In this document: positions 1 to 41,608 of the stretch, piece after piece | Position numbering within the stretch: the stretch's first letter is position 1 | How the letters are laid out: each line of letters opens with the position of its first letter | Virus record (IMG/VR): IMGVR_UViG_3300042465_005988 | Span: 1-41,608 of that record | Origin: a virus | Direction: 5' to 3' (one strand) | DNA: 41,608 bases | Made by a program: the position numbers and the translations under genes | Notes under the pieces: model-generated | Databases searched by the model: none | The model's input: only the letters and a program-made list of their open reading frames with translations | Told to the model about the DNA's origin: nothing

Positions 1-127
1 GCGCCAACTGGTCCGCCTGCGTCCCGGTGGCTAGCACGTCCAGCCACAGTGCGCTCCAGGTACCGTCCTTGTTCTTGCTCCCCGGCCCCTTGCATCGGAC
101 GCTGACCATCCGGCCCTCGCCAATCCA
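1..127. repeat. Left copy of 127-bp terminal direct repeat
   Basis: These 127 bases are identical to 41482-41608. The repeat lies inside the ssb reading frame, and joining the two ends restores that gene exactly. An exact overlap of 127 bases is a usual signature of a circular contig closed by a short-read assembler with k=127. I infer a circular or circularly permuted genome of 41,481 bp rather than a true phage terminal repeat. Confidence 0.95.
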
Positions 128-181
128 ACGCGGCTCTTTGACCGCGTACAACTTCGCCTGCACTTTGATTTCACTTGCCAT
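1..181 (-). CDS. Single-stranded DNA-binding protein, N-terminal part (continues at 41481)
   Basis: This is the 5' part of a 122-aa gene that crosses the contig junction. It starts at ATG 181-179 (reading MASEIKVQAKLY...), runs to position 1 and continues at 41481 down to the stop at 41294. The protein is small and β-rich and ends in an acidic tail, DDSIPF. That tail matches the C-terminal tip by which bacterial and phage SSBs recruit partner proteins. It should coat single-stranded DNA during replication and RecET recombination. The start overlaps the end of the upstream 65-aa gene by 11 bp, so the two are probably translationally coupled. The assignment rests mainly on the tail, the length and the position next to the replication genes. 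The OB-fold itself was not verified. Confidence 0.75.
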   Translation of the reverse strand, partial: MASEIKVQAKLYAVKEPRWIGEGRMVSVRCKGPGSKNKDGTWSALWLDVLATGTQADQLA

Positions 182-368
182 TTGTCACCCCTTCCAGCAT
201 CTGCACAAACCCACGGCGGGCCTCTGCGGTTTTGAGTATCAGGCGCAGGTGAGCCAAAACTGCCGCTAGGTGCGCGTCATGGTGGATCCCCTGCATCCGT
301 CTCAGTTGGTCCAGTTGGCGACGTGCCTCCCGGTTCAGCTCGGTCTGTCCTACAAAGTTGTCTACCAT
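171..368 (-). CDS. Hypothetical 65-aa protein between helicase and ssb
   Basis: This is a small charged, helical-looking protein (MVDNFVGQTELNREARR...), rich in Arg, Leu and Ala, with no recognised domain. Its ATG overlaps the helicase stop by 7 bp and is preceded by AGGAG at an 8-nt spacing inside the helicase gene. Its stop overlaps the ssb start by 11 bp. The tight packing of helicase, this gene and ssb supports a real replication-operon gene. A helicase or SSB accessory role is inferred from position only. Confidence 0.65.
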   Translation of the reverse strand: MVDNFVGQTELNREARRQLDQLRRMQGIHHDAHLAAVLAHLRLILKTAEARRGFVQMLEGVTNGK

Positions 369-1738
369 CGGCCACGCTCCTTTTGCTTGGGTTCGTCATC
401 GTCAATCGGCAACAGGTAGTCATCGTTGCCGTCCACATAGGTCTGCACACTGCCGACCCACTGCATCCGGTGCCGACCGACAACGCAGCGCCGGCCCTTC
501 AAGACCAGCAACTCCGCGTAGCCGTATGGAGCGCCAGACCCGCCACCGCGCCAAGGGCAGATGACCGAGTCCGCATCGGCTGCAATCTGGTCACAGCCGG
601 CCAAGTTCTCAGCCCGCGGCCTTGGGCCTGCCAGCGCCTCCCGGTTCAACTGTGCGGCCACAACGACGGCCACGCCTTGCAGCGACAGCAGCTTGCATTG
701 CCGGCTGGCCTCTGTGATGCGGTCCAGCGTCGACTGACCCCGCGTGCCAAGGATCTGCTGCAGGTAGTCCACAGCCACAATCTGCACGCCATGGCGCTGC
801 TGCAGGTCACTGGCCCATCCGGTGAGTTGGGTTGCACTTGTTGGCTGGCAACGCAGGTGTAGCGGCCAAGCACGGATCTCCGCGGTGGCTTCCTGCAGGC
901 GCCAGCGTTCATCGTCGGTGAATGGAAAGCGGTCTTGGTTGCGGTCCATGACGTGAACGCCTGACAGCAGGCCGGCGAACCGCAGCACAATGTCGACCTC
1001 GCTCATTTCCATGGACAGCAGGGCAGTAGGACGGCCAGCGCGACAGGCTGCAGCCACCCACTGGACGATGATTGACGACTTGCCCCAGCCCGGACGGCCA
1101 GCGACAACGTACAGCCGGCCCGGATGCAAGCCCATGCCATTGGAGTTGTCGAACACCTGCAGGCCGGTTGGCAGAATCCAAGGCGATGGCGACTCGCCAG
1201 ACAGCAAGGCCCCCATCACCGCATCAACCTGGGTCGTCAGTGTTTCGCGCTTGCCGGGATCTTCCGGTAGCGGGACAGACCGGATGGCGTTGGCAATCAG
1301 GGCGCGGGTATGCTGGTCCGCCTCCTCGTGCATCCGTTTGGTCAGGCCGGCGATCTCAGCTTGGTAGCGGTCTTGCGCGGCCAGTGTGGCCAGCCGGCGG
1401 GCCTCGTGTTCGGCAATAGCCGCATGGCTGCAGCCTTGGTTTACAATAGCCTGCAGCGTCTTGGTCTGCGCCTGCTCGCCCAGCGTGGTCAGCAGCGGCG
1501 GGATCAGCTTCTCCCACTCAGTCACCTGACACCGTACGTCTTGCGGCAGTTCGGCATGATAGGCGGCCAAAGCTTGCCAGATTGCGGCGTGGTCTGGATC
1601 CCAGAAGTCCCGCGGCTGCACCAGCGGCAGCAATGCCCCTAGCACGTTGCCGTCAGCGCACGATGACCCGATGACGATGCGCTCCGAGTGCAGGCGCTGG
1701 GCCAGCTTGGGTTCTGCGGCTTGTTCCTTACGCGACAT
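362..1738 (-). CDS. DnaB-type replicative helicase
   Basis: This 458-aa RecA-fold ATPase resembles the DnaB family. After an N-terminal helical domain it shows Walker A GRPGWGKSS at residues 214-222, a catalytic-glutamate strand LLSMEM near 240-245, Walker B VAVDYLQQI with Asp324, and the sensor-like strand VVVAAQLNRE with Gln363. The length matches DnaB helicases. In phages this protein is loaded as a hexamer at the origin and unwinds DNA ahead of the polymerase. The gene overlaps the 3' end of the upstream initiator-like gene by 11 bp and has GAGG before its ATG. No primase domain is visible, so priming probably uses the host primase. Confidence 0.93.
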   Translation of the reverse strand: MSRKEQAAEPKLAQRLHSERIVIGSSCADGNVLGALLPLVQPRDFWDPDHAAIWQALAAYHAELPQDVRCQVTEWEKLIPPLLTTLGEQAQTKTLQAIVNQGCSHAAIAEHEARRLATLAAQDRYQAEIAGLTKRMHEEADQHTRALIANAIRSVPLPEDPGKRETLTTQVDAVMGALLSGESPSPWILPTGLQVFDNSNGMGLHPGRLYVVAGRPGWGKSSIIVQWVAAACRAGRPTALLSMEMSEVDIVLRFAGLLSGVHVMDRNQDRFPFTDDERWRLQEATAEIRAWPLHLRCQPTSATQLTGWASDLQQRHGVQIVAVDYLQQILGTRGQSTLDRITEASRQCKLLSLQGVAVVVAAQLNREALAGPRPRAENLAGCDQIAADADSVICPWRGGGSGAPYGYAELLVLKGRRCVVGRHRMQWVGSVQTYVDGNDDYLLPIDDDEPKQKERGRW

Positions 1739-2741
1739 TGCCGGCCTCTCTTTGTTGGCGGTACTCGACCGACTCGCGCCACTGCGTCAAGGTCCGGTCT
1801 ACGTTGAAAGCGAAGTTCTTGGGCCCGCCAGCCTGCAGGCGCTCTTGCCGGTAGTCGGCAAAGACCTGGGCCAGATGCTCGGCGCTGTGCCAAGCCTCGA
1901 ACGTCCACGGCCTACTGCCCTTGCCGGCGTGGTAGTCGTGACGAGCTTGTGCCCATTCGTACAACTGCGACAGGTCAGCGCCGGGAGTAGTCTCCTCGTC
2001 GATGTGCTTTATCACCGCGCAGTTTTTAGCCAGCGTGGTAGCTTTGGCGTCCAGCGACTTGGCAACGACTGGCGCACAATGGCCGGCCATGACCTCGTTC
2101 CAGCGGTCCGCGAATTGGCGGATCATCTGCTTGGCAAAGATGGCATCTTGCTGCCCCGCAGACAGGTTCCGTACCGGCTTGGCTTGTGCTGTCAGTTCAA
2201 GTTCCAAAGTGACGGCCACGTCTGCGACAGCAGGCGTGTCTTCTGTAGCGATAGCGGAAGAAGAATCCTGCTTCTGTTCCTGCTTCTGCTTCTTCTTCTT
2301 AGATCGATACCCTATACCTACCGTATCCATACCGTACCGACACGGTATAACTCCAGATTGAATAAAGTCGTATGCTTGCACGCGCTGGGCACACTGCGGC
2401 AACTTGCTAATCTCTGCCAGATAACCTTGGCGAGTAGTTGACGACTTGGTGGCGCACCGTTGGGCCTGCATTGGCAACCAGATGGTGAGCGTTGGCCAAT
2501 CAATGGACAGCCAGTTTTCTGCCTCCAATTCGCGCAGCGCCTCCTCGACCTTGGTGCGGCTATGCTCGCGCAACTCAGTCCGCAGGCTGTCCAGATTGAC
2601 GCGGGTTGCATTGCTGGCACGACTAAACCGGCCAAGTGCCAAGTGCAGGTATGCACGCTCGGCCAGTACCGATACAGAGTCGCGCAGGCGCTCTAGGTCG
2701 GGCGGGCAGAACCGCCGATAGGGATCTTCACCGAGTGCCAT
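1728..2741 (-). CDS. Probable replication initiator / helicase-loading protein
   Basis: This 337-aa protein lies directly upstream of the DnaB-type helicase. The N-terminal 115 residues are helical and look like a winged-helix unit (TKVEEALRELEAENWLSID). A lysine- and glutamine-rich linker near residues 150-160 is followed by a C-terminal domain with conserved-looking aromatics (FADRWNEVM, PWTFEAWHSAEHL). Initiator and helicase gene pairs in this order are common in λ- and P22-like phages, where the first protein binds the origin and recruits the helicase. The family cannot be fixed from sequence alone, so the role is inferred from gene order and architecture. GAGG lies 7 nt before ATG 2741. 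Confidence 0.6.
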   Translation of the reverse strand: MALGEDPYRRFCPPDLERLRDSVSVLAERAYLHLALGRFSRASNATRVNLDSLRTELREHSRTKVEEALRELEAENWLSIDWPTLTIWLPMQAQRCATKSSTTRQGYLAEISKLPQCAQRVQAYDFIQSGVIPCRYGMDTVGIGYRSKKKKQKQEQKQDSSSAIATEDTPAVADVAVTLELELTAQAKPVRNLSAGQQDAIFAKQMIRQFADRWNEVMAGHCAPVVAKSLDAKATTLAKNCAVIKHIDEETTPGADLSQLYEWAQARHDYHAGKGSRPWTFEAWHSAEHLAQVFADYRQERLQAGGPKNFAFNVDRTLTQWRESVEYRQQREAGNVA

Positions 2742-2929
2742 GTGGACGCCTCACAAACGAGCCAGCCACACCCCTGTTGACGCAGGGTAGACCGCCAAAG
2801 AACGGCGGATCAGCAACAGCAGTAGCGCAGCGAGGATGCGCCTTGTGCAGTCGGGTGGCTGGCTTGTGTGTGAGTACGTTCAACACGCTGGCTCGCTTTC
2901 GGCAGCCTCGTCAAAGGCTGTCCTGCTGT
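2742..2929. other. Intergenic region between zinc protein and initiator genes
   Basis: This 188-bp gap is the longest within the 5.5-0 kb leftward operon. It holds two adjacent small inverted repeats: CCCTG/CAGGG at 2772-2776 and 2783-2787, then CCGCC/GGCGG just after. There is no T-tract typical of an intrinsic terminator. No convincing -35/-10 pair was seen for the replication genes. It may be an initiator-binding region, an RNA-processing site or an attenuator. None of these can be chosen from the sequence. Confidence 0.35.
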
Positions 2930-3835
2930 CTATTGTGCCACAGTCGCGGCAGGGGTCAAGGCATCAAGCTGCGACTGCAACTTGGCCAGCCGTGCGGTAG
3001 TGACCCGGATCCGCTGCTGAATCTCGCGCACCTTGCGAACCCGGTCGTACTCTGCCCGCTTGGCAATCCGCGCCAGCCTGATCTCTTGGGCCTGCTCTTT
3101 GCCGGCTGACGATTGCCGCCAGCGGTCGGCGCAGGCGCAGTCGTCGCTACTGCGTCGCAGGTTCTGGACGCCTACCTTCCAGCGTTTGGCGCAGACGGTG
3201 CACTCTGCGATAACCGTGCGGTTCTTGCCTTGCTTCTCTGCCTCCTCGATGACCTTGAGGCTGCCGAACACGTCACCAGGTAACGCGACGGTTCGCATGT
3301 TGTGTCGCAGGTCGGTGGCAGAATCCCGGCTACAGCCGCAAGACTGGACGGTCCCCTTGGCGACGTGCCAGCGATGCACGTCCTTGACCACGCCGCACTC
3401 GCAACGGCAGCGGACCATCGCCCGGCCCTTCTGCGTCTCACTGTCGCCCAGCACCGTCAGGCGGTGGCAAACGTAGCCAACTGGCACGGTGACCCGCAGA
3501 CGGTAGCGGCTTGGCTTTGGCGGCTTTGGGTCCGGCTGTTTAAGCGTAACCGGCACCAGCCCCAGCACGTCGAACAAAGCATCGGCACTCTGCGGGCTTG
3601 GCATCTTGTCCACAGGCTTGTCGACAGGGGTAAACGGCTGCCCCGGCCCCGCTCGCAGTTGGGTTATCGGCGGCGGTGCCTGTACCGGCTTGGCTGCACT
3701 CGCCCCGCACCGCTTGCACCTGGGCGGGCGGGAAGTTATGAGCGCCTTCGCGCACGACATTGTGTAGCCGCAATGGCACCTTGCGCTCCAGATTGCGCCG
3801 TTATGGTCCGTTATGGTCCAGTTTTGGATCTGCAT
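2930..3835 (-). CDS. Multi-zinc-site DNA-binding-like protein
   Basis: The protein is 301 aa. The N-terminus has a CxC...CxxC site (ARCHCGY, CKRCG). The middle has one clear unit, CRCECG followed by CSR-type cysteines (SCGCS). A second unit begins FGSLKVIEE and contains CTVCAKRW and CACADRW. The pattern 'GxLxV ... CxCxCG ... SCGC' is common in phage proteins linked to AP2/HNH-type DNA binding, but no HNH catalytic histidines are visible. The C-terminal 60 residues form a charged helix, probably a coiled coil. I chose ATG 3835 because it shares one base with the upstream stop (TGATG); a GTG nine bases earlier is possible. The function is unknown, probably nucleic-acid binding. Confidence 0.6.
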   Translation of the reverse strand: MQIQNWTITDHNGAIWSARCHCGYTMSCAKALITSRPPRCKRCGASAAKPVQAPPPITQLRAGPGQPFTPVDKPVDKMPSPQSADALFDVLGLVPVTLKQPDPKPPKPSRYRLRVTVPVGYVCHRLTVLGDSETQKGRAMVRCRCECGVVKDVHRWHVAKGTVQSCGCSRDSATDLRHNMRTVALPGDVFGSLKVIEEAEKQGKNRTVIAECTVCAKRWKVGVQNLRRSSDDCACADRWRQSSAGKEQAQEIRLARIAKRAEYDRVRKVREIQQRIRVTTARLAKLQSQLDALTPAATVAQ

Positions 3836-4053
3836 CACATCCACCCCTTGGCACGCAAAACCGCCTCAATGCGGTCAAGGCGGGTGGATAGGTCGGGCGT
3901 GGCGGCACGGGCTTTGCAGGCAGCCAGCGCGTCATTGAGCGCCCTTGCTGCCATGTTGTAGGCCACGGCTTGCCCGTAGGCGAACGATGACCGCTCCGCG
4001 GCGCGCAAGGATTCAACCTTGCAACCCGCGTCTTTGCAGTTTGGGCAAATCAC
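3835..4053 (-). CDS. Small zinc-site protein with CxxC N-terminus
   Basis: This 72-aa protein starts with a CPNC pair and another Cys (residues 3, 6 and 11), followed by an alanine-rich helix and a charged C-terminal helix. It starts at GTG 4053 in a GTGA overlap with the stop of the upstream gene. Its own stop forms TGATG with the next gene. The tight coupling on both sides supports a real gene. No family is recognised. Confidence 0.6.
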   Translation of the reverse strand: MICPNCKDAGCKVESLRAAERSSFAYGQAVAYNMAARALNDALAACKARAATPDLSTRLDRIEAVLRAKGWM

Positions 4054-4265
4054 TTGTCACCTCCCAGCAAAGCGGTGAGCTTGGCCAACTCGGCTTCTGC
4101 GGCAAGGCAGCGGGTGCGCCAGTTGACGGTGTGGTCGGCGCAAATGGCAGCGGCATCAGCAAAAGCCTGCAAAGAGTCGCCTAGCGCGTCGTGTGCCAGC
4201 ATCGCGGCTTTGCGCAAGCCTCTTTGGCACTCTGGGCGGTCGCATCTTTCGCAGTTCGTGTTCAT
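4050..4265 (-). CDS. Hypothetical 71-aa cysteine-containing protein
   Basis: The protein begins with a small cluster of cysteines (NCERCDRPECQRG), a possible half zinc site. A helical Ala- and Glu-rich stretch follows. The start ATG 4265 overlaps the previous stop as ATGA, and its stop overlaps the next GTG start. It belongs to a run of four tiny coupled genes downstream of the cytosine methyltransferase. No function can be assigned. Confidence 0.6.
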   Translation of the reverse strand: MNTNCERCDRPECQRGLRKAAMLAHDALGDSLQAFADAAAICADHTVNWRTRCLAAEAELAKLTALLGGDK

Positions 4266-4474
4266 GGCACCCAGTCCAGTCCAACGTCTGCGTCGGGTTC
4301 GGTGTTGCGGTAGCCGGACCCACCGCAGGTCGGGCAGTCAAAATAGCCGTAGGACAGCGGATCCCACTGGCGACCCATGCCGCCGCAGGGCTCGCACTCC
4401 GGCGGTTCGTCGTCGTCGGGCGGGTCAAAGTCGCCGGTCCCCGGCAGGTTGCGGGCGGTCAAAAGGCTAGGCAT
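4262..4474 (-). CDS. Small protein with DnaJ-like CxxCxGxG motifs
   Basis: This is a 70-aa protein. It has an acidic, proline-rich front (DPPDDDEPPE) and two motifs, CEPCGGMG and CPTCGGSG, that resemble the zinc-binding repeats of the DnaJ cysteine-rich domain. Two such motifs could bind one zinc ion. I chose ATG 4474 because GGAG lies 8 nt upstream. A longer frame from 4510 would overlap the methyltransferase gene by 52 bp. There is no J-domain, so this is not a DnaJ. A small zinc adaptor or regulator is possible. Confidence 0.6.
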   Translation of the reverse strand: MPSLLTARNLPGTGDFDPPDDDEPPECEPCGGMGRQWDPLSYGYFDCPTCGGSGYRNTEPDADVGLDWVP

Positions 4475-5091
4475 TGCTGGATCTCCAAGTTGGTTGCTGT
4501 TGCTGTCCACTGTTCGGCCATGGCATCGGCAATGCCCTGGTAGGTTGTGCTGCGGATCTTCCAGCGGTCGTCGCTAGGTGGCAGCTTGTTTTGTCCGCCG
4601 TCAGTCTGGTTGGCCCACCGCTTTCTGCCGTTGACGATGCGCGGTGCGACCTCGGCAGTCGGCACCAACTGCGGCAAGCCGTGAAGCCACAGGCAAGTCG
4701 CCTTGCTTGCGTCGTGGCCAAACTGCCACGGCTGCACAACCTGGTCGGCTGGTCTGATACGGGTGCCGATGCAGCCCACACTGTTTTCGATTGCCCAGCG
4801 CGGTATGTCTGTCGACATAAGCAGCCGCACGAAGTCGAGCGCCTGCTCTGTCAGTTCGGCACGGCCAGGCCTGCGGTGGTTCCAGTGCAAACCGGAGCTG
4901 CACAGGTACTGGCAAGGCGGGTGGGCAATAAGCAGATCCCAGCCATCGGCCAGAATGTCTCGCACGTCGCCCTGATAGTGCGGGCCAGGCGCATCGGTTG
5001 GCAGTAGGTCGCACGACAGGGCATCGTGGCCGCGCCGGATAAAGGCATCGCGCACGGTGCCGCTGTATTCGCAGGCGACAAGGACGCGCAT
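4459..5091 (-). CDS. DNA cytosine methyltransferase-like protein
   Basis: The protein is 210 aa. The N-terminal MRVLVACEYSG followed by an acidic strand end (LSCDLLPTD) resembles the AdoMet-binding strand of C5-cytosine methylases. HPPCQYL, with Pro-Pro-Cys at residues 58-60, matches the catalytic PC motif. A WAIENSVG segment resembles the ENV motif region. The length is short for a Dcm-type enzyme, but short phage 'Dcm-like' proteins of this shape are frequent. It probably modifies phage DNA against host restriction. It is co-transcribed with a 70-aa XRE regulator. No restriction endonuclease gene was seen nearby, so it is likely an orphan. The methylated sequence is unknown. Confidence 0.75.
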   Translation of the reverse strand: MRVLVACEYSGTVRDAFIRRGHDALSCDLLPTDAPGPHYQGDVRDILADGWDLLIAHPPCQYLCSSGLHWNHRRPGRAELTEQALDFVRLLMSTDIPRWAIENSVGCIGTRIRPADQVVQPWQFGHDASKATCLWLHGLPQLVPTAEVAPRIVNGRKRWANQTDGGQNKLPPSDDRWKIRSTTYQGIADAMAEQWTATATNLEIQQCLAF

Positions 5092-5277
5092 CTAGCCTCC
5101 AAACCAGCCCAGCAGGGCGGCGGTGGAAAGGACGGCGACAACCAGCGCGGCGGTCGCAGTCAGGGTGAATACGACAAGCCGGGCGTCGTCTGCCTGTTGG
5201 CAGTCGCAGCGTTGGCGCCAGCAGCCGCGGCAGGTGTCCAGGACATGGCGGTCGTGGTAGCGGTTAGGGGTTGGCAT
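5092..5277 (-). CDS. Small single-span membrane protein
   Basis: The product is 61 aa. Its N-terminal half holds Cys and His residues (CRGCWRQRCDC), and a hydrophobic segment at about residues 33-57 ends GWFGG, suggesting one transmembrane helix near the C-terminus. The gene lies between the XRE regulator (14-bp overlap) and the methyltransferase (stop adjacent to its start). No family is recognised. Confidence 0.6.
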   Translation of the reverse strand: MPTPNRYHDRHVLDTCRGCWRQRCDCQQADDARLVVFTLTATAALVVAVLSTAALLGWFGG

Positions 5278-5476
5278 TGGTCACCTCGCACAGGTCGCCA
5301 ACGTGGCAGCCGTAGACCGTGGCAATCGCCCGCAGGTCGCGCTCGCTCGGCTGGGTCGTGCCAGCTTCCCACCTGCCTACCGTGCGGAGGCTGCAAGACA
5401 GGTCCGCGGCGGCGGCTTGCTGGGTCAGGTTGGCAGCCTCGCGGGCTTGCCTCAGTCGTTTGGGGTCGGGTTGCAT
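5264..5476 (-). CDS. XRE-family helix-turn-helix regulator (70 aa)
   Basis: This is a minimal Cro/CI-type HTH protein: LRQAREAANLTQQAAAADL, then SLRTVGRWEAGTTQPS, then a final helix. ATG 5476 is chosen because GGAGA lies just upstream; the open frame extends further but without a good ribosome site. A promoter with a perfect inverted repeat over its -10 box lies 50 bp upstream, so autorepression is likely. The protein heads the operon that contains a DNA methyltransferase. Its size and position resemble controller (C) proteins of restriction-modification systems as well as phage Cro-like repressors. I cannot tell which. Confidence 0.85.
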   Translation of the reverse strand: MQPDPKRLRQAREAANLTQQAAAADLSCSLRTVGRWEAGTTQPSERDLRAIATVYGCHVGDLCEVTNANP

Positions 5477-5521
5477 CTTGTCTCCGGCTGCCAGCCTCTG
5501 GCGTGATTGCCTGCTGACAAG

Positions 5522-5563
5522 AGACAGTATGCGGTCAGACTGTCTACAAGTCAAGCTGTCTAC
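5522..5563 (-). promoter_or_regulatory. Promoter and operator of the 70-aa XRE gene
   Basis: On the minus strand, -35 TTGACT (5554-5549) and -10 CATACT (5531-5526) are separated by exactly 17 bp. The arms AGACAGT (5522-5528) and ACTGTCT (5539-5545) form a perfect 7-bp inverted repeat that covers the -10 box. CTGTCTAC occurs at 5540-5547 and again at 5556-5563, a 16-bp period that brackets the -35 box. This is the layout expected for an autoregulated promoter bound by a small HTH dimer. The binding protein is inferred. Confidence 0.65.
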
Positions 5564-5601
5564 CTAAGTATTTTGTGGGTTGTGTACGATTGTTGGAAAC
5601 A

Positions 5602-5636
5602 CAAAAGCCCGCAGCGGGTTAGGCTACGGGCTTTTG
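5602..5636. terminator. Bidirectional intrinsic terminator
   Basis: CAAAAGCCCG at 5602-5611 pairs perfectly with CGGGCTTTTG at 5627-5636 across a 15-nt loop. A-tract and T-tract flank the GC stem, so it can terminate on either strand. It lies 26 bp after the stop of the upstream 107-aa HTH gene and just before the XRE promoter. It therefore separates the first leftward operon from the second. Confidence 0.85.
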
Positions 5637-5661
5637 CGGTGGGGTTGGCTGTTGGGAAGGT

Positions 5662-5985
5662 TTACGCCGCTGTGTCCTCTCGCCACTGCTGGATCGTGAT
5701 GCGAGCCCGATGCGGCGGGCACTCGCGCTTGTAGCGCTCAAGCTCTTGGGTCAGGCGCTTGTCGTCTGCGGGGTCGCAGACCAGGTCGGCCGGTTTGACG
5801 CCGTACACACGGGCGATTGCGTGCAGCCTGCCGCCCATCAGAGCCAAGCTACCGCGCTCGGCGTGGCGAAGGGTCGTGATTCCGATTCGCGCGCGTTGTG
5901 CGGCAACCTCGGCGGTTATACCGGCACGCTGGCGGTAGTCAATAAGGTGCAGGGGATGCGCCTGGGGAAGGGTAACGATGGCCAT
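5662..5985 (-). CDS. XRE-like helix-turn-helix protein (107 aa)
   Basis: The core (LIDYRQRAGITAEVAAQRA, TTLRHAERGSLALMGGRL, then AIARVYGVKPADLV) follows the helix pattern of XRE/Cro DNA-binding domains. A charged tail (RLTQELERYKREC...) may serve dimerisation. I start at ATG 5985, with CTGGAG 7 nt upstream. Starting further upstream would translate a repetitive proline-rich stretch that is the shadow of the neighbouring gene. It is the last gene before the terminator at 5602-5636. It may regulate early transcription. Confidence 0.75.
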   Translation of the reverse strand: MAIVTLPQAHPLHLIDYRQRAGITAEVAAQRARIGITTLRHAERGSLALMGGRLHAIARVYGVKPADLVCDPADDKRLTQELERYKRECPPHRARITIQQWREDTAA

Positions 5986-6022
5986 GGGAAGCTCCAGAGG
6001 GGGAAGGGGTAGGGGTTGCGGG

Positions 6023-6274
6023 TTAGGCAGGGGCGAGGGCTTGCAGGGCTTGCAGGGCTTGCAGGGCCTTGGCGATGCTGTCGCCTGTGCCGGACTGGAC
6101 AACGGTCTTGCTGCGGTCACGGACTTTGGCGCGGAATCCGCCGCAGGAAGCTGGGCGCCTGTCGACAGTTACAGAAAACTCAGGGCCGACAGCCTCAAAG
6201 CTCCAGCAGTTGTCGAACACCACAACCATCTTGTTTTGCCGCGCGTAGGCGTACTTGCTTGAAACGGTTTGCAT
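6023..6274 (-). CDS. Hypothetical 83-aa protein with LQA repeat tail
   Basis: It begins at ATG 6274 after AAAGG. The first 60 residues look like a compact β-rich domain (YAYARQNKMVVVFDNCWSF...). The last residues are LQA repeats encoded by a 9-bp tandem array at 6037-6065. The longer open frame upstream is antisense-like sequence and is not used. The function is unknown; the repeat tail may vary in length between strains. Confidence 0.55.
   Translation of the reverse strand: MQTVSSKYAYARQNKMVVVFDNCWSFEAVGPEFSVTVDRRPASCGGFRAKVRDRSKTVVQSGTGDSIAKALQALQALQALAPA
6037..6065 (-). repeat. 9-bp tandem repeat (3.2 units)
   Basis: The unit GGGCTTGCA occurs at 6037-6045, 6046-6054 and 6055-6063, followed by a partial copy. 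On the coding (minus) strand it encodes Leu-Gln-Ala repeats at the C-terminus of the 83-aa protein. The in-frame 9-bp unit is prone to slippage without frameshift. Confidence 0.9.
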
Positions 6275-6324
6275 GTTGTGCCTTTGAGCGTGATAGGTAT
6301 GCGCTCCCCACCGGTGGAAGGTTG

Positions 6325-6711
6325 TTACCAGCGATTGGTGGACGGGCGAGCGGGAACCGCGTACTTGCGACCGTCGGGCATGTGGACATAGAACGGAGCG
6401 CCGCGAGGGTCGCCTTGCAGTTCCAAGGTCATGCCAGCGGACTGCGCGGCCTTGACGGCCAACTTGTCGATGCGGCAGGCGGGACAGATGCCGGCGCGGG
6501 ACAATGCACGCGCAAAGGTGCGGGACTCGCAAGACTTGCAGGCGAGCAGCTTCTTTTGCGGGGCACCGTCGTACTCGAACGGGTATCCGCCGCTGCATTG
6601 CAGTTCGCTCAAGCGGTGGGCAGACGTGGCATACCGCAGCAGGGCAAGCGCGGTATCTGCATGGTCGGCCAAGGTGGTCAGGAACTCATTGCGCCAGGTT
6701 GTGTAGGACAT
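6325..6711 (-). CDS. Hypothetical 128-aa protein with two CxxC sites
   Basis: It begins MSYTTWRNEFL at ATG 6711 with GGAG 6 nt upstream; a TTG 12 bp earlier is less likely. CKSCESR and CPACRIDKL form a probable four-cysteine zinc site in the middle, after a helical N-terminus. The C-terminal 30 residues are β-like (APFYVHMPDGRKYAVP). It is preceded by one copy of the two-hairpin RNA element. No family is recognised. Confidence 0.65.
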   Translation of the reverse strand: MSYTTWRNEFLTTLADHADTALALLRYATSAHRLSELQCSGGYPFEYDGAPQKKLLACKSCESRTFARALSRAGICPACRIDKLAVKAAQSAGMTLELQGDPRGAPFYVHMPDGRKYAVPARPSTNRW

Positions 6712-6747
6712 AGGGTGCTCCAAGGGTAGAAGGTGCTGAAGGCCATC

Positions 6748-6792
6748 TTCAGGCAGCGCATCACGCTGCTACAGCCGCAGTGGGCTGTTTCG
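6748..6792 (-). ncRNA. Two-hairpin intergenic RNA element, copy C (variant)
   Basis: Stem 1 is GCAGCG 6753-6758 with CGCTGC 6764-6769. Stem 2 is ACAGCC 6771-6776 with GGCTGT 6783-6788. On the plus strand it ends in GTTTCG at 6787-6792, as the other two copies do. Order and spacing match the copies at 7100 and 8124, but the sequences of both stems differ. It lies between the stop of the 86-aa gene and the start of the 128-aa gene, both leftward. Confidence 0.55.
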
Positions 6793-6805
6793 GCCTGTTT
6801 GTAGG

Positions 6806-7066
6806 CTAGGCTTGCCAACCGTTGCCCAGCTCACCCGATGCAATGCGAGCCGGAATCGCTTGAAGGTAGTCCACGATGTCAACGCACAGCCGGCGTGCAT
6901 AGGCCGCCTTGTCGGCGTGGCTGGCAAAGGACTGACCAGCGCCCCAGCGCATTGCGTCGTCGATGTCGCGGGGCCAGACGCCTGCGTCGATTGCGGCAAT
7001 CTCGGCTGTCAGGTCGGCTGTCTCCTGCTTGCGGCTGTCTGCTTTGGTGCGGTTGTAGATGGCCAT
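6806..7066 (-). CDS. Hypothetical 86-aa early protein
   Basis: It begins MAIYNRTKADSRKQE at ATG 7066 after AGGAGC. It is mixed helical, with the segments IAAIDAGVWPRDIDDAMRWG and YARRLCVDIVDYLQAIP. There are no membrane or metal motifs. It is flanked on both sides by the two-hairpin elements (A upstream, C downstream). No function can be assigned. Its position near the start of the leftward arm is typical of phage early genes that act on the host, which is inference only. Confidence 0.65.
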   Translation of the reverse strand: MAIYNRTKADSRKQETADLTAEIAAIDAGVWPRDIDDAMRWGAGQSFASHADKAAYARRLCVDIVDYLQAIPARIASGELGNGWQA

Positions 7067-7099
7067 GTGCTGCTCCTATTGTGTCGGGTAACTGCCCAT

Positions 7100-7143
7100 C
7101 GTCAGTGCAGGCGATACCTGCAGACACCCTTGCGGGTGTTTCG
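7100..7143 (-). ncRNA. Two-hairpin intergenic RNA element, copy A
   Basis: Read on the transcribed minus strand: CGAAAC, then a 6-bp hairpin ACACCC/GGGTGT with a GCAA loop (GNRA type), a CT linker, a 5-bp hairpin GCAGG/CCTGC with loop TATCG, then ACTGACG. Copy B at 8124-8167 has the same 44-nt length and the same flanking bases, but different, still complementary, stems. It lies between the stop of the 109-aa gene and the start of the 86-aa gene. Confidence 0.65.
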
Positions 7144-7146
7144 GGC

Positions 7147-7476
7147 TCAATACGCGCTGTAGTGCGCTGTCTCGTTTGGCTCACGCGAACCGGGCCAGCC
7201 ACAAACCACGTCTTCAACCGCTTCAATGGCTGACACCAGCGCCAAGAACCCATCCTCATCATCGGGCTGGCAAAGCGGTACACAACGCTGCAGCTCGCTC
7301 AGTGCCTCGGAATAGTCGCTGTAGGTCATGTGCGACCACTCGCCGCACTGCAACTTGTACAAGGGGCAGCCTAGGCCGCCATGCCAGTCTGTGGCAGTGA
7401 AAGCAGCAGCGAGCAGATCGCAGCTTGGCTCGTCGACGTGGTAGGTTCCTGCGGTCAGTTTGTAGGTGGTGGCCAT
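7147..7476 (-). CDS. Hypothetical 109-aa acidic early protein
   Basis: It begins MATTYKLTAGTYHVDEPSCD at ATG 7476 with CGGAG upstream. It is acidic and has five cysteines and several Trp and Tyr residues. It looks like a compact α/β protein (LLAAAFTATDWHGGLGC, DDEDGFLALVSAIEAVEDVV). It has its own promoter candidate (7517-7546) and a small hairpin, GCCGC/GCGGC at 7495-7510, in its leader. No family is recognised. Confidence 0.65.
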   Translation of the reverse strand: MATTYKLTAGTYHVDEPSCDLLAAAFTATDWHGGLGCPLYKLQCGEWSHMTYSDYSEALSELQRCVPLCQPDDEDGFLALVSAIEAVEDVVCGWPGSREPNETAHYSAY

Positions 7477-7494
7477 GGTCTGTTGCTCCGGTAG

Positions 7495-7546
7495 GCCGCA
7501 GTATCGCGGCAGGTGAACCCTAACAAACTCCAGCCTATGCTGTCAA
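7495..7546 (-). promoter_or_regulatory. Promoter candidate with leader hairpin for the 109-aa gene
   Basis: On the minus strand, TTGACA (7546-7541) is followed 18 bp later by TAGGGT (7522-7517). The same pair, ACTTGAC...TAGGGT, occurs at 35561-35589 and 41257-41285 with a 17-bp spacer. A GCCGC/GCGGC hairpin at 7495-7510 would lie at the very 5' end of the transcript, just ahead of the ribosome site. Confidence 0.45.
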
Positions 7547-7862
7547 GTAGGGTCAGGTGAGAAAGTTAGCCAAGGGATAACACTGCGTTATGCGATTGGC
7601 TGTCTGGACAGGGCAGAATGTGATCATGCGTCTTTTGCAGAATCACGCAGGTTTGCCGGAATCCGCTCCTGGCATGGCGAATCCCTAGTATCCCTACTGC
7701 TACCCTAGACTTGTGTTAGATAACCGCTCTTGACACCTGGGCGTACCAATGTCGACAAGCGGGGAAGGCAGGAAGGGGCGCAAGGTGCAGGAGGTTGGAC
7801 AGTTCGGCAGCCTAGGTGGGGTTTGGAGGCCCCACTTGGCACAACCTGGACTGCAAAACCAC
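7547..7862. other. Non-coding region with inverted and short repeats
   Basis: No reading frame here looks genuine. It holds a nested inverted repeat (GCCAA 7569-7573, ATAAC 7577-7581, GTTAT 7587-7591, TTGGC 7596-7600). CCCTA occurs three times at 7683-7707, spaced 9 and 11 bp. A 6-bp hairpin GTGGGG/CCCCAC at 7816-7835 lies 28 bp beyond the stop of the 73-aa gene. The hairpin may slow transcription, but it has no T-tract. Confidence 0.5.
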
Positions 7863-8084
7863 TCACCCCGGCAGCGCATGGATGCCCTTGTAGGTCGGCT
7901 TGCCCTTGCAACCAATGGACTTCCAAGCGGCAACGCAGGCAGGACCGTCAATCAGGCAGGTCTGTCCACCTGCCAAGGTGCGGTCGATAGAGGCGGTGAA
8001 GTTTGCCAGCTTGGTTGGGTCAGACGCCCATGGGAAGGCTTTGAGGCCGTCAATCCAAGCGGTGCGGAAAGCGGTCTTTGTCAT
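7863..8084 (-). CDS. Hypothetical 73-aa early protein
   Basis: It begins MTKTAFRTAWIDGLKAFPW at ATG 8084 with AGGAGC upstream. It is a small basic protein with three cysteines (TCLIDGPACVAAW, IGCKGKP), possibly disulfide- or metal-linked. It follows copy B of the two-hairpin element and precedes the 316-bp non-coding stretch. No family is recognised. Confidence 0.6.
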   Translation of the reverse strand: MTKTAFRTAWIDGLKAFPWASDPTKLANFTASIDRTLAGGQTCLIDGPACVAAWKSIGCKGKPTYKGIHALPG

Positions 8085-8123
8085 GGTGAGGTTGCTCCTA
8101 AGTTGTGGATTGGGTTGTGGTCT

Positions 8124-8167
8124 CGTCAGTGCCTGCGCTACAGGCAGACCGTCCGGAGACGGTTTCG
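8124..8167 (-). ncRNA. Two-hairpin intergenic RNA element, copy B
   Basis: On the minus strand: CGAAAC, hairpin ACCGTC/GACGGT closed by TCCG (UNCG type), CT linker, hairpin GCCTG/CAGGC with loop TAGCG, then ACTGACG. Compared with copy A, the flanks are identical and the stems differ by paired changes. It sits between the stop of the 95-aa gene and the start of the 73-aa gene, about 40 nt from the latter. Confidence 0.65.
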
Positions 8168-8173
8168 ACCTGC

Positions 8174-8461
8174 TCAGATGCCGATCGGCTCAAGTGGAAG
8201 TGCTTTGTGCCCAACGATCCAATAGCAAACCGCCGGCCCAGCTTGAGCGATGTGCACGATCAGGTCGGTGTTGCGCTCATTCACCCACGCCTGCACAGCA
8301 TCACGATGCGCTGCTTGACGAGCTGCACAGCGGTGCATCGGTTTGATCGCAGAGTAGTTGGTGCTGATTGTCGTGGTGGTGGTCTCAATGACAGCAAAGC
8401 GCCCAACGGGGCTGGCTGTCACGGTGCTGTTTTTCTTGTTGAGCTTGGTTCGGATGAGCAT
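8174..8461 (-). CDS. Hypothetical 95-aa early protein
   Basis: It begins MLIRTKLNKKNSTVTASPVG at ATG 8461 after GAGG. It has a basic N-terminus and a β-rich Thr-rich middle (VIETTTTTIST). A helical segment (RQAAHRDAVQAWVNERNTD) follows. A degenerate copy of the two-hairpin element lies upstream and copy B downstream. No family is recognised. Confidence 0.6.
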   Translation of the reverse strand: MLIRTKLNKKNSTVTASPVGRFAVIETTTTTISTNYSAIKPMHRCAARQAAHRDAVQAWVNERNTDLIVHIAQAGPAVCYWIVGHKALPLEPIGI

Positions 8462-8470
8462 GGTTTGTGC

Positions 8471-8503
8471 CTCAGTGCGTTGCAGGTTGTGGGTTGTGTT
8501 TCA
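8471..8503 (-). ncRNA. Degenerate copy D of the two-hairpin element
   Basis: The conserved ends CTCAGTGC (8471-8478) and GTTTC (8498-8502) are present in the same intergenic position and order as in copies A and B, but 9-10 nt closer together. Only a 3-bp TGC/GCA remnant of stem 1 remains, and stem 2 is lost. It overlaps the stop of the 72-aa gene. Confidence 0.3.
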
Positions 8504-8719
8504 GAAACAAGGCTCAATCATGGCGAGAATGTCGCTGTATGGCCGTCCAACGTGGTTAGCGTAGACCTCAACTACATGCTCCCAACCGTCTTTGTGGTCG
8601 GTTCCGTCAGTGCGAACGCTGTCACAGACGCAGAAGATGATTCCGTTCTCGTCAATAGCGATCTTGTCGACCGTGTTGTTGGCATTCAGGTGAGTGTTGA
8701 AGATGTGGTTGTAGACCAT
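8501..8719 (-). CDS. Hypothetical 72-aa protein, first gene of the leftward arm
   Basis: It begins MVYNHIFNTHLNANNTVDKI at ATG 8719 after GAGG. It is acidic, with β-like character and a CVCDSVR segment. It is the first gene after the divergent control region, about 40 bp downstream of the predicted start of transcription. First early genes in phages often act on host functions, but nothing in this sequence identifies a target. Confidence 0.65.
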   Translation of the reverse strand: MVYNHIFNTHLNANNTVDKIAIDENGIIFCVCDSVRTDGTDHKDGWEHVVEVYANHVGRPYSDILAMIEPCF

Positions 8720-8765
8720 GTGCTGCCTCGCTTGTCAGTGTGTCACCGTCATTGGCGACAACATC

Positions 8766-8794
8766 AAGGTATGACTGCCCCACAACGCTGTCAA
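8766..8794 (-). promoter_or_regulatory. Candidate leftward early promoter
   Basis: On the minus strand, a perfect -35 TTGACA (8794-8789) lies 17 bp from TACCTT (8771-8766), a weak -10. The predicted start is near 8759. The leader that follows contains an imperfect hairpin, TGTCxCC/GGxGACA, and CACTGAC, echoing the 3' end of the two-hairpin elements. It would drive the operon from 8719 to 5662. Confidence 0.45.
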
Positions 8795-8819
8795 CAAGAA
8801 TCTGACATATGGTGCAAGA

Positions 8820-9246
8820 TAGTTTGACAATAGGCTTACTCATCACATTCACGTCGCAGTCAACAACGCCGCAAGGTCTGCAAAGCCACCCAAACCCGAC
8901 GCAGCAGGATGCCCTAGGACGGGCGATTCTGGCTGCAGGTAGGCTGCAGGTAGGGTGCAATCTGCCAAGGTCTGCAGCGTGGCTGTCTGCTAGCTGGCAT
9001 GGCTGGCATGGCTGCAGGAATCCCTAGCACAGCCCCATCGCTCTGCTGCCAGACAATGCTCGCGCAGGCGCAGTGTGTGCGCGTAGACCGTGCCCAGGTG
9101 CGCGTGCGTGCGTGCGGCCAGGCGCGTGCGTGCTCGAGCGTGCGCGTAGGGGCCGGGTATAAGGGAGGGTGTTCCGGCGCGGGTGTTACTCTTATACTAC
9201 CAACCACCCCGCCAAAAAATTTCCCCACCTACTTTCGGAGCCGTCA
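8820..9246. promoter_or_regulatory. Divergent control region, possible origin of replication
   Basis: No convincing gene lies here. GGCTGCAGGTA is repeated at 8931-8941 and 8942-8952. GCTGGCATG is repeated at 8993-9001 and 9002-9010. About 9060-9150 is dominated by alternating GC/GT steps (GCGCGTGCGTGCG-like). It is followed by -10-like TATAAG (9158-9163) and TATACT (9193-9198) and the AT-run CAAAAAATTT. It separates the leftward and rightward arms. It could hold rightward promoters and an origin. No DnaA boxes were recognised. Confidence 0.5.
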
Positions 9247-9453
9247 ATGCAAACCCAAACCGACTACCGCGACTACCGCGACTACCGCGACTACCGTTGG
9301 GGAGTCCTTGCCGGCGTCCTTGTTTTGGCCTGCAGTCTGTGGTCGTACTTCGCCGGCCAGAGGTCGGTCATCCCGCCAGACGGCTGCCCTATCTGCGATT
9401 GCAGTCGGGCGGTAGTTGCCTTACCCGGCGCTGTTTCTGCGGTAGCCCAATGA
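9247..9453 (+). CDS. Small membrane protein with DYR repeats
   Basis: The product is 68 aa, from ATG 9247 with CGGAG 6 nt upstream. The N-terminus is MQTQT followed by four DYR tripeptides. One hydrophobic helix follows (GVLAGVLVLACSLWSYFAG, about residues 20-38). After it come a CPICDC cysteine cluster and a neutral tail. The positive N-terminus suggests a type II (N-in) anchor with the cysteines outside the cytoplasm. It is the first gene of the rightward arm. No family is recognised. Confidence 0.6.
   Translation: MQTQTDYRDYRDYRDYRWGVLAGVLVLACSLWSYFAGQRSVIPPDGCPICDCSRAVVALPGAVSAVAQ
9261..9296 (+). repeat. 9-bp tandem repeat, 4 perfect copies
   Basis: CGACTACCG is repeated four times (9261, 9270, 9279, 9288). 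The reading frame turns it into DYR repeats just ahead of the membrane segment of the 68-aa protein. The unit length keeps the frame if copies are gained or lost. Confidence 0.95.
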
Positions 9454-9653
9454 GAACGCCCGAGACAGCCATAGAGGTACAGTGCTGGCGCTGCAGGTGG
9501 GCACGGTCTGTCGACCTGCTAACAGCGCAGCACATTCCGGCGATAGGGCCGTTTGCTTGGGGCTGCAAGATGTGTCGGGCAGACAACCACCTGACCCGTC
9601 TACAGGCTTGGCGGCTGACGCTGGATGCTAGGTACTTGAATAGACGGTGTTAG
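9450..9653 (+). CDS. Small zinc-ribbon-like protein
   Basis: The protein is 67 aa and starts at an ATG that overlaps the previous stop (ATGA), so it is probably translationally coupled. CWRC at about residues 12-15 and CKMC at about 40-43 could bind one zinc as a short ribbon. The C-terminus is a basic helix (RLQAWRLTLDARYLNRRC). It may be nucleic-acid binding, and its position ahead of the late genes would suit a regulator, but that is inference. Confidence 0.55.
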   Translation: MRTPETAIEVQCWRCRWARSVDLLTAQHIPAIGPFAWGCKMCRADNHLTRLQAWRLTLDARYLNRRC

Positions 9654-9683
9654 TTTTAGCTGCAGGACCACAAGGCTTTACTG

Positions 9684-9826
9684 CCGGCGTGGGTTCACGA
9701 ATACGTCCGGTTAGCCCCGGACCCCTAGACGCTTCGAAAGCTATCCGTCGCGCCGTCGGCTGACACCTGCGGTGTTCGCTAGTCGCTCCCCCTTTGCCAC
9801 AAATAAAAGCAAAGATCAAGGGAGCG
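9684..9826 (+). ncRNA. Structured leader region upstream of the terminase genes
   Basis: In the 289-bp gap 9654-9942, five stem-loops follow each other. They are CGTG/CACG (9688-9699), GTCCGG/CCGGAC (9705-9722), GCTT/AAGC (9731-9741), ACACC/GGTGT (9763-9775), and a long one. The long one has CGCTCCC 9784-9790 with GGGAGCG 9820-9826, continuing as CTTTGC/GCAAAG around an 11-nt loop. No reading frame here looks coding. It may be a structured RNA, a packaging (pac/cos) site or both. The function is not determined. Confidence 0.45.
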
Positions 9827-9839
9827 TTTGGAAACGGTG

Positions 9840-9868
9840 TTGGCAAGGGCTGTGTATTGCAGTATACG
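9840..9868 (+). promoter_or_regulatory. Candidate late promoter
   Basis: TTGGCA (9840-9845) and TATACG (9863-9868) are separated by 17 bp, a fair match to a host σ70-type promoter. It lies directly after the structured region and 75 bp before the first gene of the packaging and structural operon. Confidence 0.45.
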
Positions 9869-9942
9869 GAGGATGCCCTGCATGCTGTGCTTTGGAACAG
9901 CGCGGCCTGCAAGCGCAAAGCTGTCCGTTTGGAGCCTGCCCT

Positions 9943-10164
9943 ATGTCCAAGCCCCTGTTGCCCGACCTGTACGAAGAAGCCACGGTTGTTTACAAAGACC
10001 TTGTGCCAGCGTCTGAGGACGCCCGCGAGTGGTTCAAGATAAGGGTCGCTGTCGCCGGCAAGATAGACCAACTCGCCAAGTCCAAGGGCCGTGCGGGCAA
10101 GGCATCGGGCAACCGGCTTGTCGACGACGGCGGCTTTGACGACGGATTCCCCGACATCGAGTAA
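9943..10164 (+). CDS. Small protein upstream of TerL, possible terminase accessory
   Basis: The product is 73 aa (MSKPLLPDLYEEATVVYKDL...), from ATG 9943 with GGAG 8 nt upstream. It is helical with an acidic C-terminus ending DDGFPDIE. It occupies the place where a small terminase subunit is usually found, but it is shorter than typical TerS proteins and lacks a recognisable HTH. It could be a reduced TerS or a packaging accessory. The upstream part of the open frame overlaps the structured region and is not used. Confidence 0.55.
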   Translation: MSKPLLPDLYEEATVVYKDLVPASEDAREWFKIRVAVAGKIDQLAKSKGRAGKASGNRLVDDGGFDDGFPDIE

Positions 10165-10199
10165 ACTGTCCGTGCTGGGCGCACAGCAAGAGGCGGACA

Positions 10200-12251
10200 A
10201 TGACCAAGGCAATCGAGCGGGGAACAGACGGCGGCAAGAAGGCGGTGCCGGGTAAACCCAAGAAGAAGAAGGGGCCTGTGTCCCGCGTGCAGGCTTCTCA
10301 GGCGGAGCGTCGGCGCACAGACCCCGTGACTGCCTACAAGGTAGCTGTCACCAACCGCGACCCTCTGACGCCCCAAGTCTTGCCGCAGCACGAGAACGCC
10401 GTCCGCAAGCAACTGTCTGCGGGCAAGCAGGACTTCGACCTCCGCACGGAGGAAGGGCTTGCCGAGTTCCGTGCAGCAGCCCGCAAGAACTTCCAAATCT
10501 TCTGCACCCGCGTTGCCGTCATCCAGCCCAAGTCCGGCCCCAAGGAGCGGTTCAGGTGGAACAGGGCGCAGCGGCGGTTGGCAGCCACCATCATCGCCCA
10601 GTTGGCAGCCGGAAAACCGATGCAAGCCGTTGTCGCCAAGGCGCGGCAGTGGGGCTGTTCGACCCTGATAACGGTCCTTATCTCGTGGCTCATGGTCCGC
10701 ACACCGTCCTACAAGGCAGCGGTTGTGCTGCACGACAAGCGGTTTGCCCCCAGTTTTAGGGACAAGTACCGGATGATCATGCAGTCCGCTTGCCGGCTGT
10801 TGGGGCTGTCCATCACCGTGGACAACAACAACCGGCTGCAGTTGTCCAACGGGAGCATGGTTGACTTCTACTCGGCGGGCACCAAGGCCACGGCGGCCAA
10901 CGTCTGTCGGTCGGAGACATACCAGGTCCTGCACCTCACGGAAATCCCGTACTGGTACGATGTCCAGACCACCATGACCGCTTGCCTGCAGTCGGTCGAG
11001 TTGGAAAAGGGCAACGGCGTCTTTATTGAGTCCACCCCTCGCGGGCGCGGCGATGCGTTCCACAACCTGTATTTGAACGCCAAGTTGGGCAAGACCGGCT
11101 ATGCCCCTGTCTTTGTGCCGTGGCACGAACTGGACGGGCACAGCACGGGGTTGACAGACATGCAGTGCGAAGTTGTCCGCAACTACCTGTCGGGCGCCTT
11201 GGGCACCAATGCGGCAGCGGCGGCAGAGCGCGAGTACGGGCTTGTGCCGGATGTAGAGGAGCGGGTGCGACGGTTTGGTCTGTCTCCCCAGCAATACGTG
11301 TGGTGGTGCCGCAAGCTGCGGGACAAGTTCAACCTCAACATCTCGGGCATCAAGACCGAGTTCCCTGACGACGACGAGACGTGCTTCTTGACCTCGGGGC
11401 AGACGGTGCTGTCTGGCGAGCAACTGCAGGAGATGGGCAAGCAGGTCATGCTGGAGCGTGACCGGTGGAAGCGCGGGGTGATGGTCGACGGCAGGTGGCA
11501 GGAGTGCGTCGGCGGCTGGTTTGAGAAGCTGTCCGACTACGACCCGCAGGCGCAGTACCTCATGGCTGCGGACATCGGCCAAGGCGGCACCGACGGCGAC
11601 ATGACGGTCATCGGCGTGGCCAAACTGTACGGCGGCAAGTTGCACATGGTCGCGGGCTTTGCTGGCTGGTGTGACCCTTCGGAAGCTGCCGACAAGGCCA
11701 AGGAGATGTGGACCTACTACGGCAAGCCGATGATGGCACCCGAAGCCAACGGTCCCGGCGTGGCGTTTATTCAAGCCTGTCGTGGGATTGGCATCTACAA
11801 CATGTGGCTGCGGCAAAAGCTCAATGCGGTCGAGCACGCGCTGGAAACCAAGATCGGCGTGCAGACGACTTCGGCCACCAAGCCGGCGATGATTGCGGCG
11901 TTGCGGACGGCGTGCAGGCAGAAGCAACTGGTCTGCGGCTGGGAGCCTGTCTACGGCCAGATGTCGACCTTTTGTTGGACCGACATCAACTGCGTCACGG
12001 CGCGGGCGGTCAAGGGCGCCAAGGACGATGCGGCGATGATGACGGCGATTCTGTGCTGGGTGGCTGGACAGTTGCCCGACCAAGAACGGCTACAGCAGCA
12101 AACGACACAGCGACCGCTGGACTTCTTGCGTTCGGAGCCTGCCGTTGCCGATTGGCAGTCCCCAGGGATAACGCACCCGACGCACTTGCCGCCCGTGTCT
12201 GCGGTCCCGACAGCCCCTCGCCAGTCCGGTTCGGTGCTGGATTTCTTGTAG
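10200..12251 (+). CDS. terL: Terminase large subunit
   Basis: The protein is 683 aa. A basic N-terminus is followed by an ATPase domain. Its parts are a Walker A variant KARQWGCST (residues 147-155), a Walker B region QVLHLTE ending in Glu248, and the coupling motif ESTPRGRG near 277-284. The nuclease domain carries an acidic strand, LMAADIGQGGTDGD (Asp458), and a late acidic motif, KGAKDDAAMM. It packages concatemeric DNA into the prohead through the portal and cuts it. The length and motif order are normal. The genes next to it do not include a standard small subunit. Confidence 0.95.
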   Translation: MTKAIERGTDGGKKAVPGKPKKKKGPVSRVQASQAERRRTDPVTAYKVAVTNRDPLTPQVLPQHENAVRKQLSAGKQDFDLRTEEGLAEFRAAARKNFQIFCTRVAVIQPKSGPKERFRWNRAQRRLAATIIAQLAAGKPMQAVVAKARQWGCSTLITVLISWLMVRTPSYKAAVVLHDKRFAPSFRDKYRMIMQSACRLLGLSITVDNNNRLQLSNGSMVDFYSAGTKATAANVCRSETYQVLHLTEIPYWYDVQTTMTACLQSVELEKGNGVFIESTPRGRGDAFHNLYLNAKLGKTGYAPVFVPWHELDGHSTGLTDMQCEVVRNYLSGALGTNAAAAAEREYGLVPDVEERVRRFGLSPQQYVWWCRKLRDKFNLNISGIKTEFPDDDETCFLTSGQTVLSGEQLQEMGKQVMLERDRWKRGVMVDGRWQECVGGWFEKLSDYDPQAQYLMAADIGQGGTDGDMTVIGVAKLYGGKLHMVAGFAGWCDPSEAADKAKEMWTYYGKPMMAPEANGPGVAFIQACRGIGIYNMWLRQKLNAVEHALETKIGVQTTSATKPAMIAALRTACRQKQLVCGWEPVYGQMSTFCWTDINCVTARAVKGAKDDAAMMTAILCWVAGQLPDQERLQQQTTQRPLDFLRSEPAVADWQSPGITHPTHLPPVSAVPTAPRQSGSVLDFL

Positions 12252-12328
12252 ATTGTCCTTGTGCTTGCAAAGTCCAGCCGATTGTCGCAGCATTGTCCCG
12301 TGCCCTGCACAATGCGGGCGGGTGTTTC

Positions 12329-12676
12329 ATGCAAACTGCCGTCCTTGTACTGTCCGCTGTTTGCGCCTTGCTTGCCGTGACTACGGTACATGCCATCTTG
12401 TACGCACAGCTTATCAAGCGGGAAGCGCAGCGGCAGAAGCAGGCGCACAAAGAGCAGTACGACGCACGCGGAACACGGCTGCTGGACCTCGACTACGCCA
12501 TGACCAAGGTGCAGTCGGACCTTGCCGCAGAGCGTCACCTTGTAAGAATGATGCTTGCCGCGTCTGCGCCTACAGCCGTTGCTGCCGCAGTCGGCTACCA
12601 GCCCGCAGTCGAGCGCGTCGAACAAGCCAAGGCAGCCCAAGACCTCAACGACATTTTGCTGTCCCGCGGAGGCTAG
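12329..12676 (+). CDS. Small membrane-anchored coiled-coil protein
   Basis: The product is 115 aa from ATG 12329. A hydrophobic segment at about residues 3-26 (TAVLVLSAVCALLAVTTVHA) is followed by a highly charged helix (KREAQRQKQAHKEQ) and a second Ala-rich helical region. The topology is N-in with a soluble coiled coil. It resembles i-spanins in layout, but it sits between terL and the portal, far from the lysis genes. The function is unknown. Confidence 0.6.
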   Translation: MQTAVLVLSAVCALLAVTTVHAILYAQLIKREAQRQKQAHKEQYDARGTRLLDLDYAMTKVQSDLAAERHLVRMMLAASAPTAVAAAVGYQPAVERVEQAKAAQDLNDILLSRGG

Positions 12677-12677
12677 T

Positions 12678-14189
12678 GTGCCCAAGAACGAAAGTTTCGG
12701 TCTATTGCGCGATGCACAGCGTTCGGCAACCGGTCCCGAGATGCGCCAGCGTGCAGGTCAGAAGTTGGGCGAAGTCGGCAAGTCCTTTGGCACTGCGACT
12801 GACAGCCTGCTTGAAGCCATTCGCCCCAAAGAGCCACGCATTGCCGGCGTCGACAAGAACGGCCAACCGCTGTACGAAGACCCGTTTGGCTTCGGTCCAC
12901 CGATTACCAAGCGCGAGTACGACATCGCACAGATGGCGTTGGGCATGATCGGCGGCGGCGGCGGTCCTTCGGGCATGGCTATGGGCGCCCGCTTGCCTGC
13001 TATGGGTCGCGGTCCTGTAGGTCGCGGTCTGCCCCGCCCGACAGCCGAAGTCCTGCCCCCTGACCCGTCGATCTTCAACCGCGGTCCCGGTCGCATCATC
13101 GACCCGTTGCCGCGGAGTCCAGAGATTCTGCCGCCCGGAAACAATCCGTTCGCTCGACCCGGCGCTGTCATCGACCCGCTATCCCGCGGCGGAACAGGGC
13201 TTGCAAACAGAGGCGGAAGCGGTCTTGCCACAACAGGCGGCGCTCCAGTTGGACAAGGAGGCGGATTGGGTTTTCCGCGTCCGACAGGTATGCGGCCCGG
13301 CGAATCTGGCCCCATGCCCATGCCCGGCAGCCCAGCCATTCCCAAAGACCCCTTTGCCGGCTTTGGCGACCAGTTTGCCAACATCAAGTACGGTCCCGAC
13401 TTCAGCGGCATGGCCAAGAAGGTCGGCGGCGCGATGCTGGGTAGCGGCGCATTGGCTGCAGGTGCCGGCATGTTGTCCGCCCGTGACCCGCAAGCCCCCG
13501 CTGCAGCCCCGTCCGCCGAAGCCCCGCCGTATCCAACGCTCATGGGTGCTGGCATTGCCGCAGGAGCCCCGTACCTCAAGGACGCAGTAGGTGCCGGCAT
13601 GGAGGCGTTCCGTAGCTTGGGCGACCCGCAGTTGCCTCCAGAGCCCATCCGTGCCAGCGGTCGCGACAAGAAGCGCGGCGTGCCAGTGCAGCAGTCCGGC
13701 AGTGCGACACAAGCCGTAGCCAGCGCCATGCAGCAAGGTCAGGGCCAGCCCGTGCAGCAGTCGCAAGGCGGCCAGCAAGGCGGCGGTGCAGGCCCCGGTT
13801 ACTGGATTGACATGCTGCAAGCCGCAGACACAGGCGACGCCTATGCGCGTGACTTGGTTGCCCTACGCGAGCAAGCCCGCGCTGCCGCTATCCAAGCCAC
13901 CCAACGCGGCGAAGAACTGCAGTTCGTCCCCGTCATGGACTACCGCGGCAACAAGATGCACTTCGTCAACGCAGGCGGCGGCGACGTTGTGCTGGACATG
14001 AACGACGAACAGGACCGGGCGCAATACCAGCGCATCGTGTCCAAGACCGGCTTTGCACCGGAGCAGTTGCAGCAGTGGGCCAGTCGCACGTCCGCGCCCC
14101 TTATGGGCTACTTCGAGCGCGGCGGCGGTCCACGGCGTCCAGACTTTGACCCCAACCAGCGCATCGAACTGCCGTCGCAAGTTCGCTAG
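12678..14189 (+). CDS. Low-complexity Gly/Pro-rich virion-associated protein
   Basis: The protein is 503 aa from GTG 12678, with GGAGG 5 nt upstream. The start is only 2 bases after the previous stop. The N-terminal 80 residues are charged. The centre is a long Gly/Pro/Met-rich stretch that is probably disordered, and a Gln-rich segment follows near residue 350. The last 130 residues look folded (YWIDMLQAADTGDAYARDLV, FVPVMDYRGNKMHFVNAGGG). Its position between terL and the portal suggests a virion or ejection role. No family is recognised. Confidence 0.6.
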   Translation: MPKNESFGLLRDAQRSATGPEMRQRAGQKLGEVGKSFGTATDSLLEAIRPKEPRIAGVDKNGQPLYEDPFGFGPPITKREYDIAQMALGMIGGGGGPSGMAMGARLPAMGRGPVGRGLPRPTAEVLPPDPSIFNRGPGRIIDPLPRSPEILPPGNNPFARPGAVIDPLSRGGTGLANRGGSGLATTGGAPVGQGGGLGFPRPTGMRPGESGPMPMPGSPAIPKDPFAGFGDQFANIKYGPDFSGMAKKVGGAMLGSGALAAGAGMLSARDPQAPAAAPSAEAPPYPTLMGAGIAAGAPYLKDAVGAGMEAFRSLGDPQLPPEPIRASGRDKKRGVPVQQSGSATQAVASAMQQGQGQPVQQSQGGQQGGGAGPGYWIDMLQAADTGDAYARDLVALREQARAAAIQATQRGEELQFVPVMDYRGNKMHFVNAGGGDVVLDMNDEQDRAQYQRIVSKTGFAPEQLQQWASRTSAPLMGYFERGGGPRRPDFDPNQRIELPSQVR

Positions 14190-14221
14190 CCAAGCAGCCG
14201 CTTGACCAAGTAGGAGGCCCC

Positions 14222-14692
14222 ATGTTTCGAGCCTACAAGCCCCCTCCGCACAACGCATCGCGGGATACCGTCAACTCCGTGTCGACGCTTGCCGGCGCGG
14301 CTCTTGGTGGTGTTGCTGGAGGCATGGCTGGTGGTCCGCAAGGCGCTATCTCCGGCGCTCAGATGGGCGCTGGCCTTGGCGGCATCGTTGGAGGTCTAGC
14401 GGGTGGTGGCGAGCAGCAAGAGCAGCGTGTCGGTTCCGGTCTTGGTCTTGGCATGATGGGCGCTCAGAACTACTACAAGGACAAGAAGCAGTACGGCGAT
14501 GTGCAGACCAAGGACGGCGGCGCTGACCCAGCCAGCACGCCCATGGGTACATCCGTCACCAAGGCGCTTGGCCCCATCGCATCTTCGCTGCCGGTCGCCT
14601 CTGCCATGCCAACTGAGGTCATGATTGAAGACCCCAATGCTGCCAAGTGGAACTACGTCGGGCGCCGCATGACTTCCAAGCCAGCCTACTAA
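14222..14692 (+). CDS. Glycine-zipper protein, probably membrane-active
   Basis: This 156-aa protein has a strong AGGAGG before its ATG. Residues 25-63 are a chain of GxxxG-type motifs (GAALGGVAGGMAGG, GAGLGGIVGGLAGGG), the pattern of glycine-zipper membrane helices. The second half is polar and ends WNYVGRRMTSKPAY. Glycine zippers occur in proteins that insert into or cross membranes, so a role in DNA ejection is possible. That role is an inference from composition and place. Confidence 0.6.
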   Translation: MFRAYKPPPHNASRDTVNSVSTLAGAALGGVAGGMAGGPQGAISGAQMGAGLGGIVGGLAGGGEQQEQRVGSGLGLGMMGAQNYYKDKKQYGDVQTKDGGADPASTPMGTSVTKALGPIASSLPVASAMPTEVMIEDPNAAKWNYVGRRMTSKPAY

Positions 14693-14702
14693 AGAGCCGC
14701 CA

Positions 14703-16658
14703 ATGCCCTACAATGACCGCGACGAAATGACGCCAGAGGAAATCGTCAAGGACGCTTTCGAGCGTGCCGAGAACGGGATGGCGCTCATTTCCTACGACTG
14801 GCTTGCCAACAAGCTGTTCAACGGCGGAGAGCAGTGGCTTGAAGCGGACGGCGTGGCACGCGGCAATCTGGTCCGTACCGCCAACAACGACAACGACCGG
14901 CGCAACCGGCTGATTACCATCAACGTCTACCAAGCCCACGTCCGCACGATTATCTCCAAGCTCATTGCCCAGCAGCCGATTCCGGTTGTCACGCCGGCCA
15001 CGTCCAGCAGCGACGACCGCGCAACCGCCAGAGCCTGCGAGCACCTGCTCAAATACTTCTGGCGTTCCAAGCAGTTGCAGCAAGAGTACATCTACCTTGT
15101 GACCGACATGACCATGTGCGGCGGCGGGTGGTGGTATTGCGACTGGGATCCTGATGCCGGAGAGTTGGTCGACGTTGTGGCCGACGCCTCTGAACTGGAA
15201 GGCGAGCCCGAATCCAAGCAGGTGCGAACCGGCGACGTTGTGACGCGGTTCGTATCCAACTTCGAGATGCGCGTCGACCCAGGCGCCAACAGATGGCAGG
15301 ACGCCAAGTGGTGCGGTCGCGTCTACCCGTTGGGCATCTCTGAGATCCACGAGAAGTACGGCATTGAGGTGTCGCCCGACTGGCCAACGTCCAACACGGC
15401 AGTTGTCAGCCCTGACTACTGGATGAACCCGCAGCGCCTGCAAGACAACCGGCTGTGTGCCGTGCGGGAAATGTGGCATCTACCCTGCGAGGAGTACCCC
15501 AAGGGCGCGCACTGGATGGTCATCGCTGACAACCTGGTTGTCGACGAACCGCTGCGAGGCGAAGTCCTGCCGTTCGAGTACGCGGAGTTCATGCCGGACC
15601 CCGACAACTTCTATGGCAGCACGCCGATGTCGTTCGCCCGCCAGCCCCAGCGGCAGTTGAACACCAACATCACGCTTATCTGCGAGGGTCGCAACCGCAA
15701 CCTGTTTGGCACTTGGCTTGCAGCCCGTGGCGCTCAGATGGACACGCCTACCGGCAAAGCAGGCGAGATCCTTGGCTACAACGACAACGCACGTCAGCCG
15801 GAGTTTGTGCGGCAAGAGCCCATCTCCCCGCAAATCTTCCAGTTTAGCCAGTTGCTTGCCGATAGCATGTCCCTGACCACGGGCATCGGCATGTCGGCGC
15901 TTGGCGACCAGTCTGCGGCCACAAGCGGCAAAGACCGGCTGTACGCGGCAGAGGAAGATAACACCAAGCTCGGCATCACCTTGCAGTGCTTGCACGCCTT
16001 TCTCAAGCGCATTGCCATGAAGGTGCTGAACAACTGGCGCGACAATGCGACGCTGCCGTTGAAGTACGCCGTGGGCGACCCGAACGCCATGGGCGACATT
16101 CAAGAGTTCGACGCGGCCAACATCACCTACCGCGATGTCGAGATGTCCATTGACAGCACCTTGCCGCTGAACCGGCAGGCGCGTCGCGAGGAGATTCTGG
16201 CGCTGTACCAAGGCGGGCTGATTGACCAAGCCAAGGCGCTCAAGCTCATGGAGTTTGGCGATGTGGACGAGGCCATCGGGTCCAAGAACTTGGACGTAGA
16301 GCGTGCGCGGAACGAGAACCAACTGCTGTACATCCAAGACATTCAAGCCCAGGAATGGGAGGACCACGCGGCCCACCTTGAACAGCACCTGTCTGAAATC
16401 AAACAGCAAAAGGCATACGACGACGTAGCTGCCCAGCAGCGCATCAACAACCACATGATGCAGCACAAGATGTTCCTGCAGATGGCGCTTGGCATGGGCG
16501 GCGCTGTTCCACCAGAGGGACAATCGGAACAGGGCTTGACAGATACTGCGAGTTTTCAGGACAATCAGACCGGCGACGGGTCTTTGATCCCAAACGCCGC
16601 GCCGGTAAGTCCTCGCGATGAGCAGGCGCTGGCAATCATCAACGGCAGAGCAGCGTAG
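14703..16658 (+). CDS. Portal protein
   Basis: The protein is 651 aa, a normal length for a podovirus portal. The N-terminus has LANKLFNGGEQWL and IISKLIAQQPIPVVTP. A cysteine- and tryptophan-rich strand (MTMCGGGWWYCDWDPD) and a later segment, LTTGIGMSALGDQSAATSGK, match the wing and stem layout of large portals. A long helical, Gln-rich C-terminus follows. Twelve copies should form the ring at the capsid vertex through which DNA passes. It lies just ahead of the scaffold and capsid genes, as is usual. Confidence 0.9.
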   Translation: MPYNDRDEMTPEEIVKDAFERAENGMALISYDWLANKLFNGGEQWLEADGVARGNLVRTANNDNDRRNRLITINVYQAHVRTIISKLIAQQPIPVVTPATSSSDDRATARACEHLLKYFWRSKQLQQEYIYLVTDMTMCGGGWWYCDWDPDAGELVDVVADASELEGEPESKQVRTGDVVTRFVSNFEMRVDPGANRWQDAKWCGRVYPLGISEIHEKYGIEVSPDWPTSNTAVVSPDYWMNPQRLQDNRLCAVREMWHLPCEEYPKGAHWMVIADNLVVDEPLRGEVLPFEYAEFMPDPDNFYGSTPMSFARQPQRQLNTNITLICEGRNRNLFGTWLAARGAQMDTPTGKAGEILGYNDNARQPEFVRQEPISPQIFQFSQLLADSMSLTTGIGMSALGDQSAATSGKDRLYAAEEDNTKLGITLQCLHAFLKRIAMKVLNNWRDNATLPLKYAVGDPNAMGDIQEFDAANITYRDVEMSIDSTLPLNRQARREEILALYQGGLIDQAKALKLMEFGDVDEAIGSKNLDVERARNENQLLYIQDIQAQEWEDHAAHLEQHLSEIKQQKAYDDVAAQQRINNHMMQHKMFLQMALGMGGAVPPEGQSEQGLTDTASFQDNQTGDGSLIPNAAPVSPRDEQALAIINGRAA

Positions 16659-16666
16659 GAGACAGC

Positions 16667-17542
16667 ATGGCTGACGCATCTGACACAGGCATGGAACTAT
16701 CGGTCGACAGCGACGACTCGTTTGGCGGAGAAGCCTATGAGCTTGTTGGCTGGGACGGCGAAGCAATGGAAGCGCCCGCCCAAGAGGACGGCGACATTCT
16801 TGCCCCCGTGGCTGAGTCCGGCGACGTGTCTGACGTGGACTCCGTTGCCGCAGCGCCTGCCAAGCCCAAGAGCGAGTTTGCTGCTGCTGTAGAGGCTATA
16901 GCCCAGCAAAACCAGCTTGCAATGCAGTCCATGCAGTTGCAAATGCAACAGCAGAACCAGCAGTTCATGCAGGTGCTACAGCAGTTGGCCCAGGGCAATG
17001 CGCCCGCCCAACAGTTGGAGCCCGACCCGCTGGAAGCACTGGACCCGAACGACCCCGACTTCTACTTCAAGCAACTGGAAATCAAGAACCAGAAGCTGGA
17101 ACAGCGGTTGGCCAAGTTCGAGGGCAAGTTGACCCAAGCCGAACAAGAGCGGCAAGCCCAACTGGAGTCTGCCAAGCAGCAGAAGCAGTGGGAGGAGATG
17201 TCCAACTGGCGCGACGGCAACGTCACCAAGGGCGTCGAGTACCTGTTCAAGGGCTTCCCCAACTCGCCGCAAGTCGACGAGGCCAAGGACACCGTTGCTG
17301 CCCTGTTTGACTCTCAGTGGCGTCGGCTGTCCAGCGAACGGTACAACACCGAGTACCACGTCGATGCCTACGGTGAAGCCGTGGCTGCCGTCCAGAAGCG
17401 CATGAAGCTGTACGACGGGCTCAAAGCCCGCCCAACCACGGCTGCCAAACAGCCACAGAACACGGCGGGCGCAAATGGCGCTCCGCGTGTGCAGCAACCT
17501 CAGAGCCTTGGGCCATTCAAGAGCTACTGGGACCGCAAGTAG
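16667..17542 (+). CDS. Capsid scaffolding protein
   Basis: The protein is 291 aa. It has a very acidic N-terminus (residues 1-60), a long Gln-rich coiled coil (about 70-175, with many QLQMQQQNQQ-like runs) and a basic C-terminus ending SYWDRK. This is the typical shape of phage scaffolds, which bind the capsid protein through a basic end and leave during maturation. The gene sits between portal and major capsid, the canonical position. AGGAGA precedes its ATG. Confidence 0.85.
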   Translation: MADASDTGMELSVDSDDSFGGEAYELVGWDGEAMEAPAQEDGDILAPVAESGDVSDVDSVAAAPAKPKSEFAAAVEAIAQQNQLAMQSMQLQMQQQNQQFMQVLQQLAQGNAPAQQLEPDPLEALDPNDPDFYFKQLEIKNQKLEQRLAKFEGKLTQAEQERQAQLESAKQQKQWEEMSNWRDGNVTKGVEYLFKGFPNSPQVDEAKDTVAALFDSQWRRLSSERYNTEYHVDAYGEAVAAVQKRMKLYDGLKARPTTAAKQPQNTAGANGAPRVQQPQSLGPFKSYWDRK

Positions 17543-17581
17543 TCAGCAAGACCGCGGCTGCTGCCGCACACAGAGGGAACC

Positions 17582-18934
17582 ATGGCGACGATTGTTACCA
17601 CAGGCGCAAACGCCTTCGACTCACTGCTCAAGATCAAATACGGTGACCTGTACAAGGCCATCAAAGAGCAGTCGGTCACGCTCAACGCCGTCAAGGCCAA
17701 GAAAACCAAGAGCGACGGTCTCAAGTTCTTGTGGCCGATCATGACCGGTCGCGCTGGCGGTACGACCACCAACTACAGCGAAGGTGGAACGCTGCCGCAG
17801 GGCGTCAAGCCCATCATGCCGCAGGCCGAAGTCTACACGACCCGTATGGCGTCTGTGCTGCGCGTGTCCGGCGACTTGGTTCACAAGGGCGACCGCGGCG
17901 AGGCTGCGATTGAGTCCGAACTCAAGCTGCTGCTGCAGAACCTGGTCGAAAACCACGCTCGCCAGATCAACCAGCAGATGCTCGGCTTCCCCGTGCGTAC
18001 CTTGGTCAGCGGCTCGGCTCCGACCAGCCCGTCTGTCAACGGCGTGCTTGGTCGTTGCGCTACGGCCAACAACGTGTCCGGTTCGACGTGGACCTTCGCG
18101 GTTGACCAGCCGCTGGGCTACGCCAATGCCGACTTGGGTTCGACGTGGTACAGCAAGAACTTTCGCATCAACGACTTCCTTGCTTACGGCGGCGTTACGG
18201 GTGCGACGTTCACCCCCGATGGCTATGTGCAAGTGACCGCTATTGACGCGGCCAACTCCACCTTGACCGTGACTGTCATCTCGTCCACCGGCAACCCCGC
18301 CAACGGCGACTGGCTGGTCCCGTGCAGCGGCGCGTCGGCTTCGGTCAACAACTATGGCAAGGCTCTGAACGGCTTTGGCATCTTGCTGGACCAGGCCAAC
18401 GATGGTGGCGGTCAGCAGTCGTTTCAGAACGTCGGCCTGACCCCCAACAACATTCGTGCCTACGGCACTGCCAAGGTGCAGTCCAGCGGCACGTTTGTCG
18501 AGTCCGACTGGCACAGCTTGCTCGCCAAGATTCGGGCGGCGCACATGGGCACCCCGTCGATTGCGCTCATGGACGAGACGCTCCGCAACTTGTTCATGGA
18601 AGTGACCAAGGCCGACGTGCGGTTGACCCCGTGGAAGATCCAAGGCGGCTTCACCAGCGTCGAGTTCGCCAGCCAGCAGAAGGTCGACCTGATCTGCGAG
18701 CCGGAAATGCCCTACGGCATGGCGTTCTTCTTGGACCCGCAGAACCTGCGCTGGCTCAACCTCAGCGAGCCGGCTTGGGAGTCGGGCGGTGCCACGTTCG
18801 GCAACCACCTGCGCCAAATCCCCGGCGAGGATGCGTTCGAGGCTGTGTACACCCACCGCTGCCAGTTCGGCTTTGACCTGCTGAACGCCCACGGTGTCTA
18901 CTACGGCTGCAGCATCACCAACCCGTCGCTGTAA
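17582..18934 (+). CDS. Major capsid protein
   Basis: The protein is 450 aa. An N-terminal helical region is followed by DGLKFLWPIMTGRAGGTTTN and the long spine-type helix segment EAAIESELKLLLQNLVENHA. A β-rich insertion lies at about 155-260 (VNGVLGRCATANNVSG through WLVPCSGASASVN), like the I-domain of P22-type capsids. Then comes an A-domain-like part (IALMDETLRNLFMEV, DLICEPEMPYGMAFFLD). An HK97 fold is inferred from context and pattern. A very stable hairpin follows the gene. Confidence 0.9.
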   Translation: MATIVTTGANAFDSLLKIKYGDLYKAIKEQSVTLNAVKAKKTKSDGLKFLWPIMTGRAGGTTTNYSEGGTLPQGVKPIMPQAEVYTTRMASVLRVSGDLVHKGDRGEAAIESELKLLLQNLVENHARQINQQMLGFPVRTLVSGSAPTSPSVNGVLGRCATANNVSGSTWTFAVDQPLGYANADLGSTWYSKNFRINDFLAYGGVTGATFTPDGYVQVTAIDAANSTLTVTVISSTGNPANGDWLVPCSGASASVNNYGKALNGFGILLDQANDGGGQQSFQNVGLTPNNIRAYGTAKVQSSGTFVESDWHSLLAKIRAAHMGTPSIALMDETLRNLFMEVTKADVRLTPWKIQGGFTSVEFASQQKVDLICEPEMPYGMAFFLDPQNLRWLNLSEPAWESGGATFGNHLRQIPGEDAFEAVYTHRCQFGFDLLNAHGVYYGCSITNPSL

Positions 18935-18947
18935 GCGATGCCCACTT

Positions 18948-18985
18948 GCAGGCGGCGGTAGTTTGCTCCAGCTACCGCCGCCTGC
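18948..18985 (+). terminator. Long perfect hairpin after the major capsid gene
   Basis: The 14-base arms at 18948-18961 (GCAGGCGGCGGTAG) and 18972-18985 are exactly complementary, with a 10-nt loop. There is no T-tract, so it is probably not a full terminator. Hairpins after capsid genes often act as partial terminators or protect the 3' end of processed mRNA. Either would help make far more capsid than downstream products. Confidence 0.7.
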
Positions 18986-19015
18986 TGCCCCCGAACTTCA
19001 CCTATCGAGGACACC

Positions 19016-19462
19016 ATGCCTATCGTCTCTCACAGCGTAGCCCGTGGCGCCGTCCTCGGTGTTCACCGTTACAGCCAAACCGTCGACAATGTTGCCACCG
19101 GCGATGTCTACATCCCGCTGTTCGGCAAGTTCCGCATTGTGGCTATGGTCATTGTCCCGCTGTTGGACCAGTCGAGCTTCACGGGTGTGACAGCCGAGTT
19201 GTTTGCGCCTGACGGGACAACGTCGCTGACACAGGCCGTGGAAATCGACGTTGCCGCTGGAGTGCAGGCTTCCAGCCCTGGAGTGGCACCAGACAACAAC
19301 CTGGTGGATTGCGAAGGCGGGCCGCTGGTCCTGACCGTGACCAACGCGGGCAGCGATACGCTCAAGTTCCAAGTGCTGATTCTGTACAGCACCGCGCTGT
19401 CCAGCGACGCCGGCCAGTACGTTGACTACATTCCCAACTTCAATGGCGCACCGATTCTGTAA
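19016..19462 (+). CDS. β-rich virion protein, possible capsid decoration
   Basis: The protein is 148 aa and almost entirely β-like, with alternating hydrophobic strands (YIPLFGKFRIVAMVIVPLLD, GPLVLTVTNAG, LKFQVLILYS). It is the first gene after the capsid gene and its hairpin. Small β-proteins in this position are frequently decoration or head-completion proteins. It shares size and general style with the next gene. No family is recognised. Confidence 0.55.
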   Translation: MPIVSHSVARGAVLGVHRYSQTVDNVATGDVYIPLFGKFRIVAMVIVPLLDQSSFTGVTAELFAPDGTTSLTQAVEIDVAAGVQASSPGVAPDNNLVDCEGGPLVLTVTNAGSDTLKFQVLILYSTALSSDAGQYVDYIPNFNGAPIL

Positions 19463-19471
19463 GGAGGCGTC

Positions 19472-19933
19472 ATGCCAGCACCCAACCCGCTTCTGCCAAG
19501 CGACCTGCAATGGGGCTACCGCAACGGCGTGGAGCGTCACTCGTTCCGCATCACTACGGCTGCCGCACAAGAGGATTTCGCGATTGTCTGCTCCGGCAGC
19601 AAGCGGGTGCTGGCACTGAACGTCATCAATGCCTCTACCCCGCAAGGGGCCAATGCGACTATCTCATGCTTGTCGCTGACATCGCTATTTATGAGCGGGC
19701 AGGTTGTGATTAGCGCACAGGCGTTGCCGGTCACGGCGGCGCAGTACGTTCCAAACACCCAGCATGGCATGGGCAACATCAGCAAGACCAAGACCGTTCT
19801 TGGCGTGCAGGTGCTCAACCCCGACACCGACTCGCTGGACCTGTTCTGCGAACTGGTTTGGGTACCCGCCGCCGACAGCAGCAATACCGCGATTGACAGC
19901 CAAGCCAGCGTGACTGCAATGACCTTTCCGTAG
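19472..19933 (+). CDS. β-rich virion protein (paralogue-like neighbour)
   Basis: The protein is 153 aa with AAGGAGG before its ATG. It is β-rich (FRITTAAAQEDFAIVCSGSK, LFCELVWVPAADSS) and similar in length and composition to the preceding 148-aa protein. Both have a C-terminal strand pair (FQVLILYS; LDLFCELVWV). They could be distant copies, or a decoration and stabilising pair. A structural role is inferred. Confidence 0.5.
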   Translation: MPAPNPLLPSDLQWGYRNGVERHSFRITTAAAQEDFAIVCSGSKRVLALNVINASTPQGANATISCLSLTSLFMSGQVVISAQALPVTAAQYVPNTQHGMGNISKTKTVLGVQVLNPDTDSLDLFCELVWVPAADSSNTAIDSQASVTAMTFP

Positions 19934-19941
19934 GAGCCTGC

Positions 19942-20367
19942 ATGAGCCGGGAGCAAGCCAAGCAGCGTCTCTTTCAAGACGACCGATACCGGATGGCGTG
20001 TCACTACGGCTTCCCGCTGTATTGGTACGAGTTGATCCGCCACGACTTTCCAGAAGTAGAAATCGCCTACGACCTGCAAGACCACAAGATGAAAGCCTTT
20101 GCTCTGACCAGCGGCGGCTTTGCCCATGTTGTAGACACATGCATGTCCAGCGACGATGCCCCTCGATTGTACGACCGGCTTGTCGAGTCCCGCGGCGCAG
20201 CGTTGTCGGACGGGCTCAAGCAGTGGATTGACCAAGACAAGGCAGCCCGCGCCAAAGCCAAGCAGGACAGCACAGACAAGGCGCTGGACAAGCTGGACCC
20301 GACACGGTGGGCAGACGACTACCGCAAGTCCACAGGCGTCAAGGGCGCGACCGTATCGCTTTCCTAG
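19942..20367 (+). CDS. Hypothetical 141-aa head/tail-region protein
   Basis: It begins MSREQAKQRLFQDDRYRMAC. The first half is α/β (FPLYWYELIRHDFPEVEIAYDL) and the second half is a charged helix (QDKAARAKAKQDSTDKALDKLD). It lies between the β-rich virion proteins and the adaptor gene, the region of head-completion proteins. No family is recognised. Confidence 0.55.
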   Translation: MSREQAKQRLFQDDRYRMACHYGFPLYWYELIRHDFPEVEIAYDLQDHKMKAFALTSGGFAHVVDTCMSSDDAPRLYDRLVESRGAALSDGLKQWIDQDKAARAKAKQDSTDKALDKLDPTRWADDYRKSTGVKGATVSLS

Positions 20368-20376
20368 AGGTGACAC

Positions 20377-21162
20377 ATGACTCTGGGAGAAGCACGGGCA
20401 CTTGTCCGACTGTACATCAACGAACCCAAAGCAGCGCACTGGACCGATGCTCAACTGGACACGCTTATCAAGCTGTCCAACATCGACGTGTTCCACCAGC
20501 TTATCGCACAGTCGCCCGATAGCTTTGTTGCCTTTAGCCAAATTGAAATTCCCGCCCAAACGGGTGCCATCGACTTCGCCTCTGCACCGTTGAACTACAG
20601 TGCATCGCTCAAGAACGGCTTCTTTACCCGCATCTTGGGCATCGCTACGGCCAACGCCAAGTATGTCGCGTCAACCAACGCCAACTTCTCAGGCGCACCC
20701 GGCACAGCAACGTCGCCCATCCCGCCTGTGACGCGCATCACCGACCTGTACTCGATTGGCAATGTGCAGGACAACGCCTCGCTTGGCATCAACAACAGTC
20801 GTCCGCTAACGTGGAAGGCAACCAACAACACGCTGCTGTACCTGTACCCGCACCCGCAGCAGGTGACGTGGTTGTGGGTTTGGTACATCCCAGGATTGCG
20901 CCAGCCAACGACCGACAACAGCAATCTGCTGGCAGCCGGAGATGCTACGGGTAGCGGCTGGACCGTAGCCAACAACATTGCCATGTTCGACGAACTGGTC
21001 CCCTTGCTTGCCGCCGTCAAAGCCAAAGCCTCGGTAGGCGACCAAGACGACGGGCTTGCCGGCATCTACCGCAGCCGCGTGGACACCATGAAGCAGGTGC
21101 TGGCATCCAGCCTGCAGAACATGACCCCGCAGACCATCATGGGCAACAACATCGGGCGGTAG
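20377..21162 (+). CDS. Head-tail adaptor (connector) protein
   Basis: The protein is 261 aa. The opening (LGEARALVRLYINEP, then WTDAQLDTLIKLSNIDVFHQ) is the helical pattern typical of podovirus head-tail adaptors that dock under the portal. A β-rich middle follows (TRITDLYSIGNV, TLLYLYPHPQQVTWLWVWY). A helical C-terminal arm (VDTMKQVLASSLQNMTPQT) could insert between portal subunits. It directly precedes the nozzle-like tail gene, as in P22- and T7-like phages. Confidence 0.7.
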   Translation: MTLGEARALVRLYINEPKAAHWTDAQLDTLIKLSNIDVFHQLIAQSPDSFVAFSQIEIPAQTGAIDFASAPLNYSASLKNGFFTRILGIATANAKYVASTNANFSGAPGTATSPIPPVTRITDLYSIGNVQDNASLGINNSRPLTWKATNNTLLYLYPHPQQVTWLWVWYIPGLRQPTTDNSNLLAAGDATGSGWTVANNIAMFDELVPLLAAVKAKASVGDQDDGLAGIYRSRVDTMKQVLASSLQNMTPQTIMGNNIGR

Positions 21163-21164
21163 CC

Positions 21165-23411
21165 ATGCAGACCAACGTGGCACCCCGCATCCAAGGCATG
21201 ACCTCGCAGATTGTCGAGCAGCAGTCGCTGGACTTCGACGGCGTGCTGAACTTCGACTTGTCGGGCGGTACAGCTATTCCCCGGGCTGGCTGGAACATCC
21301 TGCGGGCGCCAGACTCCTACAACGAAGTCGCGGACCCTATGTCACCAGACGGCTTCTCTTACGAAGTCGCGACCTACACCTATGCCGCGGTCAAGGAGTC
21401 AGACCCGCTTGGCAGCTTCTTGTGGTCGGGGCCGGACGGCGAGGACTTCATCATCTCCCTGTCGCTGCGGTATCTGGCGTCGCTTGGCGTGCTGTTTCCC
21501 AGCGGCGTGCAGGTCAAGGTCTACGACACGCAAGGGCGGACGGTCTACGAACGGCTGCTGCTGTCTGACACGGACACCGAATCGCGCAACACGCCGTACA
21601 CCTTTGCCCGCCTGTACGACACGGTGTACTTCGCCAACGGCGGTCTGCTGTGGCAGTGGAATCCCCTGGTCAACATGCGGCCAGCGCCGGTAGAAGCGTT
21701 CCACAACCCGCAGCAAGTCGGCGTGGACACCTACCTGCTGGGCTACATCCAAGGCGCCAGCATCGTTGCTGCACACCAGCAGTCTCTTGTGCTGTCGGGC
21801 TTTGCCAGCGACACCTCGGTTGACGTGGACGCGCCTATCGACACGAACGGCGACGGCATTGTGACCGTGCTGGACTACAGCAAACAGGGCGGCTTTCGGC
21901 TTGGGCCAAGTGCCACATCCTTGCTGTTGACGCCCTACACCATGCTTGTCAGCGACCCGCTGCTGCCCAACTGCTTCTCTGTGCAGGGCATTTACAACAT
22001 CGGCACTCAGATGCCTGTGACAGGCATTGCGTCGCACTATGGGCGCATGGCGGTTCTCACATCGTCGGAGTGCTTTGTCGTGGACGGTCCGGCTGCACAA
22101 GCCAGCCAAGCGACCATTCAGCCCCTGTCCACTTACATTGGTTGCGTGTCTCACCGAACATTGGCGCAGTCCGACGACGGCTTGCTGCTGTGGCTGGGCG
22201 ACGACGGCGTGTATGCGTGGGACGGCAGCGGTCTGCCGGCTATGGTCGCCAACCAACTACAGGACTTGTTCAACCAAGGCTGGACGGTTGTTTGGCAACA
22301 GCCGCTGAACACCAACGGCTTGAACTCCAACATCACCAGGGACTCGTCTCGCTTCTTCCGGTTTGACCGTTCAGCGTCCAGCCTTGCTTGTGCCGTATGG
22401 GTGGCGCGAGGCGGTTACTACGCCTTGGCAATGGCTGCGTCGCCCGTGCCGGAGTACAACAACGCCATCCTGTGCTGGTCGCCGTCGCGCAAGGTGTGGT
22501 GGATCTACGGCAGCGAACCGACAACCGTGGACTGGACGCAGCAAATCTCTGGCACGGACGTGTACTACACCCCGGCTGGCACCCCGGCTGGCAGCGTTTA
22601 CCGCGGGTCTGCCACGTCCGGTCACTGCACGCTCATGGTATCGCCCAACGAACCGGGCTTGCTGTTCAGCCAAGGCTTCTACAACGAGTACCCGCAGGGG
22701 CAGATTGGCGGCGCACAGGCGTTCCCGTACCCGTACCATCACTGCATTGCGGCGTTGACCGGCGACACCGACAACAAGCTCACATGGTCTGGCACAAGCC
22801 CGATTGTCGGGCGGTCGACTTTTGTTGCCTTGCTGCAATCGGCGCCGTTCTACTTGGAGCAAGACGACTACAAGCGCAACAAGTGGCTGCAACTCAAGCT
22901 GCGGGCGTCGCGCAATGCGACCACCCCCTGCATGGACGACGGCAACTTTGCCAAGACCGAGACAATCGGCATCTGGTGTATGTCTGAAAACGCGCACTTC
23001 GACGTACTGGATTGCACTGTCTACAGCGCGGAACTGCAAGACATTACGCCCAGCGGCACGGTTGCCAGCGGCGACGGCGTTGTTCAGCCATGGCCAGACG
23101 CTTTTATCCGCAGTGACCTGACCTACTTCTGGCAAGACGATGCGACCGACGACGTTGCGTTTGGCGCCTGGTGGGACACCCTGCTCACGCCCACGCCCAA
23201 CAATCCCGCCTTCAAGCGGTGGATGCCCGACACGTTCTTCAACAAGCGCGTAAACCTCAGCCAGCGGGCGTCGCAGTGGTATCGCGTCATGCTGTTCACC
23301 AAATGCACCGGCTGCTGGGATGACGGCGGGCAGTCTGGCAACGGCAGCAACAGCCTGGAGCTACTTGGCTGGTCCATTGAACTTGAGCCGATGACTGGCC
23401 AAAGGAAGTAG
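21165..23411 (+). CDS. Tail nozzle-like β-propeller protein with dockerin-like loop
   Basis: This 748-aa protein is rich in repeated blade-like segments with YAWDGSG, FVVDGPA and RFFRFDRS motifs. These resemble the propeller nozzle proteins of short-tailed phages, which extend the tail beneath the adaptor. Residues 226-237, DTNGDGIVTVLD, form a calcium loop of the dockerin/EF type (DxNxDGxxxxxD), unusual in such a protein. The gene starts 3 bp after the adaptor stop. The role is inferred from order, size and repeats. Confidence 0.65.
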   Translation: MQTNVAPRIQGMTSQIVEQQSLDFDGVLNFDLSGGTAIPRAGWNILRAPDSYNEVADPMSPDGFSYEVATYTYAAVKESDPLGSFLWSGPDGEDFIISLSLRYLASLGVLFPSGVQVKVYDTQGRTVYERLLLSDTDTESRNTPYTFARLYDTVYFANGGLLWQWNPLVNMRPAPVEAFHNPQQVGVDTYLLGYIQGASIVAAHQQSLVLSGFASDTSVDVDAPIDTNGDGIVTVLDYSKQGGFRLGPSATSLLLTPYTMLVSDPLLPNCFSVQGIYNIGTQMPVTGIASHYGRMAVLTSSECFVVDGPAAQASQATIQPLSTYIGCVSHRTLAQSDDGLLLWLGDDGVYAWDGSGLPAMVANQLQDLFNQGWTVVWQQPLNTNGLNSNITRDSSRFFRFDRSASSLACAVWVARGGYYALAMAASPVPEYNNAILCWSPSRKVWWIYGSEPTTVDWTQQISGTDVYYTPAGTPAGSVYRGSATSGHCTLMVSPNEPGLLFSQGFYNEYPQGQIGGAQAFPYPYHHCIAALTGDTDNKLTWSGTSPIVGRSTFVALLQSAPFYLEQDDYKRNKWLQLKLRASRNATTPCMDDGNFAKTETIGIWCMSENAHFDVLDCTVYSAELQDITPSGTVASGDGVVQPWPDAFIRSDLTYFWQDDATDDVAFGAWWDTLLTPTPNNPAFKRWMPDTFFNKRVNLSQRASQWYRVMLFTKCTGCWDDGGQSGNGSNSLELLGWSIELEPMTGQRK

Positions 23412-23413
23412 CC

Positions 23414-24091
23414 ATGCCCATGCAGCGCACTTCCACACGTGGTACCGGGCTTGCATCGGTCAAGGCGCCTATGCGTAGCGGCAGCAAGGACACCGACCTG
23501 TGCCTGCAAGCGTGGGCGCAGTCGCTGCAGGTGTTTCGCGACGTGGCCGGGGTTGTGCTGACGCCAGGGGACGACATCTCCGCAGCCCTGTCCGCTTGCC
23601 GTGACGGCGACCGGGTGCTGCTACTTCCCGGCACCTACTTCTTGCGCCGGTCGATTGCCGTGTCCAAGCGCGTCACAATCATGGGCTACGGCGCGACGCT
23701 TGAATTTGACGCAGGAGCCTCGCTATCGGTCACGGCGGACTACGCGGTGCTTGAAGGCTTTGCGTGCGTCCAGCGGGCAGCCAGCGGCGTTGTTACGGCC
23801 TTCCTGACAGTCAGCGCCAATCGAGCGTTGCTGCACCGGCTGTTTGTGGACGTGGACGCCGACCAAGCCGTGCGCGTCACGGGCGACTACTGCTCTGTGC
23901 AGGCTTGTCGGTTTGACGGCAGCCGCCCTGCCTTGGGGTCTGACGTGTACTTTGCAGACGGCGCGACATACGGCATTGCTTGCGGTATCATGTGGTCTGC
24001 GGCGGCGGGTGCGTACTCGCTGGACTACCGCGCCATTGACCTGACCAGCGAAGCGGCAAACGGCCCAGCGGCCATCATCAACGTGCGGTAG
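23414..24091 (+). CDS. Right-handed β-helix tail protein (pectate-lyase-like)
   Basis: The protein is 225 aa. DISAALSACRDGDRVLLLPG, then TYFLRRSIAVSKRVTIMG and YGATLEF, form the classic first rungs of a parallel β-helix (the 'pre-epimerase/pectate-lyase' pattern). Further rungs continue (YAVLEGFACVQR, NRALLHRLFVDVD, DYCSVQACRFDG). Tailspikes of podoviruses use this fold to bind or cut surface polysaccharide. The protein is short for a spike and shows no clear catalytic residues. It may be a spike base or an adhesin. Confidence 0.65.
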   Translation: MPMQRTSTRGTGLASVKAPMRSGSKDTDLCLQAWAQSLQVFRDVAGVVLTPGDDISAALSACRDGDRVLLLPGTYFLRRSIAVSKRVTIMGYGATLEFDAGASLSVTADYAVLEGFACVQRAASGVVTAFLTVSANRALLHRLFVDVDADQAVRVTGDYCSVQACRFDGSRPALGSDVYFADGATYGIACGIMWSAAAGAYSLDYRAIDLTSEAANGPAAIINVR

Positions 24092-24098
24092 GTGGACT

Positions 24099-24704
24099 AT
24101 GGCGCTCGGACCAAAGCTCAACTTCATCAATCCCGGAGATGCCTTGCGGTCCAGCAAGGTCATGCAGAACTTCCAAGCGATTGCAGACTTCTGCCGTGCC
24201 ATCCCGGTCAACAACCTGCTGCAGCCGTACCAGACGACCAGCTACGACATGGAGGCGTCCGATACGATTGCCTCTGCTGTAGCGCCGGGCACAACATCGT
24301 ACTTCGGCTACACGCGGGTGCAGTTGGGGCAGTCGCCAACCAACATCACCACGGGCGCCAGCGCCTGGTTTCGCGGTCCAGCGGGCGGTTTGGCGGCTGG
24401 TCAGACAGTTGTATTCGACCTGCAGTACACATCGCCAAGCGGCAGCGGCGGGCGCCCTGTGTCTGCTGACGCATGGGCAACCATGCTACCTGCCGTCATT
24501 ACGTTCGACAGCACAAATGCTGTGGCTGGCACGGACGATGCGGCAGGCGACAACGGCTTGTTTGTCCGCACATCCAGCCCCAACGTCTTGCTCACTGACG
24601 GCGATTGGGTACGCTGGAAAGTCACCGTCACCGACGCGGGCGTTGCGTACAACGTGACCGAGTGCGGCGGGCAACTGGCTATCAAATCATACCTGCGCTC
24701 ATAG
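24099..24704 (+). CDS. Tail-associated β-rich protein
   Basis: The protein is 201 aa. The short helical head (KLNFINPGDALRSSKVMQNFQAI) resembles attachment segments of phage tail fibre or needle proteins. It is followed by a β-sandwich-like domain (TTSYFGYTRVQLGQSPTNIT, GQTVVFDLQYTS, DWVRWKVTVTDAG). It follows the β-helix gene. It may be a fibre tip or receptor-binding subunit. No specific family is recognised. Confidence 0.5.
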   Translation: MALGPKLNFINPGDALRSSKVMQNFQAIADFCRAIPVNNLLQPYQTTSYDMEASDTIASAVAPGTTSYFGYTRVQLGQSPTNITTGASAWFRGPAGGLAAGQTVVFDLQYTSPSGSGGRPVSADAWATMLPAVITFDSTNAVAGTDDAAGDNGLFVRTSSPNVLLTDGDWVRWKVTVTDAGVAYNVTECGGQLAIKSYLRS

Positions 24705-24712
24705 GAGGCACC

Positions 24713-25942
24713 ATGGACCTGCAGCCCAATCGGCGCGGCATCGACAACAACCGGACCAAAGAAGCGGGCATGCCGTCCAGCGGCGGTATGTCTGCGGCAG
24801 GCGGTCTATTGCCCGCACAGCGCCAGCAACAGCCGTTTGAAGGCGTTGGCAACCAGCCGCCCATGGCAAGCCCCAAGCCTCAGCAGGCAGGCGGCGGCGC
24901 GGCAAACGGCACCATCAACGGCGGCGCGGTGCAGGGCGCACAGTTTAAGACCACGGCGCAGCCAATGTCGCCGGGTGTCGCCAGTTACCTGAGCATCCCC
25001 AGCCAGCAGTTCATGGCACCGCAGGCGCAAGCCACGGGGACCATGTTGCCAGCGCGGCAGATGCAGCAAGGGCCGATGCAACTGAACATGCAGCAAGGTC
25101 CGGTTGCGTTCAAGGCAGACCAGCCTACGCCCAACTTCGGCAAGCCGTTGCCCAACAGCCCGCAGCAAACGACCGAGCAATACCCTGCCGCGACGCCGCC
25201 TCCGACGACCGACCAGCCGACAACTCAAGCGGCTTGGGATCCCCGTGGCGAGATTGCCAAGATGCGGTCCTTCTACGACGAGGGCGGCGCTTGGGATGCC
25301 AACACGCGGCTTGCGTTGCAGAACCAGATGGCAGGCAACAGCCGGTCGCAGATGCTGAGGGACGCGCTTGCCGGTCGCGGTAGCAACTTGGGGCAGATTG
25401 CGTCCGACCGCAGCAACCTCGACACGATGACCTCGTATGAGGCGCAGCGCGGGCAGTTGCAGAACCAAGCCCAACAGGACGCCTACGGTCGCGAGATGCA
25501 GTATGCGGAGATGCTGAACAAGACCAAAATAGACCTGATCCGTTTGGCCGGCGAACTCAACATTAGGTTCGATGACGCGGACTTCAACACAATGGCCAAG
25601 GAGGTTTTAACTCAGTTTGGCGCCAACGCGGGCCCTGGTTCTTTGGTGGAAATCATTGACAAGGGCACCGCCAAAAATGCCAGCCCATACGCCAAGTTGA
25701 CAAGCGGGCAGGTGCTGGACAAGATCAAGCAATACTGGACGCAAGACACGTTTGCCATGCAGGACGAAGAAGCCGGCGTTGCCTTTGTCGAGGGCTTGTC
25801 CAACGCCCAACTCAAGGAACTGTACAACCGACCAGACGGTCGTGAGTGGCTGGCAAAAGCGCTGGACGACAGTTGGGGAGACGACTGGGACCGCCTCGCC
25901 GCCAAGCTGCAAGAAGCCGGCATCCCAATTTTGGAGTACTAA
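24713..25942 (+). CDS. Internal virion protein 1 (Gln/Pro-rich)
   Basis: The protein is 409 aa from ATG 24713, with AGGAGG upstream. The first 200 residues are low-complexity Gln/Pro/Gly. Then helical segments follow (EIAKMRSFYDEGGAWDANTR, NSRSQMLRDALAGRGSNLG) and a folded C-terminus ends LQEAGIPILEY. Together with the next two genes it forms the set of three helical or unstructured proteins that podoviruses carry inside the capsid and eject ahead of the DNA. That role is inferred from order and composition. Confidence 0.55.
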   Translation: MDLQPNRRGIDNNRTKEAGMPSSGGMSAAGGLLPAQRQQQPFEGVGNQPPMASPKPQQAGGGAANGTINGGAVQGAQFKTTAQPMSPGVASYLSIPSQQFMAPQAQATGTMLPARQMQQGPMQLNMQQGPVAFKADQPTPNFGKPLPNSPQQTTEQYPAATPPPTTDQPTTQAAWDPRGEIAKMRSFYDEGGAWDANTRLALQNQMAGNSRSQMLRDALAGRGSNLGQIASDRSNLDTMTSYEAQRGQLQNQAQQDAYGREMQYAEMLNKTKIDLIRLAGELNIRFDDADFNTMAKEVLTQFGANAGPGSLVEIIDKGTAKNASPYAKLTSGQVLDKIKQYWTQDTFAMQDEEAGVAFVEGLSNAQLKELYNRPDGREWLAKALDDSWGDDWDRLAAKLQEAGIPILEY

Positions 25943-26755
25943 ATGGCCACCGTAAAGCCGATGCAAGCATGGGCGCTTGAACAGCAGATGGAACGCCAGC
26001 GGGAAAGTCGTCCGGTTGCGACCGATGCGCTGCTACCCGTTGCCGCGGCCATGCCCAAGTTCCGCGAGAACACGACCGAGCCTATCCATAACTGGGCGGC
26101 TTCGGATGCGCGTGGCGCGGAGTTTGCCCAACGCGGTGAGTTGCAGCGGCGCGACTATGAGCAGCGCGGCAAGTTGCAGGACAAGGAGTTGCTGCAGCAA
26201 AAGGACATGCTGGAGTACAAGCTCAAGCTACAGCAGAAGTACGCGCCCAAGAAGCGGGCAGGTGGCGTCGGTCCCGTGGCAAAGACCATGGATGAGTACA
26301 TCAAGATTGCCAGCGGCGCTCCGCCTGCCGACGAACGACAGGCTACTGCCAACCAGGGGAGACTAAAGATCCTCGCGTCACGTCTTGAGCGACTTGGAGT
26401 CTCTGGGCGCAGAGCCCTTGCGGAACTTCAAGGCGTCGGCTTGACGCCGGATGCCTACAAGCCAGCCGCCAACAAGCGGATGTACGAGAAAGAGAACATC
26501 ACCGCCAAGGGCGAAGGTCAAAGCGAAACCGCGACACTGCGGGCGCAGACAGCCAAGGAGATTGCGGCACTGCGGGCGCTTGGCAGCGACCCGTCCTTGC
26601 GTCCGCCCAAGGATACCTTGCTGGAAGATGCCAAGGTCACTGCCGAACGTGCTGCGAGACAGCAGCAGTTCCGCGACATGGCTACCGGCATGATGGCGCC
26701 AATTGACCGCAGCAAGTACGTTTTTGAGGACGGTGTGTGGAAGGAGCGCGACTAA
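25943..26755 (+). CDS. Internal virion protein 2 (coiled-coil)
   Basis: The protein is 270 aa. The ATG abuts the previous stop. Residues 60-105 are a strongly charged coiled coil (FAQRGELQRRDYEQRGKLQD). A second helical region contains YEKENITAKGEGQSETATLR and AKVTAERAARQQQFRD. The stop overlaps the next start as TAATG, so expression of the two is coupled. It is probably a component of the ejection apparatus. Confidence 0.55.
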   Translation: MATVKPMQAWALEQQMERQRESRPVATDALLPVAAAMPKFRENTTEPIHNWAASDARGAEFAQRGELQRRDYEQRGKLQDKELLQQKDMLEYKLKLQQKYAPKKRAGGVGPVAKTMDEYIKIASGAPPADERQATANQGRLKILASRLERLGVSGRRALAELQGVGLTPDAYKPAANKRMYEKENITAKGEGQSETATLRAQTAKEIAALRALGSDPSLRPPKDTLLEDAKVTAERAARQQQFRDMATGMMAPIDRSKYVFEDGVWKERD

Positions 26756-29700
26756 TGGGCAAGGTAGTCACAGACCCGAACATCTTGGCTGCGCTCAATG
26801 CGGGACCGCCGCCGGCCAAGGCGTCCAAGGTTGTGACGGACCCTGAGATTCTGCGGCAACTCAACTCGCCTGACCTTGCGCCAGAACCAATGTCCGCACC
26901 CAAGCCCCTTATGGAGCCGGAGAGCGACACGCCGGCAACGCTGGACTGGGCACGCGGCACACTGTCCGGTGACGCTCTTGCCGCAGCCCCAGCCCTGCTA
27001 GGTGCCCGCGGTGCTGCTGCCCTGGACGAAGCCCGCCGTACCCGCGGACAGTCGCCGGAGCTTCGCGCCGTAGAGGACATGGGGCCGCAGAGCATCTTGC
27101 AGTTCGGCACCAACGTCATGGCAGATGCCGTGGGCATGGTTGCCAGCAAAGTTGCGGCGCCTATCGAGCTTGCCGTCCTTGGCAGCCGTATCGGCGGACG
27201 GGTTGCAGGTGGCGCAGTCGGTGACATTGCCGGCTTGGCCCAACGTGCCGGTGCAGACGAAGTAGCCGACTGGCTGATTGGCAAGACTGCGGCCAAGGCC
27301 ATTGCCGCCCAGCAGCGACGCGGCGAGTTTCAGCAGGCCAAAGCGGCGGGCGAGGTCAAGGATCTTGCCAAAGAGTTCGCGCTTGGCTTTGGCTTTGGCA
27401 TGAACCCTGCCATGTTCAGCGCGGCGCAGACCTACGCTGAAACAGGCGACGCAGGCAAGGCGTTTGACGAAGGCTGGGACAACTTCAAGAAGTACCCGCT
27501 GGCGTCTATGGGTATTCCTATGGGTGCGACTCGGGCTGCAGCGACCATCGGCGGCGACCCGCTTGTCCGCAACAACGAACCCGTGCAGACCGTGCGTGGC
27601 GACCCTGTGAGCGTCAACCGTCTTGGCGGAGCGCTATTCGAGCCGATGACCAAGATCGCCAATACCAAGATGGCAACCAACGCCACATCGCCGTGGGGCA
27701 AGAAGTTGGCCGAGACTGTCCAAGCGGCAGAGGTCAACCTGCAGCCGTCTTGGCAGCGTCTCATGTTCGACGTGGTGCCTAACGACTCGCTCAAGGCGCA
27801 GCGGGCACAAGCGGCAGCAGTCCGTGCGGCCAACAACGTGTCGCCAGCCGCCAAGGGCATCCAGAACGTGGTGCAGCGGTACAACGTACTGCGCGACTTG
27901 GATGCAGAGCTATCGGACCCCGCATTTGCCGCTGCAAACGCCGCAGAGAAGTTCGGTGCGGTAGAGGGTAGGCTTGCCGATACGGAAGCCGTCTACAACG
28001 CTCCTGTGTCGCTGGACGGGGATGCCAGACAGCAGGCACAAGCCCTTGGCCAAACGCTTGTGGACGCAGGTATCGACCAGACGCTGGCGCAGCAGATGGT
28101 CCCGTATGTCATGTTTGAGGGCGTGCGGGCTACCCAACGCGGGCAGTTGCAAAACCCGGTGTCCGCACTGGAAGCGACCAATACACAGTTGCAGGGTCTG
28201 GCCATGGCTGACCGGCAAGTGCAGGCACAGAAGTTGGCGGCGGTTGTCCAGCAGCAAATGCAAGACCCCGTGTTTTTGGCGGCTGCTGACCAAGCCTGGT
28301 CAATGCCCGCAGGTGGCTACAAGTGGGTTCCGGGTAGTGAAGTCCGCCAACGCGACGGTTACGTTGCTGCCATGAAGGCAGTGCGCGACGCCGATGCTGC
28401 TGCAGGGCGCAAGGTGTTCACCGTCGACAACCCTGAACTTGGGCAGTTTCGGAAAGACTACGTTGAATCCATTTACCTCAAGCTGGTCGACGACGTGAAC
28501 AGCACGCCGAACGGTCGCGAGCGCGTGTTTGCAACCTTGCGTAGCTCGCCAATGTCTCGGCTACAAGCCAACCCATCAGCTCCGGCGCACATCCAAGCCT
28601 TGGCCAACTGGTCCAACAGCAGCCCGACCCGCCGCAAGTATGTGGATGCGATCAACAATGCGTCGCTGGAAATAGCAGAAAACTTGGGCGTCGACCCTGT
28701 TGTCATTGCCCGCAACTACGACCGCTACGCCAGCCGCGCATTTACCGATGCGCTGGAGGCGCAAGAGCAACTGCAAAAGAAGTTGGGCTTGCTGGACATG
28801 ATGCCGTCTGCGGTCGGCTCGTTTGGCACCAAGCAGACCGGACGCTTCAAGCGCATGTTGGGGCGGGAAGAAAGCGACAACCGGCTCATGGACGGCATTG
28901 TCAAAGGCAAGTTCGACCTCAACGACGCCCTTGCTGCCACCGCCAATCAGATGATTTCTACGACGCAGTTGCTGCACAAGATGTCCATTTGGCACGACGA
29001 ACTGGCTGCCGCAGGCACGCTTACCGACAAACCAAAGCCGGGCTGGTATTACACCGGCGACAAGAAGGTGGCCGGCAGTAAAGAGGCTGCCAGCAGCGAC
29101 CCGTACAATTTTGTATACGGCAAGTTGGCCAACAAGTACGTTCACCCGCAGGTCGCCCGCCAGCTTGGTTTGACCAAAGCTGCCATGCAGAAGGCTGGTC
29201 CACTCACGCAGTTTTGGCGACTGATGCACACGGTCTACAACCTCAACATCTACCCGTTGCGGAACTTTGTGCAGGACCACGGCTACATCTACGCCGTGAC
29301 TGGCTTGAAGCCGACGCACGGGGAAGGGAGAAAGTACCGGCTTGAAGGTCAGTCCGAGATTGAAAACTACATGAACGCCCGCCAACGCGGCGAAACGCCA
29401 ACGGTGTCGCCGGACATGCTGGAGGCGATTGAGAACGGACAAGTAGAGCCAGATGCGGTTGTCGCTGAACTGGCCCAACTGCCGTCAGCTCTGCAAGGCC
29501 CTGTCAGCCGAATCGCTGCGTCGATTGCCAACCAAGCCATTCGGCAGCCGGACCCCGTAAGCCGCATGGAGTTCGTGACAGAGGCCTTGCTTGCGCTCAA
29601 GGCTGGCGTCAAGTTAGGGCCAGAAATCAAGGCGGCTGGACTCAAGGCGTGGCAGAAGGCCAAAAAGGAATCGGACTGGCCGGTGCCTATGCCGTCCGCG

Positions 29701-31062
29701 TGGCTGGAGCAGTTCAATAGCGAACTTGCTCACACGACCGCTGCCGTGATGATGGCCATGGCAGAGCAGTCGCGCCGGCTGTACACATGGAAGGTCGCCC
29801 GCAAGCACATGGGACTGTCGCCAGAACAAGCCGCCATGCTGGGGCAGCACGCCAACTACGGCGTAGAGAAGTCGTCCACAACCGGCGACGCCATCATGAA
29901 GTCGTGGCCGGGACAGATGTTCCTGCCGCCGTTCCTGCGGTTTGGCGTATGGCAAGCAAAGAACTACATGCAGCGGGCGCTCAACGACCCTTCCTTGCAC
30001 ACGGCTTGGGCCATTACACAGGGACTGTCTGCCGCCAATGAGGAGGACTTGCTGCAGCACTACGGGCGCGGGCAACTCAACGGGCGGCTGGCGCAAGCGT
30101 ACCTGCAGCGCAACAGTGCGCCTGACGTGGGGCTTGGCAGCGCGGAGGACGTGGCTGAAGTCGTGCGGACTTTCTCGCCGCGTCTGGCTGACAACATTGC
30201 GCGGCGGGCGACGTTCCTGACGACCAGCCTCAAGGACGTGGGCGGGTACAACAGCTTCCTGTCCAACCTCGACCCGTCGCTGTCCGGCACTGCGTCTTTA
30301 GTGCAGCACAATCCGTTTGCTGAAATCACAGCCACCCTGCTGGACCCGCAGATGGTCAATCCCATCACAGGCAGGCCGGCTGTCATGGAAGGCGACCCGA
30401 GCGTAGCTCGCCGCTTCATCACCGGTGTTCGCTTGCTGACTGCCGCCATGATGCCGCAGCACCTGTGGACGGGCGTTGGCCAGACCGCCAAGGTAGCCAA
30501 GAGCCTCGCGACCGGCGAGGGTGTGCCCGTTTCCAGCACCGGCAAGCAGGCCAACATCATGGACTTGACCAAGTACTTCTTGGCCCCGCTGGGTATGCAG
30601 ACAGTGGACCAGATAGCTTTGGCCGAAGGCTTGGAGCGCAGGACAAACGCCAAACTGCGCCAGTCTGGTATGCGGGCAGCGCAGTACGAGGCCGGAGTTC
30701 CGCTGGACCTGCCCGATGAGGTCCGCCAGAAAATGCTGTCAGAGGCAGGCATCAACGCGCAAGCCAAGCTGTACCAGATTGAGCTTTCCGCAGCCCTTGC
30801 CTACGGAAACGCAGACCCGCGTGAAGTAGCCAAAGCCCGCCAAACCATAGAGGAACGCCGTAAGAAGGCCCTGCAAGCAAGGGCCATTGGCGAGTCGCCA
30901 GTCGATGTATTGTCCCAAGAGTTGGACAATGGTAAGCTCAGAGCGGTGATTGACGCCATCAGAGCATCAATCAGCGAACTGACCGAGGAGCATCTCAATG
31001 AGCGGAACGACACCAACACACCCGATGGCACCGGAACCGGAACCGCAGACCGACCGCTATGA
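26755..31062 (+). CDS. Giant internal / DNA-ejection protein
   Basis: This is a 1435-aa protein, the largest in the genome. It is mostly helical. The N-terminus carries a duplicated motif, KVVTDPNILAALN (residues 3-15) and KVVTDPEILRQLN (about 24-36), of a kind repeated in podovirus internal proteins. A Gly/Ala-rich stretch (about 130-170) could be membrane-active. No lysozyme or transglycosylase motif was found. ATG 26755 is chosen because of AAGGAG and the TAATG overlap; an upstream in-frame start at 26737 lies inside the previous gene. Large proteins at this position build the periplasm-spanning channel during DNA ejection. Confidence 0.7.
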   Translation: MGKVVTDPNILAALNAGPPPAKASKVVTDPEILRQLNSPDLAPEPMSAPKPLMEPESDTPATLDWARGTLSGDALAAAPALLGARGAAALDEARRTRGQSPELRAVEDMGPQSILQFGTNVMADAVGMVASKVAAPIELAVLGSRIGGRVAGGAVGDIAGLAQRAGADEVADWLIGKTAAKAIAAQQRRGEFQQAKAAGEVKDLAKEFALGFGFGMNPAMFSAAQTYAETGDAGKAFDEGWDNFKKYPLASMGIPMGATRAAATIGGDPLVRNNEPVQTVRGDPVSVNRLGGALFEPMTKIANTKMATNATSPWGKKLAETVQAAEVNLQPSWQRLMFDVVPNDSLKAQRAQAAAVRAANNVSPAAKGIQNVVQRYNVLRDLDAELSDPAFAAANAAEKFGAVEGRLADTEAVYNAPVSLDGDARQQAQALGQTLVDAGIDQTLAQQMVPYVMFEGVRATQRGQLQNPVSALEATNTQLQGLAMADRQVQAQKLAAVVQQQMQDPVFLAAADQAWSMPAGGYKWVPGSEVRQRDGYVAAMKAVRDADAAAGRKVFTVDNPELGQFRKDYVESIYLKLVDDVNSTPNGRERVFATLRSSPMSRLQANPSAPAHIQALANWSNSSPTRRKYVDAINNASLEIAENLGVDPVVIARNYDRYASRAFTDALEAQEQLQKKLGLLDMMPSAVGSFGTKQTGRFKRMLGREESDNRLMDGIVKGKFDLNDALAATANQMISTTQLLHKMSIWHDELAAAGTLTDKPKPGWYYTGDKKVAGSKEAASSDPYNFVYGKLANKYVHPQVARQLGLTKAAMQKAGPLTQFWRLMHTVYNLNIYPLRNFVQDHGYIYAVTGLKPTHGEGRKYRLEGQSEIENYMNARQRGETPTVSPDMLEAIENGQVEPDAVVAELAQLPSALQGPVSRIAASIANQAIRQPDPVSRMEFVTEALLALKAGVKLGPEIKAAGLKAWQKAKKESDWPVPMPSAWLEQFNSELAHTTAAVMMAMAEQSRRLYTWKVARKHMGLSPEQAAMLGQHANYGVEKSSTTGDAIMKSWPGQMFLPPFLRFGVWQAKNYMQRALNDPSLHTAWAITQGLSAANEEDLLQHYGRGQLNGRLAQAYLQRNSAPDVGLGSAEDVAEVVRTFSPRLADNIARRATFLTTSLKDVGGYNSFLSNLDPSLSGTASLVQHNPFAEITATLLDPQMVNPITGRPAVMEGDPSVARRFITGVRLLTAAMMPQHLWTGVGQTAKVAKSLATGEGVPVSSTGKQANIMDLTKYFLAPLGMQTVDQIALAEGLERRTNAKLRQSGMRAAQYEAGVPLDLPDEVRQKMLSEAGINAQAKLYQIELSAALAYGNADPREVAKARQTIEERRKKALQARAIGESPVDVLSQELDNGKLRAVIDAIRASISELTEEHLNERNDTNTPDGTGTGTADRPL

Positions 31063-31252
31063 GGCCACCAGCCTTGGTCTGTCGCAGTACATCAAGCGGT
31101 GCAAGCAGTCGTCCTTTCCGCTCAAAAGCGGCGCTCACGAGTTTGGCTACCTGCTGACCGAACTGGACAAGGCGCTTGTCCGCATCAAGGCGCTTGAAGC
31201 TGCCCTTGAAGCCAAGACCGCCTCCCGCAAGCCCAAGGACAAGGAGGCGTAA
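30998..31252 (+). CDS. Small coiled-coil protein overlapping the ejection gene
   Basis: The protein is 84 aa from ATG 30998, with GAGGAG 7 nt upstream. It overlaps the 3' end of the giant gene by 65 bp in another frame. The N-terminus is Pro-rich and the C-terminal half is a charged helix (FGYLLTELDKALVRIKALEA). The stop overlaps the next start (TAATG). No family is recognised. Confidence 0.6.
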   Translation: MSGTTPTHPMAPEPEPQTDRYEATSLGLSQYIKRCKQSSFPLKSGAHEFGYLLTELDKALVRIKALEAALEAKTASRKPKDKEA

Positions 31253-31572
31253 TGGCCGGCAACTTCACGACGACATGGTACACCAGCGGCATCATTGACG
31301 TGTCGGCTGACGCTGTGTACCCCGGTACCGCGCAAGTCGACATGGGCACGTTCCGCCCGTCTGAAGTCGCCATTGTCCTGCAAGGCGACTCGCTGGCGCA
31401 CATCGAGTACAGCCTCGACGGCACCAACACCGTCGGCACCTTGAAGTCGGACACCATCTCGGCCATTCGCCGCGAGATGACCGGTGGCCAGACCTACCCG
31501 CGCATCTGGTTCAAGACCATTGCCGGGACCACCGTCAACGTGCTGGTCGAAGCTGACAGCGCTTTCCGCTAG
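31252..31572 (+). CDS. β-rich protein of the late tail region
   Basis: The protein is 106 aa, with AAGGAGG six bases ahead of an ATG that shares its first base with the previous stop. Nearly all of it is β-strand (TTTWYTSGIIDVSADAVYPG, VAIVLQGDSLAHIEYSLDG, YPRIWFKTIAGTTVNVLVE). Small β-proteins between ejection and lysis genes are often minor tail or fibre parts. The function is unknown. Confidence 0.55.
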   Translation: MAGNFTTTWYTSGIIDVSADAVYPGTAQVDMGTFRPSEVAIVLQGDSLAHIEYSLDGTNTVGTLKSDTISAIRREMTGGQTYPRIWFKTIAGTTVNVLVEADSAFR

Positions 31573-31580
31573 GAGTCGCC

Positions 31581-31976
31581 GTGCCAACACCTATCCTGAC
31601 ACTGACGCCTGGACAGATTGCCAAGCTCAACGCCTTGCCGCAGTCCTATTCGTTTGCCGGCCAGACAATCGACGCTGCGACGCTTACCGTCCCGCTGGGC
31701 ACGTTCACCGTTGGCGAGACAGAGTGGCTGCGCCTGACGGTTGACGGTCACGACGGCGCCGATGCTGCTGGCTGGAACGCCAATCAGCTTTGGCTCAACG
31801 ACGCTGGCACCATGACCAGCATCAACAACCCGGCTATTGGCGCCCCTCGCGCTACCGCGGCTTTGTCTACCGCCACACTAGTCATTCAAGACGACGGCGC
31901 GGGCGAGTTGGAAGCCGTCATCACCGGCGTGCTTGGTCAAACCGTCGAATGGCACCTGTACTGGCATTTTGAGTAG
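31581..31976 (+). CDS. β-rich protein, possible tail-fibre component
   Basis: The protein is 131 aa from GTG 31581 after AGGAG. It begins PTPILTLTPGQIAKLNALPQ and continues as strands (TLTVPLGTFTVGETEWLRLT, ATLVIQDDGAGELEAVITG). It is similar in style to the preceding protein. It may be part of the virion surface or a chaperone for a fibre. No family is recognised. Confidence 0.5.
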   Translation: MPTPILTLTPGQIAKLNALPQSYSFAGQTIDAATLTVPLGTFTVGETEWLRLTVDGHDGADAAGWNANQLWLNDAGTMTSINNPAIGAPRATAALSTATLVIQDDGAGELEAVITGVLGQTVEWHLYWHFE

Positions 31977-31986
31977 GAGACTCGCC

Positions 31987-32289
31987 GTGACCAGGCTGGA
32001 AGCCAAACTATCCGCGTGGGATACCAACCCGACTATCAAACTGGTCGGGCTTATTCTCAGCACATCACTGCCGGTCTGTTTCAGTTCCTTTGGGCTGGCA
32101 TGGAAGTTGGGCGTAGAGGCCGAGACAATCCGGTCCAAGCTCGACAACGTGACCGTGCAGCACGCCAGGCTGGAAGCCGATGTCAAAGACATTCGCCTCA
32201 AGCATGACGGGCTGGAAATCAAGGTCGCCCGTTGCTGCCACACACTGTCCAAGGCGCAAGGCTTTGGCATCATTCGCACAAGTTGGTAA
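31987..32289 (+). CDS. Single-span membrane protein, holin candidate
   Basis: The product is 100 aa from GTG 31987, with AGGAG upstream. One hydrophobic segment lies at about residues 14-36 (TIKLVGLILSTSLPVCFSSF), followed by a coiled-coil-like charged region (AETIRSKLDNVTVQHARLEA). It is directly upstream of the peptidase gene, the usual place for a holin. The soluble coiled coil could also fit an i-spanin. The holin assignment is from context. Confidence 0.5.
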   Translation: MTRLEAKLSAWDTNPTIKLVGLILSTSLPVCFSSFGLAWKLGVEAETIRSKLDNVTVQHARLEADVKDIRLKHDGLEIKVARCCHTLSKAQGFGIIRTSW

Positions 32290-32292
32290 ACC

Positions 32293-32847
32293 ATGGACGG
32301 AGCAACCATTGTTTCCCGCGCCTTGTCCGCTGTCGGCAAGGGCATCGTCTACAAACTTGGCAAGGGCGGCTTGACGGCGATTGGCAACCTGCCGTCTGAG
32401 CCGTACAAGACCAAGGACGGCCAAATCAAACAGGGCTGCGACTGTTCCGGCTTTGTCGCATGGTGCCTGCGTCGGTCGCGTCGCCCCCAGCCAGACTTTG
32501 GCAAGTGGTGGCTGTCTACCGACAGCATCTGGTCTGACGCCGTTGGCAAGTTGTCCAAGACAGGCACTGCCAAGCGCATCTTCAAGCAGATCCCCGTTGA
32601 AGAAATGCAGGCCGGCGACATCGTGGTCTACCCTGACGGCTACCGCAACGGCAAGAAGCTGCACGAGGGACACGTTGCGGTTGTGGTCGACGCCGGCAAG
32701 CGGTTGCTCGTGGACTGCAGCAGCACGCAAAACGGCATCAAGATGCGCCCCATCCCCGTGTTCTTTGACTACGGCAAAGAGGGCTCCCCGCTGCGGACTC
32801 ACCGCAACCAGGTCATCTGCCGCTACAACCAGATGGGCTGGGAATGA
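32293..32847 (+). CDS. NlpC/P60-type cell-wall peptidase (endolysin)
   Basis: The protein is 184 aa. GCDCSGFVAWC places the catalytic Cys51 in the DCSGF motif of NlpC/P60 enzymes. GDIVVYPDG and then GHVAVVVD provide His127, and DCSSTQNGI follows as the third polar site. Such enzymes cut the peptide stems of peptidoglycan. There is no signal peptide, so it should need the holin to reach the wall. The stop overlaps the next gene as ATGA. Confidence 0.85.
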   Translation: MDGATIVSRALSAVGKGIVYKLGKGGLTAIGNLPSEPYKTKDGQIKQGCDCSGFVAWCLRRSRRPQPDFGKWWLSTDSIWSDAVGKLSKTGTAKRIFKQIPVEEMQAGDIVVYPDGYRNGKKLHEGHVAVVVDAGKRLLVDCSSTQNGIKMRPIPVFFDYGKEGSPLRTHRNQVICRYNQMGWE

Positions 32848-33092
32848 AGCTGTCCCGCGCCGTAGTTGCTGCCGCTGGCACGCTGCTACTGGACGTGGCC
32901 TTTGTGCTGTCTACCGGCTTTTGGAGCGCAGGCTGCAGTGCGATGTGGCGCAAGAACGGCTGTGTGACGTACTACGGCAAGGACGAACCGGACGTGCCGC
33001 GACGGTACTTCAAGGCGCTGCAGTGCCCCAACAAGCCCGACAAGCTGCTGTGCGACAGCGACCGCCCGTTGCCCAATGAGGAGTGCCAATGA
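32844..33092 (+). CDS. Secreted cysteine-rich small protein, possible spanin
   Basis: The product is 82 aa. A signal-like hydrophobic N-terminus (LSRAVVAAAGTLLLDVAFVL) ends near SAGC, which is close to a lipoprotein cleavage site but has Ser rather than Leu at -3. The remaining 50 residues hold four more cysteines and a proline-rich end. Following an endolysin, it could be an outer-membrane spanin or a periplasmic disulfide protein. It is coupled to both neighbours by ATGA overlaps. Confidence 0.5.
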   Translation: MKLSRAVVAAAGTLLLDVAFVLSTGFWSAGCSAMWRKNGCVTYYGKDEPDVPRRYFKALQCPNKPDKLLCDSDRPLPNEECQ

Positions 33093-33328
33093 GCGCCAAG
33101 GCAATCACCAAGAGCCGTACCAATCGCACGGTCGCCGTACTGGTAGCCACCGTTGTAGGCGAACGTATTGCCCGCAGGGCTGGCGTAGAACCAAGCACGG
33201 TCACCGAGGCCCTACTTGCCGTCAGCGAGGTCGCTATGGGCATCCTAGCGGTCTATTTTAGGCAGAAGGCCGGGGAGATAGAGGACCGTCAAGACCGCGT
33301 GTCCAAGAAGCCGCGGCGCGACGACTGA
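33089..33328 (+). CDS. Small two-span membrane protein, last rightward gene
   Basis: The product is 79 aa from ATG 33089. Two hydrophobic stretches at about residues 15-28 and 43-60 (ALLAVSEVAMGILAVYF) are separated by a short charged loop, and the C-terminus is strongly charged (EDRQDRVSKKPRRDD). Two spans with a basic tail fit a class II holin or an antiholin. Its 3' end overlaps the converging minus-strand gene by 40 bp. Confidence 0.5.
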   Translation: MSAKAITKSRTNRTVAVLVATVVGERIARRAGVEPSTVTEALLAVSEVAMGILAVYFRQKAGEIEDRQDRVSKKPRRDD

Positions 33329-33744
33329 GAGTGGACCTTGCCAAACGCATTGCCCCTTGCCGCAGCCTCTACCACGTCATCTGGCGCTTGACCTTTGCGC
33401 CACCAGCACGGCCAAGTGTCGCGGTTGCCGCCTGCCAAGAACGCCCGCACCGGACCCAGTTCCCGCAAGCCAGCAGGCTCCTCTCGTAGCAGCCGGTTGC
33501 CGTGGTCAAACGGAATGTGGCACTTGACCGTGACGCTCATCCAGACAGGCTCGACCAACTCGCAATACTTGCCGCTGAACAAGACTGCGGACGCTCTGCC
33601 CACAATGCAGCCGCTTGCCCTGCAGTACAGCCACGGGTCAAGTATGCGGTCGACACCGGCTTTCTCGTAGTCCTTGGAGCGCGATGTCCAGCGGATTGTG
33701 GCCTTGCGGATTGTTCGGCCTCGTAGGGCTACGACCACCGACAT
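33289..33744 (-). CDS. Hypothetical 151-aa protein, last gene of the leftward arm
   Basis: It starts at ATG 33744 with GGAGG 5 nt upstream, sharing one base with the upstream stop (TGATG). It is basic and β-rich (LRGRTIRKATIRWTSRSKDY, WMSVTVKCHIPF), with several cysteines. The 3' end runs 40 bp into the last rightward gene on the other strand. No family is recognised. Confidence 0.5.
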   Translation of the reverse strand: MSVVVALRGRTIRKATIRWTSRSKDYEKAGVDRILDPWLYCRASGCIVGRASAVLFSGKYCELVEPVWMSVTVKCHIPFDHGNRLLREEPAGLRELGPVRAFLAGGNRDTWPCWWRKGQAPDDVVEAAARGNAFGKVHSQSSRRGFLDTRS

Positions 33745-34070
33745 CACAACCTCCCGCACCCGCTAGACACAGCAGCGGCGTATGCCTGCCCCTTGTCACC
33801 CCGAACACCAGCCCAGCCGTAGCGGTAGCCCCGCAGCGCTCCACACCAGCTACCAGACTGCCGATGCCAGTAGGTCAGGTGTCGCCACGCCTCAAACCGT
33901 GCGACGGGCTCCACATGCAAAGCCCACCACGGCAGACGAGAGAAGCGGCTGCTGACCTGGTACGGTCCCCGATGACTGCCGGCCCGTGCCGTCCAGACGT
34001 GGCGGGACTCTACGCGAGCGACGCTGACCAGCAGCGGTTGCGGCGGGAGTAGTAGGGCAAGCCAGATCAT
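33744..34070 (-). CDS. Lytic transglycosylase-like (SLT) small protein
   Basis: The product is 108 aa. A hydrophobic N-terminus (IWLALLLPPQPLLVSV) is followed by ARVESRH with a candidate catalytic Glu21, and then by GPYQV (residues 35-39). These resemble the ES and GxYQ motifs of SLT domains. ARFEAWRHL and GYRYGWAG follow. It is short for the family and lacks a clear NAG motif. A peptidoglycan role is plausible, for lysis or for entry. The hydrophobic start may be a signal sequence. Confidence 0.5.
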   Translation of the reverse strand: MIWLALLLPPQPLLVSVARVESRHVWTARAGSHRGPYQVSSRFSRLPWWALHVEPVARFEAWRHLTYWHRQSGSWCGALRGYRYGWAGVRGDKGQAYAAAVSSGCGRL

Positions 34071-34112
34071 CCCCGCCTACCCTTTGCCGCTTGTGTGCAG
34101 CGTCAGCCTCAG

Positions 34113-34565
34113 TCAATAGCTTGCCCGCACTTGTGCGGCAGTCACAAGGCTTGAGTTCCTGTAAATAGCCATCCAACACGCAAGCCGTCGAGCCTTTCCG
34201 CCCAACCTTGCGCGCTTGCGCGGGCGTTGGCGGGTAACATGCGGGACGCGGTCGTAGCCCTTCCACGGTCCCTTTTGCCACGCTCTGGCAACGTCTGCCA
34301 TGCCGCGGTTGTGCATGGCGTATGGTCCCGGCTTTCGCTTCCCAAACCCAGCCGCAGCCATTGCGGCGGCTATTGTGGGGCCTCTGTAGACCGCGGACAG
34401 TTCGGGTCCACCATCGCGCCAATCGCTCAAAAACCAGCCACCACCTAGCGACTCAGCTATGGTCAATTCGTGGCGCCTCACTGGTCTGGCGACGTACAGC
34501 GGACCGCAGAAGTCAATCTCTGCCGCCTTCGGCCAAAACCGCCGGACTTCTGCAAGGTCACGCAT
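34113..34565 (-). CDS. Hypothetical 150-aa basic protein
   Basis: It starts at ATG 34565 (MRDLAEVRRFWPKA) after AGAGG; the frame is open a little further upstream. The first half is mixed α/β with aromatics (GGGWFLSDWRDGGPE). The second half is very basic (VTRQRPRKRARLGGKARRLA), suggesting nucleic-acid contact. The hidden 33-aa gene overlaps its start. No family is recognised. Confidence 0.5.
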   Translation of the reverse strand: MRDLAEVRRFWPKAAEIDFCGPLYVARPVRRHELTIAESLGGGWFLSDWRDGGPELSAVYRGPTIAAAMAAAGFGKRKPGPYAMHNRGMADVARAWQKGPWKGYDRVPHVTRQRPRKRARLGGKARRLACWMAIYRNSSLVTAAQVRASY

Positions 34566-34659
34566 GGCAGTACCTCTCAGCAAAGTAGAACCCAAACGCC
34601 AGCGCCACTACGGCGACGGCTACAAGCGTGATGATTGCGTCTATGGCTAGGTCAAGCAT
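34558..34659 (-). CDS. 33-aa membrane peptide
   Basis: This very short gene starts at ATG 34659, with GAGG 6 nt upstream. Its start overlaps the stop of the twin-HTH gene and its stop overlaps the start of the next gene. The peptide is MLDLAIDAI, then a hydrophobic span of about 17 residues (ITLVAVAVVALAFGFYF), then AERYCHA. The good ribosome site, both-end overlaps and clear transmembrane character support it. The role is unknown. Confidence 0.6.
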   Translation of the reverse strand: MLDLAIDAIITLVAVAVVALAFGFYFAERYCHA

Positions 34660-35167
34660 CGCACACCTCAGCCAGCCAAACAGCCAGCGGTTCACTTGCT
34701 TCTGCCCGCCACCTAGCGACAAGCGCCCGGCCCATCGGATGCGGGTTGGTCAGGCAGCTTGGGCACACCTTGCCCAACGCCTCCCAATACGCCGCAATCG
34801 GCTGCGACTTGCCAGCCAGCCAGCGACGCAGCACGCCTACGGGGACGCCTGACACGGCTGCTAGTTTGGTTGCGGACCAGCCGACGCGCTCCAGGTGTAG
34901 CGCCATCGTCAGCGGACACGGCCCACCTGGTTTGCGGGCGCGGCTGACCTGTTGGCGTTTGGTCGCCAGCCGTGCGTGTGCGACGTGCCAAGCCAAGACC
35001 AGCGGCTCGTGACCGTGCAACAGCCGCAGCAACTGCAACGGCATCAACCGCTTGCCAGACTCCCACCGCGACCATGCGGCATCGGTGACGCCGACAAGCT
35101 CCCCGGCTTGCTTTTGGGTCAAGCCCCGGCTCTGGCGATAGGTCTTTAGGTCATAGGCAAAGCTCAT
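34652..35167 (-). CDS. Regulator with two helix-turn-helix domains
   Basis: The protein is 171 aa. The first XRE-type HTH is at about residues 8-45 (YRQSRGLTQKQAGELVGVTD, then AWSRWESGKR). A second HTH-like unit is at about 92-125 (RVGWSATKLAAVSGVPVGVL, then RRWLAGKSQP). The ATGA overlap couples it to the upstream 126-aa gene. Their shared promoter (35561-35589) resembles those at 41257 and 7517, so this protein is a candidate regulator of that set. The regulation is inferred. Confidence 0.75.
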   Translation of the reverse strand: MSFAYDLKTYRQSRGLTQKQAGELVGVTDAAWSRWESGKRLMPLQLLRLLHGHEPLVLAWHVAHARLATKRQQVSRARKPGGPCPLTMALHLERVGWSATKLAAVSGVPVGVLRRWLAGKSQPIAAYWEALGKVCPSCLTNPHPMGRALVARWRAEASEPLAVWLAEVCDA

Positions 35168-35544
35168 GGTGCGGCCACCAAGGCGGAGACAAGCACCTCT
35201 GCTTCAGTCGTGCCGTCGAACCACAGTTGCTCGCTGGTTGACTCGCAAACAAGCGTCACAGTCCACTGATTGGTGCTGCGAAAGCAAATCACATAGGCTT
35301 TCTGGTCTTGCCAAGCCTCCCGAACAAGCCCCAGCAGCGTCCCGACGGTAGCGGGGTCCGATAGGTCTGGGCACACCTCGGACAGCGCATTGCCGCCGCG
35401 ACCAATGCCGCCAGCAACAACGGGTTGGCCATTGTCGGCAACGCGGACAACCACGGTCCCGTCTGACAGCGACATACCGCGACACCACCGCCAATGCCTG
35501 CAAGCAACCGCCCGCCGTCCAAGTGCCTCAAGTTCTGCGTTCAT
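35164..35544 (-). CDS. Hypothetical 126-aa protein preceding the twin-HTH regulator
   Basis: It starts at ATG 35544 behind a near-perfect AAGGAGGT. It is α/β, with a CRHWRWCRG segment, strands DGTVVVRVADNGQP and QWTVTLVCESTSEQ, and an acidic tail. It heads the last leftward operon, directly after a promoter. It may work with the HTH protein it is coupled to. No family is recognised. Confidence 0.55.
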   Translation of the reverse strand: MNAELEALGRRAVACRHWRWCRGMSLSDGTVVVRVADNGQPVVAGGIGRGGNALSEVCPDLSDPATVGTLLGLVREAWQDQKAYVICFRSTNQWTVTLVCESTSEQLWFDGTTEAEVLVSALVAAP

Positions 35545-35560
35545 GGTACCTCCTTCCATC

Positions 35561-35589
35561 ACCCTACCACCCGCACATGTAGCCGTCAA
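35561..35589 (-). promoter_or_regulatory. Promoter of the twin-HTH operon with operator-like spacer
   Basis: On the minus strand, TTGACG (35589-35584) lies 17 bp from TAGGGT (35566-35561). The spacer resembles the palindrome seen at 41264-41281, with 6 of 8 bases kept in each arm. It overlaps the stop of the upstream 69-aa gene and ends 17 bp before the 126-aa start. Confidence 0.5.
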
Positions 35590-35795
35590 GTAGCAAGCGA
35601 CTGGACCTTATGCCCAGCGGCTTGCACCATCGCGACGCAGTAAGCCATCGCAGCCGCATCGTTCTTGTGCCAACTGACAACCCCGCCGATTGCCGCCGTG
35701 TGGTCATCCCACACCGTCGCCACCGTCTGGTTGTGCTGGTCGCGCAAGGTCTTGCTGCGGCTGCCCTTGTCATAGATCCATCGGTTGCCTTTCAC
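35586..35795 (-). CDS. Hypothetical 69-aa protein coupled to the Dam-like gene
   Basis: I start it at GTG 35795, whose GTGA overlaps the stop of the adenine methyltransferase. GGGAGG lies 6 nt upstream, inside that gene's last codons. The protein is β-rich at first (KGNRWIYDKGSRSKTLRDQH) and helical at the end (AAAMAYCVAMVQAAGHKV). No family is recognised. Confidence 0.55.
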   Translation of the reverse strand: MKGNRWIYDKGSRSKTLRDQHNQTVATVWDDHTAAIGGVVSWHKNDAAAMAYCVAMVQAAGHKVQSLAT

Positions 35796-36784
35796 CACAA
35801 GCCTCCCTGCCTGCCATTCAGGCACGCTGGACTAAACCAGATCCTTTCCCGATTGGCGTTGACGTTTTCGCCGTCGCTCTGCCCACCATAACCGCCCTTA
35901 GCTTTCCATTCGTGAACTGCCCAGGTTGCCGGCATGATGTGTTCGCCCTCGTATCCGCACAGCGCGATTCTCAGCAGCGGGTTGTCTCCGTTGGCTATTG
36001 CCCATTCCCTGACCTTGTGCGCCACGTCAAGGCAATCCTCGGTGTATAGGTCTGCTGTGCGCTCTGCGGTGTCGGCATACGGCGGATCTAGGAACACGCC
36101 GGTTAGCCCGTGTTTGTGCGTCACGCTGGGACCACATACCCGCGACCAATCTCCTGAACAAACCCGCACGTTTTGAAGCCTGTCCGACAGCGCCCGCATC
36201 CAGTCACGCACGGCAACCCGCTTCCGGTTCACGCCTTGGCCTGCGTTGCCAAGGTGGACCAGCTTCCGGTTCACGCCTTGGCCTGCGTTGCCAAGGTGGA
36301 CCAGCTTCCGGTTCACGCCTTGGCCTGCGTTGCCGTTCACCAGCCTGCCTTCATCGTCTGGCCACCATGGCCCTTTGCCGGAACACCAGCCGGAGCCAAT
36401 CCAGCAAGAGATGCCCCATACCCACCAGCCGGCTATCTTGGCGTCGTGCCAGTCGGGATCGCCTTCAAGCATCGGTCGCAGGGCTTCCTTTTGCTTGAGC
36501 AGCCAGACGTGGCGGGCGTGCAGGTCGTTTTCGTTCACCGGCTGATCTGCCCATTCAGCTACAGCATCTGGTGACAACCGAACAGCCCGCCAGAAGTTGG
36601 CGATAAACCCGTCAAGGTCGTTGACTGTCTCCACGCCGGTCACGTTCGGGCGACCCAGCAACACAGCGCCGGAGCCAAAGAACGGCTCGACGTAGTTTTG
36701 CACGGTGCCGAAACGCTGCCAGACCTCGGGTGCTGCTTTGCGCTTGCCGCCAAACCATGGAAACGGCGCTTTTAGGTCACTCAC
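35792..36784 (-). CDS. Dam-like DNA adenine methyltransferase (D12 class)
   Basis: The protein is 330 aa from GTG 36784 (GTGA overlap). PFPWFGGK (residues 7-14) and YVEPFFGSG (31-39) form the AdoMet site, and FLDPPY (DPPY at 233-236) is the catalytic motif. This is the order of the α/D12 class. Between them, in the target-recognition region, a 14-residue unit (GNAGQGVNRKLVHL) is repeated nearly three times at about 151-190. The enzyme should methylate N6-adenine in phage DNA. The repeat could alter the recognised site or be a tolerated slippage event. Confidence 0.85.
   Translation of the reverse strand: MSDLKAPFPWFGGKRKAAPEVWQRFGTVQNYVEPFFGSGAVLLGRPNVTGVETVNDLDGFIANFWRAVRLSPDAVAEWADQPVNENDLHARHVWLLKQKEALRPMLEGDPDWHDAKIAGWWVWGISCWIGSGWCSGKGPWWPDDEGRLVNGNAGQGVNRKLVHLGNAGQGVNRKLVHLGNAGQGVNRKRVAVRDWMRALSDRLQNVRVCSGDWSRVCGPSVTHKHGLTGVFLDPPYADTAERTADLYTEDCLDVAHKVREWAIANGDNPLLRIALCGYEGEHIMPATWAVHEWKAKGGYGGQSDGENVNANRERIWFSPACLNGRQGGLW
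36221..36334 (-). repeat. 42-bp tandem repeat inside the Dam-like gene
   Basis: There are two full copies (36221-36262, 36263-36304) and a 30-bp partial copy (36305-36334), all identical over their shared length. The 42-bp unit keeps the frame and encodes 14 residues. Identity at every base shows recent duplication. Confidence 0.97.
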
Positions 36785-37497
36785 CACAAACCCCCTTGCT
36801 CGCCCTTCGGCGCCACGTCCAGCCAATCCACCGCTACAGGCGTATCCCGCAGGCGCTTGGCGGCTTTGGCGTAGGTCTCAGGCGATAGCTCCGCGCCCAC
36901 CCCTCTGCGCCCAGTCTGCGCGGCTGCCAGCAGGGTTGTAGCCCCTCCGGCGCACGGGTCGCAGACTAGATCCCCTGGTCGGCTGTAGTCGCGGATCAAG
37001 GCGCGCATCAGGTCCAGCGGCTTGCCTCCGATGTGCCCGTTGCGTTCGGTCCCGGCTTTGTACCAGCCCGGCAGTGCGCCCCAACTCAGGAATTCCTTGC
37101 GGCGGGGGCGTGCGACCATCAGGTAGACAGCGCCAGACGCTGGACCGTCACCACCCATCCGCACTCGGTCTTGCAGGATAGGCACCGGAGCAAACGCCAG
37201 CCGCCCTGCATCGGTGTAGGCGGCTTCCCAAGCTGGCATCAGGTCGTGACTTGTCATGCAAGCCATCCATCCTCGCGTCCTTGGCGACCAGAACGCCACA
37301 AACTCGACAACGTCGTCAGGCGTCCAACTGGCATAGCACAGCGCGGTCTTGAGCGTCGCAGCAAAGCGGTCTACCACGGCTTGCGTTGTGCCCGCATGCG
37401 TTCGCCCGCCGTAAGGAGGATCGGCGCACAGCAGATCACACACCACGTCCTGCAACACGTCCTGATACCTGCCGAGGCGGAGGTCTAGGGCTTCCAT
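36781..37497 (-). CDS. DNA methyltransferase, β-class (N6-adenine or N4-cytosine)
   Basis: The protein is 238 aa from ATG 37497 after GAGG, overlapping the MazG-like gene by 13 bp. The catalytic ADPPYGG comes first (DPPY at 26-29). The AdoMet site, GDLVCDPCAGGATTLL, comes near residue 190, preceded by GGKPLDLMRALI. This DPPY-first order defines the β class. It ends QGGLW, as the downstream Dam-like enzyme does. It is a second adenine-type methylase for evading restriction. Confidence 0.85.
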   Translation of the reverse strand: MEALDLRLGRYQDVLQDVVCDLLCADPPYGGRTHAGTTQAVVDRFAATLKTALCYASWTPDDVVEFVAFWSPRTRGWMACMTSHDLMPAWEAAYTDAGRLAFAPVPILQDRVRMGGDGPASGAVYLMVARPRRKEFLSWGALPGWYKAGTERNGHIGGKPLDLMRALIRDYSRPGDLVCDPCAGGATTLLAAAQTGRRGVGAELSPETYAKAAKRLRDTPVAVDWLDVAPKGEQGGLW

Positions 37498-38015
37498 ACG
37501 GGCACCTCGCAGACGCTCAAGCCCAGTTCCATGCAAACGATGTTGATTGCCGTCTCTTTGTGCGCGTGCGTTGTCGCCAGATTGCTGTCGGCAAACGCGA
37601 CCCATTGATCTGCGTAGTACGGGCTGCGCGTGACTGACCCGATCTGCCGTGACCACCGATACAAGATCAGCTCATCGCCCTTGCCGGCTTCCCACCGCAG
37701 CATGGGCTTGACCGGCTTTGGCTTAGGCTTGGCTGCAACCTGGTCAGCAACCAGCCGCTTCAACCGCGCCAACTTGACATCCCGAATGTCATCCACAGCC
37801 GTAGCGCCGTAGTGCAGCCGCAGTTGTCCGACCGTAATCAGCACGTCTGCAATCTCGCTGCGTAGGTCGTCGATGGTGATCCTGCCGTAGCGGTACTGGA
37901 TCAGCGCCGTTGCCAACTCGCCTAGCTCCTCTAGGGTCTTGTCGGTTTGGGCGTCGATGCCAAAGGTGTTGATGGCTGCCAAGTCGATGTATGGCGCCTC
38001 TTTGTTGTCGCTCAC
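37485..38015 (-). CDS. MazG-like nucleotide pyrophosphohydrolase with extra domain
   Basis: The protein is 176 aa from GTG 38015, GGAGG 8 nt upstream, GTGA overlap with the 40-aa gene. TLEELGELATAL and, about 20 residues on, SEIADVLITV give the ExxE...ExxD metal site of MazG/all-α NTP pyrophosphatases. A Pro/Lys linker leads to a C-terminal domain of about 75 residues (LILYRWSRQIGSV...NIVCMELGLSV) of unknown role. Phage MazG proteins are thought to adjust nucleotide or alarmone pools of the host. Confidence 0.75.
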   Translation of the reverse strand: MSDNKEAPYIDLAAINTFGIDAQTDKTLEELGELATALIQYRYGRITIDDLRSEIADVLITVGQLRLHYGATAVDDIRDVKLARLKRLVADQVAAKPKPKPVKPMLRWEAGKGDELILYRWSRQIGSVTRSPYYADQWVAFADSNLATTHAHKETAINIVCMELGLSVCEVPVWKP

Positions 38016-38134
38016 TTCTTGACCCTCCAAGCCCCACAAGGCTGTTGCGGCGGTGTCCACTTGTGCCAGCGGTAGACCTTTCGCCAACCCACGTCCGCCG
38101 TGTCCTTGCCGATTGTTTCAACGGTCTTTTTCAT
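38012..38134 (-). CDS. 40-aa basic protein between RuvC-like and MazG-like genes
   Basis: This tiny basic protein begins MKKTVETIGKDTADVGW and ends WRVKK. It starts in an ATGA overlap with the RuvC-like stop and ends in a GTGA overlap with the MazG-like start. The overlaps on both sides and a GGGGGC ribosome-site-like run support translation. No family is recognised. Confidence 0.55.
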   Translation of the reverse strand: MKKTVETIGKDTADVGWRKVYRWHKWTPPQQPCGAWRVKK

Positions 38135-38691
38135 GCTGCCCCCAAATGCTTGCCCAACGCCCAAGCCACGGCCAACGCGGCGCGGGCATGGCTGCTGACC
38201 CCGTACAGCGGCCCAGCCTCTACAGCGTCCACGGCAGGCCTTGTGCGCGTCGCGGGCTTGGCGGCCACGGGTCGCTGTGCTGCGCCGGGATGCAGCGTGC
38301 ATAGCGCCTGCCAGACCCCTGCATCGCCCTTTACGGACTGGCCAACGGCGGCTGTCAGCGCGGACACTACGGCGCGGCGTTCCAGTGTGTAGACCACTCG
38401 AGCCCCGCACTCTTGGATCGCGTCCTTGCCGTCTGGCAGGTGCGCGTTCAGCGATGCCAGCAGCCAGCCGACTTGCTCAATCGTGTTGGCCACACTTGCC
38501 CCGCCAGCGCCGTAGATGCGGGCCCGCTCGATGCCGATTGCCCCGACAACGTGCGTTTGCCGGACCGCCCCGACGTAGTGCGTCACCTGCAACGGGTCGC
38601 GGTACTGCGCCGAATACAGCACGCGGCCCGCAGCCGTGTCATAGACAGCCACGCCAATTGTCGCGCCGGGGTCGATTCCGATGACGATCAC
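38131..38691 (-). CDS. RuvC-like Holliday junction resolvase
   Basis: The protein is 186 aa. IGIDPGATIGVAVYD at the start gives the first catalytic Asp7 of the RNase H fold. GIERARIYG supplies a Glu. A late segment, SSHARAALAVAWAL, corresponds to the final helix, but the usual Asp there appears to be Ala or Arg. It should cut branched DNA before packaging, together with the RecET system. The missing last acid makes activity less certain. Confidence 0.75.
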   Translation of the reverse strand: MIVIGIDPGATIGVAVYDTAAGRVLYSAQYRDPLQVTHYVGAVRQTHVVGAIGIERARIYGAGGASVANTIEQVGWLLASLNAHLPDGKDAIQECGARVVYTLERRAVVSALTAAVGQSVKGDAGVWQALCTLHPGAAQRPVAAKPATRTRPAVDAVEAGPLYGVSSHARAALAVAWALGKHLGAA

Positions 38692-39530
38692 GGCTGCACC
38701 TCGTCGCCCTGGTCAGCGGTCAAAACCAACTGCTCCGGCTCCGGCTGGACTTCCTGCACCAAACGCAGCGGCGCGGCAGCAACGCCGATGCTCAACGGCT
38801 TGCGTTCCTTGGGCGTCGGGTCGAAGTCCAAGTCCTCAGCCATGGCCAGCGCGGCTTGCACGTCGGCAGCCAGCGGGAACCAGCGGCGCGAGGCTGCTTG
38901 GTGAAACACGGTCTTGCTGACCATCGCGGCAAAGTCGCTGTTCCAGATGCTTTGCGTCTTGGCCGCCTTGTTTGCCCGCTCGATACGCTCCAGCGGGACC
39001 ATGCGGTAGATGGTCTCACCTGTCCGCAGGTTTGTGCCCTTGGCATACGCGCCGCGCAAGTTGGCCTTTGTGACCACGCGGGCAAACGGGTCAGCGTAGT
39101 CGTGACGCAACACGTCGAACTCGTCAGGGCCAACGGTCGCCAGTTCCAGCCGGTCATCGTGCAAGACGATGTGAGCCGACACTGCCCAGCCGCCTTGCCG
39201 CAGAACGTATTGCACGCCTTGCCATTGCGCTTGCACGTCCAAAGTCTGGCCACGGGGAACGCGGGCGACGTGCTTGCACGGTCCCGGCATCATGCCCATC
39301 CGAGCAATCGTCAGGTAGCCGCGGACCAGCTCAGGCAACGGTACACTGGCCAGCGCCGGGTCAGCGGCATCGGCAGCGGCTTGCGCGGCAAACTCCTGCC
39401 GGTCGATCCACGGCGGGACAACCGACAAGGCGGCTTGCATTTCCACGCTGCCAAAGGCGTCTTGCACTTGCTGGCGTACCGACTTCACAACTTGCCGCGC
39501 TTGCGGCTGGACTTGGGTCTGCATTTCCAT
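38688..39530 (-). CDS. RecT-like single-strand annealing protein
   Basis: The protein is 280 aa from ATG 39530, with GGAGG 6 nt upstream. PELVRGYLTIARMGMMPGP, the HIVLHDD strand and the late motif WNSDFAAMVSKTVFHQAASR match the RecT family pattern. It should anneal complementary single strands made by the RecE-like nuclease encoded just upstream. The acidic, Gln-rich tail (VQEVQPEPEQLV) is unique. The start is 1 bp after the RecE-like stop. Confidence 0.88.
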   Translation of the reverse strand: MEMQTQVQPQARQVVKSVRQQVQDAFGSVEMQAALSVVPPWIDRQEFAAQAAADAADPALASVPLPELVRGYLTIARMGMMPGPCKHVARVPRGQTLDVQAQWQGVQYVLRQGGWAVSAHIVLHDDRLELATVGPDEFDVLRHDYADPFARVVTKANLRGAYAKGTNLRTGETIYRMVPLERIERANKAAKTQSIWNSDFAAMVSKTVFHQAASRRWFPLAADVQAALAMAEDLDFDPTPKERKPLSIGVAAAPLRLVQEVQPEPEQLVLTADQGDEVQP

Positions 39531-39531
39531 A

Positions 39532-40338
39532 CTACACCTCCAACTGATAACGGGGTGCCCACTGCGGGCGGTCCAACTTCGCTGGCCAACGGCGCTCACC
39601 GTTCACCGTCATGCTGCCCGGTCCCGGCCACACGCCGGCATCGGTGCAGGCTTGCCAGACTTCTGCCAGCAACTCGGCTTCTTGCGCGGCTTCTGCCAGC
39701 CATGCGTCGTCGAGCTGGACGCACACAACGGCGTGCGGTGCGCTGCTCTCCACAAAGATGAACCAGAAGTCCGGCTTGACGCCGTGCGTTGCCTCGTAGG
39801 CCTGGCTGTACCACGCGGCTTGCAGGTCATAGCCCCACTTGGCGACGGCGCCTGCAATGTCTTTGGGGGTCAGTGCGTCGCTCGTGGTCTTGATGTCCAC
39901 AACCAGGTGCCGACCAACGTCTACCGCGTCAAACAGCGCCTTGCGAGCCTGACCGTCCTGTGACCAGTAGCACGGCTGGCCGAACTCGCAGCCGGCAAGC
40001 AATGACGCAGCCTGCGGGTCTTGACGCAGTGCGTCGGACATGGCCATAGCACGGTCCATGTCATCCTCTGCCATAAGCGTAATGCCCGCAGCTTCCGCAG
40101 CAGCATTGGACGCTTTGCCGGCATTGGTGCGACCGTCCAGCTTGACTTGACAGCGCAGGTCTTGCGGGCAGGCAATCAGCCGCTCGGTCAGTACACCCAA
40201 CGCCATCGCGGCGGACTGCTTACGCGGCGCCGTGGCAGCGTGTAGCGCGTGCTGCGGTGACAGCTTGAGCGGCTTCAATGCCGACTGGTTCAGCCCTAAA
40301 TGCGCCCTGTAGGCGGCGTCGCGGTCGTGGTAGTTCAC
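39532..40338 (-). CDS. RecE-like exonuclease (PD-(D/E)xK)
   Basis: The protein is 268 aa. LNQSALKPLKLSPQHALHA at the front and LGVLTERLIA are typical of RecE/exonuclease VIII C-terminal domains. The nuclease core is ALFDAVDVGRHLVVDIKTTS with the D...DIK motif, followed by YSQAYEATHGVKPDF. It degrades one strand from double-strand ends so that the RecT-like partner can act. It is the length of a stand-alone nuclease domain. Confidence 0.88.
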   Translation of the reverse strand: MNYHDRDAAYRAHLGLNQSALKPLKLSPQHALHAATAPRKQSAAMALGVLTERLIACPQDLRCQVKLDGRTNAGKASNAAAEAAGITLMAEDDMDRAMAMSDALRQDPQAASLLAGCEFGQPCYWSQDGQARKALFDAVDVGRHLVVDIKTTSDALTPKDIAGAVAKWGYDLQAAWYSQAYEATHGVKPDFWFIFVESSAPHAVVCVQLDDAWLAEAAQEAELLAEVWQACTDAGVWPGPGSMTVNGERRWPAKLDRPQWAPRYQLEV

Positions 40339-40757
40339 GGCAACACCTCCGCATCCGACACAAGGTCAGCCATGGCGTCGACGGCTTGCTGGCGGGTCAT
40401 GCCAGCAAACCAGATACGGCTATCCTCGCTGCATAGGTAGCACAAGCGGGCACATTCAGGGTTGAGCAACCAAGCCCACCCCTTGCGCCGCAAAGCCAGC
40501 GGAATAGCGACGTAGACCGGCTGGCCTTCGATGACCGGAGCTTGCGCGGCTTCTGCGTCAATGGCGGCTTGCCACTCAATAGCCTCATGGGCAAGTGTTG
40601 GCGCCTCAATCTCGTGGCTACCAATACCGACAGACCCAAAGCGGTCGCCGGCATCGTCAAACAGCGCCACCACGTCGTCGTCCTGCACCCAATCCCACCC
40701 ATACGGCACAGCCGGGAACGTGTATGTCCGGCTGATTGTCACTTGTTGCGTTTCCAT
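40335..40757 (-). CDS. Hypothetical 140-aa acidic protein of the recombination operon
   Basis: It starts at ATG 40757 behind TTTGGAGG. It is acidic with many Trp and Tyr residues (YGWDWVQDDDVVALFDDAGD), a CARLCYLC cysteine group and a helical end (TRQQAVDAMADLVSDAEV). Its stop overlaps the RecE-like start (ATGA). It may be an accessory of RecET or an inhibitor of a host enzyme. No family is recognised. Confidence 0.55.
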   Translation of the reverse strand: METQQVTISRTYTFPAVPYGWDWVQDDDVVALFDDAGDRFGSVGIGSHEIEAPTLAHEAIEWQAAIDAEAAQAPVIEGQPVYVAIPLALRRKGWAWLLNPECARLCYLCSEDSRIWFAGMTRQQAVDAMADLVSDAEVLP

Positions 40758-40845
40758 GTTGCCTCCAAAGTTGGTCCAGCCTGCGGAGTCGAACCGCCAA
40801 TGTCGCCCGGTGGCCGGTGGTTGTTAGGTCTTGGCTGGCGAAGTC
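40758..40845 (-). other. tRNA-3'-half-like sequence
   Basis: On the minus strand, GCGG-TTCGACT-CCGC followed by AGGCTGGACCA has the look of a T-arm, acceptor strand and CCA end. CCAGCC, which can pair with GGCTGG, lies 52 nt upstream of it, but there is no room for normal D and anticodon arms and no anticodon loop can be drawn. It may be a decayed tRNA, a tRNA-derived attachment remnant or simply two hairpins ahead of a gene. Confidence 0.3.
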
Positions 40846-41222
40846 AGCGCGTTGTAGATGCGAGACTTGGCGATAAAGTCGCTCTGCATCGTGTTGTGGT
40901 ACACATCCCAAATCGCCCGCGTGACGCGCTCAGCCTCTGCCAGCCGCGTAGTCAGACTGCTGTTCTCAATCTCCAAGTGAGAAATGCGGCGGTCGCGGAT
41001 TTCGTCTTGCCCGACAATCAGCCGCTTGCGCTCGTCGTCGGTCAAGTCGCTGGACGGCCAGCTTTCCAAGTCGGTGACGCCATCGACCATGATGTCAATC
41101 ACGTTCTTGCGCACTGCGTCATTGAGCGCCAAGGCATCGGCAAGAACCGCGCCTTGCTCTGGCGTCACGTTGCGCAGTACTTCGTACAGGTCAAAAGTCA
41201 GTTTGGTTCCGTCGATTTGCAT
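40824..41222 (-). CDS. Hypothetical 132-aa coiled-coil protein
   Basis: It starts at ATG 41222 with GGAGG 4 nt upstream. It is acidic and helical: TFDLYEVLRNVTPEQGAVLA, then a charged coiled coil (SHLEIENSSLTTRLAEAERV). It is the first gene after the promoter at 41257-41285 and so heads the recombination and methylation operon. No family is recognised. Confidence 0.6.
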   Translation of the reverse strand: MQIDGTKLTFDLYEVLRNVTPEQGAVLADALALNDAVRKNVIDIMVDGVTDLESWPSSDLTDDERKRLIVGQDEIRDRRISHLEIENSSLTTRLAEAERVTRAIWDVYHNTMQSDFIAKSRIYNALTSPAKT

Positions 41223-41256
41223 CTTGCCTCCAGCGCCACAGCGCATCCATACCAGA

Positions 41257-41285
41257 ACCCTACCACCTACACTTGTAGGTGTCAA
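41257..41285 (-). promoter_or_regulatory. Promoter and palindromic operator of the recombination operon
   Basis: On the minus strand, TTGACA (41285-41280) and TAGGGT (41262-41257) are 17 bp apart. The spacer holds CACCTACA (41264-41271) and TGTAGGTG (41274-41281), a perfect 8-bp inverted repeat with a 2-bp centre. It lies immediately after the ssb stop. A dimeric repressor bound there would block the promoter. Confidence 0.6.
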
Positions 41286-41293
41286 GTCTTTGG

Positions 41294-41608
41294 CTAAAAG
41301 GGTATCGAATCGTCAAACGGTTGATCTTGCTCAGGTTCCGTAGCCGGCACCCCGTCAAACGCCGGAAAGCTGTCAGCCCAAAGGACCATCCCGCCCTGCT
41401 TTACAACGCCGTCCTTGTCGGTCCAATCGGCACCGGCTTTGAGCGACCCGATAACCTCAAACTCCGCCTTGACTGGCACCTGCGCCAACTGGTCCGCCTG
41501 CGTCCCGGTGGCTAGCACGTCCAGCCACAGTGCGCTCCAGGTACCGTCCTTGTTCTTGCTCCCCGGCCCCTTGCATCGGACGCTGACCATCCGGCCCTCG
41601 CCAATCCA
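41294..41608 (-). CDS. Single-stranded DNA-binding protein, main part (5' end at 181)
   Basis: This is codon 19 to the stop of the ssb gene, truncated at the contig edge. The missing first codons lie at 181-128. A β-rich body (MVSVRCKGPGSKNK, SALWLDVLATGTQA, VKAEFEVIGSLKAG) is followed by a Glu/Asp/Gln tail ending FDDSIPF, the SSB partner-docking tip. The stop at 41294 is 9 bp from the next promoter. The complete protein is 122 aa. Confidence 0.75.
   Translation of the reverse strand, partial: WIGEGRMVSVRCKGPGSKNKDGTWSALWLDVLATGTQADQLAQVPVKAEFEVIGSLKAGADWTDKDGVVKQGGMVLWADSFPAFDGVPATEPEQDQPFDDSIPF
41482..41608. repeat. Right copy of 127-bp terminal direct repeat
   Basis: It is identical to 1-127. 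Removing one copy gives a circular sequence of 41,481 bp in which ssb is intact. Confidence 0.95.

Follow-up and report, generated by a model that had tools for sequence, protein, structure and literature searches.

A 41,608-base phage genome carries, at the head of a gene run that includes a cytosine methyltransferase-like gene, a gene for a 70-aa helix-turn-helix (HTH) protein of the XRE type, and the question that this locus raises is what so small a regulator controls. The window analysed here is the whole IMG/VR virus record, which according to PHROGs encodes a terminase, a portal protein, an internal-virion-protein-like protein, a DnaB-like helicase, a RecT-like protein and exonuclease VIII. 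Within the window no tRNA or Rfam family was found, and a near-identity phage search with positions 1-20000 gave no match. The host was not found, and a genome scan with the XRE protein gave 21 distant loci at 31-50% identity.

Gene order and carriers of the cassette

The ORF at 5264..5476 on the minus strand encodes the 70-aa HTH protein described in an earlier note on this DNA, and its assignment is confirmed by Pfam, where HTH_31 (E 8e-15) and HTH_3 (E 1.6e-13) are both above the cut-off. It overlaps by 14 nt the gene of a 61-aa Cys-rich protein (5092..5277, minus strand), which from its sequence has a hydrophobic, membrane-like C-terminus and is matched at 61-72% in the relatives. There follow on the same strand the methyltransferase-like gene (4459..5091), which the window alone has among the four phages compared, and the gene of a zinc-ribbon protein (4262..4474) with weak DnaJ CXXCXGXG and Q-like matches that is common to the relatives. 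Since these four genes overlap or abut, they are likely to form one operon, so that the earlier description of the XRE gene as the leader of an operon with a cytosine methyltransferase-like gene stands, the latter being two genes downstream in an overlapping minus-strand run. Further along the same strand are the genes of an HNH-type protein (phrog_374; 2930..3844), common to relatives that lack the methyltransferase, and of the DnaB-like helicase (362..1738). On the other side, a terminator-like hairpin at 5602..5636 (minus strand; −28.3 kcal/mol, z −6.9, 0/200 shuffles as good), unlisted in the pattern scan, ends the upstream operon and separates the XRE unit from the gene of a second HTH protein (107 aa; 5662..5985, minus strand), the last before the terminator. 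A 171-aa protein (34652-35167, minus strand) has two stretches matching HTH_3, and the 107-aa and 171-aa genes are both conserved in the two closest relatives, G002 and G003.

An IMG/VR search with the XRE protein returned seven loci (records G001-G007). The distant XRE loci (L004-L007), short matches at 40-56% identity, were left out of the promoter comparison, and the three near relatives G001, G002 and G003, of which G001 and G002 are partial records, were used; their XRE proteins are 89-94% identical to that of the window. Most of the window's genome is common to G002 and G003, with terminases 99-100% identical. The G001 record (8.4 kb) resembles the window only from the terminator, the upstream border of the common block, to the HNH gene: all 19 protein-level matches of window ORFs to G001 fall within L014 6675-8424, and the remaining G001 ORFs of at least 80 aa have no window match at E 0.01. 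The best families of G001 are terminase phrog_979, portal phrog_146 and protease phrog_530, against phrog_2 and phrog_156 in the window, while phrog_38 is matched by both terminases. Given that the G001 match is confined to the cassette and that the backbone families differ, the comparison of genes and families shows the cassette to occur in unrelated phage backbones (window, G002 and G003 versus G001). A contig scan of IMG/VR with the promoter core pattern gave three contigs only, which are those of G001, G002 and G003. Other scans recovered G002 and G003 with the terminase, G003 and G001 with the HNH protein, and G003 alone with the 61-aa protein; as each seed protein recovers a different subset of carriers, such scans miss true ones.

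In the block alignment the terminator and promoter are the same in all four phages, and what varies is the gene between the promoter and the XRE gene. G002 and G003 have in this place a 79-aa acidic protein, X1 (pI 4.1, net charge −10 to −11), and G001 has X2, a zinc-ribbon protein of 95 aa; the window has nothing in this slot, so that its XRE gene is the first behind the promoter. For X1 neither Pfam nor PHROGs, PDB or the named phages gave a match, and an IMG/VR scan found it in G002 and G003 only. In G002 (L010 860-930; z −3.5, 2/200 shuffles as good) and in G001 (L014 7150-7222; z −1.6, 13/200) the first gene is separated from the XRE gene by a GC-rich hairpin with a few T behind it, which may attenuate XRE expression in these phages; G003 lacks the hairpin sequence.

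The methyltransferase and the restriction-modification comparison

The product of 4459-5091 falls in phrog_757 (E 1.2e-61) as an ordinary member of a family of solitary phage cytosine methyltransferases. The PPC motif, predicted to be catalytic, and the EN motif are conserved in 90% or more of the 81 sequences aligned. No Pfam family was matched at E 0.01 and no PDB sequence at E 0.1; the predicted structure (pLDDT 81) resembles C5-cytosine methyltransferases, with M.HaeIII as its top PDB fold match (E 5e-6, TM 0.48, rmsd 5.1), and the assignment as cytosine methyltransferase-like holds. The gene is absent from records G001-G007, and the place that it occupies in the window, between the 61-aa gene and the zinc-ribbon gene, is intact in G001 and G002 without the insert; its presence would most simply be a gain. 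It probably protects phage DNA from host restriction, a role suggested for orphan methyltransferases found near anti-CRISPR loci (PMC7648647). The window has in addition a D12/Dam-like adenine methyltransferase gene (35792-36826), in a stretch of ~970 bp missing from G002 and G003, with an in-frame tandem repeat (42-bp, 2.8-copy) at 36216-36334.

The earlier note had compared the locus with the controller-protein (C-protein) circuits of restriction-modification (RM) systems, a reading in which the XRE protein would time the methyltransferase. The features shared with the C proteins of type II RM systems are a small XRE protein, a promoter of its own and a methyltransferase in the operon; size and fold class fit, and the protein encoded downstream has a C5-methyltransferase-like fold, with M.HaeIII as its top PDB match. 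HsdC, a mollicute homologue of C proteins, binds direct repeats (PMC5282649), and it is a direct repeat that is conserved here. The points of difference are the lack of a recognised endonuclease, the accessory nature of the methyltransferase and the weak sequence similarity. No cognate endonuclease was recognised among 30 window ORFs with PHROGs or 8 with PADLOC, the HNH gene being 96% identical in G003, a phage without the methyltransferase. The best chain with a fitting name, 4yba (Regulatory protein C, an RM controller), matches the XRE protein with E 0.13 only.

The neighbourhoods of related methyltransferases bear on the same comparison. phrog_757 relatives number at least 589 in IMG/VR and occur in 157 of 50,697 phage records. 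Among the best 80 phrog_757 records, many of which are short, a local phmmer search seeded with the three HTH proteins of the window found no HTH ORFs at the methyltransferase loci, and Pfam HTH_3 was then searched across the whole records. HTH_3 scored above the cut-off in 4 of the 80, its distance from the methyltransferase being 3.4 kb at the least and 13.3 kb at the most, and below the cut-off within 600 nt in 3, two of these lying upstream on the same strand. For the 25 phages listed with a phrog_757 relative, 3 rows carry under the match a feature annotated as HTH or regulator. Two neighbourhoods were viewed in detail: in Arthrobacter phage Arielagos the methyltransferase is flanked on either side by annotated HTH genes, and in Rhizobium phage Pasto the only such gene follows the methyltransferase, the 2.5 kb before it having no annotated one. 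Some phages thus have HTH neighbours of phrog_757, but this is no general rule. The records of all three near relatives contain the XRE gene, behind another first gene, and not the methyltransferase, and on this lack of gene linkage, the missing endonuclease among the ORFs scanned and the weak similarity the C-protein circuit is rejected as a model for the locus; together with a perfect dyad that is private to the window and with Aca10 as the closest solved protein, these observations speak against the likeness drawn in the earlier note, and a C-protein-like controller that times the methyltransferase is in our estimation very improbable.

The promoter and its repeats

The XRE gene of the window lies behind a sigma-70-like site, TTGACT-N17-CATACT at 5554-5526 on the minus strand (−35 hexamer 5549..5554, −10 hexamer 5526..5531), with 9 of 12 consensus bases. 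As a match alone this site is not above chance, since a 12-kb scan gave three such sites where 2.1 would be expected. The two hexamers recur unchanged, however, in the three relatives, with a spacer of 18 in G002 and 17 in the others. The repeats that had been placed over the two hexamers are real in the letters but are positioned differently. The inverted repeat AGACAGT-N10-ACTGTCT is perfect at 5545-5522 (minus strand), but only its right arm overlaps the −10. The repeated half-site GTAGACAG, at 5563-5556 and 5547-5540 on the minus strand, flanks the −35 instead of covering it, the second copy being 16 nt from the first.

The inverted repeat is the sole match to its pattern in the window, with up to 3 mismatches allowed. 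Repeats of its kind are not rare: when the 101-nt block was shuffled with its dinucleotides kept, 167 of 2000 shuffles had a perfect 7+7 repeat with a spacer of 0-16, and so have 57 of 831 segments of the same size across the phage. Of the seven pairs of the dyad described in the earlier note, all are formed in the window (7/7), two in G002 (2/7) and three each in G003 and G001 (3/7), the right arm not being kept in the relatives, and across the four phages no conserved dyad stood above column shuffles (338, 311, 282 and 263 of 400 for arms of 5, 6, 7 and 8). The inverted repeat was therefore rejected as a shared, conserved operator, complete as it is in the window only. C-box operators of RM controllers are inverted repeats in pairs with a GACT/AGTC core; a dyad with such a core, TGACT-TGT-AGTCA, is perfect in G003 only, and its joint score is not above shuffles. 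The hexamer AGACAG is over-represented in the window as a whole, where it is scattered (36 copies vs 18.6 expected, 0/100 shuffles reaching 36). Elsewhere in the window perfect 9-nt tandem repeats are found at 9261-9296 (CGACTACCG x4) and 6036-6067 (AGGGCTTGC x3.6).

The direct repeat fares better. In the window its 8-nt units occupy 5556..5563 and 5540..5547 and its 12-nt units 5552-5563 and 5536-5547, and of 2000 shuffled versions of the 101-nt block 54 had a direct repeat of 8 nt with its copies within 30 nt. In column shuffles, which keep the kinship of the sequences, a direct repeat spaced by 16 nt was equalled in 5 of 2000 cases for the 12-nt unit and 11 for the 8-nt unit; the counts for other unit lengths were 51 (7 nt), 78 (10 nt) and 268 (6 nt, not significant). 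With five unit lengths tried on four related sequences this is modest evidence, and it suggests that the 16-nt direct repeat around the −35 is conserved beyond chance for the 8- and 12-nt units. That the repeats are incidental, the promoter unregulated and the conservation a matter of close kinship only is consistent with the frequency of the inverted repeat in shuffles and with 52 of 64 gap-free block columns being invariant in the four phages anyway; the kinship-keeping shuffles for the 8- and 12-nt units argue against it, and we consider it highly doubtful. Only these four phages were found with the block, in which they share ancestry, and the conservation statistics are accordingly thin.

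A composite site built on the block occurs once per phage, at 45-48 bits, with the next best at 15.5 bits or less and no further close copies in the pieces scanned (the last 1.8 kb of G003 for a 15-nt core only); a single strong site per phage points to local control. Within the promoter, at 5533-5545, the spacer segment of G001 (GGACAGTCTGACC; AGACAGTCTGACC in the window) is the exact reverse complement of that of G002 (GGTCAGACTGTCC), which suggests that the two differ by a tiny inversion.

Which protein would read the direct repeat, and to what effect, can be argued in more than one way. As the conserved copies straddle the −35, the XRE protein might be an activator that binds on either side of it in the manner of phage CII, and a CII-like family, phrog_4836, does match the XRE protein at E 7e-9. 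Sites of lambda CII, however, have a 10-nt period, and the 16-nt period here, ~1.5 helical turns, would put the two copies on opposite faces of the helix; the −35 is already near consensus, and three other PHROG regulator families score better, two of them named repressors. Such an activator is, on balance, quite unlikely. A different regulator, be it the 107-aa HTH protein, the 171-aa HTH protein or a host protein, could bind the promoter while the 70-aa protein acts elsewhere, as G002 and G003 keep the genes of both other HTH proteins and as in the relatives another gene precedes that of the XRE protein. In G001, however, the promoter block and the XRE gene occur together without the 107-aa gene in its place upstream, and we consider this arrangement unlikely. 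Autoregulation by the XRE protein is plausible.

Kinship with Aca10 and the proposed role of the XRE protein

The stretch S27-T41 of the XRE protein, the expected recognition helix, is identical in all four phages. The closest solved protein is PDB 7XI5 (E 1.1e-5 with the single sequence, 2e-7 with a four-phage profile), which is the structure of Aca10, a repressor of an anti-CRISPR operon (PMC9410881). Like the XRE protein, Aca10 is small, with a single HTH domain, and 20 of 40 residues are identical across the HTH. With an Aca10 fragment the four XRE proteins reach 27-30 bits and the 171-aa HTH protein of the window 17 bits, while none of 28 control ORFs from the 21 distant XRE loci exceeds 15.1. 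Five Aca10 residues, Q22, R34, Q37, Q38 and R44, were assigned by its authors to DNA contacts (PMC9410881); by ungapped alignment two are kept in the XRE protein (Q22 as Q19, R34 as R31) and three are lost (Q37 to G34, Q38 to R35 and the critical R44 to T41). Bridging searches to Aca10, named phages or plasmids gave weak matches only, PADLOC matches reach no further than the HTH domain and NCBIfam matches are below the cut-off, and AlphaFold modelled the XRE protein too poorly (pLDDT 60) for a structure comparison. The XRE protein thus resembles Aca10, by its sequence, but is not classed as Aca10.

What has been published on Aca proteins allows a closer comparison. Most Aca families associated with Acr proteins average 60-65 aa (PMC9410906), and the XRE protein, at 70 aa with HTH_3 and HTH_31, is of this kind. 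The aca genes are reported to follow the acr genes, with one inverted repeat always inside the predicted core promoter (PMC9410906); in the relatives the XRE gene does lie downstream of a variable small gene under one promoter, as in acr-aca operons, whereas the window has no such gene. No known anti-CRISPR gene was recognised in the cassette. The operators described for Aca proteins are inverted repeats (PMC9410906, PMC9410881), that of Aca10 measuring 21 bp (PMC9410881), whereas no inverted repeat is conserved across the four phages here and the one that is perfect is so in the window only.

The reading that we prefer, to which we give about even weight, is that the XRE protein is a small Aca-type repressor of its own mobile accessory cassette, with both binding and regulation predicted. 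The cassette is self-contained and runs from the terminator through the promoter, an exchangeable first gene, the XRE gene and the genes of the 61-aa membrane-like and zinc-ribbon proteins to that of the HNH protein. Its promoter would yield a burst of cassette proteins until the accumulating XRE protein, probably a dimer as in its family, shut the promoter off; the protein would thus control, most likely by repression, the promoter directly upstream, and its likeliest target, to judge from conservation, would be the direct repeat around the −35 and not the inverted repeat of the window. The presence of the methyltransferase in one of four phages and the absence of the second one from G002 and G003 also count in favour of this reading. 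Against it stand the lack of a conserved dyad in view of what Aca operators are, the loss of the Aca10 residues R44, Q37 and Q38, the score of the 171-aa protein, the non-significant 6-nt unit, the small set of four related phages, the poor model of the XRE protein, and the hairpin before the XRE gene in G001 and G002, which could uncouple that gene from the promoter.

A bolder version, that the cassette is an uncharacterised anti-defence locus whose XRE protein founds a new Aca-like family, akin to Aca10 but reading a direct repeat in place of a palindrome, and whose first gene, above all the acidic X1, inhibits a host defence such as CRISPR-Cas, is offered tentatively and is unlikely. Our verdict is that the XRE protein appears to be one more small autoregulator of phage accessory cassettes, of a known kind, with an anti-defence role possible. 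Where relatives have the regulator but lack the methyltransferase, the presence of the two side by side need not amount to a controller circuit. A small mobile cassette with a varying first gene, one promoter and one HTH gene is moreover the layout that led others to anti-CRISPR genes, and from this layout X1 emerges as a specific candidate.
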